Shown piece after piece: positions 1 to 42,996 of a stretch of 42,996 nt of DNA. A program made the position numbers and the translations under genes. Within the stretch, counting starts at the first letter, position 1. Each line of letters opens with the position of its first letter. Source of the stretch: Pseudomonadota bacterium. Its GTDB lineage: Bacteria > Pseudomonadota > Gammaproteobacteria > Burkholderiales > SG8-39. Below the pieces are notes generated by a model, which worked only from the letters and a program-made list of their open reading frames with translations, was not told where the DNA came from and did no database searches. The stretch covers positions 1-42,996 of the forward strand of contig JAJZPQ010000033.1 in NCBI GenBank assembly GCA_021811085.1. The letters run 5' to 3'.

Positions 1-47
1 CAACCCCCAAAACCGGCATAAATATGCCTGAAATTCAAAAACCAAAA

Positions 48-215
48 TCACATCCGGCTTGCGCTCGCTTGCCACTTACAAAACTCTTCACCGCCGGGTT
101 TCTGCGGAAATGCGACACCGTTAACACGTTTCCCTAGATCAATCTTCATCTTCTTGTCGGCAGCAGCTGCAATGCGGTTGCCTCCTATCATGACCGCCGC
201 GGCGATGAGTATCAT
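48..215 (-). CDS. Possible small secreted protein (55 aa), unrecognised
   Basis: Short open frame with an N-terminal hydrophobic stretch (residues 1-18, rich in I, A, V, M) ending in an Ala-rich segment before ADKKMK, which looks like a signal peptide. The mature part would be about 37 residues with one Cys (in EEFCKWQ). No Shine-Dalgarno is evident before the ATG. A small inverted repeat (GGCAT/ATGCC) followed by GGTTTTG lies just downstream, at about 13-30. I recognise no family. It could be the truncated start of a longer secreted protein, or chance; it lies among remnants. Confidence 0.25.
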   Translation of the reverse strand: MILIAAAVMIGGNRIAAAADKKMKIDLGKRVNGVAFPQKPGGEEFCKWQASASRM

Positions 216-396
216 TATCGTAAAGCAGTACCTGGTGAGTAGCGTTGCACAAACCGAACAGGCAGCCTTTGATCATCGTCATAATCGACCCGAAAACTCC
301 CGCGCGCCGGCGGAGCAGGATAGAGCACAGAAGGCGCAAGCGCGAGCCGCGCAGCCGCCGACGCGATCCAAGTTCGTGAGCGAGTTCGCCTTGCGG

Positions 397-483
397 ATCA
401 ATCCCGCCCAAGCAGCCTTGGCACACAAGGCGTACGAGGTCGATCCGCTCGTATGTCCGTACCTGGCCGGTTGTTCACCCTGA
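397..483 (+). pseudogene. Remnant of an IS91-like transposase C-terminus
   Basis: The plus-strand reading frame contains AHKAYEVDPLVCP. This resembles the segment just before the CPxCGG zinc-binding pair near the end of IS91/IS801-type transposases (typically ...KVYEVDPLVCPRCGG). Here the frame departs straight after CP, so the metal-binding site is lost and the frame stops at 483. Only this short stretch is recognisable; the upstream part of the 109-residue frame is low-complexity. It is best read as a decayed mobile-element scrap. The match is from memory of the motif. Confidence 0.35.
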
Positions 484-696
484 CACCCGCCGCCTACTGA
501 AATTCCGGGCAAGGTCCGCTTTTCAATAACGCCAGATCACACTCGGGGTCGTGAGTGAGCCCTCGTCCAAAACGGAAGCAGACATTGAGGCCATCTTGGT
601 AGCGTAATGACCGCGAACGGTCGCAGCGGCCGAATTGCGGACCTTAATGACGATGTGGCTGACAGCCTACAGCGGGTCGATTCCGGTCATTTGGTT
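484..696. other. Non-coding stretch downstream of the comM fragment
   Basis: I see no gene or RNA here. The last 20 bases or so, just past the comM-fragment stop, resemble the sequence just past the intact comM stop. CGATTCCGGT occurs at 678-687 and again at 16958-16967, each 19 bases from its stop codon. The homology between the two comM copies therefore runs slightly beyond the coding region. Confidence 0.5.
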
Positions 697-1158
697 TTAC
701 GTGCGGTCGAATCTCCGGTATTGAATCGCTTCCGCTACATGGATAGCAGAGACGCATTCCACGCCCGCAAGATCCGCAATCGTGCGCGCAACCTTGAGAA
801 TGCGATGATAGGCGCGCGCTGATAATCCTAACCTGCTGATCGCTTGCAGCAGCAGCGTTGCGCCTTTTTCATCGGGTGCGCAGTAACTGTCGATCTCGCG
901 CGTGGTGAGGCGCGCATTTTCTTTTCCTTGACGTGTGATCATTCTGGCGCGGGCTTGTTCCACGCGCGCGCGAACTACGCTGGATGATTCACCGCTGCTC
1001 ACGCGCGATAAATCTTCCGCTAGGACCGCGGGTACTTCGATGTGAATATCGATGCGATCCATGAGGGGCCCGGAGATTTTGCTGCGATAGCGGAGAACCT
1101 GGTCAGGCGTGCAGCGACAACGCCCACTATAGTGGCCCAGATATCCGCACATGCAGGG
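697..1158 (-). pseudogene. comM: comM 3' fragment (C-terminal ~153 codons)
   Basis: The frame encodes the C-terminal third of a ComM/YifB (Mg-chelatase-like AAA+) protein. It starts at the cysteine motif (CMCGYLGHYSGRCRC, where the intact protein has CPCGYLGHFSGRCRC) and ends with IQYRRFDR-T and a stop. Residue-by-residue comparison with the intact comM at 16977-18476 gives about 70% identity by eye over ~152 residues, with the same stop position. The Walker A and B regions are absent, so it cannot function as an ATPase. It has the same orientation as the intact gene. The divergence rules out a recent tandem duplication; it is more likely a foreign or displaced 3' end left by insertion of the segment between the two copies. 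Confidence 0.85.
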
Positions 1159-1585
1159 ACGCGTTGCTCTTTTGCAATTCGGGCCCATCACTCTTAAGGC
1201 ACTGAAACCAAAGGGAACTAATTTTGAGCCACAGACCTTGGGAGAGCACGTCAGGAAGCGGCGGCTGGAATTGAGGCTGACCCAGAAGCAGGCAGCCGAG
1301 CGGCTAGGCGTCAAACCCTGGACGGTCCTGAACTGGGAGAAAGACCACACCGAGCCGCCGATCGAGTCCATACCCGCCATTCTACAGTTCTTGGGCTACG
1401 AGCCATTCCCGGAATCTAAAACATTGCCTGAGCGCATGCTGGCTAGGCGCCGTGCAATCGGCTGGTCAATCAAGGAAGCTGCCCGGCAGCTTGGGGTAGA
1501 TGAGGGGACATGGGGAGTTTGGGAGCGGGGCGCAACGGCTCCAAAGGGGCAACACCTGATGCTGCTCAACGCACTCATCTCGTAG
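1151..1585 (+). CDS. XRE-type DNA-binding protein with two HTH units
   Basis: The protein has two helix-turn-helix segments. The first is XRE-like (about residues 33-85: EHVRKRRLELRLTQKQAAERLGV...VLNWEKD). The second is similar (about residues 97-140: RRAIGWSIKEAARQLGVDEGTWGVWERG). Such short tandem-HTH proteins are common as isolated genes in proteobacterial accessory DNA. The only ATG (1151) lies at the junction with the antisense comM fragment and has no good ribosome site, and homology seems to start around KPKGTNFEPQ. The gene may therefore have lost its native start, and expression is doubtful. It shows no linkage to the amide genes other than proximity. Confidence 0.55.
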   Translation: MQGRVALLQFGPITLKALKPKGTNFEPQTLGEHVRKRRLELRLTQKQAAERLGVKPWTVLNWEKDHTEPPIESIPAILQFLGYEPFPESKTLPERMLARRRAIGWSIKEAARQLGVDEGTWGVWERGATAPKGQHLMLLNALIS

Positions 1586-1981
1586 ATATTTCAAAAGATC
1601 GAAGCGCGCTGCGAACTGGGTAGTACGGCGCAAACCGAGACGCGATATGCCATCACTTCACTTGCGCCGAATGCGGGCGAGATTCCCCGCGCGACCAGAC
1701 TGCATTGGGGGTATCGAGAACGGGTTCCATAGTTGTCTGAATGTTGCGTTCCGCTAAGACGCTCCTGCCATTTGGTTGTGCACTGCCGTAGCCAATTTCG
1801 CATTGATGCGAAGCTTCGCGTTGAACTTGTTCAGCATGGGTAGAAACAGCGTCAAGAGTCTGCGCTAAGAAGCGCAAAGCCGCCGGTTGGAACCGCAACT
1901 ATGTTGTGGAGCCGCGCCCCTTGCGGCTACTAAAGGAAATCTACCGCCACAGCCCTGGAGGTTCAAATACATAGCGTAGCG
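1586..1981. other. Intergenic stretch with no recognisable gene
   Basis: Only short overlapping minus-strand frames of 70-81 codons are open here, and none shows a recognisable domain or a ribosome site. I see nothing else until the promoter at 1982. Confidence 0.5.
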
Positions 1982-2011
1982 TTGACATTAATCAAAAAGT
2001 ATCGCTATAAT
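1982..2011 (+). promoter_or_regulatory. Consensus sigma-70 promoter of the amide operon
   Basis: A perfect -35 box TTGACA (1982-1987) and a perfect -10 box TATAAT (2006-2011) are separated by 18 bases. Predicted start is near 2018. No gene starts within 250 bases; the next feature is a structured leader ending in a terminator. A strong constitutive promoter followed by a terminator is what antitermination control requires. Confidence 0.85.
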
Positions 2012-2017
2012 TTCTCT

Positions 2018-2121
2018 ACGTTAGAGCCGCTGTCAGATTTCTCCGGCGGTTAGCGTCACTACGTCGTGACGTGCGCTCCACACATCACCCGGGTTTTTCA
2101 CGGACCGGGTACGGCAAAAAG
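2018..2121 (+). ncRNA. Structured leader RNA, probable AmiR/ANTAR target
   Basis: Between promoter and terminator there is no ORF but several stems. CGTCAC/GTGACG encloses a 6-base loop (TACGTC). ACCCGG/CCGGGT forms another hairpin. An alternative hairpin pairs CGGG (2106-2109) with CCCG (2128-2131) and GGC (2113-2115) with GCC (2122-2124) around a 6-base loop, AAAAAG. It uses the left arm of the terminator at 2122-2150, so it would act as an antiterminator. ANTAR proteins bind tandem hexaloop hairpins; the usual A1/G4 loop bases are only partly matched here. It could instead be a free-standing small RNA. Confidence 0.55.
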
Positions 2122-2159
2122 GCCTTTCCCGCCTCTCAGGCGCGAAGGGCTTTTTTTTT
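2116..2159 (+). terminator. Intrinsic terminator in the amide-operon leader
   Basis: A 12-pair stem (2122-2133 with 2139-2150, one mismatch and one G-U) with a 5-base loop is followed by nine T residues (2151-2159). A run of As ahead of the stem pairs with the Ts. It lies about 100 bases after the predicted transcript start and about 130 bases before the first gene, so it would block the operon unless read through. Confidence 0.8.
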
Positions 2160-2290
2160 GGTCTCGTTTTTTGCGTTGTGCTTTTGACGTTGGGCAGTCC
2201 TAAATCTGGCCGGTGATTGTGGACGGAGAAGGTAGGCTAACGGGTTTTGTATGGGTACTTTCAGGATCAACTCAACTATTGGGGGGAAAC

Positions 2291-3535
2291 ATGCGAGTAA
2301 GCAATTGGGGAAAAGCAAGGGCGGCGAGCCTGATGCTGGCTATGTTTGGAATCGCGATGGCTATGCCGGCGGCTCAAGCGGCAGATCCAATCAAGCTTGG
2401 TTTGCTTGAAGACGCATCGGGCAACTTTGCCATAGCCGTGATTCCTAAGATACATGCCGTGGAGTTGGCCGTAGGTGAGATTAATGCCAAGGGCGGAATT
2501 CTTGGACGTCAGATAAAGATCGTTGCCTATGACACACAATCGGATAACACTCGCTTTCAGGAGTTCGCGCGGCGAGTGATTCAACAGGACAAGGCGGATG
2601 TAGTTTTCGGCGCATTTTCCAGCGCGTCGCGCGAGGCCATTCGCCCGATCATGGATCGCTACCATCAGCTGTATTTCTACAACAACCAGTATGAAGGTGG
2701 CGTGTGCGACTCAAACACTTTTGTTACTGGTGCAGTACCAGAACAGCAGTTTTCTACACTTATTCCGTGGATGATGGAGAAGTATGGAAAGCGCGTCTAC
2801 ACGATTGCGGCAGATTACAATTTTGGCCAAATCTCCGCCGAATGGGTGCGCAACATCGTGAAGGAGAAAGGTGGCACGATGGTTGGGGAGGAATTTATCC
2901 CACTAAGCGTGTCGCAGTTTAGCCAAACGATTCAAAACATACAAAAGGCCAAGCCGGACTTCGTAGTCACGCTGCTTGTGGGTGCAAATCAAGCATCCTA
3001 CTATGAGCAGCAAGCTTCCGCTAACCTCAATATCCCGATGGCAAGCTCGGTCAACGTCGGGCAGGCCTATGAGCATCGCCGATTCAAGGCGCCCGCGCTC
3101 AAGGACATGTACGTGACCGCTAACTACGTCGAGGAAGTCAATTCTCCGGAAAGCAATGACTTCAAGAAGCGCTTCCATGCCAAGTTCCCGAACGAGCCTT
3201 ATATCAATCAGGAAGCGGCTAATTCATACGATGCGGTCTACCTTTACAAAGCGGCGGTTGAGAAGGCCGGTACGACAGACCAGAAGAAAGTAGCCGCGGC
3301 GCTGCGCAGCGGGAGTATCTGCACAAATGGACCGTCCGGGAAGGTGTGCATTGATCCGAAGAGCCAGCACCTTAGCCACACAATCTACTTGGTGCACGTC
3401 AAGGCTGACCACTCCGTGGATATCCCGAAGGTATGGAATGATATCAAACCCTACTGGCTGGGATCGGTTGGTTGCGATCTATCCAAGAAATCTGATCATA
3501 GCCAGTACACGCCAAGCCATCTTCCGAAAAAGTAG
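2291..3535 (+). CDS. Urea/amide-type ABC transporter, periplasmic binding protein
   Basis: Binds the substrate in the periplasm for the importer encoded by the next four genes. The start at 2291 is chosen because GGGGGG lies just before it and because it gives a signal peptide (residues 1-30, cleavage after AAQA, mature start ADPIKLG). The mature 384 residues form a type I periplasmic-binding fold of the UrtA/FmdD/AmiC group. The strand-turn after DVVFGAFSSASREA and the YNNQYEGGVC segment match the ligand-pocket region of AmiC (YPTPYEG). This points to urea, short amides or relatives, not branched-chain amino acids. It is the first gene after the antitermination leader. The exact ligand is not deducible. 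Confidence 0.85.
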   Translation: MRVSNWGKARAASLMLAMFGIAMAMPAAQAADPIKLGLLEDASGNFAIAVIPKIHAVELAVGEINAKGGILGRQIKIVAYDTQSDNTRFQEFARRVIQQDKADVVFGAFSSASREAIRPIMDRYHQLYFYNNQYEGGVCDSNTFVTGAVPEQQFSTLIPWMMEKYGKRVYTIAADYNFGQISAEWVRNIVKEKGGTMVGEEFIPLSVSQFSQTIQNIQKAKPDFVVTLLVGANQASYYEQQASANLNIPMASSVNVGQAYEHRRFKAPALKDMYVTANYVEEVNSPESNDFKKRFHAKFPNEPYINQEAANSYDAVYLYKAAVEKAGTTDQKKVAAALRSGSICTNGPSGKVCIDPKSQHLSHTIYLVHVKADHSVDIPKVWNDIKPYWLGSVGCDLSKKSDHSQYTPSHLPKK

Positions 3536-3548
3536 TTTCTTGTGTGCC

Positions 3549-3575
3549 GCGGGTCGGCAGAAACAGCTGACCCGC
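3549..3575 (+). other. Intercistronic stem-loop after the first binding-protein gene
   Basis: GCGGGTC (3549-3555) pairs with GACCCGC (3569-3575), with further GC/GC pairing inside. There is no T-run, so it is not a clean terminator. Between a binding-protein gene and its permease genes such hairpins usually stabilise the upstream message and lower downstream expression. The second and third importers have hairpins at the same place. Confidence 0.55.
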
Positions 3576-3628
3576 GTAATTTGCCATTTGCGGGGACGTG
3601 AATTCCTGTTGGATCGGATAGGTCAAGA

Positions 3629-4507
3629 ATGGATTTCTTATACTATGCTTACGCTGCTTTTTATCAGTTCGCCGACGCGTTCTCGTTCCTCGTTCTGAGC
3701 GGCATCGGACTTGCCGTCATCTTCGGGATGATGGGCGTAATCAACCTAGCGCACGGTGAATTCATCATGTGCGGCGCCTATGTGACGGTTCTCAGTGCGC
3801 GCGCGGGGCTGCCATTGCCGTTCGCAATGGTATGCGGGACGCTGTCGTCCGGGTTAGTGGGTCTTGTCTTGGAGCGTTTAATCATCCGCCGCCTTTATCA
3901 GCGGTTGTTTGATTCCATAGTCGCAACCTGGGCAATAAGCATCATCGCAACGCAAGGCATGTTGATCGTCGCCGGGCCATCGCTCGAAGGGATCAAGACG
4001 CCTTTTGGGAGTTTTGAGCTTGGCGGCATATCGTTCTCTGTGTACCGGGCAATGTTACCGGCGGTCGCGCTTCTACTGCTCGGGGCCTTGTACTGGCTAT
4101 TTGTCCGCACCCGGTTTGGTATCCATTCGCGAGCGGCTATGCAAGACGCGGACATGGCAAAGGCGCTGGGCGTAAGCACCAACGCAATCTATAGTAAAAC
4201 GTTTGGCCTCGGGGCTGCGCTGGCCGGACTGACCGGCGCTCTCTATGCGCCCACGATGACCGCCGTTCCCACCATGGGGTCTGCATTCATCGTTCAATCC
4301 TTTGTTACAGTGGTCGTGAGCGGTGCTGACGTGATGCTTGGTCTCGCGCCTTCTGCAGCCGCCCTGGGTTTGATACAGGCCTTGTTGACCGGATTTCACG
4401 GACAATTGATTGGACAGATCGGCCTCTTGGTGACGGTGATCTTGGTCGTCCGGATCATGCCTACCGGAATAAGCGGATTCTTTCTTCGCGGGTCGGGAAG
4501 CAAGTAA
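3629..4507 (+). CDS. ABC transporter permease, LivH/UrtB type
   Basis: One of the two membrane subunits of the first importer (292 residues, the usual LivH/UrtB length). It is very hydrophobic with about eight membrane segments. It carries the family signature near the N-terminus (GIGLAVIFGMMGVINLAHGEFIMCGAY, residues ~25-51) and the conserved cytoplasmic EAA-like loop with the ATPase-contact sequence around RTRFGIHSRAAMQDADMAKALGV. The ATG at 3629 follows a GGATAGG ribosome site. It stands 93 bases after the binding-protein gene and 11 bases before the next permease. The amide context suggests urea/amide import. Confidence 0.85.
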   Translation: MDFLYYAYAAFYQFADAFSFLVLSGIGLAVIFGMMGVINLAHGEFIMCGAYVTVLSARAGLPLPFAMVCGTLSSGLVGLVLERLIIRRLYQRLFDSIVATWAISIIATQGMLIVAGPSLEGIKTPFGSFELGGISFSVYRAMLPAVALLLLGALYWLFVRTRFGIHSRAAMQDADMAKALGVSTNAIYSKTFGLGAALAGLTGALYAPTMTAVPTMGSAFIVQSFVTVVVSGADVMLGLAPSAAALGLIQALLTGFHGQLIGQIGLLVTVILVVRIMPTGISGFFLRGSGSK

Positions 4508-4518
4508 AGAGATCTCGG

Positions 4519-5598
4519 ATGAGAAAGATGCTTCCCAACCTCAGTGGTCCGCAAACCCTTGGCAAAGGGCCGTTGTTCTGGGTCTTGTTTTTCGCGGCGG
4601 TGATCGCGGCGGCCGGTGTGCCACTGTTCGCGAGTTCTTTTGCTGTGTCGAACTTTTCCTACTTCCTGGTCTGGACCTTCATGGCGATGGGGCTCTCTCT
4701 CATGTGGGGGTATGCCGGGATTCTCAGTTTCGGTCAGACCGCGTTTTTTGGATTGGCCGGATACGCATATGGCGTTATCAGCATCAATTGGGGGGATGCC
4801 CACGGACTTACATGGGCTGCGCTTCTTGCGTCGTTGACACTGCCCGTCATTCTCGCCAGCGTACTCGGATACCTCATTTTCTACGGCGGTATTCGAGAAG
4901 TCTTCGTGGGTATCGTGACGCTATCGGTTACTCTGGTGTTTGAAACTTTCATGGCCCAGACGGCCGGGCCTGAATGGACGATCGGTGAGGCCAGACTAAA
5001 TGGTTTCAATGGTATGTCGGGGATGCCGGCGTTGACGATCAATTTTCACTCGGGCGACTTAATCTTCGACGGATCGCCGTTCTACTGGCTACTGCTTGCC
5101 TTGGTCGTATTGGCATATCTTGGTCTGCGCGTGTTAGTGAACTCGCGGTTCGGCAACGTGTTGGTAGCGATTCGCGAAAATCCGGAGCGCGCCGAAATGC
5201 TAGGCTACAATATTCGCTTCTACCAGCTGATCGTGTTCACCATCGGTGGATTTTTCGCGGGATTGAGCGGGGCGTTCTATACGCTTTGGGGTTCGTACAT
5301 CACCCCTTCCTCGATGGGCCTGAATGCGGCAGCCCTCCCAATAATTTGGGTAGCCGCCGGTGGCCGTACGGATATTACGGCTGTCCTGGTTTCCACTATC
5401 GCGCTGACTTGGGTGTCCCAGCAGCTCGCCATCTACGGCAGCCAGTACGCGCTCGTACTGATGGGTATAGTGCTTCTCCTTGTGGTGTTGTTTGCGCCGA
5501 ACGGTTTTGTAGTGAGCGTCTGGCGTAGTCTGTCCAAAAGATCATTCGTTCGCGAGGCAGCTGATCCGGTTCGGAAGTTCACCTCTGCTGCTGACTAA
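4519..5598 (+). CDS. ABC transporter permease, LivM/UrtC type
   Basis: Second membrane subunit of the first importer (359 residues). The family signature LSLMWGYAGILSFGQTAFFGLAGYAYG sits around residues 58-84, and the coupling loop VNSRFGNVLVAIRENPERAEMLGY around 210-234. Membrane segments cover most of the length, with a short charged C-terminal tail. Two in-frame ATGs (4519 and 4528) are possible; the first is taken. The gene is followed 3 bases later by the ATPase gene, so translation is probably coupled. Confidence 0.85.
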   Translation: MRKMLPNLSGPQTLGKGPLFWVLFFAAVIAAAGVPLFASSFAVSNFSYFLVWTFMAMGLSLMWGYAGILSFGQTAFFGLAGYAYGVISINWGDAHGLTWAALLASLTLPVILASVLGYLIFYGGIREVFVGIVTLSVTLVFETFMAQTAGPEWTIGEARLNGFNGMSGMPALTINFHSGDLIFDGSPFYWLLLALVVLAYLGLRVLVNSRFGNVLVAIRENPERAEMLGYNIRFYQLIVFTIGGFFAGLSGAFYTLWGSYITPSSMGLNAAALPIIWVAAGGRTDITAVLVSTIALTWVSQQLAIYGSQYALVLMGIVLLLVVLFAPNGFVVSVWRSLSKRSFVREAADPVRKFTSAAD

Positions 5599-5601
5599 GA
5601 C

Positions 5602-6315
5602 ATGGCAACGATTCTAGAAACACGTGGGTTAAGCAAATACTTTGGTGGGCTGCACGCTATCGACGGAGTTGATCTGGCAGTTGGCGAGGGAGAATTGCGT
5701 TGCGTTATTGGGCCAAATGGCGCGGGAAAAAGCACATTATTCAAGCTTCTCGTTGGTACTTATGCACCTTCTGCGGGCCAAATCCTATTTCGCGATCAAG
5801 AAATCTCCACATTTAAGCCTTACCAAAGAGTCCGAAGAGGTCTCAGCATAAAATTTCAAGTTCCTGGCATTTTCCTGCAGCTTCCAGCTGAGCAAAATAT
5901 TCGAATAGGCCTGCAGCGAGGGTATGCCGACGGTCCGCTTGAAACCGAGCTTGAACGCTTGCTTCAACTGATCGATTTACAGTCGCGGCGCAGAGAGCTA
6001 GCTGGCAACTTGTCGCATGGTCAACAGCAGTGGCTTGAAATTGGTATGGCGCTGGCGACAAAGCCGACCGTCCTGCTGTTGGATGAGCCAACTGCCGGGA
6101 TGTCTCCGGAGGAAACCTTCAAGACGGGAGAATTGGTAAAAGGGCTAAATGCGGAAGGCATGACCATCGTGGTGATCGAGCACGATATGACGTTTATCCG
6201 CCAGATCGCGCAACGAGTGACGGTTTTACACTTTGGCAAGATATTTGACGAAGGCAGCATTGACGACATCACCCAAAACGAAGACGTGGTTCGTATTTAT
6301 CTCGGGAAGGCATAA
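5602..6315 (+). CDS. ABC transporter ATPase, LivG/UrtD type
   Basis: Energy-coupling subunit (237 residues). Walker A is GPNGAGKS (37-44), the signature is LSHGQQQ (about 137-143) and Walker B is VLLLDEPTAGM (about 156-166), followed by the switch histidine in VIEHDM. The LSHGQ form of the signature and the PTAGMSPEET stretch are typical of UrtD-like rather than classical LivG proteins. Its TAA stop overlaps the next ATG by one base. It heterodimerises with the following ATPase in this family. Confidence 0.88.
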   Translation: MATILETRGLSKYFGGLHAIDGVDLAVGEGELRCVIGPNGAGKSTLFKLLVGTYAPSAGQILFRDQEISTFKPYQRVRRGLSIKFQVPGIFLQLPAEQNIRIGLQRGYADGPLETELERLLQLIDLQSRRRELAGNLSHGQQQWLEIGMALATKPTVLLLDEPTAGMSPEETFKTGELVKGLNAEGMTIVVIEHDMTFIRQIAQRVTVLHFGKIFDEGSIDDITQNEDVVRIYLGKA

Positions 6316-7025
6316 TGAGCGAACCAATACTGGAGGTGTCTGGTCTGCGCGCCGGATATGGCGGAACGCCAATTCTGCAGGGCGTCGACTGCTCCGTGCA
6401 AAGAGGTGAAATCGTCGCCATCATCGGACGTAACGGAGTCGGCAAGACGACATTGCTGAAAACGCTCATCGGATTGCTCCCCGTTACGGGTGGTTCGATT
6501 CGCTTCCAGGAGAGCGATATCACAAAGGTGGAAGCCAACCATCGCGCTCATATGGGGATCGGCTACATTCCGCAAGGCAGAGGAATTTTCCCAAGACTTA
6601 CGGTCCAAGAGAATCTTTTGATGGGGGAACTCATCAACACGAAGAGTCAGCAGAAGCTCCATTCGCTTGTCGAGCGCTATTTCCCGATTCTTACGAGGCG
6701 AAGGTACCAAAAAGCCGGAACGATGAGTGGCGGCGAACAACAGCAGCTCGCGATCGGCAGGGCGCTGGTCGGAAATCCGGAGATGATCTTATTGGATGAG
6801 CCATCGGAAGGCATTCAGCCGTCCATAGTCCACGAGATCGCCCACAATATGCAGCGACTCAACGCTGAGATCGGTTTGACGATACTCTTTGTCGAGCAGA
6901 ATATCGATATGATCAGATCCATGGCGCAACGCTGCTACGTCATGGATAAAGGCAAGATCGTTGACCAGGTGTACCCGAAAGATCTCGCAGACGAAGCGGT
7001 GGTAAGAAAATACCTGGCCATATAG
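6315..7025 (+). CDS. ABC transporter ATPase, LivF/UrtE type
   Basis: Second ATPase of the first importer (236 residues). Walker A is GRNGVGKT (38-45), the signature MSGGEQQQ (about 136-143), Walker B MILLDEPSEGIQP and the switch region FVEQN. The DEPSEGIQPS sequence is the UrtE/LivF form. The start overlaps the previous stop by one base. It ends the first importer; a 146-base gap follows before the sensor gene, with no obvious promoter or terminator. Confidence 0.88.
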   Translation: MSEPILEVSGLRAGYGGTPILQGVDCSVQRGEIVAIIGRNGVGKTTLLKTLIGLLPVTGGSIRFQESDITKVEANHRAHMGIGYIPQGRGIFPRLTVQENLLMGELINTKSQQKLHSLVERYFPILTRRRYQKAGTMSGGEQQQLAIGRALVGNPEMILLDEPSEGIQPSIVHEIAHNMQRLNAEIGLTILFVEQNIDMIRSMAQRCYVMDKGKIVDQVYPKDLADEAVVRKYLAI

Positions 7026-7171
7026 AATTGTTCGCGGTTGCCAGAAGCCATCAAGCTAGAAGTAACTGAGTTGGTAGATTGCAATTGCAGAATCTGGCGT
7101 GGCTGCTGTGTGGATCGCCGGCACATTAGGCCGACGAGTTTGGTACGAAGGTAAGAGATCGGGCGTTTACT

Positions 7172-8395
7172 ATGGCTGGAATGGTTACGGGTATTCGAAG
7201 TCGACCTGAAGTGGGGGTCGGGTTGCTATTTTCTACCACGGGCACGTATCGGACCATCGGCACGGCGATGCTGTCCGGTGCCTTGTTGGCGATTGAGGAA
7301 ATTGCAGCCGATGCCAGTTTCGATTTCAAACTGGCTCCCGTCATTGAGAACCCGGGCGGTTCTGTGCCGTATTACTACGCATGTTGCGAGACGCTTCTTC
7401 GGAGGCGCGGCGTCTCGCATGTGATCGGCTGCTATACATCTTCAAGTCGGAAGGAAGTCATCCCGTTCTTCGAGCGATGCGATGCGCTGCTGTGGTATCC
7501 CTCTCACTATGAGGGGTTCGAATGTAGCGATAACGTCATATACGTGGGAGCATCGCCCAATCAACACATTGCGCCTCTTGCGGGATATCTCATGTCGGCA
7601 TATGGCCGACGGGGATATTGCGTTGGTTCGAACTATATCTGGCCCTGGGAAAGCACGCGAATCATGCGACAGATACTCGAAGCCAATGGCGGTACCGTTG
7701 TAGCCGAACGGTATTTGCCGCTAGGTGTGAAAGACGTAAAACACATAATCGATGAAATCGCCGAACTTGAGCCTGACTTCATCTACAACTCGTTAATTGG
7801 CGAATCGTGTTACGCATTTATCGAAGCATTTAGCGCAGCTTCAGCGCGCCGCGGGAGCGGTGGTGCGCGGCTGCCGATAATCGGTAGTTGCACGCTGTCG
7901 GAGCCGGAACTCCTGGCCCTCAGACCGGAAGCGAGAGGCGGTCACATTTCTTCGTCAGTGTACTTTCAGACCATTGATAGCGCCGAAAATCATCGATTCA
8001 TCCGCCGCTACAGGAAGCGTTTCGGCAGCTCTGCCGTAGCCTCTGCCGATGCGGAGGCCTCATACGTTGCAGTTCTGCTGTTGGCCCACGCAATTCGAAG
8101 GGCCGGATCAACCGGGATCGAGGCGGTGCGCAGCGTGGCTCATGAATTCACACTGGAGGCACCCCAAGGCGCCGTACACGTAGATAGTGAAAATAACCAT
8201 TGCCACCTGACGCCCCGTCTCGGTCGATCCACCGAGAAAGGGGATTTCGAGATTCTATATACCGCTGACGGCCCTCTGCGACCAGATCCCTACCTCGTAT
8301 GGTTTGATCCGATCCGAGACACCAGAAACTGGAGCGCAATCGGCCACGATCGATCGTACTGCCAGTGGATCGAGACCCAGGAGATGCACAGATGA
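7172..8395 (+). CDS. amiC: AmiC-like amide sensor / negative regulator
   Basis: In Pseudomonas, AmiC is a cytoplasmic sensor that holds the antiterminator AmiR inactive and releases it when amide binds. This 407-residue protein follows AmiC closely: CYTSSSRKEVIPFFERCDALLWYP and HYEGFE (about residues 87-115), GASPNQHIAPLAGYL, the binding-cleft GSNYIWPWESTRIM, then EAPQGAVHV, NNHCHLTPRLG and RPDPYLV near the C-terminus. It has no signal peptide, unlike the related transporter binding proteins, which fits a cytosolic sensor. An alternative ATG lies at 7181. The gene overlaps amiR by ATGA, as expected for two proteins that form a complex. Ligand preference is inferred from the nearby amidohydrolases. 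Confidence 0.88.
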   Translation: MAGMVTGIRSRPEVGVGLLFSTTGTYRTIGTAMLSGALLAIEEIAADASFDFKLAPVIENPGGSVPYYYACCETLLRRRGVSHVIGCYTSSSRKEVIPFFERCDALLWYPSHYEGFECSDNVIYVGASPNQHIAPLAGYLMSAYGRRGYCVGSNYIWPWESTRIMRQILEANGGTVVAERYLPLGVKDVKHIIDEIAELEPDFIYNSLIGESCYAFIEAFSAASARRGSGGARLPIIGSCTLSEPELLALRPEARGGHISSSVYFQTIDSAENHRFIRRYRKRFGSSAVASADAEASYVAVLLLAHAIRRAGSTGIEAVRSVAHEFTLEAPQGAVHVDSENNHCHLTPRLGRSTEKGDFEILYTADGPLRPDPYLVWFDPIRDTRNWSAIGHDRSYCQWIETQEMHR

Positions 8396-9084
8396 ACAGC
8401 AATGCATTTTCCAGCTTCAGGGGGCAAACGGCGCTTATCCTGCACGACGCCGATCGTGACCAGCGGGCTCTTGTTGCCCAATTGAGCCGATTAGGTTTGA
8501 TTATTGAGCAACGATGTCCGATGGGCCGCCACGAGTGGCCGCAGGTCGACATCTGTTTCTTCGATGCTGACCGCTGCCGGAATCACACATTTCCGTGGAC
8601 CAAGGGAGAGCCGCGGGTGCCGCTGATCGCAATAATGGGCTCTGAGACGCCTGAGCGCATTCAGTGGAGCTTGTCCCATGGTACCTCGGCCTTTCTGGTT
8701 AAGCCGATTCGTTCGAGTGGGACGTATTTAGCCCTCGTGACGGCTATACAGAGCTTTGCTCAACGTCGATCTCTTCTCGCTGATATGCGAGAACTCCAAG
8801 AACGCGTGCGAGCAAGACGGTTGCTGTTCAAGGCGTTGCTAAAGTTGATGATCAGCTCCAATCTGACCGATGACGAGGCATTCGAGAAGTTACGTTTGGA
8901 AAGCATGCGTTGCCAAGTGTCAATGGAGGAACTGTGCCTTACTTATTTGCGAGACGAGATTTCCAGCTACCACAGCTCCGCCCTGGGTCAGGCCGGTACC
9001 TCGATGGGTCGATCGAGCAAGGTAACTTTGCTCGCTTCTCGTCGTCCGGGTAATTACTCAAGAAGCAAGAAGGTAGCGTCGTGA
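8392..9084 (+). CDS. amiR: AmiR-like ANTAR antitermination regulator
   Basis: An RNA-binding response-regulator-like protein predicted to let RNA polymerase pass the leader terminator at 2116-2159. The N-terminal half (residues ~10-120) is a receiver-like domain without an obvious phospho-acceptor, as in AmiR. A coiled-coil linker follows (RRSLLADMRELQERVRARR), then the ANTAR domain (about 138-185; KALLKLMISSNLTDDEAFEKLRLESMR). About 35 residues beyond ANTAR, Ser- and basic-rich, exceed P. aeruginosa AmiR. The start at 8392 is chosen for its ATGA overlap with amiC; an upstream in-frame start would overlap amiC more. Confidence 0.85.
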   Translation: MNSNAFSSFRGQTALILHDADRDQRALVAQLSRLGLIIEQRCPMGRHEWPQVDICFFDADRCRNHTFPWTKGEPRVPLIAIMGSETPERIQWSLSHGTSAFLVKPIRSSGTYLALVTAIQSFAQRRSLLADMRELQERVRARRLLFKALLKLMISSNLTDDEAFEKLRLESMRCQVSMEELCLTYLRDEISSYHSSALGQAGTSMGRSSKVTLLASRRPGNYSRSKKVAS

Positions 9085-9188
9085 AATTGGGTGTTGCCGA
9101 CACCCGATTACACGACCAGAAGAGAGTTTACGCGCGCGGATTGGGCGCAATAGGCAAGCCGCACAAATGACCGATAAGGAGCATAAAC

Positions 9189-10181
9189 ATGACTTGGTTA
9201 GATAGCTCGATAATGCATACGCGCGGTATGGCGCGCGGAAAGCAAGGAACAACCCATGAATTGACCGAGGCCAAGCAAGGGAAATATCACTACACCATGG
9301 GCCCTTACTCTGCACCCGTGTTGCACATTCGTCCGGGCGATCGAGTTGTTGTCGAGACCCGTGACGCCTTCGAAGGAGCAATAAAGACTGAGCGGGACCT
9401 GCCCAGCCAGAAACTTGAAATGCCCTTCCTCAATCCACAGAACGGGCCGATCATGATTGAAGGTGCGGAAAAAGGCGATGTGGTCGCCGTTCATATTGAG
9501 AAGATGACGCCGCGGGGACCGCAGCCGCTAGGCACGTGCTGCATGATCCAGGAGTTCGGTGCGCTCACAGGCACCTACTATACAGCGACCTTGAATCAAC
9601 CATTACCCGAAATCGTTCGGAAAATTAGGCTTGACGAAGAAAACGTCTATTGGAGCGATCGCGTCACCCTGCCGTACAAGCCCCATATTGGCACGCTGAG
9701 TTTGTCGCCTGAGATCGATTCCATTAATTCGCTTACTCCCGACAATCACGGAGGCAACATGGACTTGCCGGACATGGGGCCGGCTAGCATCACTTACCTT
9801 CCGGTTCGGTCTCCTGGCGGGCGACTGTTTATCGGCGATGCTCATGCCTGCCAGGGAGATGGTGAAGTGTGCGGAGTCGCGGTGGAATACCCGACCACCA
9901 CCACAATTACAGTAGACCTCATTAAGGGATGGTCGATAGAGTGGCCGCGCCTGGAAACCGACGAATTTATCATGGCGATTGGTAGCGCTAGGCCGCTCGA
10001 AGACGCAACACGGATTGCCTACCGCGAACTTGTGCGCTGGATGGCGAAGGACTATGGATTCGACCAATGGGACGCGTATATGATGCTTAGTCAGTGCGGA
10101 AAAGTTAGGCTGGGAAATTTTGTTGATCCCAAGTACACAGTCGGAGCCTCAATTCGTAAGCACTATCTTCGCAACAAATAG
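9189..10181 (+). CDS. fmdA: Acetamidase/formamidase (FmdA/AmdA family)
   Basis: Hydrolyses a short amide (formamide or acetamide in known members) to ammonia and the acid. The 330 residues cover the whole FmdA_AmdA fold. Seen: the N-terminal HIRPGDRVVVETRDAFEG; the LNPQNGPIMIEGAEKGDVVAVHIE stretch; LSPEIDSINSLTPDNHGGNMD; and the family-defining GDAHACQGDGEVCGVAVE at about residues 216-233, with metal-ligand Asp, His and Glu. An AAGGAG ribosome site lies 8 bases before the ATG. The AmiC/AmiR regulators directly upstream support an amide substrate. A small hairpin (9089-9105) without T-run lies in the gap before it. Confidence 0.88.
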   Translation: MTWLDSSIMHTRGMARGKQGTTHELTEAKQGKYHYTMGPYSAPVLHIRPGDRVVVETRDAFEGAIKTERDLPSQKLEMPFLNPQNGPIMIEGAEKGDVVAVHIEKMTPRGPQPLGTCCMIQEFGALTGTYYTATLNQPLPEIVRKIRLDEENVYWSDRVTLPYKPHIGTLSLSPEIDSINSLTPDNHGGNMDLPDMGPASITYLPVRSPGGRLFIGDAHACQGDGEVCGVAVEYPTTTTITVDLIKGWSIEWPRLETDEFIMAIGSARPLEDATRIAYRELVRWMAKDYGFDQWDAYMMLSQCGKVRLGNFVDPKYTVGASIRKHYLRNK

Positions 10182-10274
10182 CGCCGCTGGAAATCAACGC
10201 GTTTTTCGCCGGGCGCGTCGTTGCCTGAAACGGTGCTTGGAAAGATCACACCAACCCGCAACTGGAGAGCGGAC

Positions 10275-11030
10275 ATGGATATCGGACTCAAAGGGAAGCG
10301 CGCCGTCGTCACCGGTGGCAGTAAGGGAATCGGCCGCGCCATAGCAGAAGGATTCGCCGCGGAAGGAGCCAACGTATCGATCTGTGCGCGTAAGGCCGAC
10401 GAGGTGGCCGCGGTAGTCGCCTCGTTAAAGGCAAAAGGCGTCAACGCGTTTGGCCGAGCCTTCGACGTGGCCGATGCGGCTGCGTTGACCGCGTGGATAT
10501 TGGCGACCGCCGACGAGTTGGGCGGCATCGACGCGCTGGTATGCAACGTCAGCGCGCTTGCCGTTGGCGATTCGCCCGAGACCTGGGAAAAATCCTTTCG
10601 CACCGACATGATGCACACCGTCAATGCCGTGGCGGCGGCAGTTCCGTTTCTGGAAAAATCGACAGCCGGATCCATCGTTCTGATTTCAAGCGTCTCAGGA
10701 TTCGAGGTGGATTTCGCAGCAGGCTCTTACGGCGCGATGAAGGCCGCACTGATCCATTACGCCAAGGGATTGAGCCGGCAGCTCGTCGGCAAGGGAATCC
10801 GGGTGAACTGCGTCTCTCCGGGCAATACCTATTTCGACGGCGGGATTTGGCAAACCATCGAGAAGAACATGCCGGATCTCTTCAGTTCAACGCTCAAAGT
10901 AAATCCGACCGGAAAGTTCGGCACACCTGCCGAGGTCGCGAATGGCGTCGTATTCATCTCGAGCCCGGCCGCCAGCCGGATTTCCGGGACTAACCTGGTG
11001 ATCGATGGCGCCCTCACGGTCGCTGTCTAG
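10275..11030 (+). CDS. SDR-family oxidoreductase of the amide cluster
   Basis: Short-chain dehydrogenase/reductase of classical length (251 residues). The NAD(P)-binding motif TGGSKGIG lies at 13-20, the NVSA stretch at 91-94, the catalytic Ser in LISSVSG (about 139) and Tyr152-x3-Lys156. The C-terminal SPGNTYFDGG and SGTNLVIDGA are typical. The ATG at 10275 follows GGAGAGC. The substrate is unknown. Its place between two amidohydrolases suggests it oxidises or reduces a product or an N-substituted precursor, but that is inference only. Confidence 0.85.
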   Translation: MDIGLKGKRAVVTGGSKGIGRAIAEGFAAEGANVSICARKADEVAAVVASLKAKGVNAFGRAFDVADAAALTAWILATADELGGIDALVCNVSALAVGDSPETWEKSFRTDMMHTVNAVAAAVPFLEKSTAGSIVLISSVSGFEVDFAAGSYGAMKAALIHYAKGLSRQLVGKGIRVNCVSPGNTYFDGGIWQTIEKNMPDLFSSTLKVNPTGKFGTPAEVANGVVFISSPAASRISGTNLVIDGALTVAV

Positions 11031-11041
11031 GAGATAGAGCC

Positions 11042-11158
11042 ATGAGCGGACCTGGCCGTCACACAATCTACAACGTGCCGATTTTGCCGCGTGAGATAAC
11101 TATAGGGCACCAAAACGCCGATTTTTGTGGTGAAGTCGATTCTCGACGCGGTGATTAA
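11042..11158 (+). CDS. Possible 38-aa peptide with a strong ribosome site
   Basis: ATG is preceded by AGGAG at 8 bases spacing (11029-11033, overlapping the SDR stop). It opens a frame of 38 codons beginning MSGPGRHTIYNVPILPRE and ending CGEVDSRRGD. No family is recognised. The 163-base gap between the SDR and amidohydrolase genes is otherwise empty, and the next gene has its own GGAGGG site. It may be a real small protein, a leader peptide, or the 5' stub of a deleted gene. Confidence 0.35.
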   Translation: MSGPGRHTIYNVPILPREITIGHQNADFCGEVDSRRGD

Positions 11159-11193
11159 GAGTCAATCAGCAAGCTATAAGGAGGGATAGAAAT

Positions 11194-12078
11194 ATGGTGC
11201 AGGCGAAAGGACGTCACGAGAGCGAGCTCAAGGTAGCATGTATTCAAATGGAGCCGATTATTGGCGAGAAGGCGGCAAACCTGAAAAGCAGCATTGCCAT
11301 GATTGCGGCGGCGGCCAAGAAGGGCGCAAAGTTAATCGTTCTTCCGGAATTGGCCAATACAGGTTACGTGTTTGAGACCCGGGAGGAGGCGTTTTCCCTT
11401 GCCGAACCTGTACCCGGTGGACCAACCTGTGACGCATGGATTCAAATTGCGGCACAGCACGGGGTCTACCTCGTGGCCGGCATCACCGAGCGCGACGGCG
11501 ATGCCTTGTACAACGCGTCTGTAGTGATCGGCCCAAATGGTTACATTGGCACCTTCCGAAAGGTGCACTTGTGGAACGAAGAAAACCTGTTCTTTGAGCC
11601 GGGAAATCTAGGCTTCCCAGTGTTTCATACGCCAATAGGTCGAATTGGCACGTTCATTTGCTACGACGGATGGTTCCCGGAAAGTTATCGCCTGTGCGCA
11701 CTGCAGGGCGCGGACATTATCTGCGTTCCGACCAACTGGGTGCCAATCCCGGGACAGGATCCTAAGCGCGAAGCGATGGCCAATATCCTGTGTATGGCGG
11801 CGGCTCACTCCAATTCCGTGTTCATCGCAGCGGCTGATCGCGTGGGCACCGAGCGCGGCCAGTTGTTTAACGGCCAGAGTCTTATCGTCAGCTACACGGG
11901 TTGGCCTATCGGGGGGCCAGCAAGCCCAACGAAGGAGGAGATCATTTACGCGAACGTGAACCTCGCCGACGCACGTCGGAAGCGTAATTGGAATGAATAC
12001 AATCAGGTGCTGCGGGACCGCCGCACGGATGTGTACTCGGAGATGCTTGGTTCGAAGATAGAACCAGGGTGGTACTGA
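11194..12078 (+). CDS. Nitrilase-superfamily amidohydrolase (C-N hydrolase)
   Basis: Cleaves a carbon-nitrogen bond of an amide, carbamoyl compound or nitrile with a Glu-Lys-Cys triad. All three residues are present: Glu52 in LPELANTG, Lys123 in FRKVHLW and Cys156 in FICYDGWFPE. The 294 residues span the CN_hydrolase domain and end shortly after it, without the long C-terminus of true nitrilases. CYDGWFPE favours an amidase or carbamoylase role over nitrile hydrolysis. An AAGGAGGGA site precedes the ATG. With fmdA the operon has two unrelated amidohydrolases, suggesting a wider substrate range or a two-step pathway. The exact substrate is unknown. Confidence 0.85.
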   Translation: MVQAKGRHESELKVACIQMEPIIGEKAANLKSSIAMIAAAAKKGAKLIVLPELANTGYVFETREEAFSLAEPVPGGPTCDAWIQIAAQHGVYLVAGITERDGDALYNASVVIGPNGYIGTFRKVHLWNEENLFFEPGNLGFPVFHTPIGRIGTFICYDGWFPESYRLCALQGADIICVPTNWVPIPGQDPKREAMANILCMAAAHSNSVFIAAADRVGTERGQLFNGQSLIVSYTGWPIGGPASPTKEEIIYANVNLADARRKRNWNEYNQVLRDRRTDVYSEMLGSKIEPGWY

Positions 12079-12133
12079 ACCCGAGTTGAGGTGTGAATTT
12101 TCACTGACACTGTTTTGGCTAAGGAGATCTTCG

Positions 12134-13396
12134 ATGAGCGATAACGAAAAGGGTAAAGGAGTGAACAAGGGTCGACGCGAAGCGCTGGGAATGCTTGGCG
12201 CGGGGGCGGGTGCGGCAGTTGCCAGTATGGTTGCGCCGGCCCTGATTCGTAGCGCGTACGCTGCGGATCCGATTAGAATCGGAGTGATCTCTCCACTTAC
12301 CGGCGCCTGGACTGTGTACGGTAAGGCCCATATCTCGGGGTTTGAACTGGCGGTCGAAGAAATAAATGCAGCGGGTGGTGTGCTAGGTCGCAAGTTGGAA
12401 ATCGTGATCGGCGATTCTAAGACGGAACCGCGTATCGTCGTGGAGCAGGCCAACCGGCTCATTCGTCAGGAAAAGGTTGACTTCCTCGCGGGCACGTTCA
12501 GCAGTGCTGAGCGCAATGCCGCCGGGCCGGTGGTAACTCAGGCCAATAAGATTCTGCTTTACCCGACCTTCTACGAAGGCCAGGAAAGTGAATACTACCC
12601 GGGCGTTTGCAATAAAAACATCTTCATGTTTGGTCCAGAGCCAACCCAGCAGGTATGGCCGCACATGGAGTACATGATGAAGAAGTACGGCAAGAAGTTC
12701 TTCATGATCGGTTCGGACTACGCATGGCCGCGCGTGACGAACAAGGTTACCAAGCAGAAGCTAACCCAACTTGGCGGCAGTGTGGTGGGGGAGGTATACA
12801 TCCCGTTCAACACGCCACAATATGAATCGGTACTGCGCGACATCCGTTCCTCAGGCGCCAATATTATTTTCCACTCGTTGACCGGGAGCGACACGGTCAA
12901 TTTCCGCCGCCAGTTTGTTGCCGCCGGGATGAACAAGGATTTCATCCTATGGACGGTGGACGACGAAGAAGTGGTCACCTCGGGTCTCGGTCCGGATGTG
13001 TCGGCAGGGACGTACGTTAGTTTTGACTACTTCATGACCATCAAGCACCCGAATAACGTCGATTTTCTCAAGCGTTTCCGGGCCAAATTTGGCAAGGATG
13101 CACTGATGAATACGGTGGGCGTGGCAATGTATAACGCCGCGCATATGGCCGCTCTTGCCATCAAGAAGGCTGGTTCCGTGGAGACCGACAAGCTGCGAGC
13201 AGCGCTAAAAGGTATCAGTTATGATCGAGCGCCGCAGGGGCCTGTGGTGATGCGCACCGAGGATAACCAGATCGTGGTGCCGTCGTATTTAATGAAGGTG
13301 CGCAAGGGTTGGACCAACGTGACCGACATGTTCGAGGAAGTGCAATCATTTAAGGCTGTGCAACCGCTGGCCGCACGCTGCAAACTGCCGCTATAG
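12134..13396 (+). CDS. Second urea/amide-type ABC binding protein (UrtA-like), Tat signal
   Basis: Periplasmic binding protein of the second importer (420 residues). The start at 12134 follows AAGGAGA. The N-terminus has twin arginines (GRREALGML, residues 13-21), then a Gly/Ala-rich hydrophobic stretch and an AYA cleavage site before ADPIRIG. This looks like a Tat signal, as in UrtA proteins, and differs from the Sec-type signal of the first binding protein. The ligand region LLYPTFYEGQESEYYPGVC and GSDYAWPRVTNKV closely parallel AmiC and UrtA. Urea or a short amide is the likely ligand. It is only moderately similar to the 2291-3535 protein, so the two importers are not a recent duplication. 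Confidence 0.87.
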   Translation: MSDNEKGKGVNKGRREALGMLGAGAGAAVASMVAPALIRSAYAADPIRIGVISPLTGAWTVYGKAHISGFELAVEEINAAGGVLGRKLEIVIGDSKTEPRIVVEQANRLIRQEKVDFLAGTFSSAERNAAGPVVTQANKILLYPTFYEGQESEYYPGVCNKNIFMFGPEPTQQVWPHMEYMMKKYGKKFFMIGSDYAWPRVTNKVTKQKLTQLGGSVVGEVYIPFNTPQYESVLRDIRSSGANIIFHSLTGSDTVNFRRQFVAAGMNKDFILWTVDDEEVVTSGLGPDVSAGTYVSFDYFMTIKHPNNVDFLKRFRAKFGKDALMNTVGVAMYNAAHMAALAIKKAGSVETDKLRAALKGISYDRAPQGPVVMRTEDNQIVVPSYLMKVRKGWTNVTDMFEEVQSFKAVQPLAARCKLPL

Positions 13397-13427
13397 TCGT
13401 GGTATTTGGCTAATCGTATTATTCGTA

Positions 13428-13451
13428 CCTGCGGCGCTGCCGCGCCGTAGG
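13428..13451 (+). other. Intercistronic stem-loop after the second binding-protein gene
   Basis: A ten-pair stem (13428-13437 with 13442-13451, one G-U) has a 4-base loop and no T-run. It occupies the same position as the hairpin at 3549-3575 in the first importer, between binding protein and permease. Confidence 0.6.
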
Positions 13452-13477
13452 TCGCGTATCTACTGGAGATCTTCACT

Positions 13478-14332
13478 TTGAGCGCTGCATTAAGCGTCGT
13501 TGTTGATGCAACGCTAATAACCTTGGTGCTCGCATTGGCCGCGTTTGGGCTCGCCATCATTTTTGGCCTGGTAGGGGTCATCAATATGGGCCACGGCGCC
13601 ATGCTTACGCTTGGGGCTTACCTGATGTGGGCGGCGACAAGAATGGATGTTCCCTTTGTGCTCGCGGCCCTTATCTCGGCGCTGGGGGTCGGCCTAGTTG
13701 GTCTGCTGCTTGAGCACGTCGTAATTCGGCACTTCTATGGCGAACCCCTCGAGACGCTACTGCTCACATGGGGCTTCTTTCTGATCACGACTGAAATAAT
13801 TAAAATCGTGTTTGGCACGGACCTTAGGGAAGTGGTCAATCCGCTGCCCGGTAGTTTTGACCTCGGAACGATAAGATTCCCCGCGTATCGCAGCTTGGTT
13901 GCGCTGTTTGCCATCGTCCTGATGGTTGCGGCGGCATTGGTCTTCTATAAAACAAGAATCGGCATCCGAATCCGCGCTTTGATGCAAAACTCCGAAGTGG
14001 CGAGTCTGCTCGGTCTCAACATCCAGCTCACCTACAAGATTGTATTCGTCTCCGGTTCGTTCATGGCAGGCTTGGCAGGCGCGCTTATCAGTCCAATGTT
14101 GAGCGTGGATCCGTATATTGGCAATATTTTCCTGGTGCGCTCATTTTTCGCCGTCACTGTGGGCGGCGTCGGGCAGATTCTCGGAGGCACACTCGCCGGC
14201 AGTTTTCTGGTCGGAGGAATGGAGACCGTTTTTGCGTTGGTATCTAGCCAAGTTGTGGCGCAGACGATCGTATTCGCGTTCGCTATCGTAATTTTGCGCT
14301 TCCGTCCACAAGGCGTAGTGACCAGCCGATGA
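13478..14332 (+). CDS. ABC transporter permease, LivH/UrtB type (second importer)
   Basis: A 284-residue hydrophobic membrane subunit with the family signature AAFGLAIIFGLVGVINMGHGAMLTLGAY near residues 21-48 and the cytoplasmic coupling loop KTRIGIRIRALMQNSEVASLLGLN near 160-185. The start codon is TTG, with TGGAGAT 8 bases upstream and no better ATG nearby. Its stop overlaps the next start (ATGA), so it is translationally coupled to its partner permease. Confidence 0.85.
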   Translation: MSAALSVVVDATLITLVLALAAFGLAIIFGLVGVINMGHGAMLTLGAYLMWAATRMDVPFVLAALISALGVGLVGLLLEHVVIRHFYGEPLETLLLTWGFFLITTEIIKIVFGTDLREVVNPLPGSFDLGTIRFPAYRSLVALFAIVLMVAAALVFYKTRIGIRIRALMQNSEVASLLGLNIQLTYKIVFVSGSFMAGLAGALISPMLSVDPYIGNIFLVRSFFAVTVGGVGQILGGTLAGSFLVGGMETVFALVSSQVVAQTIVFAFAIVILRFRPQGVVTSR

Positions 14333-15345
14333 TTGAAGCGAAGGATACGGGGGTCCTCGCGGGTTTTCCGCCGCGGGTACGGCGGGTGCGGGAGCCGGTG
14401 GTCGCGCTCTGGGTATTCGCAATTCTAGCGCTGTTGCCACTCATGTCCTCTGGCTACGTCATCTATATTCTTCCTCAGTACATGTTGTTCGGTGTGCTGG
14501 CGATGTCTCTTGCGCTGCTATGGGGCTTCTGCGGCATGCTGAGCTTCGGGCAGGCCGGATTCTTCGCCCTAGGCGCCTATATCATGGGTTTATGCCTGCA
14601 GCACGCAGGTACCTTGGGTGTGAATGCCGCCTATCTCGCATTGCTCGCCAGCGCAATGGCCGGCGCGGTGATCGCCGGCGCGGTTGGTTACTTCCTCTTC
14701 AGCGCGGGGGTGCGCGACTCGTATTTCGTGATCGTTACTCTCGCCCTGTCAATCATCGCTGAGCAGCTCGCAGTGGGGCAGTCGCAAGTCACCGGTGGCT
14801 GGAACGGCATGTTCATTCCGCGCATGCAACTTTCGTTCTGGGATTGGAGACTTCCACTCGACTCCGATGCAAGCATCTACTACTTGATCGTTGTTTTCGT
14901 TGCGGTCACATACTCTTTCTTGCGTTGGATCACTCGCGCCAAATTCGGCAAGGTCCTGGCAGGAATCCGAGAAAACGAAGATCGGATACTGTCGCTTGGT
15001 TTTAAAGTCCATTTGTATAAAACGGCGACCTTTGCCATTTCGGCTGGTCTTGCCTGCGCGGCTGGGGCACTGTATGGTACGCACGCCGCGTTCGTAGCCC
15101 CTTCTCTTGCCGGCGTTTTGTTTTCCACTGAAGTGGTAGTGTGGGTGGCCATTGCTGGACGCAACTCATTGCTGGGCGCGTTGCTGGGAGGGATCGTTGT
15201 CTCGTCCATCTCCAATGCGCTGAGCGCGATTACGCCGCAGTATTGGCAGTTGGTGCTCGGAGTGTTGTTCGTGGTGGTAGTCGCTTTCTTTCGTGGTGGC
15301 ATAGCTGGCGCGGTGCATCGTTTTTCCGCGCGCCGGAGGGGTTGA
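14329..15345 (+). CDS. ABC transporter permease, LivM/UrtC type (second importer)
   Basis: A 338-residue membrane subunit. The signature SLALLWGFCGMLSFGQAGFFALGAYIMG lies at about residues 60-87 and the coupling loop RAKFGKVLAGIRENEDRILSLGF near 203-225. It overlaps the upstream permease by ATGA and is followed 4 bases later by the ATPase gene. Gene order BCDE matches urt-type operons. Confidence 0.85.
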   Translation: MIEAKDTGVLAGFPPRVRRVREPVVALWVFAILALLPLMSSGYVIYILPQYMLFGVLAMSLALLWGFCGMLSFGQAGFFALGAYIMGLCLQHAGTLGVNAAYLALLASAMAGAVIAGAVGYFLFSAGVRDSYFVIVTLALSIIAEQLAVGQSQVTGGWNGMFIPRMQLSFWDWRLPLDSDASIYYLIVVFVAVTYSFLRWITRAKFGKVLAGIRENEDRILSLGFKVHLYKTATFAISAGLACAAGALYGTHAAFVAPSLAGVLFSTEVVVWVAIAGRNSLLGALLGGIVVSSISNALSAITPQYWQLVLGVLFVVVVAFFRGGIAGAVHRFSARRRG

Positions 15346-15349
15346 GGCC

Positions 15350-16066
15350 ATGGCTGAACTGCTCCGCGCCGAGCATCTTACCAAGCGATTCAAGGGACTT
15401 ACTGCGAACGACGATGTGGGATTCAGCATTCTCGCCGGCGAAGTTCGCTGCGTGATCGGCCCTAATGGCGCCGGCAAGACTACTTTCATCAGCATGATTT
15501 CAGGGCATCTTCAGCCGAGCTCGGGCCACATCTGGTTCCGTGGTGAAGATATTACCCGGATGTCGGTAGTGGAGCGCGCACGGCGCGGGATCGCTCGCAA
15601 GTTCCAGACACCATCGGTCTTCAATCACCTTACAGTATACGAAAACGTCGAGCTTGCCGTCCTCGGCACCTCGCGTCCGAGGCATCGCCGCGATGCACGG
15701 GTGCGCGAGGTGCTCGAACTCGTGCGCCTTTCTGAACAAAGCGACAAGCCGACAGCGATGCTTTCGCACGGACAGCGACAGTGGCTGGAGGTGGGATTAC
15801 TGATCGGCAACGATGCTGAGTTGATGTTGCTTGACGAGCCCACCGCCGGCATGACCGCCGAGGAAACACATTCCACGGGAGAATTGGTGCGCTCGCTCGC
15901 TCGGGATCTGCGGTTATCGGCCATCATCATCGAGCACGACATCAATTTCATTCGTAACCTCGAAGCGCCGATAACCGTCCTGCACTTGGGCCGGGTACTG
16001 GCCCAAGGAGATTACGACGAAATTGCGAGCGATGAACTGGTTCGCGATAGTTATCTGGGACATTAG
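15350..16066 (+). CDS. ABC transporter ATPase, LivG/UrtD type (second importer)
   Basis: 238 residues. Walker A GPNGAGKT (37-44), signature LSHGQRQ (about 138-144), Walker B LMLLDEPTAGM, and IIIEHDI. The LSHGQ signature and PTAGMTAEET again mark the UrtD-like form. GAGG just before the ATG serves as ribosome site. Confidence 0.87.
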   Translation: MAELLRAEHLTKRFKGLTANDDVGFSILAGEVRCVIGPNGAGKTTFISMISGHLQPSSGHIWFRGEDITRMSVVERARRGIARKFQTPSVFNHLTVYENVELAVLGTSRPRHRRDARVREVLELVRLSEQSDKPTAMLSHGQRQWLEVGLLIGNDAELMLLDEPTAGMTAEETHSTGELVRSLARDLRLSAIIIEHDINFIRNLEAPITVLHLGRVLAQGDYDEIASDELVRDSYLGH

Positions 16067-16069
16067 ATA

Positions 16070-16771
16070 GTGAGCGTGCGGGTCGAGAAGCTGATCGCAG
16101 GTTATGGAGACATCACTGTGCTGCGTGATATGTCGCTTCGCGTCGATCCCGGCGAGATCGTGGGTATTCTCGGGCGCAACGGCATGGGCAAAACAACCTT
16201 GATTCGCTGTCTGGCGGGCCTAATAAAACCCGATGCGGGCTCTATCGTCTTCGAGGGGCAGGATGTAACCGCATTGGAGCCGCATGAACGAGCGCGGCGC
16301 GGCTTTACGACAATTGTGCAGGGCCGCGGCATGTTCCCGCAGATGACCGTCGCCGAGAATCTGGAGATGGGGCGAATTGCCTCCGGTCGCGGCGGCAGGG
16401 ACCGTCTGAGTGAAGTATTGAGTTATTTCCCGCGCCTTCAAGAGCGCATGAACCAGCAAGCGGGTACCATGAGCGGCGGAGAGCAGCAGATGCTCGCGAT
16501 CGGGCGCGGGCTTATGGCGAACCCTAGGCTCATGCTGCTTGATGAGCCTTCGGATGGCATCATGCCGTCGCTTGTCACGCAAATCGCGGAAATTCTGGTG
16601 CAAATTAATCAACGCGAGAAAATGACTATCATCATTGTCGAGCAGAACGTTCCGATGGTGTTTAGGATGTCGAAACACTGCTTGATTCTAGAGAAGGGTC
16701 GAATCGTCGCCGAAGGCGACCCGAATGAACTGTCGTCCTCTAATATCATGCAAGAGTATTTGGCGATATGA
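16070..16771 (+). CDS. ABC transporter ATPase, LivF/UrtE type (second importer)
   Basis: 233 residues, starting at a GTG codon 3 bases after the previous stop. Walker A GRNGMGKT (35-42), signature MSGGEQQM, Walker B LMLLDEPSDGIMPS and IVEQN. It is the last gene of the long same-strand run that begins at 2291. A weak hairpin with a T-run lies about 40 bases downstream. Confidence 0.87.
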   Translation: MSVRVEKLIAGYGDITVLRDMSLRVDPGEIVGILGRNGMGKTTLIRCLAGLIKPDAGSIVFEGQDVTALEPHERARRGFTTIVQGRGMFPQMTVAENLEMGRIASGRGGRDRLSEVLSYFPRLQERMNQQAGTMSGGEQQMLAIGRGLMANPRLMLLDEPSDGIMPSLVTQIAEILVQINQREKMTIIIVEQNVPMVFRMSKHCLILEKGRIVAEGDPNELSSSNIMQEYLAI

Positions 16772-16813
16772 TAAATCTTCGAATATCGCCGGGTAATCTT
16801 CGACTCCTATTGA

Positions 16814-16833
16814 CCCTATTTCGAGGGATTTTT
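16814..16833 (+). terminator. Weak possible terminator at the end of the amide operon
   Basis: CCCT (16814-16817) pairs with AGGG (16824-16827) around a 6-base loop, followed by ATTTTT. The four-pair stem is short, so termination here is only possible, not certain. Confidence 0.3.
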
Positions 16834-16935
16834 CTTGAACCTTCGATGAACGGGAAAGCCCTTCAACGCGCGTAGCACGAACAGGATGCGAAACGCATCC
16901 GGCGGCTGGTCGATCTTGACCTCGAGCAGGCGCAT
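16816..16935 (-). pseudogene. Remnant resembling the C-terminus of a RelE/HigB (Gp49-like) toxin
   Basis: The minus-strand frame reads MRLLEVKIDQPPDAFRILFVLR...GFPVHRRFKKNPSK and stops at 16816. The pattern (a strand ending in LxExKID, then FRILF, then a basic FKKN end) resembles the C-terminal half of phage Gp49/HigB-like ribonuclease toxins (LxELRxD...YRIFY...GFxKK). The frame stays open upstream into the comM 3' end, but the toxin's N-terminal half is missing and no antitoxin is adjacent. It could be chance similarity. If real, it is another scrap at the island boundary. Confidence 0.3.
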
Positions 16936-16976
16936 CCGTACCGGAAACAGAGTAGGCCGATTCCGGTTGTTCTGGT

Positions 16977-18476
16977 TTAGGCGCGATCAAATCTCCGGTA
17001 CTGAATCGCTTCCGCGACATGGGCAGCGGAGACGTGCCCCGCACCCGCAAGATCCGCAATCGTGCGCGCGACCTTGAGAACGCGATGATAGGCGCGCGCC
17101 GAAAGGCTCAGCCGCGCAATCGCCTGTCTGAGCAAACCCTCGGCGGCGGTCTCCGGCCGGCACCAGCGCTCGACTTCTCGCGTGCCGAGACTGCTGTTGC
17201 TCTTGCCCTGGCGCTCGATCTGCACCCGGTGCGCCGCGGCGACGCGCGCGCGCACCGCGCCGCTGGCTTCGCCCGTGCTTTGGCGCAGCAGGTCTTCCTG
17301 CGGCACAGCCGGCACCTCGATGTGGATATCGATGCGGTCCAGCAGCGGCCCGGAGACGCGGCCGCGATAGCGTGCAACCTGATCCGGCGTGCAGCGGCAG
17401 CGGCCGCTGAAATGTCCCAGGTAGCCGCAGGGGCAGGGGTTCATCGCCGCGACCAGCTGAAAGCAGGCGGGGAATTCCGCCTGGCGCGCGGCGCGCGAAA
17501 TCGCAACGCGTCCGGACTCCAGCGGGCCGCGCAGCGTTTCCAGCACCCTGCGCTCGAATTCGGGCAGCTCGTCCAGAAACAGCACGCCGCGATGGGCAAG
17601 TGAAATCTCGCCCGGGCGTGGGTCGCTGCCGCCGCCGACCAGAGCGACGCTGGAGGCCGAGTGGTGCGGCGCGCGAAACGGCCGGCGCCGGAACTGCTCC
17701 AGGCGAAACCCGCCCGAACCCAGCGATTGCAGTGCCGCCGACTCCAAGGCCTCGGCATCGCTCATCGGCGGCAGCAGGCCGGGAAAGCGTGCCGCGAGCA
17801 TGGACTTGCCGCTGCCGGGCGGACCCGTCATGAGCAGGCTATGCCCGCCGGCGGCCGCGATTTCCAGTGCGCGTTTGGCCTGCGCCTGGCCTTTGACATC
17901 GGCGAGGTCGGGGTAATCGGGCTGCGCTGCGGCAGCAGGCTGCGCCGCGTAAGGCCTCAGGCTCTCCCTGCGCGCGAGGTGCGCGCAGACCTCAAGCAGG
18001 GTCTGCGCCGGCAGAATGCGCGCTTCGCGCACCAGGCTCGCCTCCGCGGCGCTCGCGCGCGGCAGGACGAACGCGCGTCCGCAGCGCAGGGCGGTATAAG
18101 TCATGGCCAGCGCACCGCGGATCGGGCGCAGATCGCCGGTGAGGGAAAGCTCGCCGGCGAATTCGTATTCCTCCAGACGGTCTGCGGGGAGTTGTCCCGA
18201 GGCGGCAAGAATTCCCAGCGCGATCGGTAGGTCGAAGCGCCCGCTTTCCTTGGGCAGGTCGGCCGGGGCGAGGTTCACCGTGAGGCGGCGCGCAGGAAAT
18301 TCGAAACGCGCGTTGATCAGTGCCGCGCGCACCCGGTCGCGCGCCTCTTTCACTTCGGCCTCGGGCAATCCTACGATAGTGAAACTGGGCAAGCCGCCGG
18401 ACAGATGGACTTCAACCGTGACCTCGGGCGCATCCATGCCCGCAAGCGCACGGCTGTGGAGCACGGCGAGCGACAT
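16977..18476 (-). CDS. comM: ComM / YifB AAA+ helicase-like protein (natural transformation)
   Basis: ComM-family proteins are hexameric AAA+ motors that promote branch migration during natural transformation. The 499-residue length is typical. Seen: the N-terminal ChlI-like domain (VEVHLSGGLPSFTIVGLPEAEVKEARDRVRAAL), Walker A GPPGSGKS (about residues 217-224), Walker B VLFLDELPEF, the Cys-rich AAMNPCPCGYLGHFSGRCRCTP and the C-terminal helical lid ending IQYRRFDRA. All motifs are intact, so this copy should work. It follows ubiK with a 5-base gap, the usual order in betaproteobacteria. A divergent copy of its last ~150 codons lies at 697-1158 beyond the amide genes. Confidence 0.93.
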   Translation of the reverse strand: MSLAVLHSRALAGMDAPEVTVEVHLSGGLPSFTIVGLPEAEVKEARDRVRAALINARFEFPARRLTVNLAPADLPKESGRFDLPIALGILAASGQLPADRLEEYEFAGELSLTGDLRPIRGALAMTYTALRCGRAFVLPRASAAEASLVREARILPAQTLLEVCAHLARRESLRPYAAQPAAAAQPDYPDLADVKGQAQAKRALEIAAAGGHSLLMTGPPGSGKSMLAARFPGLLPPMSDAEALESAALQSLGSGGFRLEQFRRRPFRAPHHSASSVALVGGGSDPRPGEISLAHRGVLFLDELPEFERRVLETLRGPLESGRVAISRAARQAEFPACFQLVAAMNPCPCGYLGHFSGRCRCTPDQVARYRGRVSGPLLDRIDIHIEVPAVPQEDLLRQSTGEASGAVRARVAAAHRVQIERQGKSNSSLGTREVERWCRPETAAEGLLRQAIARLSLSARAYHRVLKVARTIADLAGAGHVSAAHVAEAIQYRRFDRA

Positions 18477-18481
18477 GCCGA

Positions 18482-18730
18482 TCAGCTGTTCGGTTTGGCG
18501 ACCCTGGCTTCAAGCTCGGCGACGCGCGACTCGAGCGCGCTCAGTTGTTCGCGCGAGCGCGCAAGCAGCCTCGCCTGGACATCGAATTCCTCGCGTGTAA
18601 CCAAGTCCAGCCTTCCGAAAAAACTGGTCAGCAGCGCGCGCAGGTTTTTCTCGATGTCTTTCGCCGGACTTTGCGCGAGCAGCGCGCTGACCTTGCCGCT
18701 CAATTCTTCAAACAAGCGGTTTTGCTGCAT
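18482..18730 (-). CDS. ubiK: Ubiquinone biosynthesis accessory factor UbiK
   Basis: A small (82 aa) membrane-fusogenic BMFP-domain protein that supports the aerobic ubiquinone biosynthesis complex. The sequence is almost entirely helical with a C-terminal coiled coil (REEFDVQARLLARSREQLSALESRVAELEARV). The start at 18730 is preferred over the in-frame ATG at 18736: AAGGAG abuts the upstream ATG directly but stands 6 bases from the second. It lies directly upstream of comM on the same strand and diverges from torF. Confidence 0.85.
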   Translation of the reverse strand: MQQNRLFEELSGKVSALLAQSPAKDIEKNLRALLTSFFGRLDLVTREEFDVQARLLARSREQLSALESRVAELEARVAKPNS

Positions 18731-18837
18731 GAACATCTCCTTTTCACGGTCATTGTTTCGAGTCTATCACGATGACTACAACGCGCCGGAAAGCGAATCA
18801 GCTGATCGCCCGCTAGCGGTGCAAGCTGAAAGAACGA

Positions 18838-18854
18838 CGCACCAGGATGATGCG
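18838..18854 (+). promoter_or_regulatory. Probable NtrC binding site
   Basis: CGCACC-N5-GATGCG matches the NtrC consensus TGCACC-N5-GGTGCA at 9 of 12 bases, including all of the inner GCACC half. It lies about 75 bases upstream of the sigma-54 promoter, a normal enhancer distance. A further GGTGCA half-site lies at 18818-18823. Confidence 0.55.
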
Positions 18855-18915
18855 CCCGTCAAATTCTCTGACCAGGTATGCAATTTAACTAATTGAATTA
18901 AAGGAATTAAAAAAG

Positions 18916-18932
18916 CTGGCACAGGGTGTGCT
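18916..18932 (+). promoter_or_regulatory. Sigma-54 promoter of torF-glnK-amtB
   Basis: TGGCACA-N4-GTGCT gives the -24/-12 pair GG (18918-18919) and GC (18930-18931) with the required 10-base spacing. Predicted start is near 18943, about 38 bases before torF. Together with the upstream NtrC-like site it indicates induction under nitrogen limitation. Confidence 0.75.
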
Positions 18933-18980
18933 AACCGGTTAGGCGTCGGGCTTTTTTTAACTTTGATAAGGGTTTTTTCC

Positions 18981-19883
18981 ATGCGCAAACTATTACTTGC
19001 CTCAGCGGTGTCAGCCGTATTTTCCCTGCCGGTGACCGTGTTAGCTCAAACAACGCCGGTAGCCGCGCCGGCCTCGCCACACACGTTTACAGGAAACGTC
19101 GGCTTCGTCAGTCAGTACATTTTCCGCGGTCTTTCCCAGACCAATGGCGGTCCCGCGATCCAGGGGGGCTTGGATTATTCTCATGCGAGCGGCTTCTACG
19201 CCGGCACCTGGCTATCCAACATTTCCTGGTTCACGGATCAGAACGCCAACACGAAATCCGCGCCGATTTCACTAGCCTCGCCCGGCGCCACAGGCGCCCC
19301 CTACACGCCAAATAATAGCAACGCAGCCAGCCTCGAGTGGGACTTCTACGGTGGCTTTAAGAACAGTTTCGCCGGCGGCGATTGGAACTATGACGTCGGT
19401 GTCCTTCAGTATTACTACCCCGGCAAATACGATAACGTCGGCGCCTACCGCAAACCCGACACGACCGAGATCTACGGCCTGATCGGCTATAAATGGGTGT
19501 CCTTGAAGTACTCCAAGGCGATCAGCACTAACACCTTCGGCGTCAACGAATCCAAGGGAGCTAGTTATCTGGACCTTTCCGCGACGGTTCCTTTGGGCGA
19601 GAGCGGTTTCAACCTGCTGGCCCATGTCGGCAAATACGATTTTCCCGGCAACGCCAACGTTGGATACTGGGGAGCCTCTGGCTGCAACAACAATTGCTTC
19701 GACTATACCGACTACAAGCTGGGACTGACAAAAGACTACCTGGGTGCCACCTTCGGCCTCGCCTGGACGCATGCCAATACCAAGGATGCCGCTCCGGACG
19801 GCCAGACGACTGCGTACATGAACGCGTTCGGCAAGAATATCGGACGCGACCGCGTCGCCCTGTCCGTCATTAAAACATTCTGA
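18981..19883 (+). CDS. TorF-family putative outer-membrane porin
   Basis: A 300-residue outer-membrane beta-barrel protein of the TorF (Gcw_chp) family, commonly found before glnK-amtB in betaproteobacteria. The signal peptide spans residues 1-22 (ending VLA before QTT). The conserved N-terminal strand is FTGNVGFVSQYIFRGLSQTNGGPAIQGGLDYSH. Alternating aromatic/polar strands follow, with a terminal Phe (SVIKTF) as in barrel proteins. The start is preceded by AAGGG. Its location under a sigma-54 promoter with glnK and amtB suggests a role in nitrogen-compound entry, though function in the family is not established. Confidence 0.85.
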   Translation: MRKLLLASAVSAVFSLPVTVLAQTTPVAAPASPHTFTGNVGFVSQYIFRGLSQTNGGPAIQGGLDYSHASGFYAGTWLSNISWFTDQNANTKSAPISLASPGATGAPYTPNNSNAASLEWDFYGGFKNSFAGGDWNYDVGVLQYYYPGKYDNVGAYRKPDTTEIYGLIGYKWVSLKYSKAISTNTFGVNESKGASYLDLSATVPLGESGFNLLAHVGKYDFPGNANVGYWGASGCNNNCFDYTDYKLGLTKDYLGATFGLAWTHANTKDAAPDGQTTAYMNAFGKNIGRDRVALSVIKTF

Positions 19884-19890
19884 TCCATGA

Positions 19891-20241
<351 letters not shown>

Positions 20242-20249
20242 GGAGATGC

Positions 20250-21653
20250 ATGATGAAAAAACTAATCGCTCTACTCGCGTTGTTCGGCGCCTGCAGCTTT
20301 GCGGCTCCGGTCATCGCGCAGGACAAACCGGCGGCCCCGGCGGCTGCTGCAACCGCGGCGCCGGCTGCCGTAGCGCCGGCTGCTCCGGCCGCGGCACCTG
20401 CGCCTGCAGCGCCCACCACCCCCGAGCTCGTCGATAACGGGAAAATAAACTCGGGCGACACGGCGTGGATGCTCACCTCGACCGCGCTGGTGCTGCTGAT
20501 GACCATCCCCGGCCTGGCTCTGTTTTACGGCGGCATGGTGCGCAAAAAGAACGTGCTTGCCACGATCATGCAAAGCTTCGCCATCACCTGCCTGATGACT
20601 GTGATATGGGTGATCGCCGGCTACAGCCTCGCGTTCATGCCCGGATCGGAATACATCGGCGGCATGGGGCGCTTTTTCCTCTCCGGCATGACCTACATGA
20701 AGGAAGCCAACAAGGTCACGGTAAGCCACCTCGGCGTCACCATCCCCGAGTCGGTATACGTGATGTTCCAGATGACCTTTGCCATCATTACCCCGGCCCT
20801 GATCACCGGCGCCTTCGCCGATCGCATGAAATTCTCGGCCATGCTCTGGTTCATGGGCATATGGTCGCTGGTCGTCTATTCGCCGATCGCGCACATGATG
20901 TGGGAACCGACCGGCAAGTTCGCGGCCATGGGCATCCTCGACTTTGCCGGCGGCACGGTGGTGCATATCAATGCCGGTATCGCGGCGCTGGTGTGCGCCC
21001 TGGTGCTGGGCAAGCGCATCGGCTACGGCAAAGAGGCGATGGCACCGCATAACGTGGTGCTGACGGTGATCGGCGCCTCGCTGCTGTGGGTAGGCTGGTT
21101 CGGCTTCAACGCCGGTTCCGCCGTGGCCTCCGACGGCCGTGCCGGCATGGCCATGCTGGTCACGCAGTTCGCAACCGCGGCTGCGGCGATGGCGTGGATG
21201 TTCACCGAGTGGCTGACCAAGGGCAAGCCTTCGGTACTGGGCATCGCCTCGGGCGCCGTCGCGGGACTGGTGGCGATCACACCCGCCTCGGGCTTTGTCG
21301 GCCCGACCGGCGCCCTGATCATCGGCATCGCTGCGGGCGTGATCTGCTTCGTCGCTTCGACCTCGGTGAAAAAGGCGTTCGGCTACGACGACTCGCTCGA
21401 CGCGTTCGGCGTGCATTGTATCGGCGGGATTGTCGGCGCACTGCTTACCGGCGTGCTCAACGTCAAGGAAATCAGCGGCGTCGACGGCAGCCTGCTGACC
21501 CAGTTCTACGGCGTCGCGACCACCCTGCTCTACAGCGGCATCATGAGCTACATCATCCTCAAGGTGATCGACATGACGATCGGGCTGCGCGTCAGCGCGG
21601 ATGAGGAACGCGAAGGTCTGGACCTGGCCCTGCACGGCGAAAAAGTCGAGTAA
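20250..21653 (+). CDS. amtB: Ammonium transporter AmtB
   Basis: Trimeric inner-membrane ammonium channel (467 residues). A signal peptide (residues ~1-23) is followed by an Ala/Pro-rich linker (~25-55) and then eleven expected membrane segments starting at DTAWMLTSTALVLLMTIPGLALFYGG. The twin pore histidines appear in GGTVVHINAG and DAFGVHCIGG. The family signature is DFAGGTVVHINAGIAALV. ATG codons at 20250 and 20253 are both possible with the GGGAG site. It is coexpressed with glnK, whose product gates it. Confidence 0.92.
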   Translation: MMKKLIALLALFGACSFAAPVIAQDKPAAPAAAATAAPAAVAPAAPAAAPAPAAPTTPELVDNGKINSGDTAWMLTSTALVLLMTIPGLALFYGGMVRKKNVLATIMQSFAITCLMTVIWVIAGYSLAFMPGSEYIGGMGRFFLSGMTYMKEANKVTVSHLGVTIPESVYVMFQMTFAIITPALITGAFADRMKFSAMLWFMGIWSLVVYSPIAHMMWEPTGKFAAMGILDFAGGTVVHINAGIAALVCALVLGKRIGYGKEAMAPHNVVLTVIGASLLWVGWFGFNAGSAVASDGRAGMAMLVTQFATAAAAMAWMFTEWLTKGKPSVLGIASGAVAGLVAITPASGFVGPTGALIIGIAAGVICFVASTSVKKAFGYDDSLDAFGVHCIGGIVGALLTGVLNVKEISGVDGSLLTQFYGVATTLLYSGIMSYIILKVIDMTIGLRVSADEEREGLDLALHGEKVE

Positions 21654-21666
21654 GAGCAAGGCGACA

Positions 21667-21694
21667 CCGGGTGCAAGCGCGGCGTTTGCACCCG
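21667..21694 (+). other. Stem-loop between amtB and its terminator
   Basis: CGGGTGCAA pairs with TTGCACCCG around a G+C-rich loop. No T-run follows, so it is probably an mRNA-stabilising structure ahead of the terminator at 21721-21750. Confidence 0.45.
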
Positions 21695-21720
21695 ATGCGC
21701 AGCCCGCGAGGGCTGAGACC

Positions 21721-21750
21721 AAAACGGGCACCCGCGGGTGCCCGTTTTTT
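21721..21750. terminator. Bidirectional intrinsic terminator between amtB and the TetR gene
   Basis: A near-perfect inverted repeat, AAAACGGGCACCC then GGGTGCCCGTTTT, separated by GC and followed by further Ts (21745-21750). The A-run on the left lets it serve the convergent TetR-containing unit on the minus strand as well as amtB. Confidence 0.88.
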
Positions 21751-21782
21751 ATGCGGCGCGAACAGCGGCGCGCACCGCGCGC

Positions 21783-22481
21783 TTATGCGCGTGATGCGGG
21801 TTTGGCTGTACGCGTGAAATGGGCGGTGCGGCGCCGCATGGCAGCGAGCGCGGTACGCCCTTTCGCCGTGAGAAACGGCTCGACCAGGAGTCCGATGCCT
21901 TCGTCCACATACCGGCCCAGGCTGAATTTCGCGCGAAACGCCCAGTGTTTGAGTGCCCAGGCGTGGCAGAAATGTACGTACTGATACACCAGCAGATACT
22001 CGTTCACCGCTCGCATATGTCCTGCGGCAATGCAGTCGCGCAGGCACTGCTGCAGCAAGCGGTTGGTCCTGAGTTCTTCCTGCTTCACCAGGGCCCTGCG
22101 GTCGGCGCGCAGCGACTTGGTCGAGCGGTAGGCAAGTACGGTCGCATCGCGCAGGCCGTCGACGATGCTGCAATAGGCCCACAAGGCCATGCACAGGCGT
22201 TCGACCGGATGCTTGATGCCTTCGAGGCGCGGCGGGATTTCCTTTTCGTAGGTCTCGAGCACCAGCTTGAGCGAAAGCAGCAGGACGTCGTCCTTGTCGC
22301 CGAAATACTGGTAGATCAGGCCGGTGCTGACGCCGGCCTCGCGCGCGATCTGCGAGATGGTGGTGGTGTAATAGCCTTTGTCCGAAAACAGCTTCACCGC
22401 CGCGCGCAGGATCTGCCCGCGCCGTTCCTCCACCAGCTTGGCGTCTGTGACCACACTGGCGACATGTCCCGGTAATTTCAT
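21783..22481 (-). CDS. TetR/AcrR-family repressor of the catabolic cluster
   Basis: 232 residues. The N-terminal HTH (about 18-64) shows RRGQILRAAVKLFSDKGYYTTTISQIAREAGVSTGLIYQYFGDKDDVLL, the standard TetR DNA-binding layout. The rest is a helical ligand and dimer domain with several Cys and Trp residues. It is the third gene of the leftward unit SDR-hydratase-TetR. The perfect palindrome at 24265-24282 in the divergent intergenic region is its likely operator. Ligands of such regulators in CoA-linked pathways are often acyl- or aryl-CoA thioesters; that is inferred here. Confidence 0.85.
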   Translation of the reverse strand: MKLPGHVASVVTDAKLVEERRGQILRAAVKLFSDKGYYTTTISQIAREAGVSTGLIYQYFGDKDDVLLLSLKLVLETYEKEIPPRLEGIKHPVERLCMALWAYCSIVDGLRDATVLAYRSTKSLRADRRALVKQEELRTNRLLQQCLRDCIAAGHMRAVNEYLLVYQYVHFCHAWALKHWAFRAKFSLGRYVDEGIGLLVEPFLTAKGRTALAAMRRRTAHFTRTAKPASRA

Positions 22482-22533
22482 CGCGTACCCGCAGCAGAAC
22501 GCGCCGCCGCCGCGCCGCGCCTGCGATGGCGCA

Positions 22534-23352
22534 TCAATTGCCCTCGAACACGGGTTTTTGCTTGGCCACGAACGCGTTATAGGCGCGCGTGAAATCCTTG
22601 GTCTGCATGCAGATCGCCTGCGCCTCGGCCTCGGTCTCCAGCGCCTGCTCGATGGTCTGATTCCATTCCTGGTGCAGGCATTTCTTGGTCATCGCGTGCG
22701 CAAACATCGGGCCGTCGGCGATCTCTTTCGCCATCGCGTGCGCGCGCTCCTGCAGCTTGTCCTTGGGCACGAGCTCGTTGTAATAGCCCCAGTCATGCCC
22801 TTCCTGCGCCGACATCGCGCGTCCGGTGTAGAACAGTTCCGACGCGCGCCCCTGGCCGACGATGCGCGGCAGGATGGCACAGGCGCCCATGTCGCAGCCG
22901 GCCAGGCCGACGCGCACGAACAGGAACGCGGTCTTGCACTCCGGCGTGCCGTAACGCAGGTCGCTCGCCATGGAGATGATCGCCCCTGCTCCGGCGCAAA
23001 TGCCGTCGACCGCGGAAATGATCGGCTGCGGGCAGGTGCGCATCTCCTTCACCAGGTTTCCGGTCATGCGCGTGAACGCGATCAGCCCGGTCATGTCCAT
23101 TTTGGTCAGGGGGCCGATGATTTCATGCACGTCGCCGCCCGAGCAGAAATTGCCGCCCTCGCCGGTGAACACCACGGCGCGCACGTCTTCGGCGTACTGC
23201 AGCTTGTGGAACGTGTCGCGCAGCTCGGCGTAGCTCTCCAGCGTCAGCGGATTCTTGCGTTCGGGGCGATTCAGCGTGATCGTGCCGACGCGGTCCTTGA
23301 CTTCCCATTTGAAGTGCTGCGGGCGCCACTCGGCGGCTTTGAGTCTGTACAT
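22534..23352 (-). CDS. Enoyl-CoA hydratase/isomerase family protein
   Basis: Crotonase-fold enzyme (272 residues) acting on a CoA thioester. Seen: [25 protein letters not shown], the oxyanion-hole stretch [10 protein letters not shown], and [38 protein letters not shown], where the catalytic Glu positions of hydratases are replaced in part (VGLAGCD). The exact reaction (hydration, isomerisation or ring opening) is therefore open. The ATG at 23352 is chosen for its GGAGA site; a longer in-frame reading upstream runs through the SDR gene in another frame and is not real. It lies between the BadH-like SDR and the TetR gene. Confidence 0.85.
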
Positions 23353-23390
23353 TTGATTCTCCGTATTGCTGTTTATGGAAGTGGGCTGCG

Positions 23391-24137
23391 TCAGCCGGCC
23401 AAGGTAAGGCCGCCGCTGACACTCAGGGTCTGACCGGTGATGAAGGCTGCGCGGCTGCTGGCGAAGAACAGCACCGCGTCGGCAACCTCCGACGGTTGCG
23501 CGAGGCGACCCATCGGCGTGACGCGCACGAACGCTTCGCGGTGCTTCTCCGGCACCACGGCGAGCAGCGGCGTGTCGGTCGGGCCGGGGCAGACGCAATT
23601 CACGTTGATGTTGAAGCGCGCCATTTCCCGCGCGAGCGATTTGGTGAATGCGATCGCGCCGCCTTTGGCGCCGGAATAGACCGACTCGCCCAGGCTGCCT
23701 ACCCGGCCGGCGTCGCTCGAAACGGTGATGATCTTGCCCGTCTTGCGCTCGATCATGTCGTCGAGGAACGCGCGCGTGACTGCGATCGGCCCGAACAGGT
23801 TCAGGTCGATCACCTTGCGCCAGAAGTCCGGTGTGTTCTTCACGAACGGCTCGATCTTGCCCCAGCCGGCGACATTGGCGACGATGTCCACGTGCTGGCG
23901 CCGCTCGTAGGCCGCGCGCTTGAATGCCTCGATCGACTCGAGATCGGTCACGTCGAGCCGCATGAAGTCGGCGCCCAGGCCTTTGGCGCGGATCGCCGCC
24001 GCGCTCTGCTCGCCCGCCTCCAGCGCGATGTCGCCGAGCAGCACGTGCGCCCCCGCCTGTGCCAGGGTTTCGGCGGTCGCCCGCCCGATTCCGGAAGCCG
24101 CTCCGGTGACCACCGCCGTCTTGCCGTCTAGTCGCAT
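23391..24137 (-). CDS. SDR dehydrogenase, BadH-like (hydroxyacyl-CoA dehydrogenase)
   Basis: Classical SDR of 248 residues: TGAASGIG (11-18), NVAGWG (88-93), catalytic Ser141 region with Tyr154-x3-Lys158. [36 protein letters not shown] and [17 protein letters not shown] closely follow BadH, the 2-hydroxycyclohexanecarboxyl-CoA dehydrogenase of anaerobic benzoate-type pathways. That suggests oxidation of a cyclic hydroxyacyl-CoA. The ATG at 24137 stands 6 bases after GGAG; the upstream TTG at 24143 touches the ribosome site and is rejected. It is the first gene of the leftward unit. Confidence 0.85.
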
Positions 24138-24230
24138 GTTCAACTCCGCAATGAGAAATCTGATTCACAATGAGGGGGAATCCCCCGCGCTCTCCCGGAT
24201 CGAGCCGCTGCCGCGCCGCGCCCAAGGCGC

Positions 24231-24259
24231 TTTTCAGGCGTCCCGCTATCGGCTACAAT
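24231..24259 (+). promoter_or_regulatory. Probable rightward promoter next to the palindrome
   Basis: TTTTCA (24231-24236), a 17-base spacer and TACAAT (24254-24259). The predicted start falls within the palindrome at 24265-24282, so a bound repressor would block it. Confidence 0.5.
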
Positions 24260-24264
24260 CGGAC

Positions 24265-24282
24265 TGAATGAATATTCATTCA
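24265..24282. promoter_or_regulatory. Perfect 18-bp palindrome, probable TetR operator
   Basis: TGAATGAATATTCATTCA is exactly self-complementary. It lies between the divergent SDR-hydratase-TetR and FAH-ligase-dioxygenase units and overlaps the start region of the rightward promoter. Size and form suit a TetR-family dimer. Confidence 0.75.
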
Positions 24283-24377
24283 ATTTGGCAAAAGTAACAC
24301 AGGTCATGGTGGAATGGCAAGAAACGCAGCGGCGCCGGGGCGCGGGGAGCGACGCCGGCAAGTGCGCGCGCGCTGAA

Positions 24378-24406
24378 TTGACACGCCAGACACAAATCAG
24401 CATAGT
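24378..24406 (+). promoter_or_regulatory. Second candidate promoter of the rightward unit
   Basis: TTGACA (24378-24383), a 17-base spacer and CATAGT (24401-24406). It would give a leader of about 225 bases before the FAH gene and lies clear of the palindrome. Confidence 0.55.
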
Positions 24407-24481
24407 GTGCCGAATCAACCGCCGGCCCGCGCGCGCGTCGAACGCCGCCGCGGCGCACGGTGTCCGGAGGAGATTTCGCAC

Positions 24482-24574
24482 ATGGCAACGGACGAGCCCC
24501 GGCAGAAGATCTGCCGGCCGAGGCGGGCGACCTCGCGCTTGGCGCTCATGCGCCGCCTGCGTCGCGGACTTTGA
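24482..24574 (+). CDS. Possible 30-aa Arg-rich leader ORF
   Basis: GGAGGAG precedes the ATG by 9 bases, an unusually strong ribosome site. The frame (MATDEPRQKICRPRRATSRLALMRRLRRGL) stops 63 bases before the FAH-hydrolase start. It could be a regulatory upstream ORF or a truncated gene start; no family is recognised. Confidence 0.25.
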   Translation: MATDEPRQKICRPRRATSRLALMRRLRRGL

Positions 24575-24637
24575 TTTGAGCTGGCCTCCCGGGGCAGCGC
24601 GCCGGAACGTTCCGGTTTTCTTGAAAGGGAGTCTGAA

Positions 24638-25342
24638 TTGAGTTACGTCGTAGAAATGTGGCAGCAGCCCTCGCTGCCGGTGGTGGGATCCAGGGACCGT
24701 TATCCGGTGCGGCGCATATTCTGCGTCGGCCGCAATTATGTCGAACACCAAAAGGAAATGGGCGGCGACGGCCGCGAGCAGCCGTTCTTTTTCTGCAAGG
24801 CGCCGCACGACTTGGTCGCGGTCGACGCCGGCGCGACCGGGAAAATCCACTACCCGCCGATGAGCAGCGACTACCATTGGGAAACCGAGATGGTCGCGCT
24901 GATCGGCAAGGGCGGCTACAAGATCGCCGCCGAGCGTGCCAACGACCACGTCTGGGGCTACGCGATCGGGTTGGACATGACTCGGCGCGACCTGCAGCAG
25001 CAGGGCAAAGACAAGGGCCGGCCGTGGAGCTTCGGCAAGGACTTCGATCAGTCCGCGCCCTGCGGACCGGTCACGCCGGCAAGCAAGCTGGGGCATCCGG
25101 CCAAGGCCAAACTCTGGCTCAAGGTGAACGGCGAATTCCGCCAGCAATCCGACATCGACCAGATGATCTGGAGCGTGCCCGAGCAGATCGCTTTCCTCAC
25201 GCAGTATTACACGCTGGAGGCTGGCGACGTCATTTTCACCGGCACCCCCGCAGGCGTGGGCGCCGCCAAGGCGGGTGACGAACTGGTGGCCGGTATCGAC
25301 GGCCTGGGCGAGCTGCGCGTGAGCATCCTCGCGCCGCTCTAG
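24638..25342 (+). CDS. Fumarylacetoacetate hydrolase family protein (fumarylpyruvate-hydrolase-like)
   Basis: Metal-dependent C-C hydrolase of 234 residues. The N-terminus PVRRIFCVGRNYVEHQKEMGG and PFFFCKAPHDLV, the metal-site region YHWETEMVALIGKGG (about residues 84-98), the GLDMTRRDLQ turn and the C-terminal AGDVIFTGTPAGVGAAKAGD all match FAH proteins close to fumarylpyruvate hydrolase. It would cleave a ring-fission product. TTG at 24638 is taken as start because GGGAG stands 6 bases before it; the first ATG (24656) has no site. It is first in the rightward unit. Confidence 0.85.
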   Translation: MSYVVEMWQQPSLPVVGSRDRYPVRRIFCVGRNYVEHQKEMGGDGREQPFFFCKAPHDLVAVDAGATGKIHYPPMSSDYHWETEMVALIGKGGYKIAAERANDHVWGYAIGLDMTRRDLQQQGKDKGRPWSFGKDFDQSAPCGPVTPASKLGHPAKAKLWLKVNGEFRQQSDIDQMIWSVPEQIAFLTQYYTLEAGDVIFTGTPAGVGAAKAGDELVAGIDGLGELRVSILAPL

Positions 25343-25358
25343 ACCGGACCGCCGGGGC

Positions 25359-26831
25359 ATGAACGCCGCCGCATATCTGCTGGCCACCGGGCAGGCCAGC
25401 GCGAGCGCGCTGGAATGCGGCGACGAATGCCTGAGTTACGGCGCGTTGCGCGACGCGGTGGCGCGCGCGGCCGGTGCCTGGCGCGCGCGCGGCCTGGTGC
25501 GCGGGGAGCGCGTGCTGGTGTTTGCGCCGGACGGGATCGCCTGGGTCATCGCCTATCTGGGCGCGATCTGGGCCGGCGGTGTCGCCGTGGGTCTGAATTC
25601 GCGCCTGTTCGAGCGCGAACTGAGCGTGGTGCTGTCCGAGTCCGGCGCGCGGTTTATCTGGTGCAGCGAGAGCTCGCGCGCACTGCTGGAGCGGCTGCTC
25701 GCGCACATCGCCGATCCGCCGCAATTGGTCATCGACGCGCAATGGATCGCCGCGCTGCCGGCGGCCGAGGGCGTACCCGCCGCCGAAATGGCCGAGGACG
25801 ACATGGCGCTTTGGGTGTACACCTCGGGCACCACCGGCCTGCCCAAGGCAGTCATGCACGCGCAGCGCACCGTCATCGCCAGCGCCGATTTTGCGCGCGA
25901 CATCCTCGGACTGGGCGCACAGGATCGCATTTACGCCTCGTCCAAAATGTTTTTTGCCTATGCGCTGGGCAACAGCCTGTGCGCCGGCCTGCGCCTGGGC
26001 GCTACGGTCATACTCGACAGCGAGTGGCCCACGGCCGAGCGCGTGGCCGAGGTGGTCGAGCGGCACCGGCCGACCGCGTTGTTTTCCGTGCCCACGCTGT
26101 ATCTGAAAATGCTGCAGTCCGGCGTCGCGGCGCGGCTGGCCGCGGCCGGCGTGCGGCGCTACGGCTCGGCGGGCGAGGCCCTGCCCGCGGCGGTGCGGCG
26201 CGGCTGGCGCGATGCGACCGGCGTGGCGCCGGTCTCGGGCTACGGTGCGTCCGAGACCATCGTGCTCGTGTACTACTGCAAGGACGACAGCGGGCTGCTG
26301 AAAGCGTCGCCGCGTCTGGAATTCCGGCCGCGCGACAGCGCCGACAGCGCCGCGCCGCAACGGCTTTGGCTGCGTCACCCCTCCGTCGCGCTCGGCTATT
26401 GGCGGCGCCCGGAGGCCGTGCGCGACAGCTTCTCCGGAGGCTGGTTTTCGCCGGGCGATCTGTTCCGCCTGCACGGTGACGACACGGTGGAGCTGTGCGG
26501 GCGCGACGACGACATGCTCAAGATCTCCGGGCAATGGGTAAGCGTGCTCGACGTCGAACAGGCGCTGTTGGGGGCGAGCGGCGGCTGCGTCCAGAGCCTT
26601 GCCGCGGTCGGCTTTGAAAATGCGGAAGGCCTGGTTTCGATCGCCTTGTTTGCCGTGGCCGCGCCGCAGCAGGAGGCGCAAGCGCGCGCACGCCTCGATG
26701 CGGGCATAGCCGCATTGCCCAAACTCAAGCGCCCGCGGCTGGTCAAATGGTTGGACGAGCTGCCGCTAACCGCCACCGGCAAGTTACAGCGGCGCAAGCT
26801 CAAAGACCTGTATCTTGGGAACGCGACATGA
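25359..26831 (+). CDS. AMP-dependent CoA ligase, benzoate-CoA-ligase-like
   Basis: ANL-superfamily acyl/aryl-CoA synthetase (490 residues). The P-loop YTSGTTGLPK sits at about 153-162, followed by KMFFAYALGNSL (typical of benzoate-CoA ligases), GYGASET, the GWFSPGDLF and GRDDDMLKISGQWVS hinge regions, and the catalytic Lys in LTATGKLQRRKL near residue 473. It would activate an aromatic or alicyclic acid, feeding the CoA-thioester enzymes encoded divergently. The start is the ATG 16 bases after the FAH stop; the ribosome site is poor, so coupling is likely. Confidence 0.87.
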   Translation: MNAAAYLLATGQASASALECGDECLSYGALRDAVARAAGAWRARGLVRGERVLVFAPDGIAWVIAYLGAIWAGGVAVGLNSRLFERELSVVLSESGARFIWCSESSRALLERLLAHIADPPQLVIDAQWIAALPAAEGVPAAEMAEDDMALWVYTSGTTGLPKAVMHAQRTVIASADFARDILGLGAQDRIYASSKMFFAYALGNSLCAGLRLGATVILDSEWPTAERVAEVVERHRPTALFSVPTLYLKMLQSGVAARLAAAGVRRYGSAGEALPAAVRRGWRDATGVAPVSGYGASETIVLVYYCKDDSGLLKASPRLEFRPRDSADSAAPQRLWLRHPSVALGYWRRPEAVRDSFSGGWFSPGDLFRLHGDDTVELCGRDDDMLKISGQWVSVLDVEQALLGASGGCVQSLAAVGFENAEGLVSIALFAVAAPQQEAQARARLDAGIAALPKLKRPRLVKWLDELPLTATGKLQRRKLKDLYLGNAT

Positions 26832-26929
26832 ATTGCGGTGCGGCGCAGCCGGCTTCAAGCCAAGCTTATGCTATGCTCGCCCGCTCTTCGGGCCGCGCGC
26901 GCCGCGAGAATCTTGAGAGGCGATAACGC

Positions 26930-27760
26930 ATGAATGCAGGACTCATTGCAGCTGCCGTCGTTCCGCATGTACCTACGCTGGGCCTGGCGCAGAATACGCC
27001 GGATTTCCAGCAGACCCTGGTCGAAGGGGAACGCGCGCTGGGCCGCGCACTGCGCGAACTCAAACCCGATCTGTTCGTGGTCAATTCGTCGCACTGGATC
27101 TGCACTTTCGGCTGGTACGCGACCTGCCAAAGCGTGCACGAAGGCATGTGCGTAGCCGACGAGGCGCCCGATCTGATCCCCGGCATACCCTACCGGCGCA
27201 AGGGCGACAGCGAGTTTGCCTCGGCCCTGGTCGAGGCATGGCAGGCGCAAGGCGTTCCCGGCGGCCGCAACGACACGCCGCACTACGCCTGGGACTACGG
27301 CAGTCTGGTGCCGCTGCTGTATCTGGATCCGGACGCCGAAGTGCCGGTGGTGCAGATACCCACGGTGATCCTGTCGGATCACGCCGAATGCATGCAAGCG
27401 GGACAGGCTGTGCACGCGACCGCGAAGCGGCTGGGCAAGCGCGTGGTCTTCCTCGCGAGCTCCGCGTTCAGCCACGATCTGGTGCGCGGCCGTCATTTCA
27501 AGCCTACGCCCGAGCGCGAAGCGCTGGACCAGCGCTTCATCGATCAGCTCAAACAAGGCGCCGTCGCCGACGCGATTGCCGGGCTCGCGCAATACAGCCG
27601 GGCGGCGGTGGCGGAAATGAACGGCAAGCCGCTGGCCGCCATGCTCGGCGCACTGCAGGCGCTTGCCGCAGACGGGGCGAAGCTCGTCGGCGAGCAGTTC
27701 GGCGGTTACGCCCAATCCTCGGGAAGTGGAAATGCTAACATCGTCGTGTGGCCCCAATGA
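26930..27760 (+). CDS. Class III extradiol ring-cleavage dioxygenase
   Basis: LigB-fold, Fe(II)-dependent dioxygenase (276 residues) that opens an aromatic ring next to hydroxyl or amino groups. Seen: the N-terminal metal-ligand His13 (VVPHVP) and His55 (VVNSSHW), YGSLVPLLYL, and VFLASSAFSHDLV with a conserved His. The layout resembles homoprotocatechuate 2,3-dioxygenase and aminophenol dioxygenases. GAGAGGCG lies before the ATG. With an FAH hydrolase and a CoA ligase in the same unit, the ring substrate may be free or CoA-bound; sequence alone does not decide. Confidence 0.82.
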   Translation: MNAGLIAAAVVPHVPTLGLAQNTPDFQQTLVEGERALGRALRELKPDLFVVNSSHWICTFGWYATCQSVHEGMCVADEAPDLIPGIPYRRKGDSEFASALVEAWQAQGVPGGRNDTPHYAWDYGSLVPLLYLDPDAEVPVVQIPTVILSDHAECMQAGQAVHATAKRLGKRVVFLASSAFSHDLVRGRHFKPTPEREALDQRFIDQLKQGAVADAIAGLAQYSRAAVAEMNGKPLAAMLGALQALAADGAKLVGEQFGGYAQSSGSGNANIVVWPQ

Positions 27761-27939
27761 ACCGGGCCAGCGCCAGGGAATTGCGGCAAGCCAAAACAGC
27801 AATCCTGCGCTGCGGACCCACGACGCGCCCAGCCCGTTAACCCGATACACACCGGCGTCGTTCCCGATTGGCGCAGCATTCTGACCGGGATCACGCTGAC
27901 ATTCGCAGCATGACATCAAGTACATAGGAGGAGGAAACC

Positions 27940-29109
27940 ATGTTCAAGCACCATTTGAAACTGTTGGCATCGACCGCGGCGCTGTTGCTCGCCGCCAACG
28001 CATCGGCCCAGGCGCCGCTCAAGATCGGCATGGTGGTCGAGACGAGCGGTGCGTTCGCGGACTTCGGCATGCAGATGATGAACGGCGCGCGTGCCTATAT
28101 GAAGGCGCACGGGGACACGGTCGCCGGACGCAAAGTCGAGTTGATCGTCAAAGACACGACCGGCGTGCCTGATGTCGCCAAGCGCGTGGCGCAGGAACTG
28201 GTCACCAACGACAAGGTCGATTTCCTCGCCGGCTTCGGCCTCACGCCCAGTGCGCTTGCGGTCGCGCCGCTCGCCACCGAGGCGAAGAAGCCGATGATCG
28301 TCATGAACGCCGCGGCTTCGGTCATCACCACGCGTTCGCCCTATATTGCGCGCGTGTCGTTTACGCTGCCGCAGGTGACCGCGCCTATGGCCACCTGGGC
28401 GCTCAGGAACGGCATCAAGAAAGTCTACACGCTGGTTGCGGACTATGGCCCGGGTATCGACGCCGAGACCCAGTTCAAGAAAACCTTCACCGCCGGCGGC
28501 GGACAAATCGTCGGCGATGTGCGCACGCCGATGCGCAATCCCGAGTTCGCGCCGTTCCTGCAGCGGATCAAAGACGCACGCCCCCAGGCGGTGTTCGTGT
28601 TCCTGCCGGCGGGCGAACAGGCGGTCGGTTTCATGAAGGGATTCGCTGAGCGCGAACTCGACAAGGCCGGCATCAAGCTGATCGCGACGGGCGACGTCAC
28701 CGAAGACGGCGTGATCGATGCCATGGGCGATGCCCCCTTGGGCGTGATCACGACGCAGCATTACTCGGTCGCGCACGACAGCGCCGAGAACAAGGCCTTC
28801 CTCAAGGCCTATGCCGAAGTCGCCGGCACCAAGCAGCGCGCCAATTTCATGGCGGTGGGCGCCTGGGACGGCATGGCCGCGATGTACGAAGTGGCGCGCC
28901 GCCTGAACGGCAACATCGACGGCGACAAGGCGATGGAGGTGCTCAAGGGCATGAAGATTGACAGCCCGCGCGGGCCGCTCACCATCGACCCGGCAACGCG
29001 CGATCCGATCGAGACGATCTACGTGCGTAAGGTCGAAAAGGCGAAAGACGGCAAGCTCTACAACGTCGAGTTCGACCAGTTCCAGAACGTTAAGGATCCG
29101 ACCAAATAA
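27940..29109 (+). CDS. LivK-like ABC binding protein of the aromatic cluster
   Basis: Periplasmic binding protein (389 residues) with a Sec signal (1-23, ASA cleavage) and mature start QAPLKIGMVVETSGAFADFG. It has the type I binding fold of the branched-chain/aromatic-acid group (GRKVELIVKDTTGVPDVAKRVAQELV; VDFLAGFGLTPSALAVAPLATEAKKPMIVMNAA). It lacks the YEG amide-pocket motif seen in the two binding proteins of the amide island. GGAGGAGG precedes the ATG. Linkage to ring-degradation genes suggests an aromatic carboxylate ligand. Confidence 0.85.
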   Translation: MFKHHLKLLASTAALLLAANASAQAPLKIGMVVETSGAFADFGMQMMNGARAYMKAHGDTVAGRKVELIVKDTTGVPDVAKRVAQELVTNDKVDFLAGFGLTPSALAVAPLATEAKKPMIVMNAAASVITTRSPYIARVSFTLPQVTAPMATWALRNGIKKVYTLVADYGPGIDAETQFKKTFTAGGGQIVGDVRTPMRNPEFAPFLQRIKDARPQAVFVFLPAGEQAVGFMKGFAERELDKAGIKLIATGDVTEDGVIDAMGDAPLGVITTQHYSVAHDSAENKAFLKAYAEVAGTKQRANFMAVGAWDGMAAMYEVARRLNGNIDGDKAMEVLKGMKIDSPRGPLTIDPATRDPIETIYVRKVEKAKDGKLYNVEFDQFQNVKDPTK

Positions 29110-29146
29110 GCCGCCGGCGCGCCGCGCCGGAGCGCATAGGGCGGGC

Positions 29147-29180
29147 GGCACCGGTGCGGGCACCGGGCCGCCGCTCTTTC
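29147..29180 (+). other. Intercistronic stem-loop after the third binding-protein gene
   Basis: CCGGTG and CACCGG flank CGGG and are extended by GCGGC/GCCGC. A weak pyrimidine run (CTCTTTCTC) follows. It may partly terminate or stabilise the message, as in the other two importers. Confidence 0.5.
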
Positions 29181-29199
29181 TCAATAGCCAAGAATATCG

Positions 29200-30063
29200 A
29201 TGATCACCAGTTTTCTGGGCGTGCTGTTCGACGGGCTCGCCTACGGCATGCTGCTGTTCCTCATCAGCGTGGGCCTGTCGGTGACGCTCGGTTTGATGAA
29301 CTTCATCAATCTCGCGCACGGCGCTTTTGCCATGCTCGGCGGCTATGTGTGCGTGCTCGCATTGCAGCGCTGGGGCCTGCCTTTCTACCTGATGCTGCCG
29401 CTGGCGTTCCTGCTTTCGGCGCTGGCCGGATTGCTGCTCGAGCGCGTGCTGTACCGCCACCTCTACCGCCGCAGTCATCTCGACCAGGTGCTCGCGACCA
29501 TAGGTCTGACGTTCATGGCCATCGCCAGCGCGAATTATTTTTTCGGACCGATGCAACAGCCGGTGCAGGTACCGCAATTCCTTTCCGGGCAAATCAGCGT
29601 GGCGGGCGTCGATCTCAACCTCTACCGCGGCTTCCTGCTGGCGGCGGGCGCCGCGCTCACGCTCGCGCTCACGCTCGCACTCGAGCGCACGCGCTTCGGT
29701 GCTTCGGTGCGCGCCGCGGTCGACCGGCCGCGCGTGGCCGAAGCGTTGGGCATTCGCGTCGGCCTGGTGTTCCAGGTCACGTTCGCCGTCGGCTGCGGCC
29801 TGGCCGGATTGGGGGGCGCGCTCGGTGTGCAGGTGCTCGGACTCGATCCCGCATTTCCGCTCAAATTCATCGTCTACTTCCTGCTGGTGGTCGCGGTGGG
29901 GGGGACCAGCGGCCTCAAAGGCCCGCTTTATGCCGCGCTGCTGCTGGGCGTGATCGACGTCGCCGGGAAATATTACATACCCGAGATCGGCGCGTTCATC
30001 ATCTACGCCATGATGGTCATCCTGCTGGTGCTGCGGCCGCAAGGGCTGATAAGCAGAAAATGA
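29200..30063 (+). CDS. LivH-type ABC permease of the aromatic cluster
   Basis: 287 residues. The signature VGLSVTLGLMNFINLAHGAFAMLGGY lies near residues 23-48 and the coupling loop RTRFGASVRAAVDRPRVAEALGI near 165-187. It ends in a typical VLRPQGLISRK. It overlaps the next permease start by ATGA. Codon use is G+C-rich like the native genes, unlike the amide-island permeases. Confidence 0.85.
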   Translation: MITSFLGVLFDGLAYGMLLFLISVGLSVTLGLMNFINLAHGAFAMLGGYVCVLALQRWGLPFYLMLPLAFLLSALAGLLLERVLYRHLYRRSHLDQVLATIGLTFMAIASANYFFGPMQQPVQVPQFLSGQISVAGVDLNLYRGFLLAAGAALTLALTLALERTRFGASVRAAVDRPRVAEALGIRVGLVFQVTFAVGCGLAGLGGALGVQVLGLDPAFPLKFIVYFLLVVAVGGTSGLKGPLYAALLLGVIDVAGKYYIPEIGAFIIYAMMVILLVLRPQGLISRK

Positions 30064-31046
30064 GCATACCGACCCAGGCTGCGCGCCAGATACCGGTGGC
30101 GGAAATCGTGTTCTGGCTGGTGCTCGCCGCCGGCTTCTGGCTGTGGCCGTCCTATCTGCCGCTGGCGAGCCAGGTGCTGATCGCGGGCCTGTTCGCTCTT
30201 TCGCTCGACCTCGTGCTCGGCTACGCCGGCATCGTGTCGCTCGGCCACGCGGCTTATTTCGGCGTCGGCGCCTATGCGGCCGGCGTGCTGGCCAGCCACG
30301 GCTGGGGCGAGCCTTTCTCCGGCTTGCTGCTCGCGGCTGTGTGCGCAGGCGCGACCGGGTTCATCACGAGTTTTCTGGTCGTGCGCGGCAAGGACCTGAC
30401 CCGGCTCATGGTGACCACCGGCATCGGCCTGCTGTTGTTCGAGCTGGCAAACCGGCTCACCGATGTCACCGGCGGCAACGACGGACTGCTCGGCATGGAA
30501 ATGCGGCCGCTGCTCGGCACGTTCCGCTTCGACATGTACGGCAAAGTCGCCTACGGCTACAGCCTGGCGGTCACGTTCGTGTTGTTTCTGCTGATGCGCC
30601 GCGTCGTGAATTCTCCTTTCGGTCTGAGCCTGCGCGGCATCCGCGACAATCCGGGACGCATGCTGGCGCTGGGTTACCCAGTGCACCGCCGCCTGATCGC
30701 GATGTATACGCTGGCCTCCGTCTACGCCGGGATTGCCGGCGCGCTGCTGGCGCAGACGACGCAGTTCGTCGGCACCGATGTGCTCTCGTTCAACCGCTCG
30801 GCCGAACTCATGGTGATGCTGATCGTCGGCGGCACCGGCATGCTCTACGGCGGGCTGGTCGGCGCCGCGGTATTCATGGTGGCGCACCACTATCTGTCCG
30901 ACCTCAACCCGTCTTACTGGCAGTTCTGGCTCGGCGCCTTCCTGATTGCGATCGTCATGTTCGGTCGCGACGGCGTGCTCGGAGCCTGCCTGCGCCTCAT
31001 GCGCGCCTGGCGTGTACGCGCGCAAAAAGCGGCGCTGGAGTCATGA
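30060..31046 (+). CDS. LivM-type ABC permease of the aromatic cluster
   Basis: 328 residues from the ATG that overlaps the LivH stop. The signature ALSLDLVLGYAGIVSLGHAAYFGVGAYAAG sits at about residues 46-75 and the coupling loop NSPFGLSLRGIRDNPGRMLALGY near 183-205. Longer readings upstream in the same frame are artefacts of open G+C-rich frames. It overlaps the ATPase gene by ATGA. Confidence 0.85.
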   Translation: MSIPTQAARQIPVAEIVFWLVLAAGFWLWPSYLPLASQVLIAGLFALSLDLVLGYAGIVSLGHAAYFGVGAYAAGVLASHGWGEPFSGLLLAAVCAGATGFITSFLVVRGKDLTRLMVTTGIGLLLFELANRLTDVTGGNDGLLGMEMRPLLGTFRFDMYGKVAYGYSLAVTFVLFLLMRRVVNSPFGLSLRGIRDNPGRMLALGYPVHRRLIAMYTLASVYAGIAGALLAQTTQFVGTDVLSFNRSAELMVMLIVGGTGMLYGGLVGAAVFMVAHHYLSDLNPSYWQFWLGAFLIAIVMFGRDGVLGACLRLMRAWRVRAQKAALES

Positions 31047-31789
31047 GCATCGCGCTGCGCACCGACGGTCTGGTGAAGCAATTCGGCGGACTGCGCGCGG
31101 TGAATTCCGTGTCGCTCAGCTTGCCGCAGGGGCAGCGGCATGCCGTGATCGGCCCTAACGGCGCCGGCAAGACCTCGCTCATCAATTTGCTCACCGGCGT
31201 GCTGCGCCCGAGTGCGGGCGAGGTCTATCTGGGCGAGGAGCGCGTCACCCGGCTGTCGGTGCACCAGCGCGTCAAACGCGGGCTCACGCGCACCTACCAG
31301 ATCAATAACCTGTTCCCCGAACTCACTGTGCTGCAGTCGGTGCTGCTTGCCGTATGCGAGCAGCACGGCGTCGCCACCCAGCTGTGGCGGCCGCTCGCCG
31401 CCTGCGCTGCGGAAATCGCCGCCGCACGCGAAATCCTGCGCACGCTCAACCTGCACCATATCGAAGGCGAGGCGGTAAAGGAACTGGCCTACGGCCAGCA
31501 GCGGCTGGTCGAGATCGCGCTGGCGCTCGCGTGCAAGCCGCGCATCCTGTTGCTGGACGAACCGGCCGCCGGCGTGCCCAAGGGCGAGAGCGCAGCGCTG
31601 TTCGCCGCGATTGCGCGCCTGCCCGGCGAAGTCACGGTGCTGCTGATCGAGCACGACATGGATATCGTGTTCCGCTTTGCCGAGCGCATCACGGTGCTCG
31701 TCGCGGGGGCGATCCTGACCGAAGGTACGCCGCAGGAGATCGCGCGCGACGCGCAGGTGAAGCAGGTCTATCTGGGGAACGCGGCATGA
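31043..31789 (+). CDS. LivG-type ABC ATPase of the aromatic cluster
   Basis: 248 residues. Walker A GPNGAGKT (37-44), signature variant LAYGQQR, Walker B ILLLDEPAAGV and LLIEHDMD. The start is the ATG overlapping the LivM stop. The PAAGVPKGE stretch replaces the usual PAAGMNPxE, a minor deviation. Its stop overlaps the start of the tiny ORF at 31786. Confidence 0.87.
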   Translation: MSIALRTDGLVKQFGGLRAVNSVSLSLPQGQRHAVIGPNGAGKTSLINLLTGVLRPSAGEVYLGEERVTRLSVHQRVKRGLTRTYQINNLFPELTVLQSVLLAVCEQHGVATQLWRPLAACAAEIAAAREILRTLNLHHIEGEAVKELAYGQQRLVEIALALACKPRILLLDEPAAGVPKGESAALFAAIARLPGEVTVLLIEHDMDIVFRFAERITVLVAGAILTEGTPQEIARDAQVKQVYLGNAA

Positions 31790-31899
31790 GCAGGGAGCAG
31801 GGGCCCCGCTTTGCGGGGATGCGACCGACCGCGATTGCCGCCGGCCGCCGACAGGGACCGCGCGTGATCTGCGACAACGGTGCGGAGGCGGCGGCATGA
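31786..31899 (+). CDS. Possible 37-aa peptide wedged between livG and livF
   Basis: The frame MSREQGPRFAGMRPTAIAAGRRQG...EAAA starts in an ATGA overlap with the livG stop and ends in an ATGA overlap with the livF start, exactly filling the gap. In this tightly coupled operon it would be translated by the same ribosomes and would keep livF coupled. No family is recognised; the product is basic. It may be a translational bridge rather than a functional protein. Confidence 0.35.
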   Translation: MSREQGPRFAGMRPTAIAAGRRQGPRVICDNGAEAAA

Positions 31900-32609
31900 G
31901 CGGCACGCTGCTCGCGGTGGACGGGTTGGTCGCGGGCTACGGCGACTCCATCATCCTGGAGGATGTGTCGCTTGAGCTCGCGGCGCGCGGCAGCCTGGCG
32001 CTGCTCGGACGCAACGGCGTCGGCAAGACCACGCTGATCGCCTCGCTGCTCGGCCTGACGCGCATCCATCGCGGCACGATAGCGTTCGCCGGCGCCGACG
32101 TCACCGGCGCTCGTCCGTACGCGCGCGCGCACGCCGGCATGGGCTGGGTGCCGCAGGAGCGCGACATCTTCCCGTCGCTCACGGTGCAGGAAAACCTCAG
32201 CGTGATCGCCCGCCCGGGGCCGTGGACACTGCAACGCGTGTACGGACTGTTCCCGCGGCTGGAGGAGCGCAGCGGCAACCTGGGCAACCAGCTCTCCGGC
32301 GGCGAACAGCAGATGCTTGCGCTGGGACGCGCGCTGATGCTGAATCCGACGCTGCTGCTGCTGGACGAGCCGTTCGAGGGTCTCGCTCCCAATATCGTCG
32401 AAGAGCTGGAGCATGCGATCGGACTGATGCAGGGCGAGGGCATCGCGCTGCTGCTGGTGGAACAGCATGTAGAGGCGGCGCTGCGGCTGTCCGAAAACGC
32501 CGTGGTGCTCGAGCGCGGCCGGGTGACGCACGCGGGTCCCAGCGCGGCTCTGCGTCAAGACCGAACGCTGCTCGAGAGCCTGATCGCCATTCCGACGGAC
32601 CGGGCGTGA
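31896..32609 (+). CDS. LivF-type ABC ATPase of the aromatic cluster
   Basis: 237 residues. Walker A GRNGVGKT (38-45), signature LSGGEQQM, Walker B LLLLDEPFEGLAP and LVEQHVE. The switch residue follows as His rather than the Asn typical of LivF. It is the last gene of the rightward unit and converges with the MFS gene 19 bases downstream; no clear terminator separates them. Confidence 0.86.
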   Translation: MSGTLLAVDGLVAGYGDSIILEDVSLELAARGSLALLGRNGVGKTTLIASLLGLTRIHRGTIAFAGADVTGARPYARAHAGMGWVPQERDIFPSLTVQENLSVIARPGPWTLQRVYGLFPRLEERSGNLGNQLSGGEQQMLALGRALMLNPTLLLLDEPFEGLAPNIVEELEHAIGLMQGEGIALLLVEQHVEAALRLSENAVVLERGRVTHAGPSAALRQDRTLLESLIAIPTDRA

Positions 32610-32628
32610 GCGCGCGCGTCGCGCCACC

Positions 32629-33921
32629 TCACTGCGTCTGGCGGCAATGGGTTTCGCGCACGAACGCCAGCAATAGCAGCGCGGCAGCGAGCCACACCAG
32701 CATGAACGAGAAGCCGGCGCGATAGGCATCGAAATCGTAGACGCGCACGCCGTTCGCGAACGTCCCGGTCCAGCGCCGGTCCAGTATCCAACCGACCGCG
32801 GGCTGCATGATCATGCCGCCCAGCATATTGCCCATGTTCGCGATGCCGCCGGCGGTGCCGGCAAGCGCCGCCGGTGCCGATTCCTTGGCGATGGCAAAGC
32901 CCACCATGACCGCAGATGAAGCTGCTCCGGTAAATGCGAGCAGGGCCACCAGCAGCGGCAGGGGTAGATTCGGCACCAGCAGCGCCAGGCACCATCCCAC
33001 CGTGGCGAGCACGGCGCCCAGCACATACAGCGGCTTGCGCCGGCGCAGGCGGTCGGAAAGCGCGCCTACGAACGGCCCCGCCACCGCCCAGCAGACCAGC
33101 AGCAGCGAGGTGATCATGGAGGCCTGCGAGGTAGTGATGCCGTAATGCGTGCTGAGGAAGGGCACACCCCAGAGGCCGCCGAACGTGAGGGCCGGCCCCG
33201 AGACCGCGCCCGAGATCAGGAACACCAGCCAGACGTTGCGCGTGGCGAGGGCGCGCCTGACGCTCGCGAGGACCGGGGCGTGCCGGGCGGGCGGCGCCGG
33301 CGCGTGGCTGGCGTAGCCGCGCTCGGCAGGGTCGTCGCGCACCGCGAGCCAGATCGCCACCGCGAGCAGCCCGGTGAGCGCGGCGGCGACGCCGAACACC
33401 TTGTGCCAGCCGAACGCATCGACCATGAAGCGCAGCGGCACGCCGGCCGAGACCGCGCCGAGCACGCCGCAGGCCAGCGCGAGGCCGGAGAGCATGGCAA
33501 AACGGGTAGGCGCGAACCAGTGGCCGGCGAGCTTGAGCATGGAGACGAAGGCCACGCCCACCGAGCCGCCGATCAGCAGGCGGCCCAGACCCGCTGCGGC
33601 ATAAGTAGGCGCGAGCGCGAACAAGAGCGTGCCGGCCGCAGCGACCGCCGCGCCGGCGGTAAGCACGCGCCGCGGACCCCAGCGATCGGCGAGCAGGCCC
33701 GCCGGAATCTGCATCGCCACATAGCTGTAGTAATAAAACGCGGCGAGATTGCCCAGCGCCGCCGCGCCCAGCGCGAACTCGCCCATGAGTTCGCGCGTGA
33801 TCACGGCGGGGGCGACGCGCTGATAGAAGCCGATCAGATAGAGCGCTGCACCCAGTCCCCACATCGCAAACGCAAGACGCAGCGGCGGATAGGCGCGCTC
33901 AGGGGAATTCAAAGCGGGCAC
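32629..33921 (-). CDS. MFS transporter
   Basis: Twelve-segment major facilitator superfamily protein (430 residues). The loop 2-3 motif appears as ADRWGPRRVLTAG, the equivalent loop of the second half as GALSDRLRRRKPLYVLG, and a central cytoplasmic linker (RDDPAERGYASHAPAPPARH) divides the halves. Sequence features fit the general NNP/ACS-like anion:cation group but give no substrate. The start MPALNSPERAYPP is taken; the gene follows the rhodanese gene by about 50 bases on the same strand. Confidence 0.82.
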   Translation of the reverse strand: MPALNSPERAYPPLRLAFAMWGLGAALYLIGFYQRVAPAVITRELMGEFALGAAALGNLAAFYYYSYVAMQIPAGLLADRWGPRRVLTAGAAVAAAGTLLFALAPTYAAAGLGRLLIGGSVGVAFVSMLKLAGHWFAPTRFAMLSGLALACGVLGAVSAGVPLRFMVDAFGWHKVFGVAAALTGLLAVAIWLAVRDDPAERGYASHAPAPPARHAPVLASVRRALATRNVWLVFLISGAVSGPALTFGGLWGVPFLSTHYGITTSQASMITSLLLVCWAVAGPFVGALSDRLRRRKPLYVLGAVLATVGWCLALLVPNLPLPLLVALLAFTGAASSAVMVGFAIAKESAPAALAGTAGGIANMGNMLGGMIMQPAVGWILDRRWTGTFANGVRVYDFDAYRAGFSFMLVWLAAALLLLAFVRETHCRQTQ

Positions 33922-33973
33922 TCAGCGGCGGCCGGACGCACAGCGCAGCCGGATCATTCCCGGCCCGGACTGC

Positions 33974-34360
33974 TCAGCATTGTTCCCAGGGCAGGCCGTC
34001 GTGGCGCCAGCCGGTGGTGGAATTGCGCTGGTGCTGCTCGTTCAGTTCGCCCTCGAAGCCGTGCAGCACGTTGTACACTTTGGTGAAGCCGGCTTTCTCC
34101 AGCGCCGCGCCGGCGTCGAGCGACCGGTTGCCGCTGCGGCAGATCAGCACCAGCGGGCGGTCCACGCTCGCCGCCTTTTTTACATGGCCGACGAAATGCG
34201 GGTTCACCTCCCAGTCGGGGCCGTCGTTCCACGGGATCATGATCGCGCCCGTAGGGTGGCCGACGAACAGGAATTCCATTTCGCTGCGGCAGTCGATGAA
34301 CACCGCGCTCGGATTCTCGCGCAGGAATTCGTAGGCTTCCTTGGGTGTCAGGTGCTGCAT
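33974..34360 (-). CDS. Rhodanese-like domain protein
   Basis: Single-domain sulfurtransferase-like protein (128 residues), probably cytoplasmic. The active-site loop CRSGNRS (about residues 74-80) carries the catalytic Cys. The N-terminal LTPKEAYEFLRENPSAVFIDCRSEMEF and C-terminal GFTKVYNVLHGFEGEL match the domain. It is cotranscribed with the MFS gene by position. It diverges from metH across about 240 bases that hold the metH riboswitch. Confidence 0.88.
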   Translation of the reverse strand: MQHLTPKEAYEFLRENPSAVFIDCRSEMEFLFVGHPTGAIMIPWNDGPDWEVNPHFVGHVKKAASVDRPLVLICRSGNRSLDAGAALEKAGFTKVYNVLHGFEGELNEQHQRNSTTGWRHDGLPWEQC

Positions 34361-34436
34361 GGCATCGGGCCAGGGGGCGGAAAAGTGCGTAGTATAAAGC
34401 CTCTGTGTCCCGGCGGCGTACCCGGGCGCGCGCGGA

Positions 34437-34466
34437 TGGACAAGGGCCGCGCAGGCAGGCTAGAAT
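34437..34466 (+). promoter_or_regulatory. Promoter of metH
   Basis: TGGACA (34437-34442), an 18-base spacer and TAGAAT (34461-34466). The predicted start near 34473 coincides with the first bases of the riboswitch-like structure. Confidence 0.65.
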
Positions 34467-34474
34467 CCCGCACT

Positions 34475-34546
34475 GCGCCGATTTGATTCAGATTGCGGGC
34501 GCCGCCGGTCCCGGCCGAGCGAAAAACAAATGCTGCTAAAGCGAGG
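34475..34546 (+). promoter_or_regulatory. SAM-II-like riboswitch of metH
   Basis: The order of conserved SAM-II elements is present. P1 is GCGCC (34475-34479) with GGCGC (34498-34502), enclosing GATTTG and ATTGC. Further on come ACAAAT (34526-34531), GCTAAA (34535-34540) and GAGG (34543-34546). This matches the SAM-II pattern GATTT...TTGC...AAAT...GCTAAA...GG. ATTTG (34481-34485) and CAAAT (34527-34531) are complementary. Between P1 and CAAAT lies an extra hairpin (GCCG/CGGC around 34504-34515), like the SAM-II variants with an added stem. SAM binding would be expected to reduce metH expression through the terminator that follows. Confidence 0.75.
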
Positions 34547-34580
34547 AAACCCGTTCCTGGCTTGCAGGTCGGGTTTTTTT
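34547..34580 (+). terminator. Intrinsic terminator of the metH riboswitch
   Basis: AAACCCG (34547-34553) pairs with CGGGTTT (34570-34576). Inside, CCTG/CAGG pair around a 5-base loop, and seven Ts run to 34580. It stands 20 bases before the metH ATG and directly after the aptamer, so it fits transcriptional control by the riboswitch. Confidence 0.8.
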
Positions 34581-34600
34581 ATTTGCAGGTTATACCGAAC

Positions 34601-38344
<3,744 letters not shown>

Positions 38345-38358
38345 CCTGAGGAAATTCT

Positions 38359-38706
38359 ATGAGCATCGTCCGCCATCAACCCGCGAAAATCCTTTCCGGC
38401 GCCGTCGAAGCGAACGGCATGGTTTATGTCGCCGGCACAGTCGCCGACAAGCGTCCGGCTTCGGTCAAGGCCCAGACCGAGGAGATTCTCGGCCGCATCG
38501 ATGCGCTGCTGGCGCAGGCGGGCAGCCATAAATCGAAGATCGTCTCGGCGCAGATCTGGCTCGCCGACATGCGCACGCGCGAGGAGATGAACCAAGCCTG
38601 GCTCGCCTGGATCGATCCCGCCAATCTGCCGGCGCGCGCCTGCGTCGAGTCCAAGCTCGCGGCCGCCGACATGCTGGTCGAGATCGCGGTGATCGCGGCG
38701 AAGTAG
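38359..38706 (+). CDS. RidA/YjgF-family protein
   Basis: Small trimeric protein family that hydrolyses reactive enamines/imines or related intermediates. 115 residues. Seen: VEANGMVYVAGTVADK, the helix SVKAQTEEILGRIDALLAQAG and the conserved Arg in LPARACVESKLA that binds the substrate carboxylate. It follows metH by 14 bases with GAGGAAA as ribosome site, so it is likely cotranscribed. It belongs to the wider RidA superfamily rather than clearly to the archetypal RidA subfamily. Confidence 0.85.
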   Translation: MSIVRHQPAKILSGAVEANGMVYVAGTVADKRPASVKAQTEEILGRIDALLAQAGSHKSKIVSAQIWLADMRTREEMNQAWLAWIDPANLPARACVESKLAAADMLVEIAVIAAK

Positions 38707-38759
38707 GGCGACATCGACCTGTTTCTCACCTCGTTTGAACTGCAGCGCTGACGCGCCGG

Positions 38760-40217
38760 CTACTTGCGCCAGAATCCGGGCGTGAATACCACCAGCAGCG
38801 TGAACAATTCCAGGCGCCCGAGCAGCATGGCGGCGGTGCAGATCCAGATTTGAAACGCGTTCAACCCGGCATAGGTCGTTGCCGGACCCACTTGGCCCAA
38901 GCCCGGGCCGGTGTTGTTGATGCAGGCGATCACGGCGGAGAACGCGGTGATGATGTCCAGGCCGGAGGCCGCGAGCAGCATGGTCATGGCGATGACCGCG
39001 CCGTTGTACATCAGGATGAAGGCGAGCACGGCGAAAATGATGTTGTTCTCCACCGGCACGTCCCCGAGCTTCACCGGCACCACCGCGCGCGGGTGGATGA
39101 TGCGCGTCATCTCGCGCACCGCCTGGCTCGCCATCAATCTGGCGCGGATCATCTTGATGCCGCCTCCGGTCGAGCCGGAGCAGCTGGCGAAGCTGCACAG
39201 GAACAGCATCCATACCGGCGCGAATATCGGCCACAAATTGAAGTCAGTGTTGGAAAAACCGGTGGTGGTGGCGATCGAAACCACGTTGAATGCGGCATAG
39301 CGCAGCGCGGTCCAGAAATTGGTGTAGGTCTGGTTGGCGAGCAGGTAATAGGCAACGCCGAGAACGCTGACGCCGACTACCAGCAGATAGAGCCGGGCTT
39401 CCGGGTCGCGCGCGTAGGGGCCGAAGCTCCAGCGCCGCCAGGCGAGAAAGTGGGTGCCGAAATTCATGCCTGCGAGCAGCATGAAATAAATGCTCACCGC
39501 TTCGATCGCGGGGGAGTTCCAATAGGCGTAGCTCGCGTCGTGCGAGGAAAATCCGCCCAGGCCCATGGTGGAGAACGCGTGCATCATCGCATCGAGCCAG
39601 GTCATGCCGGCGAGGCGGTAAGACAGGATGCAGGCGATGGTGATCATGAAATACACCAGCCACAGGCCCTTGGCGGTCTCGGCGATGCGCGGCGTGAGCT
39701 TGGTGTCCTTCATCGGCCCGGGCGTTTCCGCCTTGTAGATCTGGCTGCCGCCCACGCCCAGCAGCGGCAGCACCGCCACCGCCAGCACGATCACGCCCAT
39801 GCCGCCGACCCAGACCAGAAACGTGCGCCAGATGTTGATCGAGGGCGGCAGCGCGTCCAGGCCGGTGAGCACCGTCGCCCCGGAGGTGGTGAGTCCGGAC
39901 ACGGTTTCGAAGTAGGCGTTGGTGAACGAAAGCTGCGGCAGGTAGAACATGAGCGGCAGCGTGGCAAACGCCGGCAGAACGGTCCACACCAGCGCCACCA
40001 GCAAAAAGCCGTCGCGCGGCTGCAATTCGCGCCGTTGCTTGCGCGTCATCAGCCACAGCAGCGCGCCCGCAAACGCGGTCAGGACTATGGCCTCGTCGTA
40101 GGCGGTTTGCGCAGCGTCGCCGAGCGCGAACGACCAGGCGAGCGGAAACAGCAGGCACAGCGCGAAAATCATGATGACCACGCTGAGCACGTGGAGAACG
40201 GCGAAGATTCGAACCAT
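38760..40217 (-). CDS. trkH: Potassium uptake protein TrkH
   Basis: Inner-membrane K+ channel subunit of the Trk system (485 residues) with four pore-loop repeats: FETVSGLTTSGATVLTG, MHAFSTMGLGGFSSHD, VVSIATTTGFSNTDF and the last around ACINNTGPGLGQVG. The selectivity-filter glycine is seen in each. GSTGGGIKMIRARLM is the typical TrkH segment after repeat three. It ends WRK as in many family members. It lies 12 bases downstream of trkA on the same strand and needs TrkA for gating. Confidence 0.92.
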   Translation of the reverse strand: MVRIFAVLHVLSVVIMIFALCLLFPLAWSFALGDAAQTAYDEAIVLTAFAGALLWLMTRKQRRELQPRDGFLLVALVWTVLPAFATLPLMFYLPQLSFTNAYFETVSGLTTSGATVLTGLDALPPSINIWRTFLVWVGGMGVIVLAVAVLPLLGVGGSQIYKAETPGPMKDTKLTPRIAETAKGLWLVYFMITIACILSYRLAGMTWLDAMMHAFSTMGLGGFSSHDASYAYWNSPAIEAVSIYFMLLAGMNFGTHFLAWRRWSFGPYARDPEARLYLLVVGVSVLGVAYYLLANQTYTNFWTALRYAAFNVVSIATTTGFSNTDFNLWPIFAPVWMLFLCSFASCSGSTGGGIKMIRARLMASQAVREMTRIIHPRAVVPVKLGDVPVENNIIFAVLAFILMYNGAVIAMTMLLAASGLDIITAFSAVIACINNTGPGLGQVGPATTYAGLNAFQIWICTAAMLLGRLELFTLLVVFTPGFWRK

Positions 40218-40229
40218 GGGAGGCTTAAC

Positions 40230-41603
40230 TCAGAGAAAGCCTGCGCTGACCTGGAACAGCTTTTCCACCTTGGGCACCATTTTCTTGTTGGTGACGAAGA
40301 CGATCGCGTGGTCGCCGGACTGGATGACCAGATCATGGTGGGCCATCAACACCTCCTCCCCGCGCACCAGCGCCGCGATGGTCGTGCCCTTGGGCAATTC
40401 GATCTGATCGAGCTGGCGTCCCACCACGCGGCAGGATGCGGCATCGCCGTGCACCACCGCCTCCAGCGCCTCGGCCGCGCCACGGCGCAGCGAATGCACC
40501 TCGGTGATGTCGCCGCGGCGCACGTGCGCCAGCAGCGAACCTATGGTCGCCTGCGCCGGCGAGATCGCGATGTCGATCTGCCCCGATTGCAGCAGGTCCA
40601 CGTAGGAGCGGCGGTTGATCAGCGCGACCACGCGGCGCGCGCCCATGCGCTTGGCGAGCAGGCAGCTCATGATGTTGTTCTCGTCGTCGTTGGTGACGGC
40701 GACGAACAAATCCATTTCGTCGACGTTCTCGGCTTCGAGCAGCGACTCGTCGGTGACGTCGCCCTGCAGCACCAGCGCCGTACTGAGCTGCGTCGACAGC
40801 TCCTCGCAGCGGCGCTTGTTGTGCTCGAGGATCTTGACCGTGTAGTCGCGCTCCAGCGCACGCGCGAAGCGCAGGCCGATGTTGCCGCCGCCGGCGATCA
40901 TGATGCGGTGCGCCGGCTTGTCCATGCGCCGCAGTTCCTGCATCACCTTGCGGATGTTCTGGCTGGCGGCAAGGCAGAACACCTCGTCGCCGACTTCGAC
41001 CACAGTCGTGCCTTCGGGCACGATCGGGCGGTCGCCGCGGAAAATGGCGGCGACGCGCACGTCCACGTTGGGGATGTGCTTGCGTATGTCCTGCAGCTGG
41101 TGCCCCACCAGCGGCCCGCCTTCGAACGCGCGCACCGCCACCAGGCTCACGCGGCCGTCGGCGAATTCCAGCACCTGCAGCGCGCCCGGGAACTTCACCA
41201 GCTTCACCAGGTATTCGGTGATCAGCTGTTCCGGGCAGATGGCATAGTCCACGGCGAAGCAGTCGGGTGCGAACAACTGCGGGTTGGCGAGGTACTGCGG
41301 GGCGCGGATGCGCGCGATGCGCGTGGGCACGTTGTACTGGTGCGCCGCGACCTTGCATGCGACCAGATTGATTTCGTCGCTTTGCGTCACCGCGATCAGC
41401 ATGTCGGCGTCTTCGATGCCGGCGCTATTGAGCACCGGCGGATGCGCCGCGCTGCCGAGCACGGTGCGCAGGTCCAGCCGGTCCTGCAGCAGGCGCAGGC
41501 GCGGCCCGTCGACGTCGACCACGGTGATGTCGTTCGCTTCGGAGACCAGGCTTTCGGCCACGCTGGTGCCGACCTGGCCCGCGCCGAGGATGATGATTTT
41601 CAA
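40230..41603 (-). CDS. trkA: Trk system regulatory NAD-binding protein TrkA
   Basis: Cytosolic gating ring protein (457 residues) with two RCK halves. The first Rossmann motif GAGQVGTSVAE lies at about residues 7-17 and the second GGGNIGLRFA near 239-248. Each is followed by a TrkA-C domain (VALRAFEGGPLVGHQLQDI; HGDAASCRVVGRQLDQIEL). It precedes trkH and follows the NtrX-like regulator gene by about 110 bases. Confidence 0.92.
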   Translation of the reverse strand: MKIIILGAGQVGTSVAESLVSEANDITVVDVDGPRLRLLQDRLDLRTVLGSAAHPPVLNSAGIEDADMLIAVTQSDEINLVACKVAAHQYNVPTRIARIRAPQYLANPQLFAPDCFAVDYAICPEQLITEYLVKLVKFPGALQVLEFADGRVSLVAVRAFEGGPLVGHQLQDIRKHIPNVDVRVAAIFRGDRPIVPEGTTVVEVGDEVFCLAASQNIRKVMQELRRMDKPAHRIMIAGGGNIGLRFARALERDYTVKILEHNKRRCEELSTQLSTALVLQGDVTDESLLEAENVDEMDLFVAVTNDDENNIMSCLLAKRMGARRVVALINRRSYVDLLQSGQIDIAISPAQATIGSLLAHVRRGDITEVHSLRRGAAEALEAVVHGDAASCRVVGRQLDQIELPKGTTIAALVRGEEVLMAHHDLVIQSGDHAIVFVTNKKMVPKVEKLFQVSAGFL

Positions 41604-41716
41604 CGTAGCTCCCCTGCTCCCTGTCGGCGGCGAACTCTGCGGCGCCGCGACGAGACGGAAGTTTGATGACGGATGGGGCGCATTTTATGCCTTTTTTTGC
41701 GGCGCAAAGCCGCAGC

Positions 41717-42964
41717 TTATTCTTCTTTCTTGCCGACCGTGAACCCCAGCGCCTTGAGCTTGCGGTAAAGGTGCGTGCGTTCCAAGCCGCTTTTCTCGGC
41801 CACGCGCGCGATCGAACCGCCTTCGCGCGCGAGCAGCTGTTCGAAATAGGCGCGCTCGAACGCTTCGCGCGCTTCGCGCAGCGGCAGCTCCAGCGGCAGC
41901 GCAACCTGGGTATCGGCGGCGGGATGGTACTGCGCCGCCACGCGCTCGACGTCGGCCGCGCTGATTTCCTCCTCCAGCGCGGTGAGCGCGAGGTTCTTCA
42001 CCGCGGCCTGCAGGTCCTGCAGATTTCGCGGCCAATGGCACTGGCGCAGCGCGTTGAGCGCGGCGGTGGAAAAATGCCGCGGCGGGCAATTCTTCGCCTC
42101 CACCAGCTGCGCCAGCAGAATGCTGGCGATGTCGGGGATGTCTTCGGCGTGTTCGCGCAGCGCCGGCAACAGCAGCGACAGCTCGGACAGGCGCTCGAAC
42201 AGCGTCGCGTCGAAACCGAGCTCGCCGGTGAGGCGCGCCGGTTCCTCGACCGTGAACGAGATCACGCGCGTGCGCGCCTTTTCCTGCTTGCTCAGGACTA
42301 CAGCCAGGTTCCTTTGCTGCGCCCGGCTGAGCAGCGCCAGCTCCTCGACGAAAATGAGGCCGCTCGCCGCCTGCGCCAGCAGTTCCTGCGGCGCATCGGC
42401 GAGCGCCGCGCCCGCAGCCACCCAGGGCGTATTGGGCTGGTGCAGGTAGCGCGCGAACAGCTCCGGCATCACGCCCGGCTCGCCGCGCAGCAGCACCGGC
42501 ACCGACAGCGTCGCGATCTGCGCCAGGCGCTTGCGCAGGTCGGAAAGCACGGCCGAGCGGCCCAGGCTGAGCAGCGTGAGCCCGGCCTGCGGCTGGCTGC
42601 CGCCGTCGCGCAGCGCGCGTTTCACCGTGGCGAGCAGCTTTTGCAGCGCGATCGGCTTTTCCAGGAAATCGATCGCGCCGATGCGCGTGGCCTCGACCGC
42701 CGTTTCGATGGTGCCGTGTCCGGACATCATGACCACCGGCATGGTGAGCTGGCCGTTCGCCGCCCATTCCTTGAGCAGGGTGATGCCGTCGGCGTCGGGC
42801 ATCCAGATGTCGAGCAGCACCAGGTCGGGGCGCCCTGCGCCGCGCAGCGCACGCGCGCTTTGCGCGTTCTCCGCGAGCTGCACCGTGTGGCCTTCGTCGG
42901 CGAGAATCTCCGACAGCAGCTCGCGGATGCCGATTTCGTCGTCGACGACCAGTATCTGCGCCAT
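41717..42964 (-). CDS. NtrX-like response regulator with degenerate AAA+ domain
   Basis: 415 residues. The receiver domain (1-~120) is intact: acidic pair Asp8/Asp9, phospho-acceptor Asp52 (LVLLDIWMPDADG) and Lys103. The central region is laid out like a sigma-54 activator but is damaged: GEPGVMPEL stands where Walker A (GExGxGKE) should be, the GAFTGA loop is absent, and Walker B reads GLIFVEEL. The C-terminal Fis-type HTH is present (REGGSIARVAEKSGLERTHLYRKLKALG). It should be phosphorylated and bind DNA but not hydrolyse ATP or activate sigma-54. Gene order with trkAH recalls ntrYX-trkAH of betaproteobacteria. Its start overlaps the upstream stop by ATGA. Confidence 0.85.
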   Translation of the reverse strand: MAQILVVDDEIGIRELLSEILADEGHTVQLAENAQSARALRGAGRPDLVLLDIWMPDADGITLLKEWAANGQLTMPVVMMSGHGTIETAVEATRIGAIDFLEKPIALQKLLATVKRALRDGGSQPQAGLTLLSLGRSAVLSDLRKRLAQIATLSVPVLLRGEPGVMPELFARYLHQPNTPWVAAGAALADAPQELLAQAASGLIFVEELALLSRAQQRNLAVVLSKQEKARTRVISFTVEEPARLTGELGFDATLFERLSELSLLLPALREHAEDIPDIASILLAQLVEAKNCPPRHFSTAALNALRQCHWPRNLQDLQAAVKNLALTALEEEISAADVERVAAQYHPAADTQVALPLELPLREAREAFERAYFEQLLAREGGSIARVAEKSGLERTHLYRKLKALGFTVGKKEE

Positions 42965-42996
42965 CAGGCGGCCTTCGCCGATTCGGGTTGCAGCGG
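42964..42996 (-). CDS. C-terminal end of the upstream gene (probable NtrY-like kinase), partial
   Basis: Only the last ten codons (ending LQPESAKAA and a TGA that overlaps the regulator ATG) fall inside the window. Position and overlap suggest the partner histidine kinase of the NtrX-like regulator; the sequence itself is too short to identify. Confidence 0.4.
   Translation of the reverse strand, partial: PLQPESAKAA

Follow-up and report, generated by a model that had tools for sequence, protein, structure and literature searches.

A probable AmiC/AmiR-type amide operon with two Urt-type importers and its relatives in other bacteria

We begin by considering the amiEBCRS operon of Pseudomonas aeruginosa (AmiC chains 1PEA, 1QNL and 1QO0), in which the sensor AmiC is paired with the antiterminator AmiR and the substrates are amides. 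The leader of this amide operon carries a terminator (PMC3369931), as does the locus described here. In Bradyrhizobium japonicum, the genes blr0968 to blr0973 place an urt-like importer beside hydrolases of the PF03069 and PF00795 families, and the authors infer that the substrate is an amide and not urea; this system has a single importer, and the accessible part of the report mentions neither an SDR nor AmiC/AmiR (PMC3098086). Amidase operons are also known from Pseudomonas veronii Yu15, which is reported to grow on acetamide and formamide, and Klebsiella KOS9, where one operon combines urtABCDE with fmdA and amiE and the other combines amiC-amiR-amiE with an ABC importer. Here the pieces are split between operons, and an SDR or a second importer is not mentioned in the accessible part of that text (PMC13209695).

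The window, by which we mean the whole analyzed stretch of 42,996 nucleotides, contains an island of 15 genes (2291 to 16771), all on the plus strand, with intergenic gaps of -31 to 163 bases. The first importer comprises the receptor gene urtA1 (2291..3535) and the permease and ATPase genes urtB1, urtC1, urtD1 and urtE1 (3629..7025). It is followed by amiC (7172..8395), amiR (8365..9084), a gene for an FmdA-like amidase (9189..10181), a gene for an SDR oxidoreductase (10221..11030) with a nucleotide motif and YxxxK, and a C-N hydrolase gene, nit (11194..12078). The second importer closes the island with the receptor gene urtA2 (12086..13396) and the permease and ATPase genes urtB2, urtC2, urtD2 and urtE2 (13478..16771). 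Domain searches return the same gene families that the original prediction had named from the sequence, and the largest gap agrees with its limit of about 165 bases.

The sensor pair resembles that of P. aeruginosa. AmiC (PF13433, 400 bits) is best matched to P. aeruginosa AmiC (1QNL/1PEA, 264 bits), nearly equally to 8TG1, a receptor with a urea-type pocket (259 bits), and with at most 185 bits to the UrtA of the P. marinus type. It has no signal peptide as judged by eye, its gene overlaps amiR by 31 bases, and AmiR contains AmiR_N (47.6 bits) and ANTAR (35 bits) domains, each over its cut-off. The receptor gene beside amiR, the AmiR domains, and a promoter with a terminator-bearing leader are features of an AmiC/AmiR system, and the amide utilization under such a pair that had been predicted is supported. 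The island differs from amiEBCRS in its enzymes and transport: AmiE stands there in place of FmdA, the SDR and the C-N hydrolase, and importers of the UrtABCDE type are not known from that operon. The FmdA belongs to PF03069 (109 bits against a cut-off of 27) and to the 5UBU subfamily (563 bits), and fails the formamidase equivalog NF045496 (67 against 500). The C-N hydrolase (PF00795, 188 bits; 3IVZ, 229 bits) has the Glu-Lys-Cys motifs LPEL, RKVH and ICYD, and scores below the cut-off of the archaeal nitrilase equivalog NF040852 (249 against 500).

The island is an AmiC/AmiR-type amide operon, apparently equipped to detect, take up and degrade simple amides, not urea, as a nitrogen source, and similar sets are present in other bacteria. 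A gene-neighborhood search finds the homologues together rather than always apart: of the 80 named FmdA loci, 21 combine an importer, amiC/amiR, fmdA and SDR, and six of these also contain a second importer and a nitrilase. A unique composition is rejected by this recurrence, and the earlier remark that no described system with exactly this composition was known gains no support; a neighborhood of urt with PF03069 and PF00795 genes was already published in 2010 (PMC3098086). The six loci, from Paraburkholderia and Caballeronia (L064, L070, L082, L083, L086, L093), share AmiC/AmiR, two importers, FmdA (80-81%) and the SDR with the window, and their nitrilase is 60-62% identical to that of the window. 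They differ in gene order, in a divergent amiCR, an extra amidase-like gene and a fused permease-ATPase, and their importers are of other clades, including a different second importer (UrtA' is about 33% identical to UrtA1 and 32-34% to UrtA2). A Comamonadaceae MAG (L124) has the identical order urtABCDE-amiC-amiR-fmdA-SDR and a leader with terminator and mini-hairpin; this locus ends with a PF01425 amidase, and a second importer and nitrilase were not found in it. On plasmid pC of Ancylobacter polymorphus, a C-N hydrolase (73%) precedes a receptor and an ABC importer, but urease follows and the importer is only 32-37% alike. The SDR also has a 90% identical copy that adjoins a distant FmdA in another genome (G027).

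Combining this information, we propose, with a probability of about 0.7, that the island was acquired horizontally and serves as an amide-scavenging operon induced by its substrate. Transcription would begin at the promoter at 1982-2011 and halt by default at the leader terminator, while cytoplasmic AmiC would keep AmiR bound until an amide binds. The released AmiR would then bind the leader RNA at a mini-hairpin overlapping the terminator and allow the polymerase to continue into all 15 genes. UrtABCDE-1 would take up a small amide of the formamide/acetamide class and not urea, and FmdA would split it into ammonia and an acid. UrtABCDE-2 and the C-N hydrolase may constitute a second module, directed at another amide, a carbamoyl compound or a nitrile. 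The SDR, a recurrent neighbor of this FmdA, perhaps has a hydroxy- or oxo-amide, or the product of one, as its substrate. The genes with their families and order, the sequences of promoter, terminator and mini-hairpin, the recurrence, the pocket residues, the absence of urease alpha and a full urea carboxylase, and the yifB junctions are observed; that all genes are transcribed together, that this AmiR acts as antiterminator, and each of the substrates, we infer.

The first question is whether the island acts as one unit or as two. The alternative that survives best, short of an even chance but a serious one, is that there are two independent modules, with urt1-amiCR-fmdA-SDR under AmiR and nit-urt2 having its own promoter and substrate. 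The widest gap (163 bases) does separate the SDR gene from nit, a nit with an importer stands alone on the Ancylobacter plasmid, the first module of L124 terminates in a different amidase, and the pocket of UrtA2 differs from that of UrtA1. Set against this, the scan of that gap gives no plus-strand sigma-70-like site or terminator, and both kinds of module are combined in the six loci. Over positions 1-19000, a consensus scan finds no plus-strand sigma-70-like site other than the one in the leader, so the separate promoters that would speak against the original prediction do not appear. The terminator-like sites on both strands of that region number 28 (shuffles: mean 21.0, sd 4.5), which is the background level, and none inside the island is convincing, in agreement with the earlier claim of no strong internal terminator. 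Strong hairpins do exist in the urtA1-urtB1 gap (-35.4 kcal/mol) and the urtA2-urtB2 gap (-28.7 kcal/mol), both lacking T-runs. The Rfam and tRNA searches gave no lead.

We turn our attention to the leader of the proposed single operon. A sigma-70 promoter, TTGACA-18-TATAAT (1982..2011, plus strand), matches the consensus at 12 of 12 positions and lies 107 bases upstream of an intrinsic terminator (about 2118..2159, plus strand), a hairpin followed by nine T that precedes urtA1. The terminator's 5' arm bears the mini-hairpin GGC-AAAAAG-GCC (2113..2124, plus strand), a candidate AmiR site (P2). After nine loci cut by contig ends (six without amiR, three with it) are dropped, terminator and mini-hairpin occur together in 15 of the 19 FmdA loci whose operon includes amiR (four lack them), in 2 of 16 where amiR lies in the locus but outside the operon, in 1 of 39 that have no amiR and in 0 of 1480 shuffles, counts that are not probabilities because related loci are not independent of one another. 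P1, the canonical first ANTAR hairpin, was not found in the window leader, and position 4 of the P2 loop AAAAAG is A where the canonical letter is G; a dual hexaloop ANTAR RNA, with A1 and G4 in each loop, is not seen here. The strict dual-hairpin rule is passed by 7 of 19 loci with amiR in the operon and 2 of 39 without amiR. Among 14 further loci picked by AmiR similarity, the motif is found in one, on the same contig as the FmdA locus L113, and dual hairpins also in one. It is unlikely that the terminator instead closes a unit lying upstream or attenuates constitutively, with AmiR acting elsewhere: the missing P1, the imperfect P2 and the many AmiR loci lacking the motif in the same scan would fit, but the perfect promoter stands just upstream, and the layout recurs in orthologous operons, mostly those with amiR in the operon. 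The promoter-leader-amiR layout is a directly testable substrate switch and could reveal what the operon's substrate really is. Both promoter and terminator sit just left of the span covered by the original prediction and are absent from it.

The last structural concern is whether the importers carry urea. UrtA1 scores over the "urea" equivalog cut-off of TIGR03669 (598 against 495 bits), while its partners are below theirs (UrtB1 324<374, UrtC1 391<576, UrtD1 252<304, UrtE1 276<286), as are UrtA2 (271 against 493), UrtB2 and UrtC2. In the UrtA of P. marinus, W120 and N246 are each reported to be required for urea binding (PMC10392092). The UrtA1 pocket reads FSYQEYFVS, with F, Q and V at the positions of W120, Q144 and N246 and with Q144, S122 and Y190 retained; UrtA2 has F, F and T at the same three positions, and its letter at S274, T or L depending on the alignment, was left unused. 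FmdA-linked UrtA1 receptors have V at N246 and F or I at W120 in 40 of 40 distinct sequences, again a count of non-independent related loci and not a probability (41 rows, in which one piece of DNA appears twice, as L024 and L055; the shorter UrtA1 of L060 was left out). The best 30 UrtA over the TIGR03407 cut-off have W, Q and N in 30 of 30; among 20 of the other 22, three have W, Q and N and 17 have V at N246 with F or Y at Q144. Overall, the urea type accounts for 33 of the 50 examined, out of 52 over the cut-off, and 17 have V at N246, so the TIGR03407 cut-off mixes two pocket types. Two urea-binding residues thus differ between FmdA-linked receptors and the strongest UrtA matches (40/40 vs 33/33). 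The genome has no PF00449 match for urease alpha and no full urea carboxylase; none is over the cut-off, and the best TIGR02712 match (557 against 1304) covers the biotin-carboxylase part only. A urea-uptake operon with accessory amidases, in which both importers carry urea as the UrtA1 annotation says, is rejected as very improbable on these pocket residues, sub-cut-off subunits and missing enzymes, despite the UrtA1 score and its retained Q144, S122 and Y190.

Importer 1 of the amide operon is then probably an amide importer labelled "urea". If binding tests agree, many Proteobacteria and metagenomes carry urea-uptake annotations that must be corrected. By eye, the N-terminus of UrtA1 is Sec-like and that of UrtA2 has a twin-arginine-like stretch, KGRREALGMLG. 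This contrast had been taken to suggest different ligands; different ligands are plausible from the pocket residues, but signal type says nothing about the pocket and is rejected as evidence. Relatives of UrtA2 were found only in its own genome among 274 genomes of the class (E 1e-80), and none in plasmids at 1e-60.

We next consider the two flanks of the island. An intact yifB (16977..18476, minus strand) lies on one side, and its 3' part is duplicated on the other as a 3' fragment of a second yifB (697..1170, minus strand), which spans residues 342-497 and shows 69% identity to the intact gene. At this junction, near 1159, starts a small helix-turn-helix protein of the HTH_3 family (1151..1585, plus strand), which we take to be XRE-like; copies of it adjoin yifB in contig C48 and in G001 and G012. 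The island borders an insertion at about codon 343 of yifB, and two relatives have other genes, nadCBA-nrtR-panD, at that site. The original prediction noted neither this junction nor the loss of W120 and N246 in UrtA1. More speculatively, and with the odds against it, the island could be cargo carried by integrative elements of a family not yet described, which target yifB near codon 343, restore the gene by supplying its 3' end themselves, can stack in tandem and vary their metabolic cargo among species; joined to this reading is an AmiR that would read a variant leader with one recognizable hairpin instead of the canonical two. The nearby glnK-amtB (19903-21653) was kept out of the island, being DNA common to all three relatives compared.

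The island holds 15 plus-strand genes (2291-16771) with intergenic gaps of -31 to 163 bases, in a source assembly of 4.48 Mb and 98% completeness. The window corresponds to bases 1-42,996 of contig C22 of that assembly. According to domain searches, the gene families follow in the order of a UrtABCDE-type importer (importer 1), an AmiC-type receptor, an AmiR_N plus ANTAR protein, a PF03069 amidase (FmdA), an SDR, a PF00795 C-N hydrolase and another UrtABCDE-type importer (importer 2). Strong hairpins lacking a T-run are seen at 3536-3628 and 13397-13477, each directly 3' of a receptor gene, and possibly keep the receptor mRNA abundant. The nearest match of FmdA is 5UBU, a "putative acetamidase/formamidase" (563 bits). 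The C-N hydrolase retains the E-K-C motifs and is closest to the P. abyssi nitrilase 3IVZ (229 bits).

We consider how common this gene set is among FmdA loci, surveyed as the best 80 of 176 relatives. An importer is found in 54/80, amiC with amiR in 33/80 and an SDR (at least 55% identical) in 34/80; all three stand together in 21/80, and 6/80 also have the C-N hydrolase and two importers. For the 44 loci flanked by 9 kb or more on each side, the corresponding counts are 34/44, 23/44, 20/44, 16/44 and 6/44. Locus L124 follows the same order as the window (urtABCDE-amiC-amiR-fmdA-SDR), but its SDR is followed by a PF01425 amidase, and in genome G027 a 90% identical SDR adjoins a distant FmdA. 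The plasmid records with an FmdA match (n=1153) comprise 31 at 60-80% identity and 1122 below. UrtA2 has relatives at E 1e-80 in none of 274 genomes of the class except its own. A literature search, in which subscription journals were thinly covered and which is thus weak evidence, found no published description of such genes with urt-fmdA under AmiR control.

The promoter at 1982-2011 (TTGACA-18-TATAAT, 12/12) is the sole plus-strand match of a consensus scan within 1-19000. The leader 3' of it folds better than 198/200 shuffles and has a terminator at about 2118-2159, followed by urtA1. The first hairpin (P1) of the canonical dual ANTAR motif is absent from the window, and the loop of P2, the mini-hairpin on the 5' arm of the terminator, is AAAAAG. 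We surveyed the leaders of 83 loci (the 80 FmdA loci and three plasmid loci), 74 of them with enough upstream DNA, for a terminator with an abutting mini-hairpin GGC-N6-GCC (or AGC-N6-GCT). This combination occurs in 15/19 operons with amiR inside, 2/16 whose locus has amiR but not in the operon and 1/39 without amiR, against 0/1480 in the shuffle control. Much of the contrast between these classes is owed to the terminator itself, which is found in 15/19, 6/16 and 1/39, respectively. Among the positives, 11/18 have an upstream hairpin with an A1/G4 loop 11-12 bases before the mini-hairpin, with one stem mismatch in some, an arrangement resembling the ANTAR motif in the available text of Ramesh et al. 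(PMC3369931), where urea transporters are already listed among the genes behind ANTAR RNAs. The motif is seen in only 1/14 loci picked by AmiR similarity (that one on the same contig as FmdA locus L113). Antitermination is thus likely the switch of the island, but the AmiR RNA site in this clade is only a candidate. The AmiR of the window is itself distant from others, with no other match above 29% identity in 300 genomes of the order and the nearest within FmdA loci at 52% (L111).

We turn to the ligands. In the available text of PMC10392092, P. marinus UrtA holds urea via W120, S122, Q144, Y190, N246 and neighbours; W120A shows no binding, and changing any of the other four strongly lowered or abolished it. 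Among UrtA1 of FmdA loci that are at least 40% identical, 41/41 rows (40 distinct sequences) carry V in place of N246 and F or I in place of W120, with Q144 retained. As controls, 52 places over the TIGR03407 cut-off were found in 120 genomes of the order, and 50 were examined: W, Q and N occur in 33/33 scoring at least 567 bits, and V at N246 with F or Y at Q144 in 17/17 scoring 500-541 bits. These 17 belong to the 20 lower-scoring proteins over the urea cut-off (L231-L250), some of which have an AmiR gene only a few kb away (G050, G057, G063, G108, G150). The residues at the W120, Q144 and N246 positions are Y, P and V in P. aeruginosa AmiC, and F, F and T in UrtA2. The second receptors of seven two-importer loci share the pocket set ESYFEYFGN with an Ancylobacter receptor, whose gene lies upstream of urease genes despite this non-urea pocket; that plasmid region (L154 9001-18855) combines a C-N hydrolase, the urt-like importer and the urease genes. 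The window's genome has no match to urease alpha and no urea carboxylase over the cut-off, only biotin-carboxylase-like parts. From these absences and the pocket residues, urea is unlikely to be the importer substrate; for a B. japonicum cluster, urea was likewise argued against in 2010 from gene context, in the available part of PMC3098086.

The borders of the island involve yifB. This gene is intact on the window's contig C22 (16977-18476, minus strand), and two extra yifB 3' fragments exist in the same genome, one at 697-1170 (minus) and one on contig C48; both begin near residue 342 and adjoin the same sequence and an HTH ORF (1151-1585, plus, in the window). Genomes G010 and G013 have C48-matching DNA, yifB and the right flank of the window in one uninterrupted stretch, and an apaH-like gene lies 3' of yifB in these two, G011 and G005. 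In G001 and G012, nadC, nadB (assigned by eye), nadA, nrtR and panD lie between yifB and apaH. Remnants of the HTH ORF are present in both, and G001 also has a decayed 3' end of yifB. Of 60 relatives' genomes, 3 (the window's own included) encode the HTH protein, and in all three its gene is adjacent to yifB or a yifB fragment or lies at a distance of a few kb. The ORFs examined at 1151-16771 include none recognisable as an integrase- or transposase-like gene. Codon ~343 of yifB is a putative insertion site that has been used repeatedly within the genus, in at least three genomes (the window's, G001 and G012); the whole insertion is only putative because C22 and C48 are separate contigs. The yifB-site regions are 697-1585 and 16977-18476 in the window, 12712-13660 in L150, 9040-17248 in L153 and 1929-9876 in L190, and their features are a duplicated yifB 3' end, a small HTH ORF and metabolic cargo differing between genomes.

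The G+C per 2-kb bin is 0.52-0.57 at 2001-16000 versus 0.58-0.70 at 16001-42000, and third-position G+C is 0.51-0.71 across the 15 island genes versus 0.71-0.88 for six genes of the right flank. Two of these six (18963-20241) are also low in overall G+C (0.56-0.58). This contrast fits, but does not prove, a foreign origin of the island. Further right, an enoyl-CoA hydratase-like ORF, a benzoate-CoA-ligase-like gene and a LigB dioxygenase at 22534-27760 suggest an aromatic degradation cluster, and parts of 22540-25000 are DNA common to the window and three relatives.
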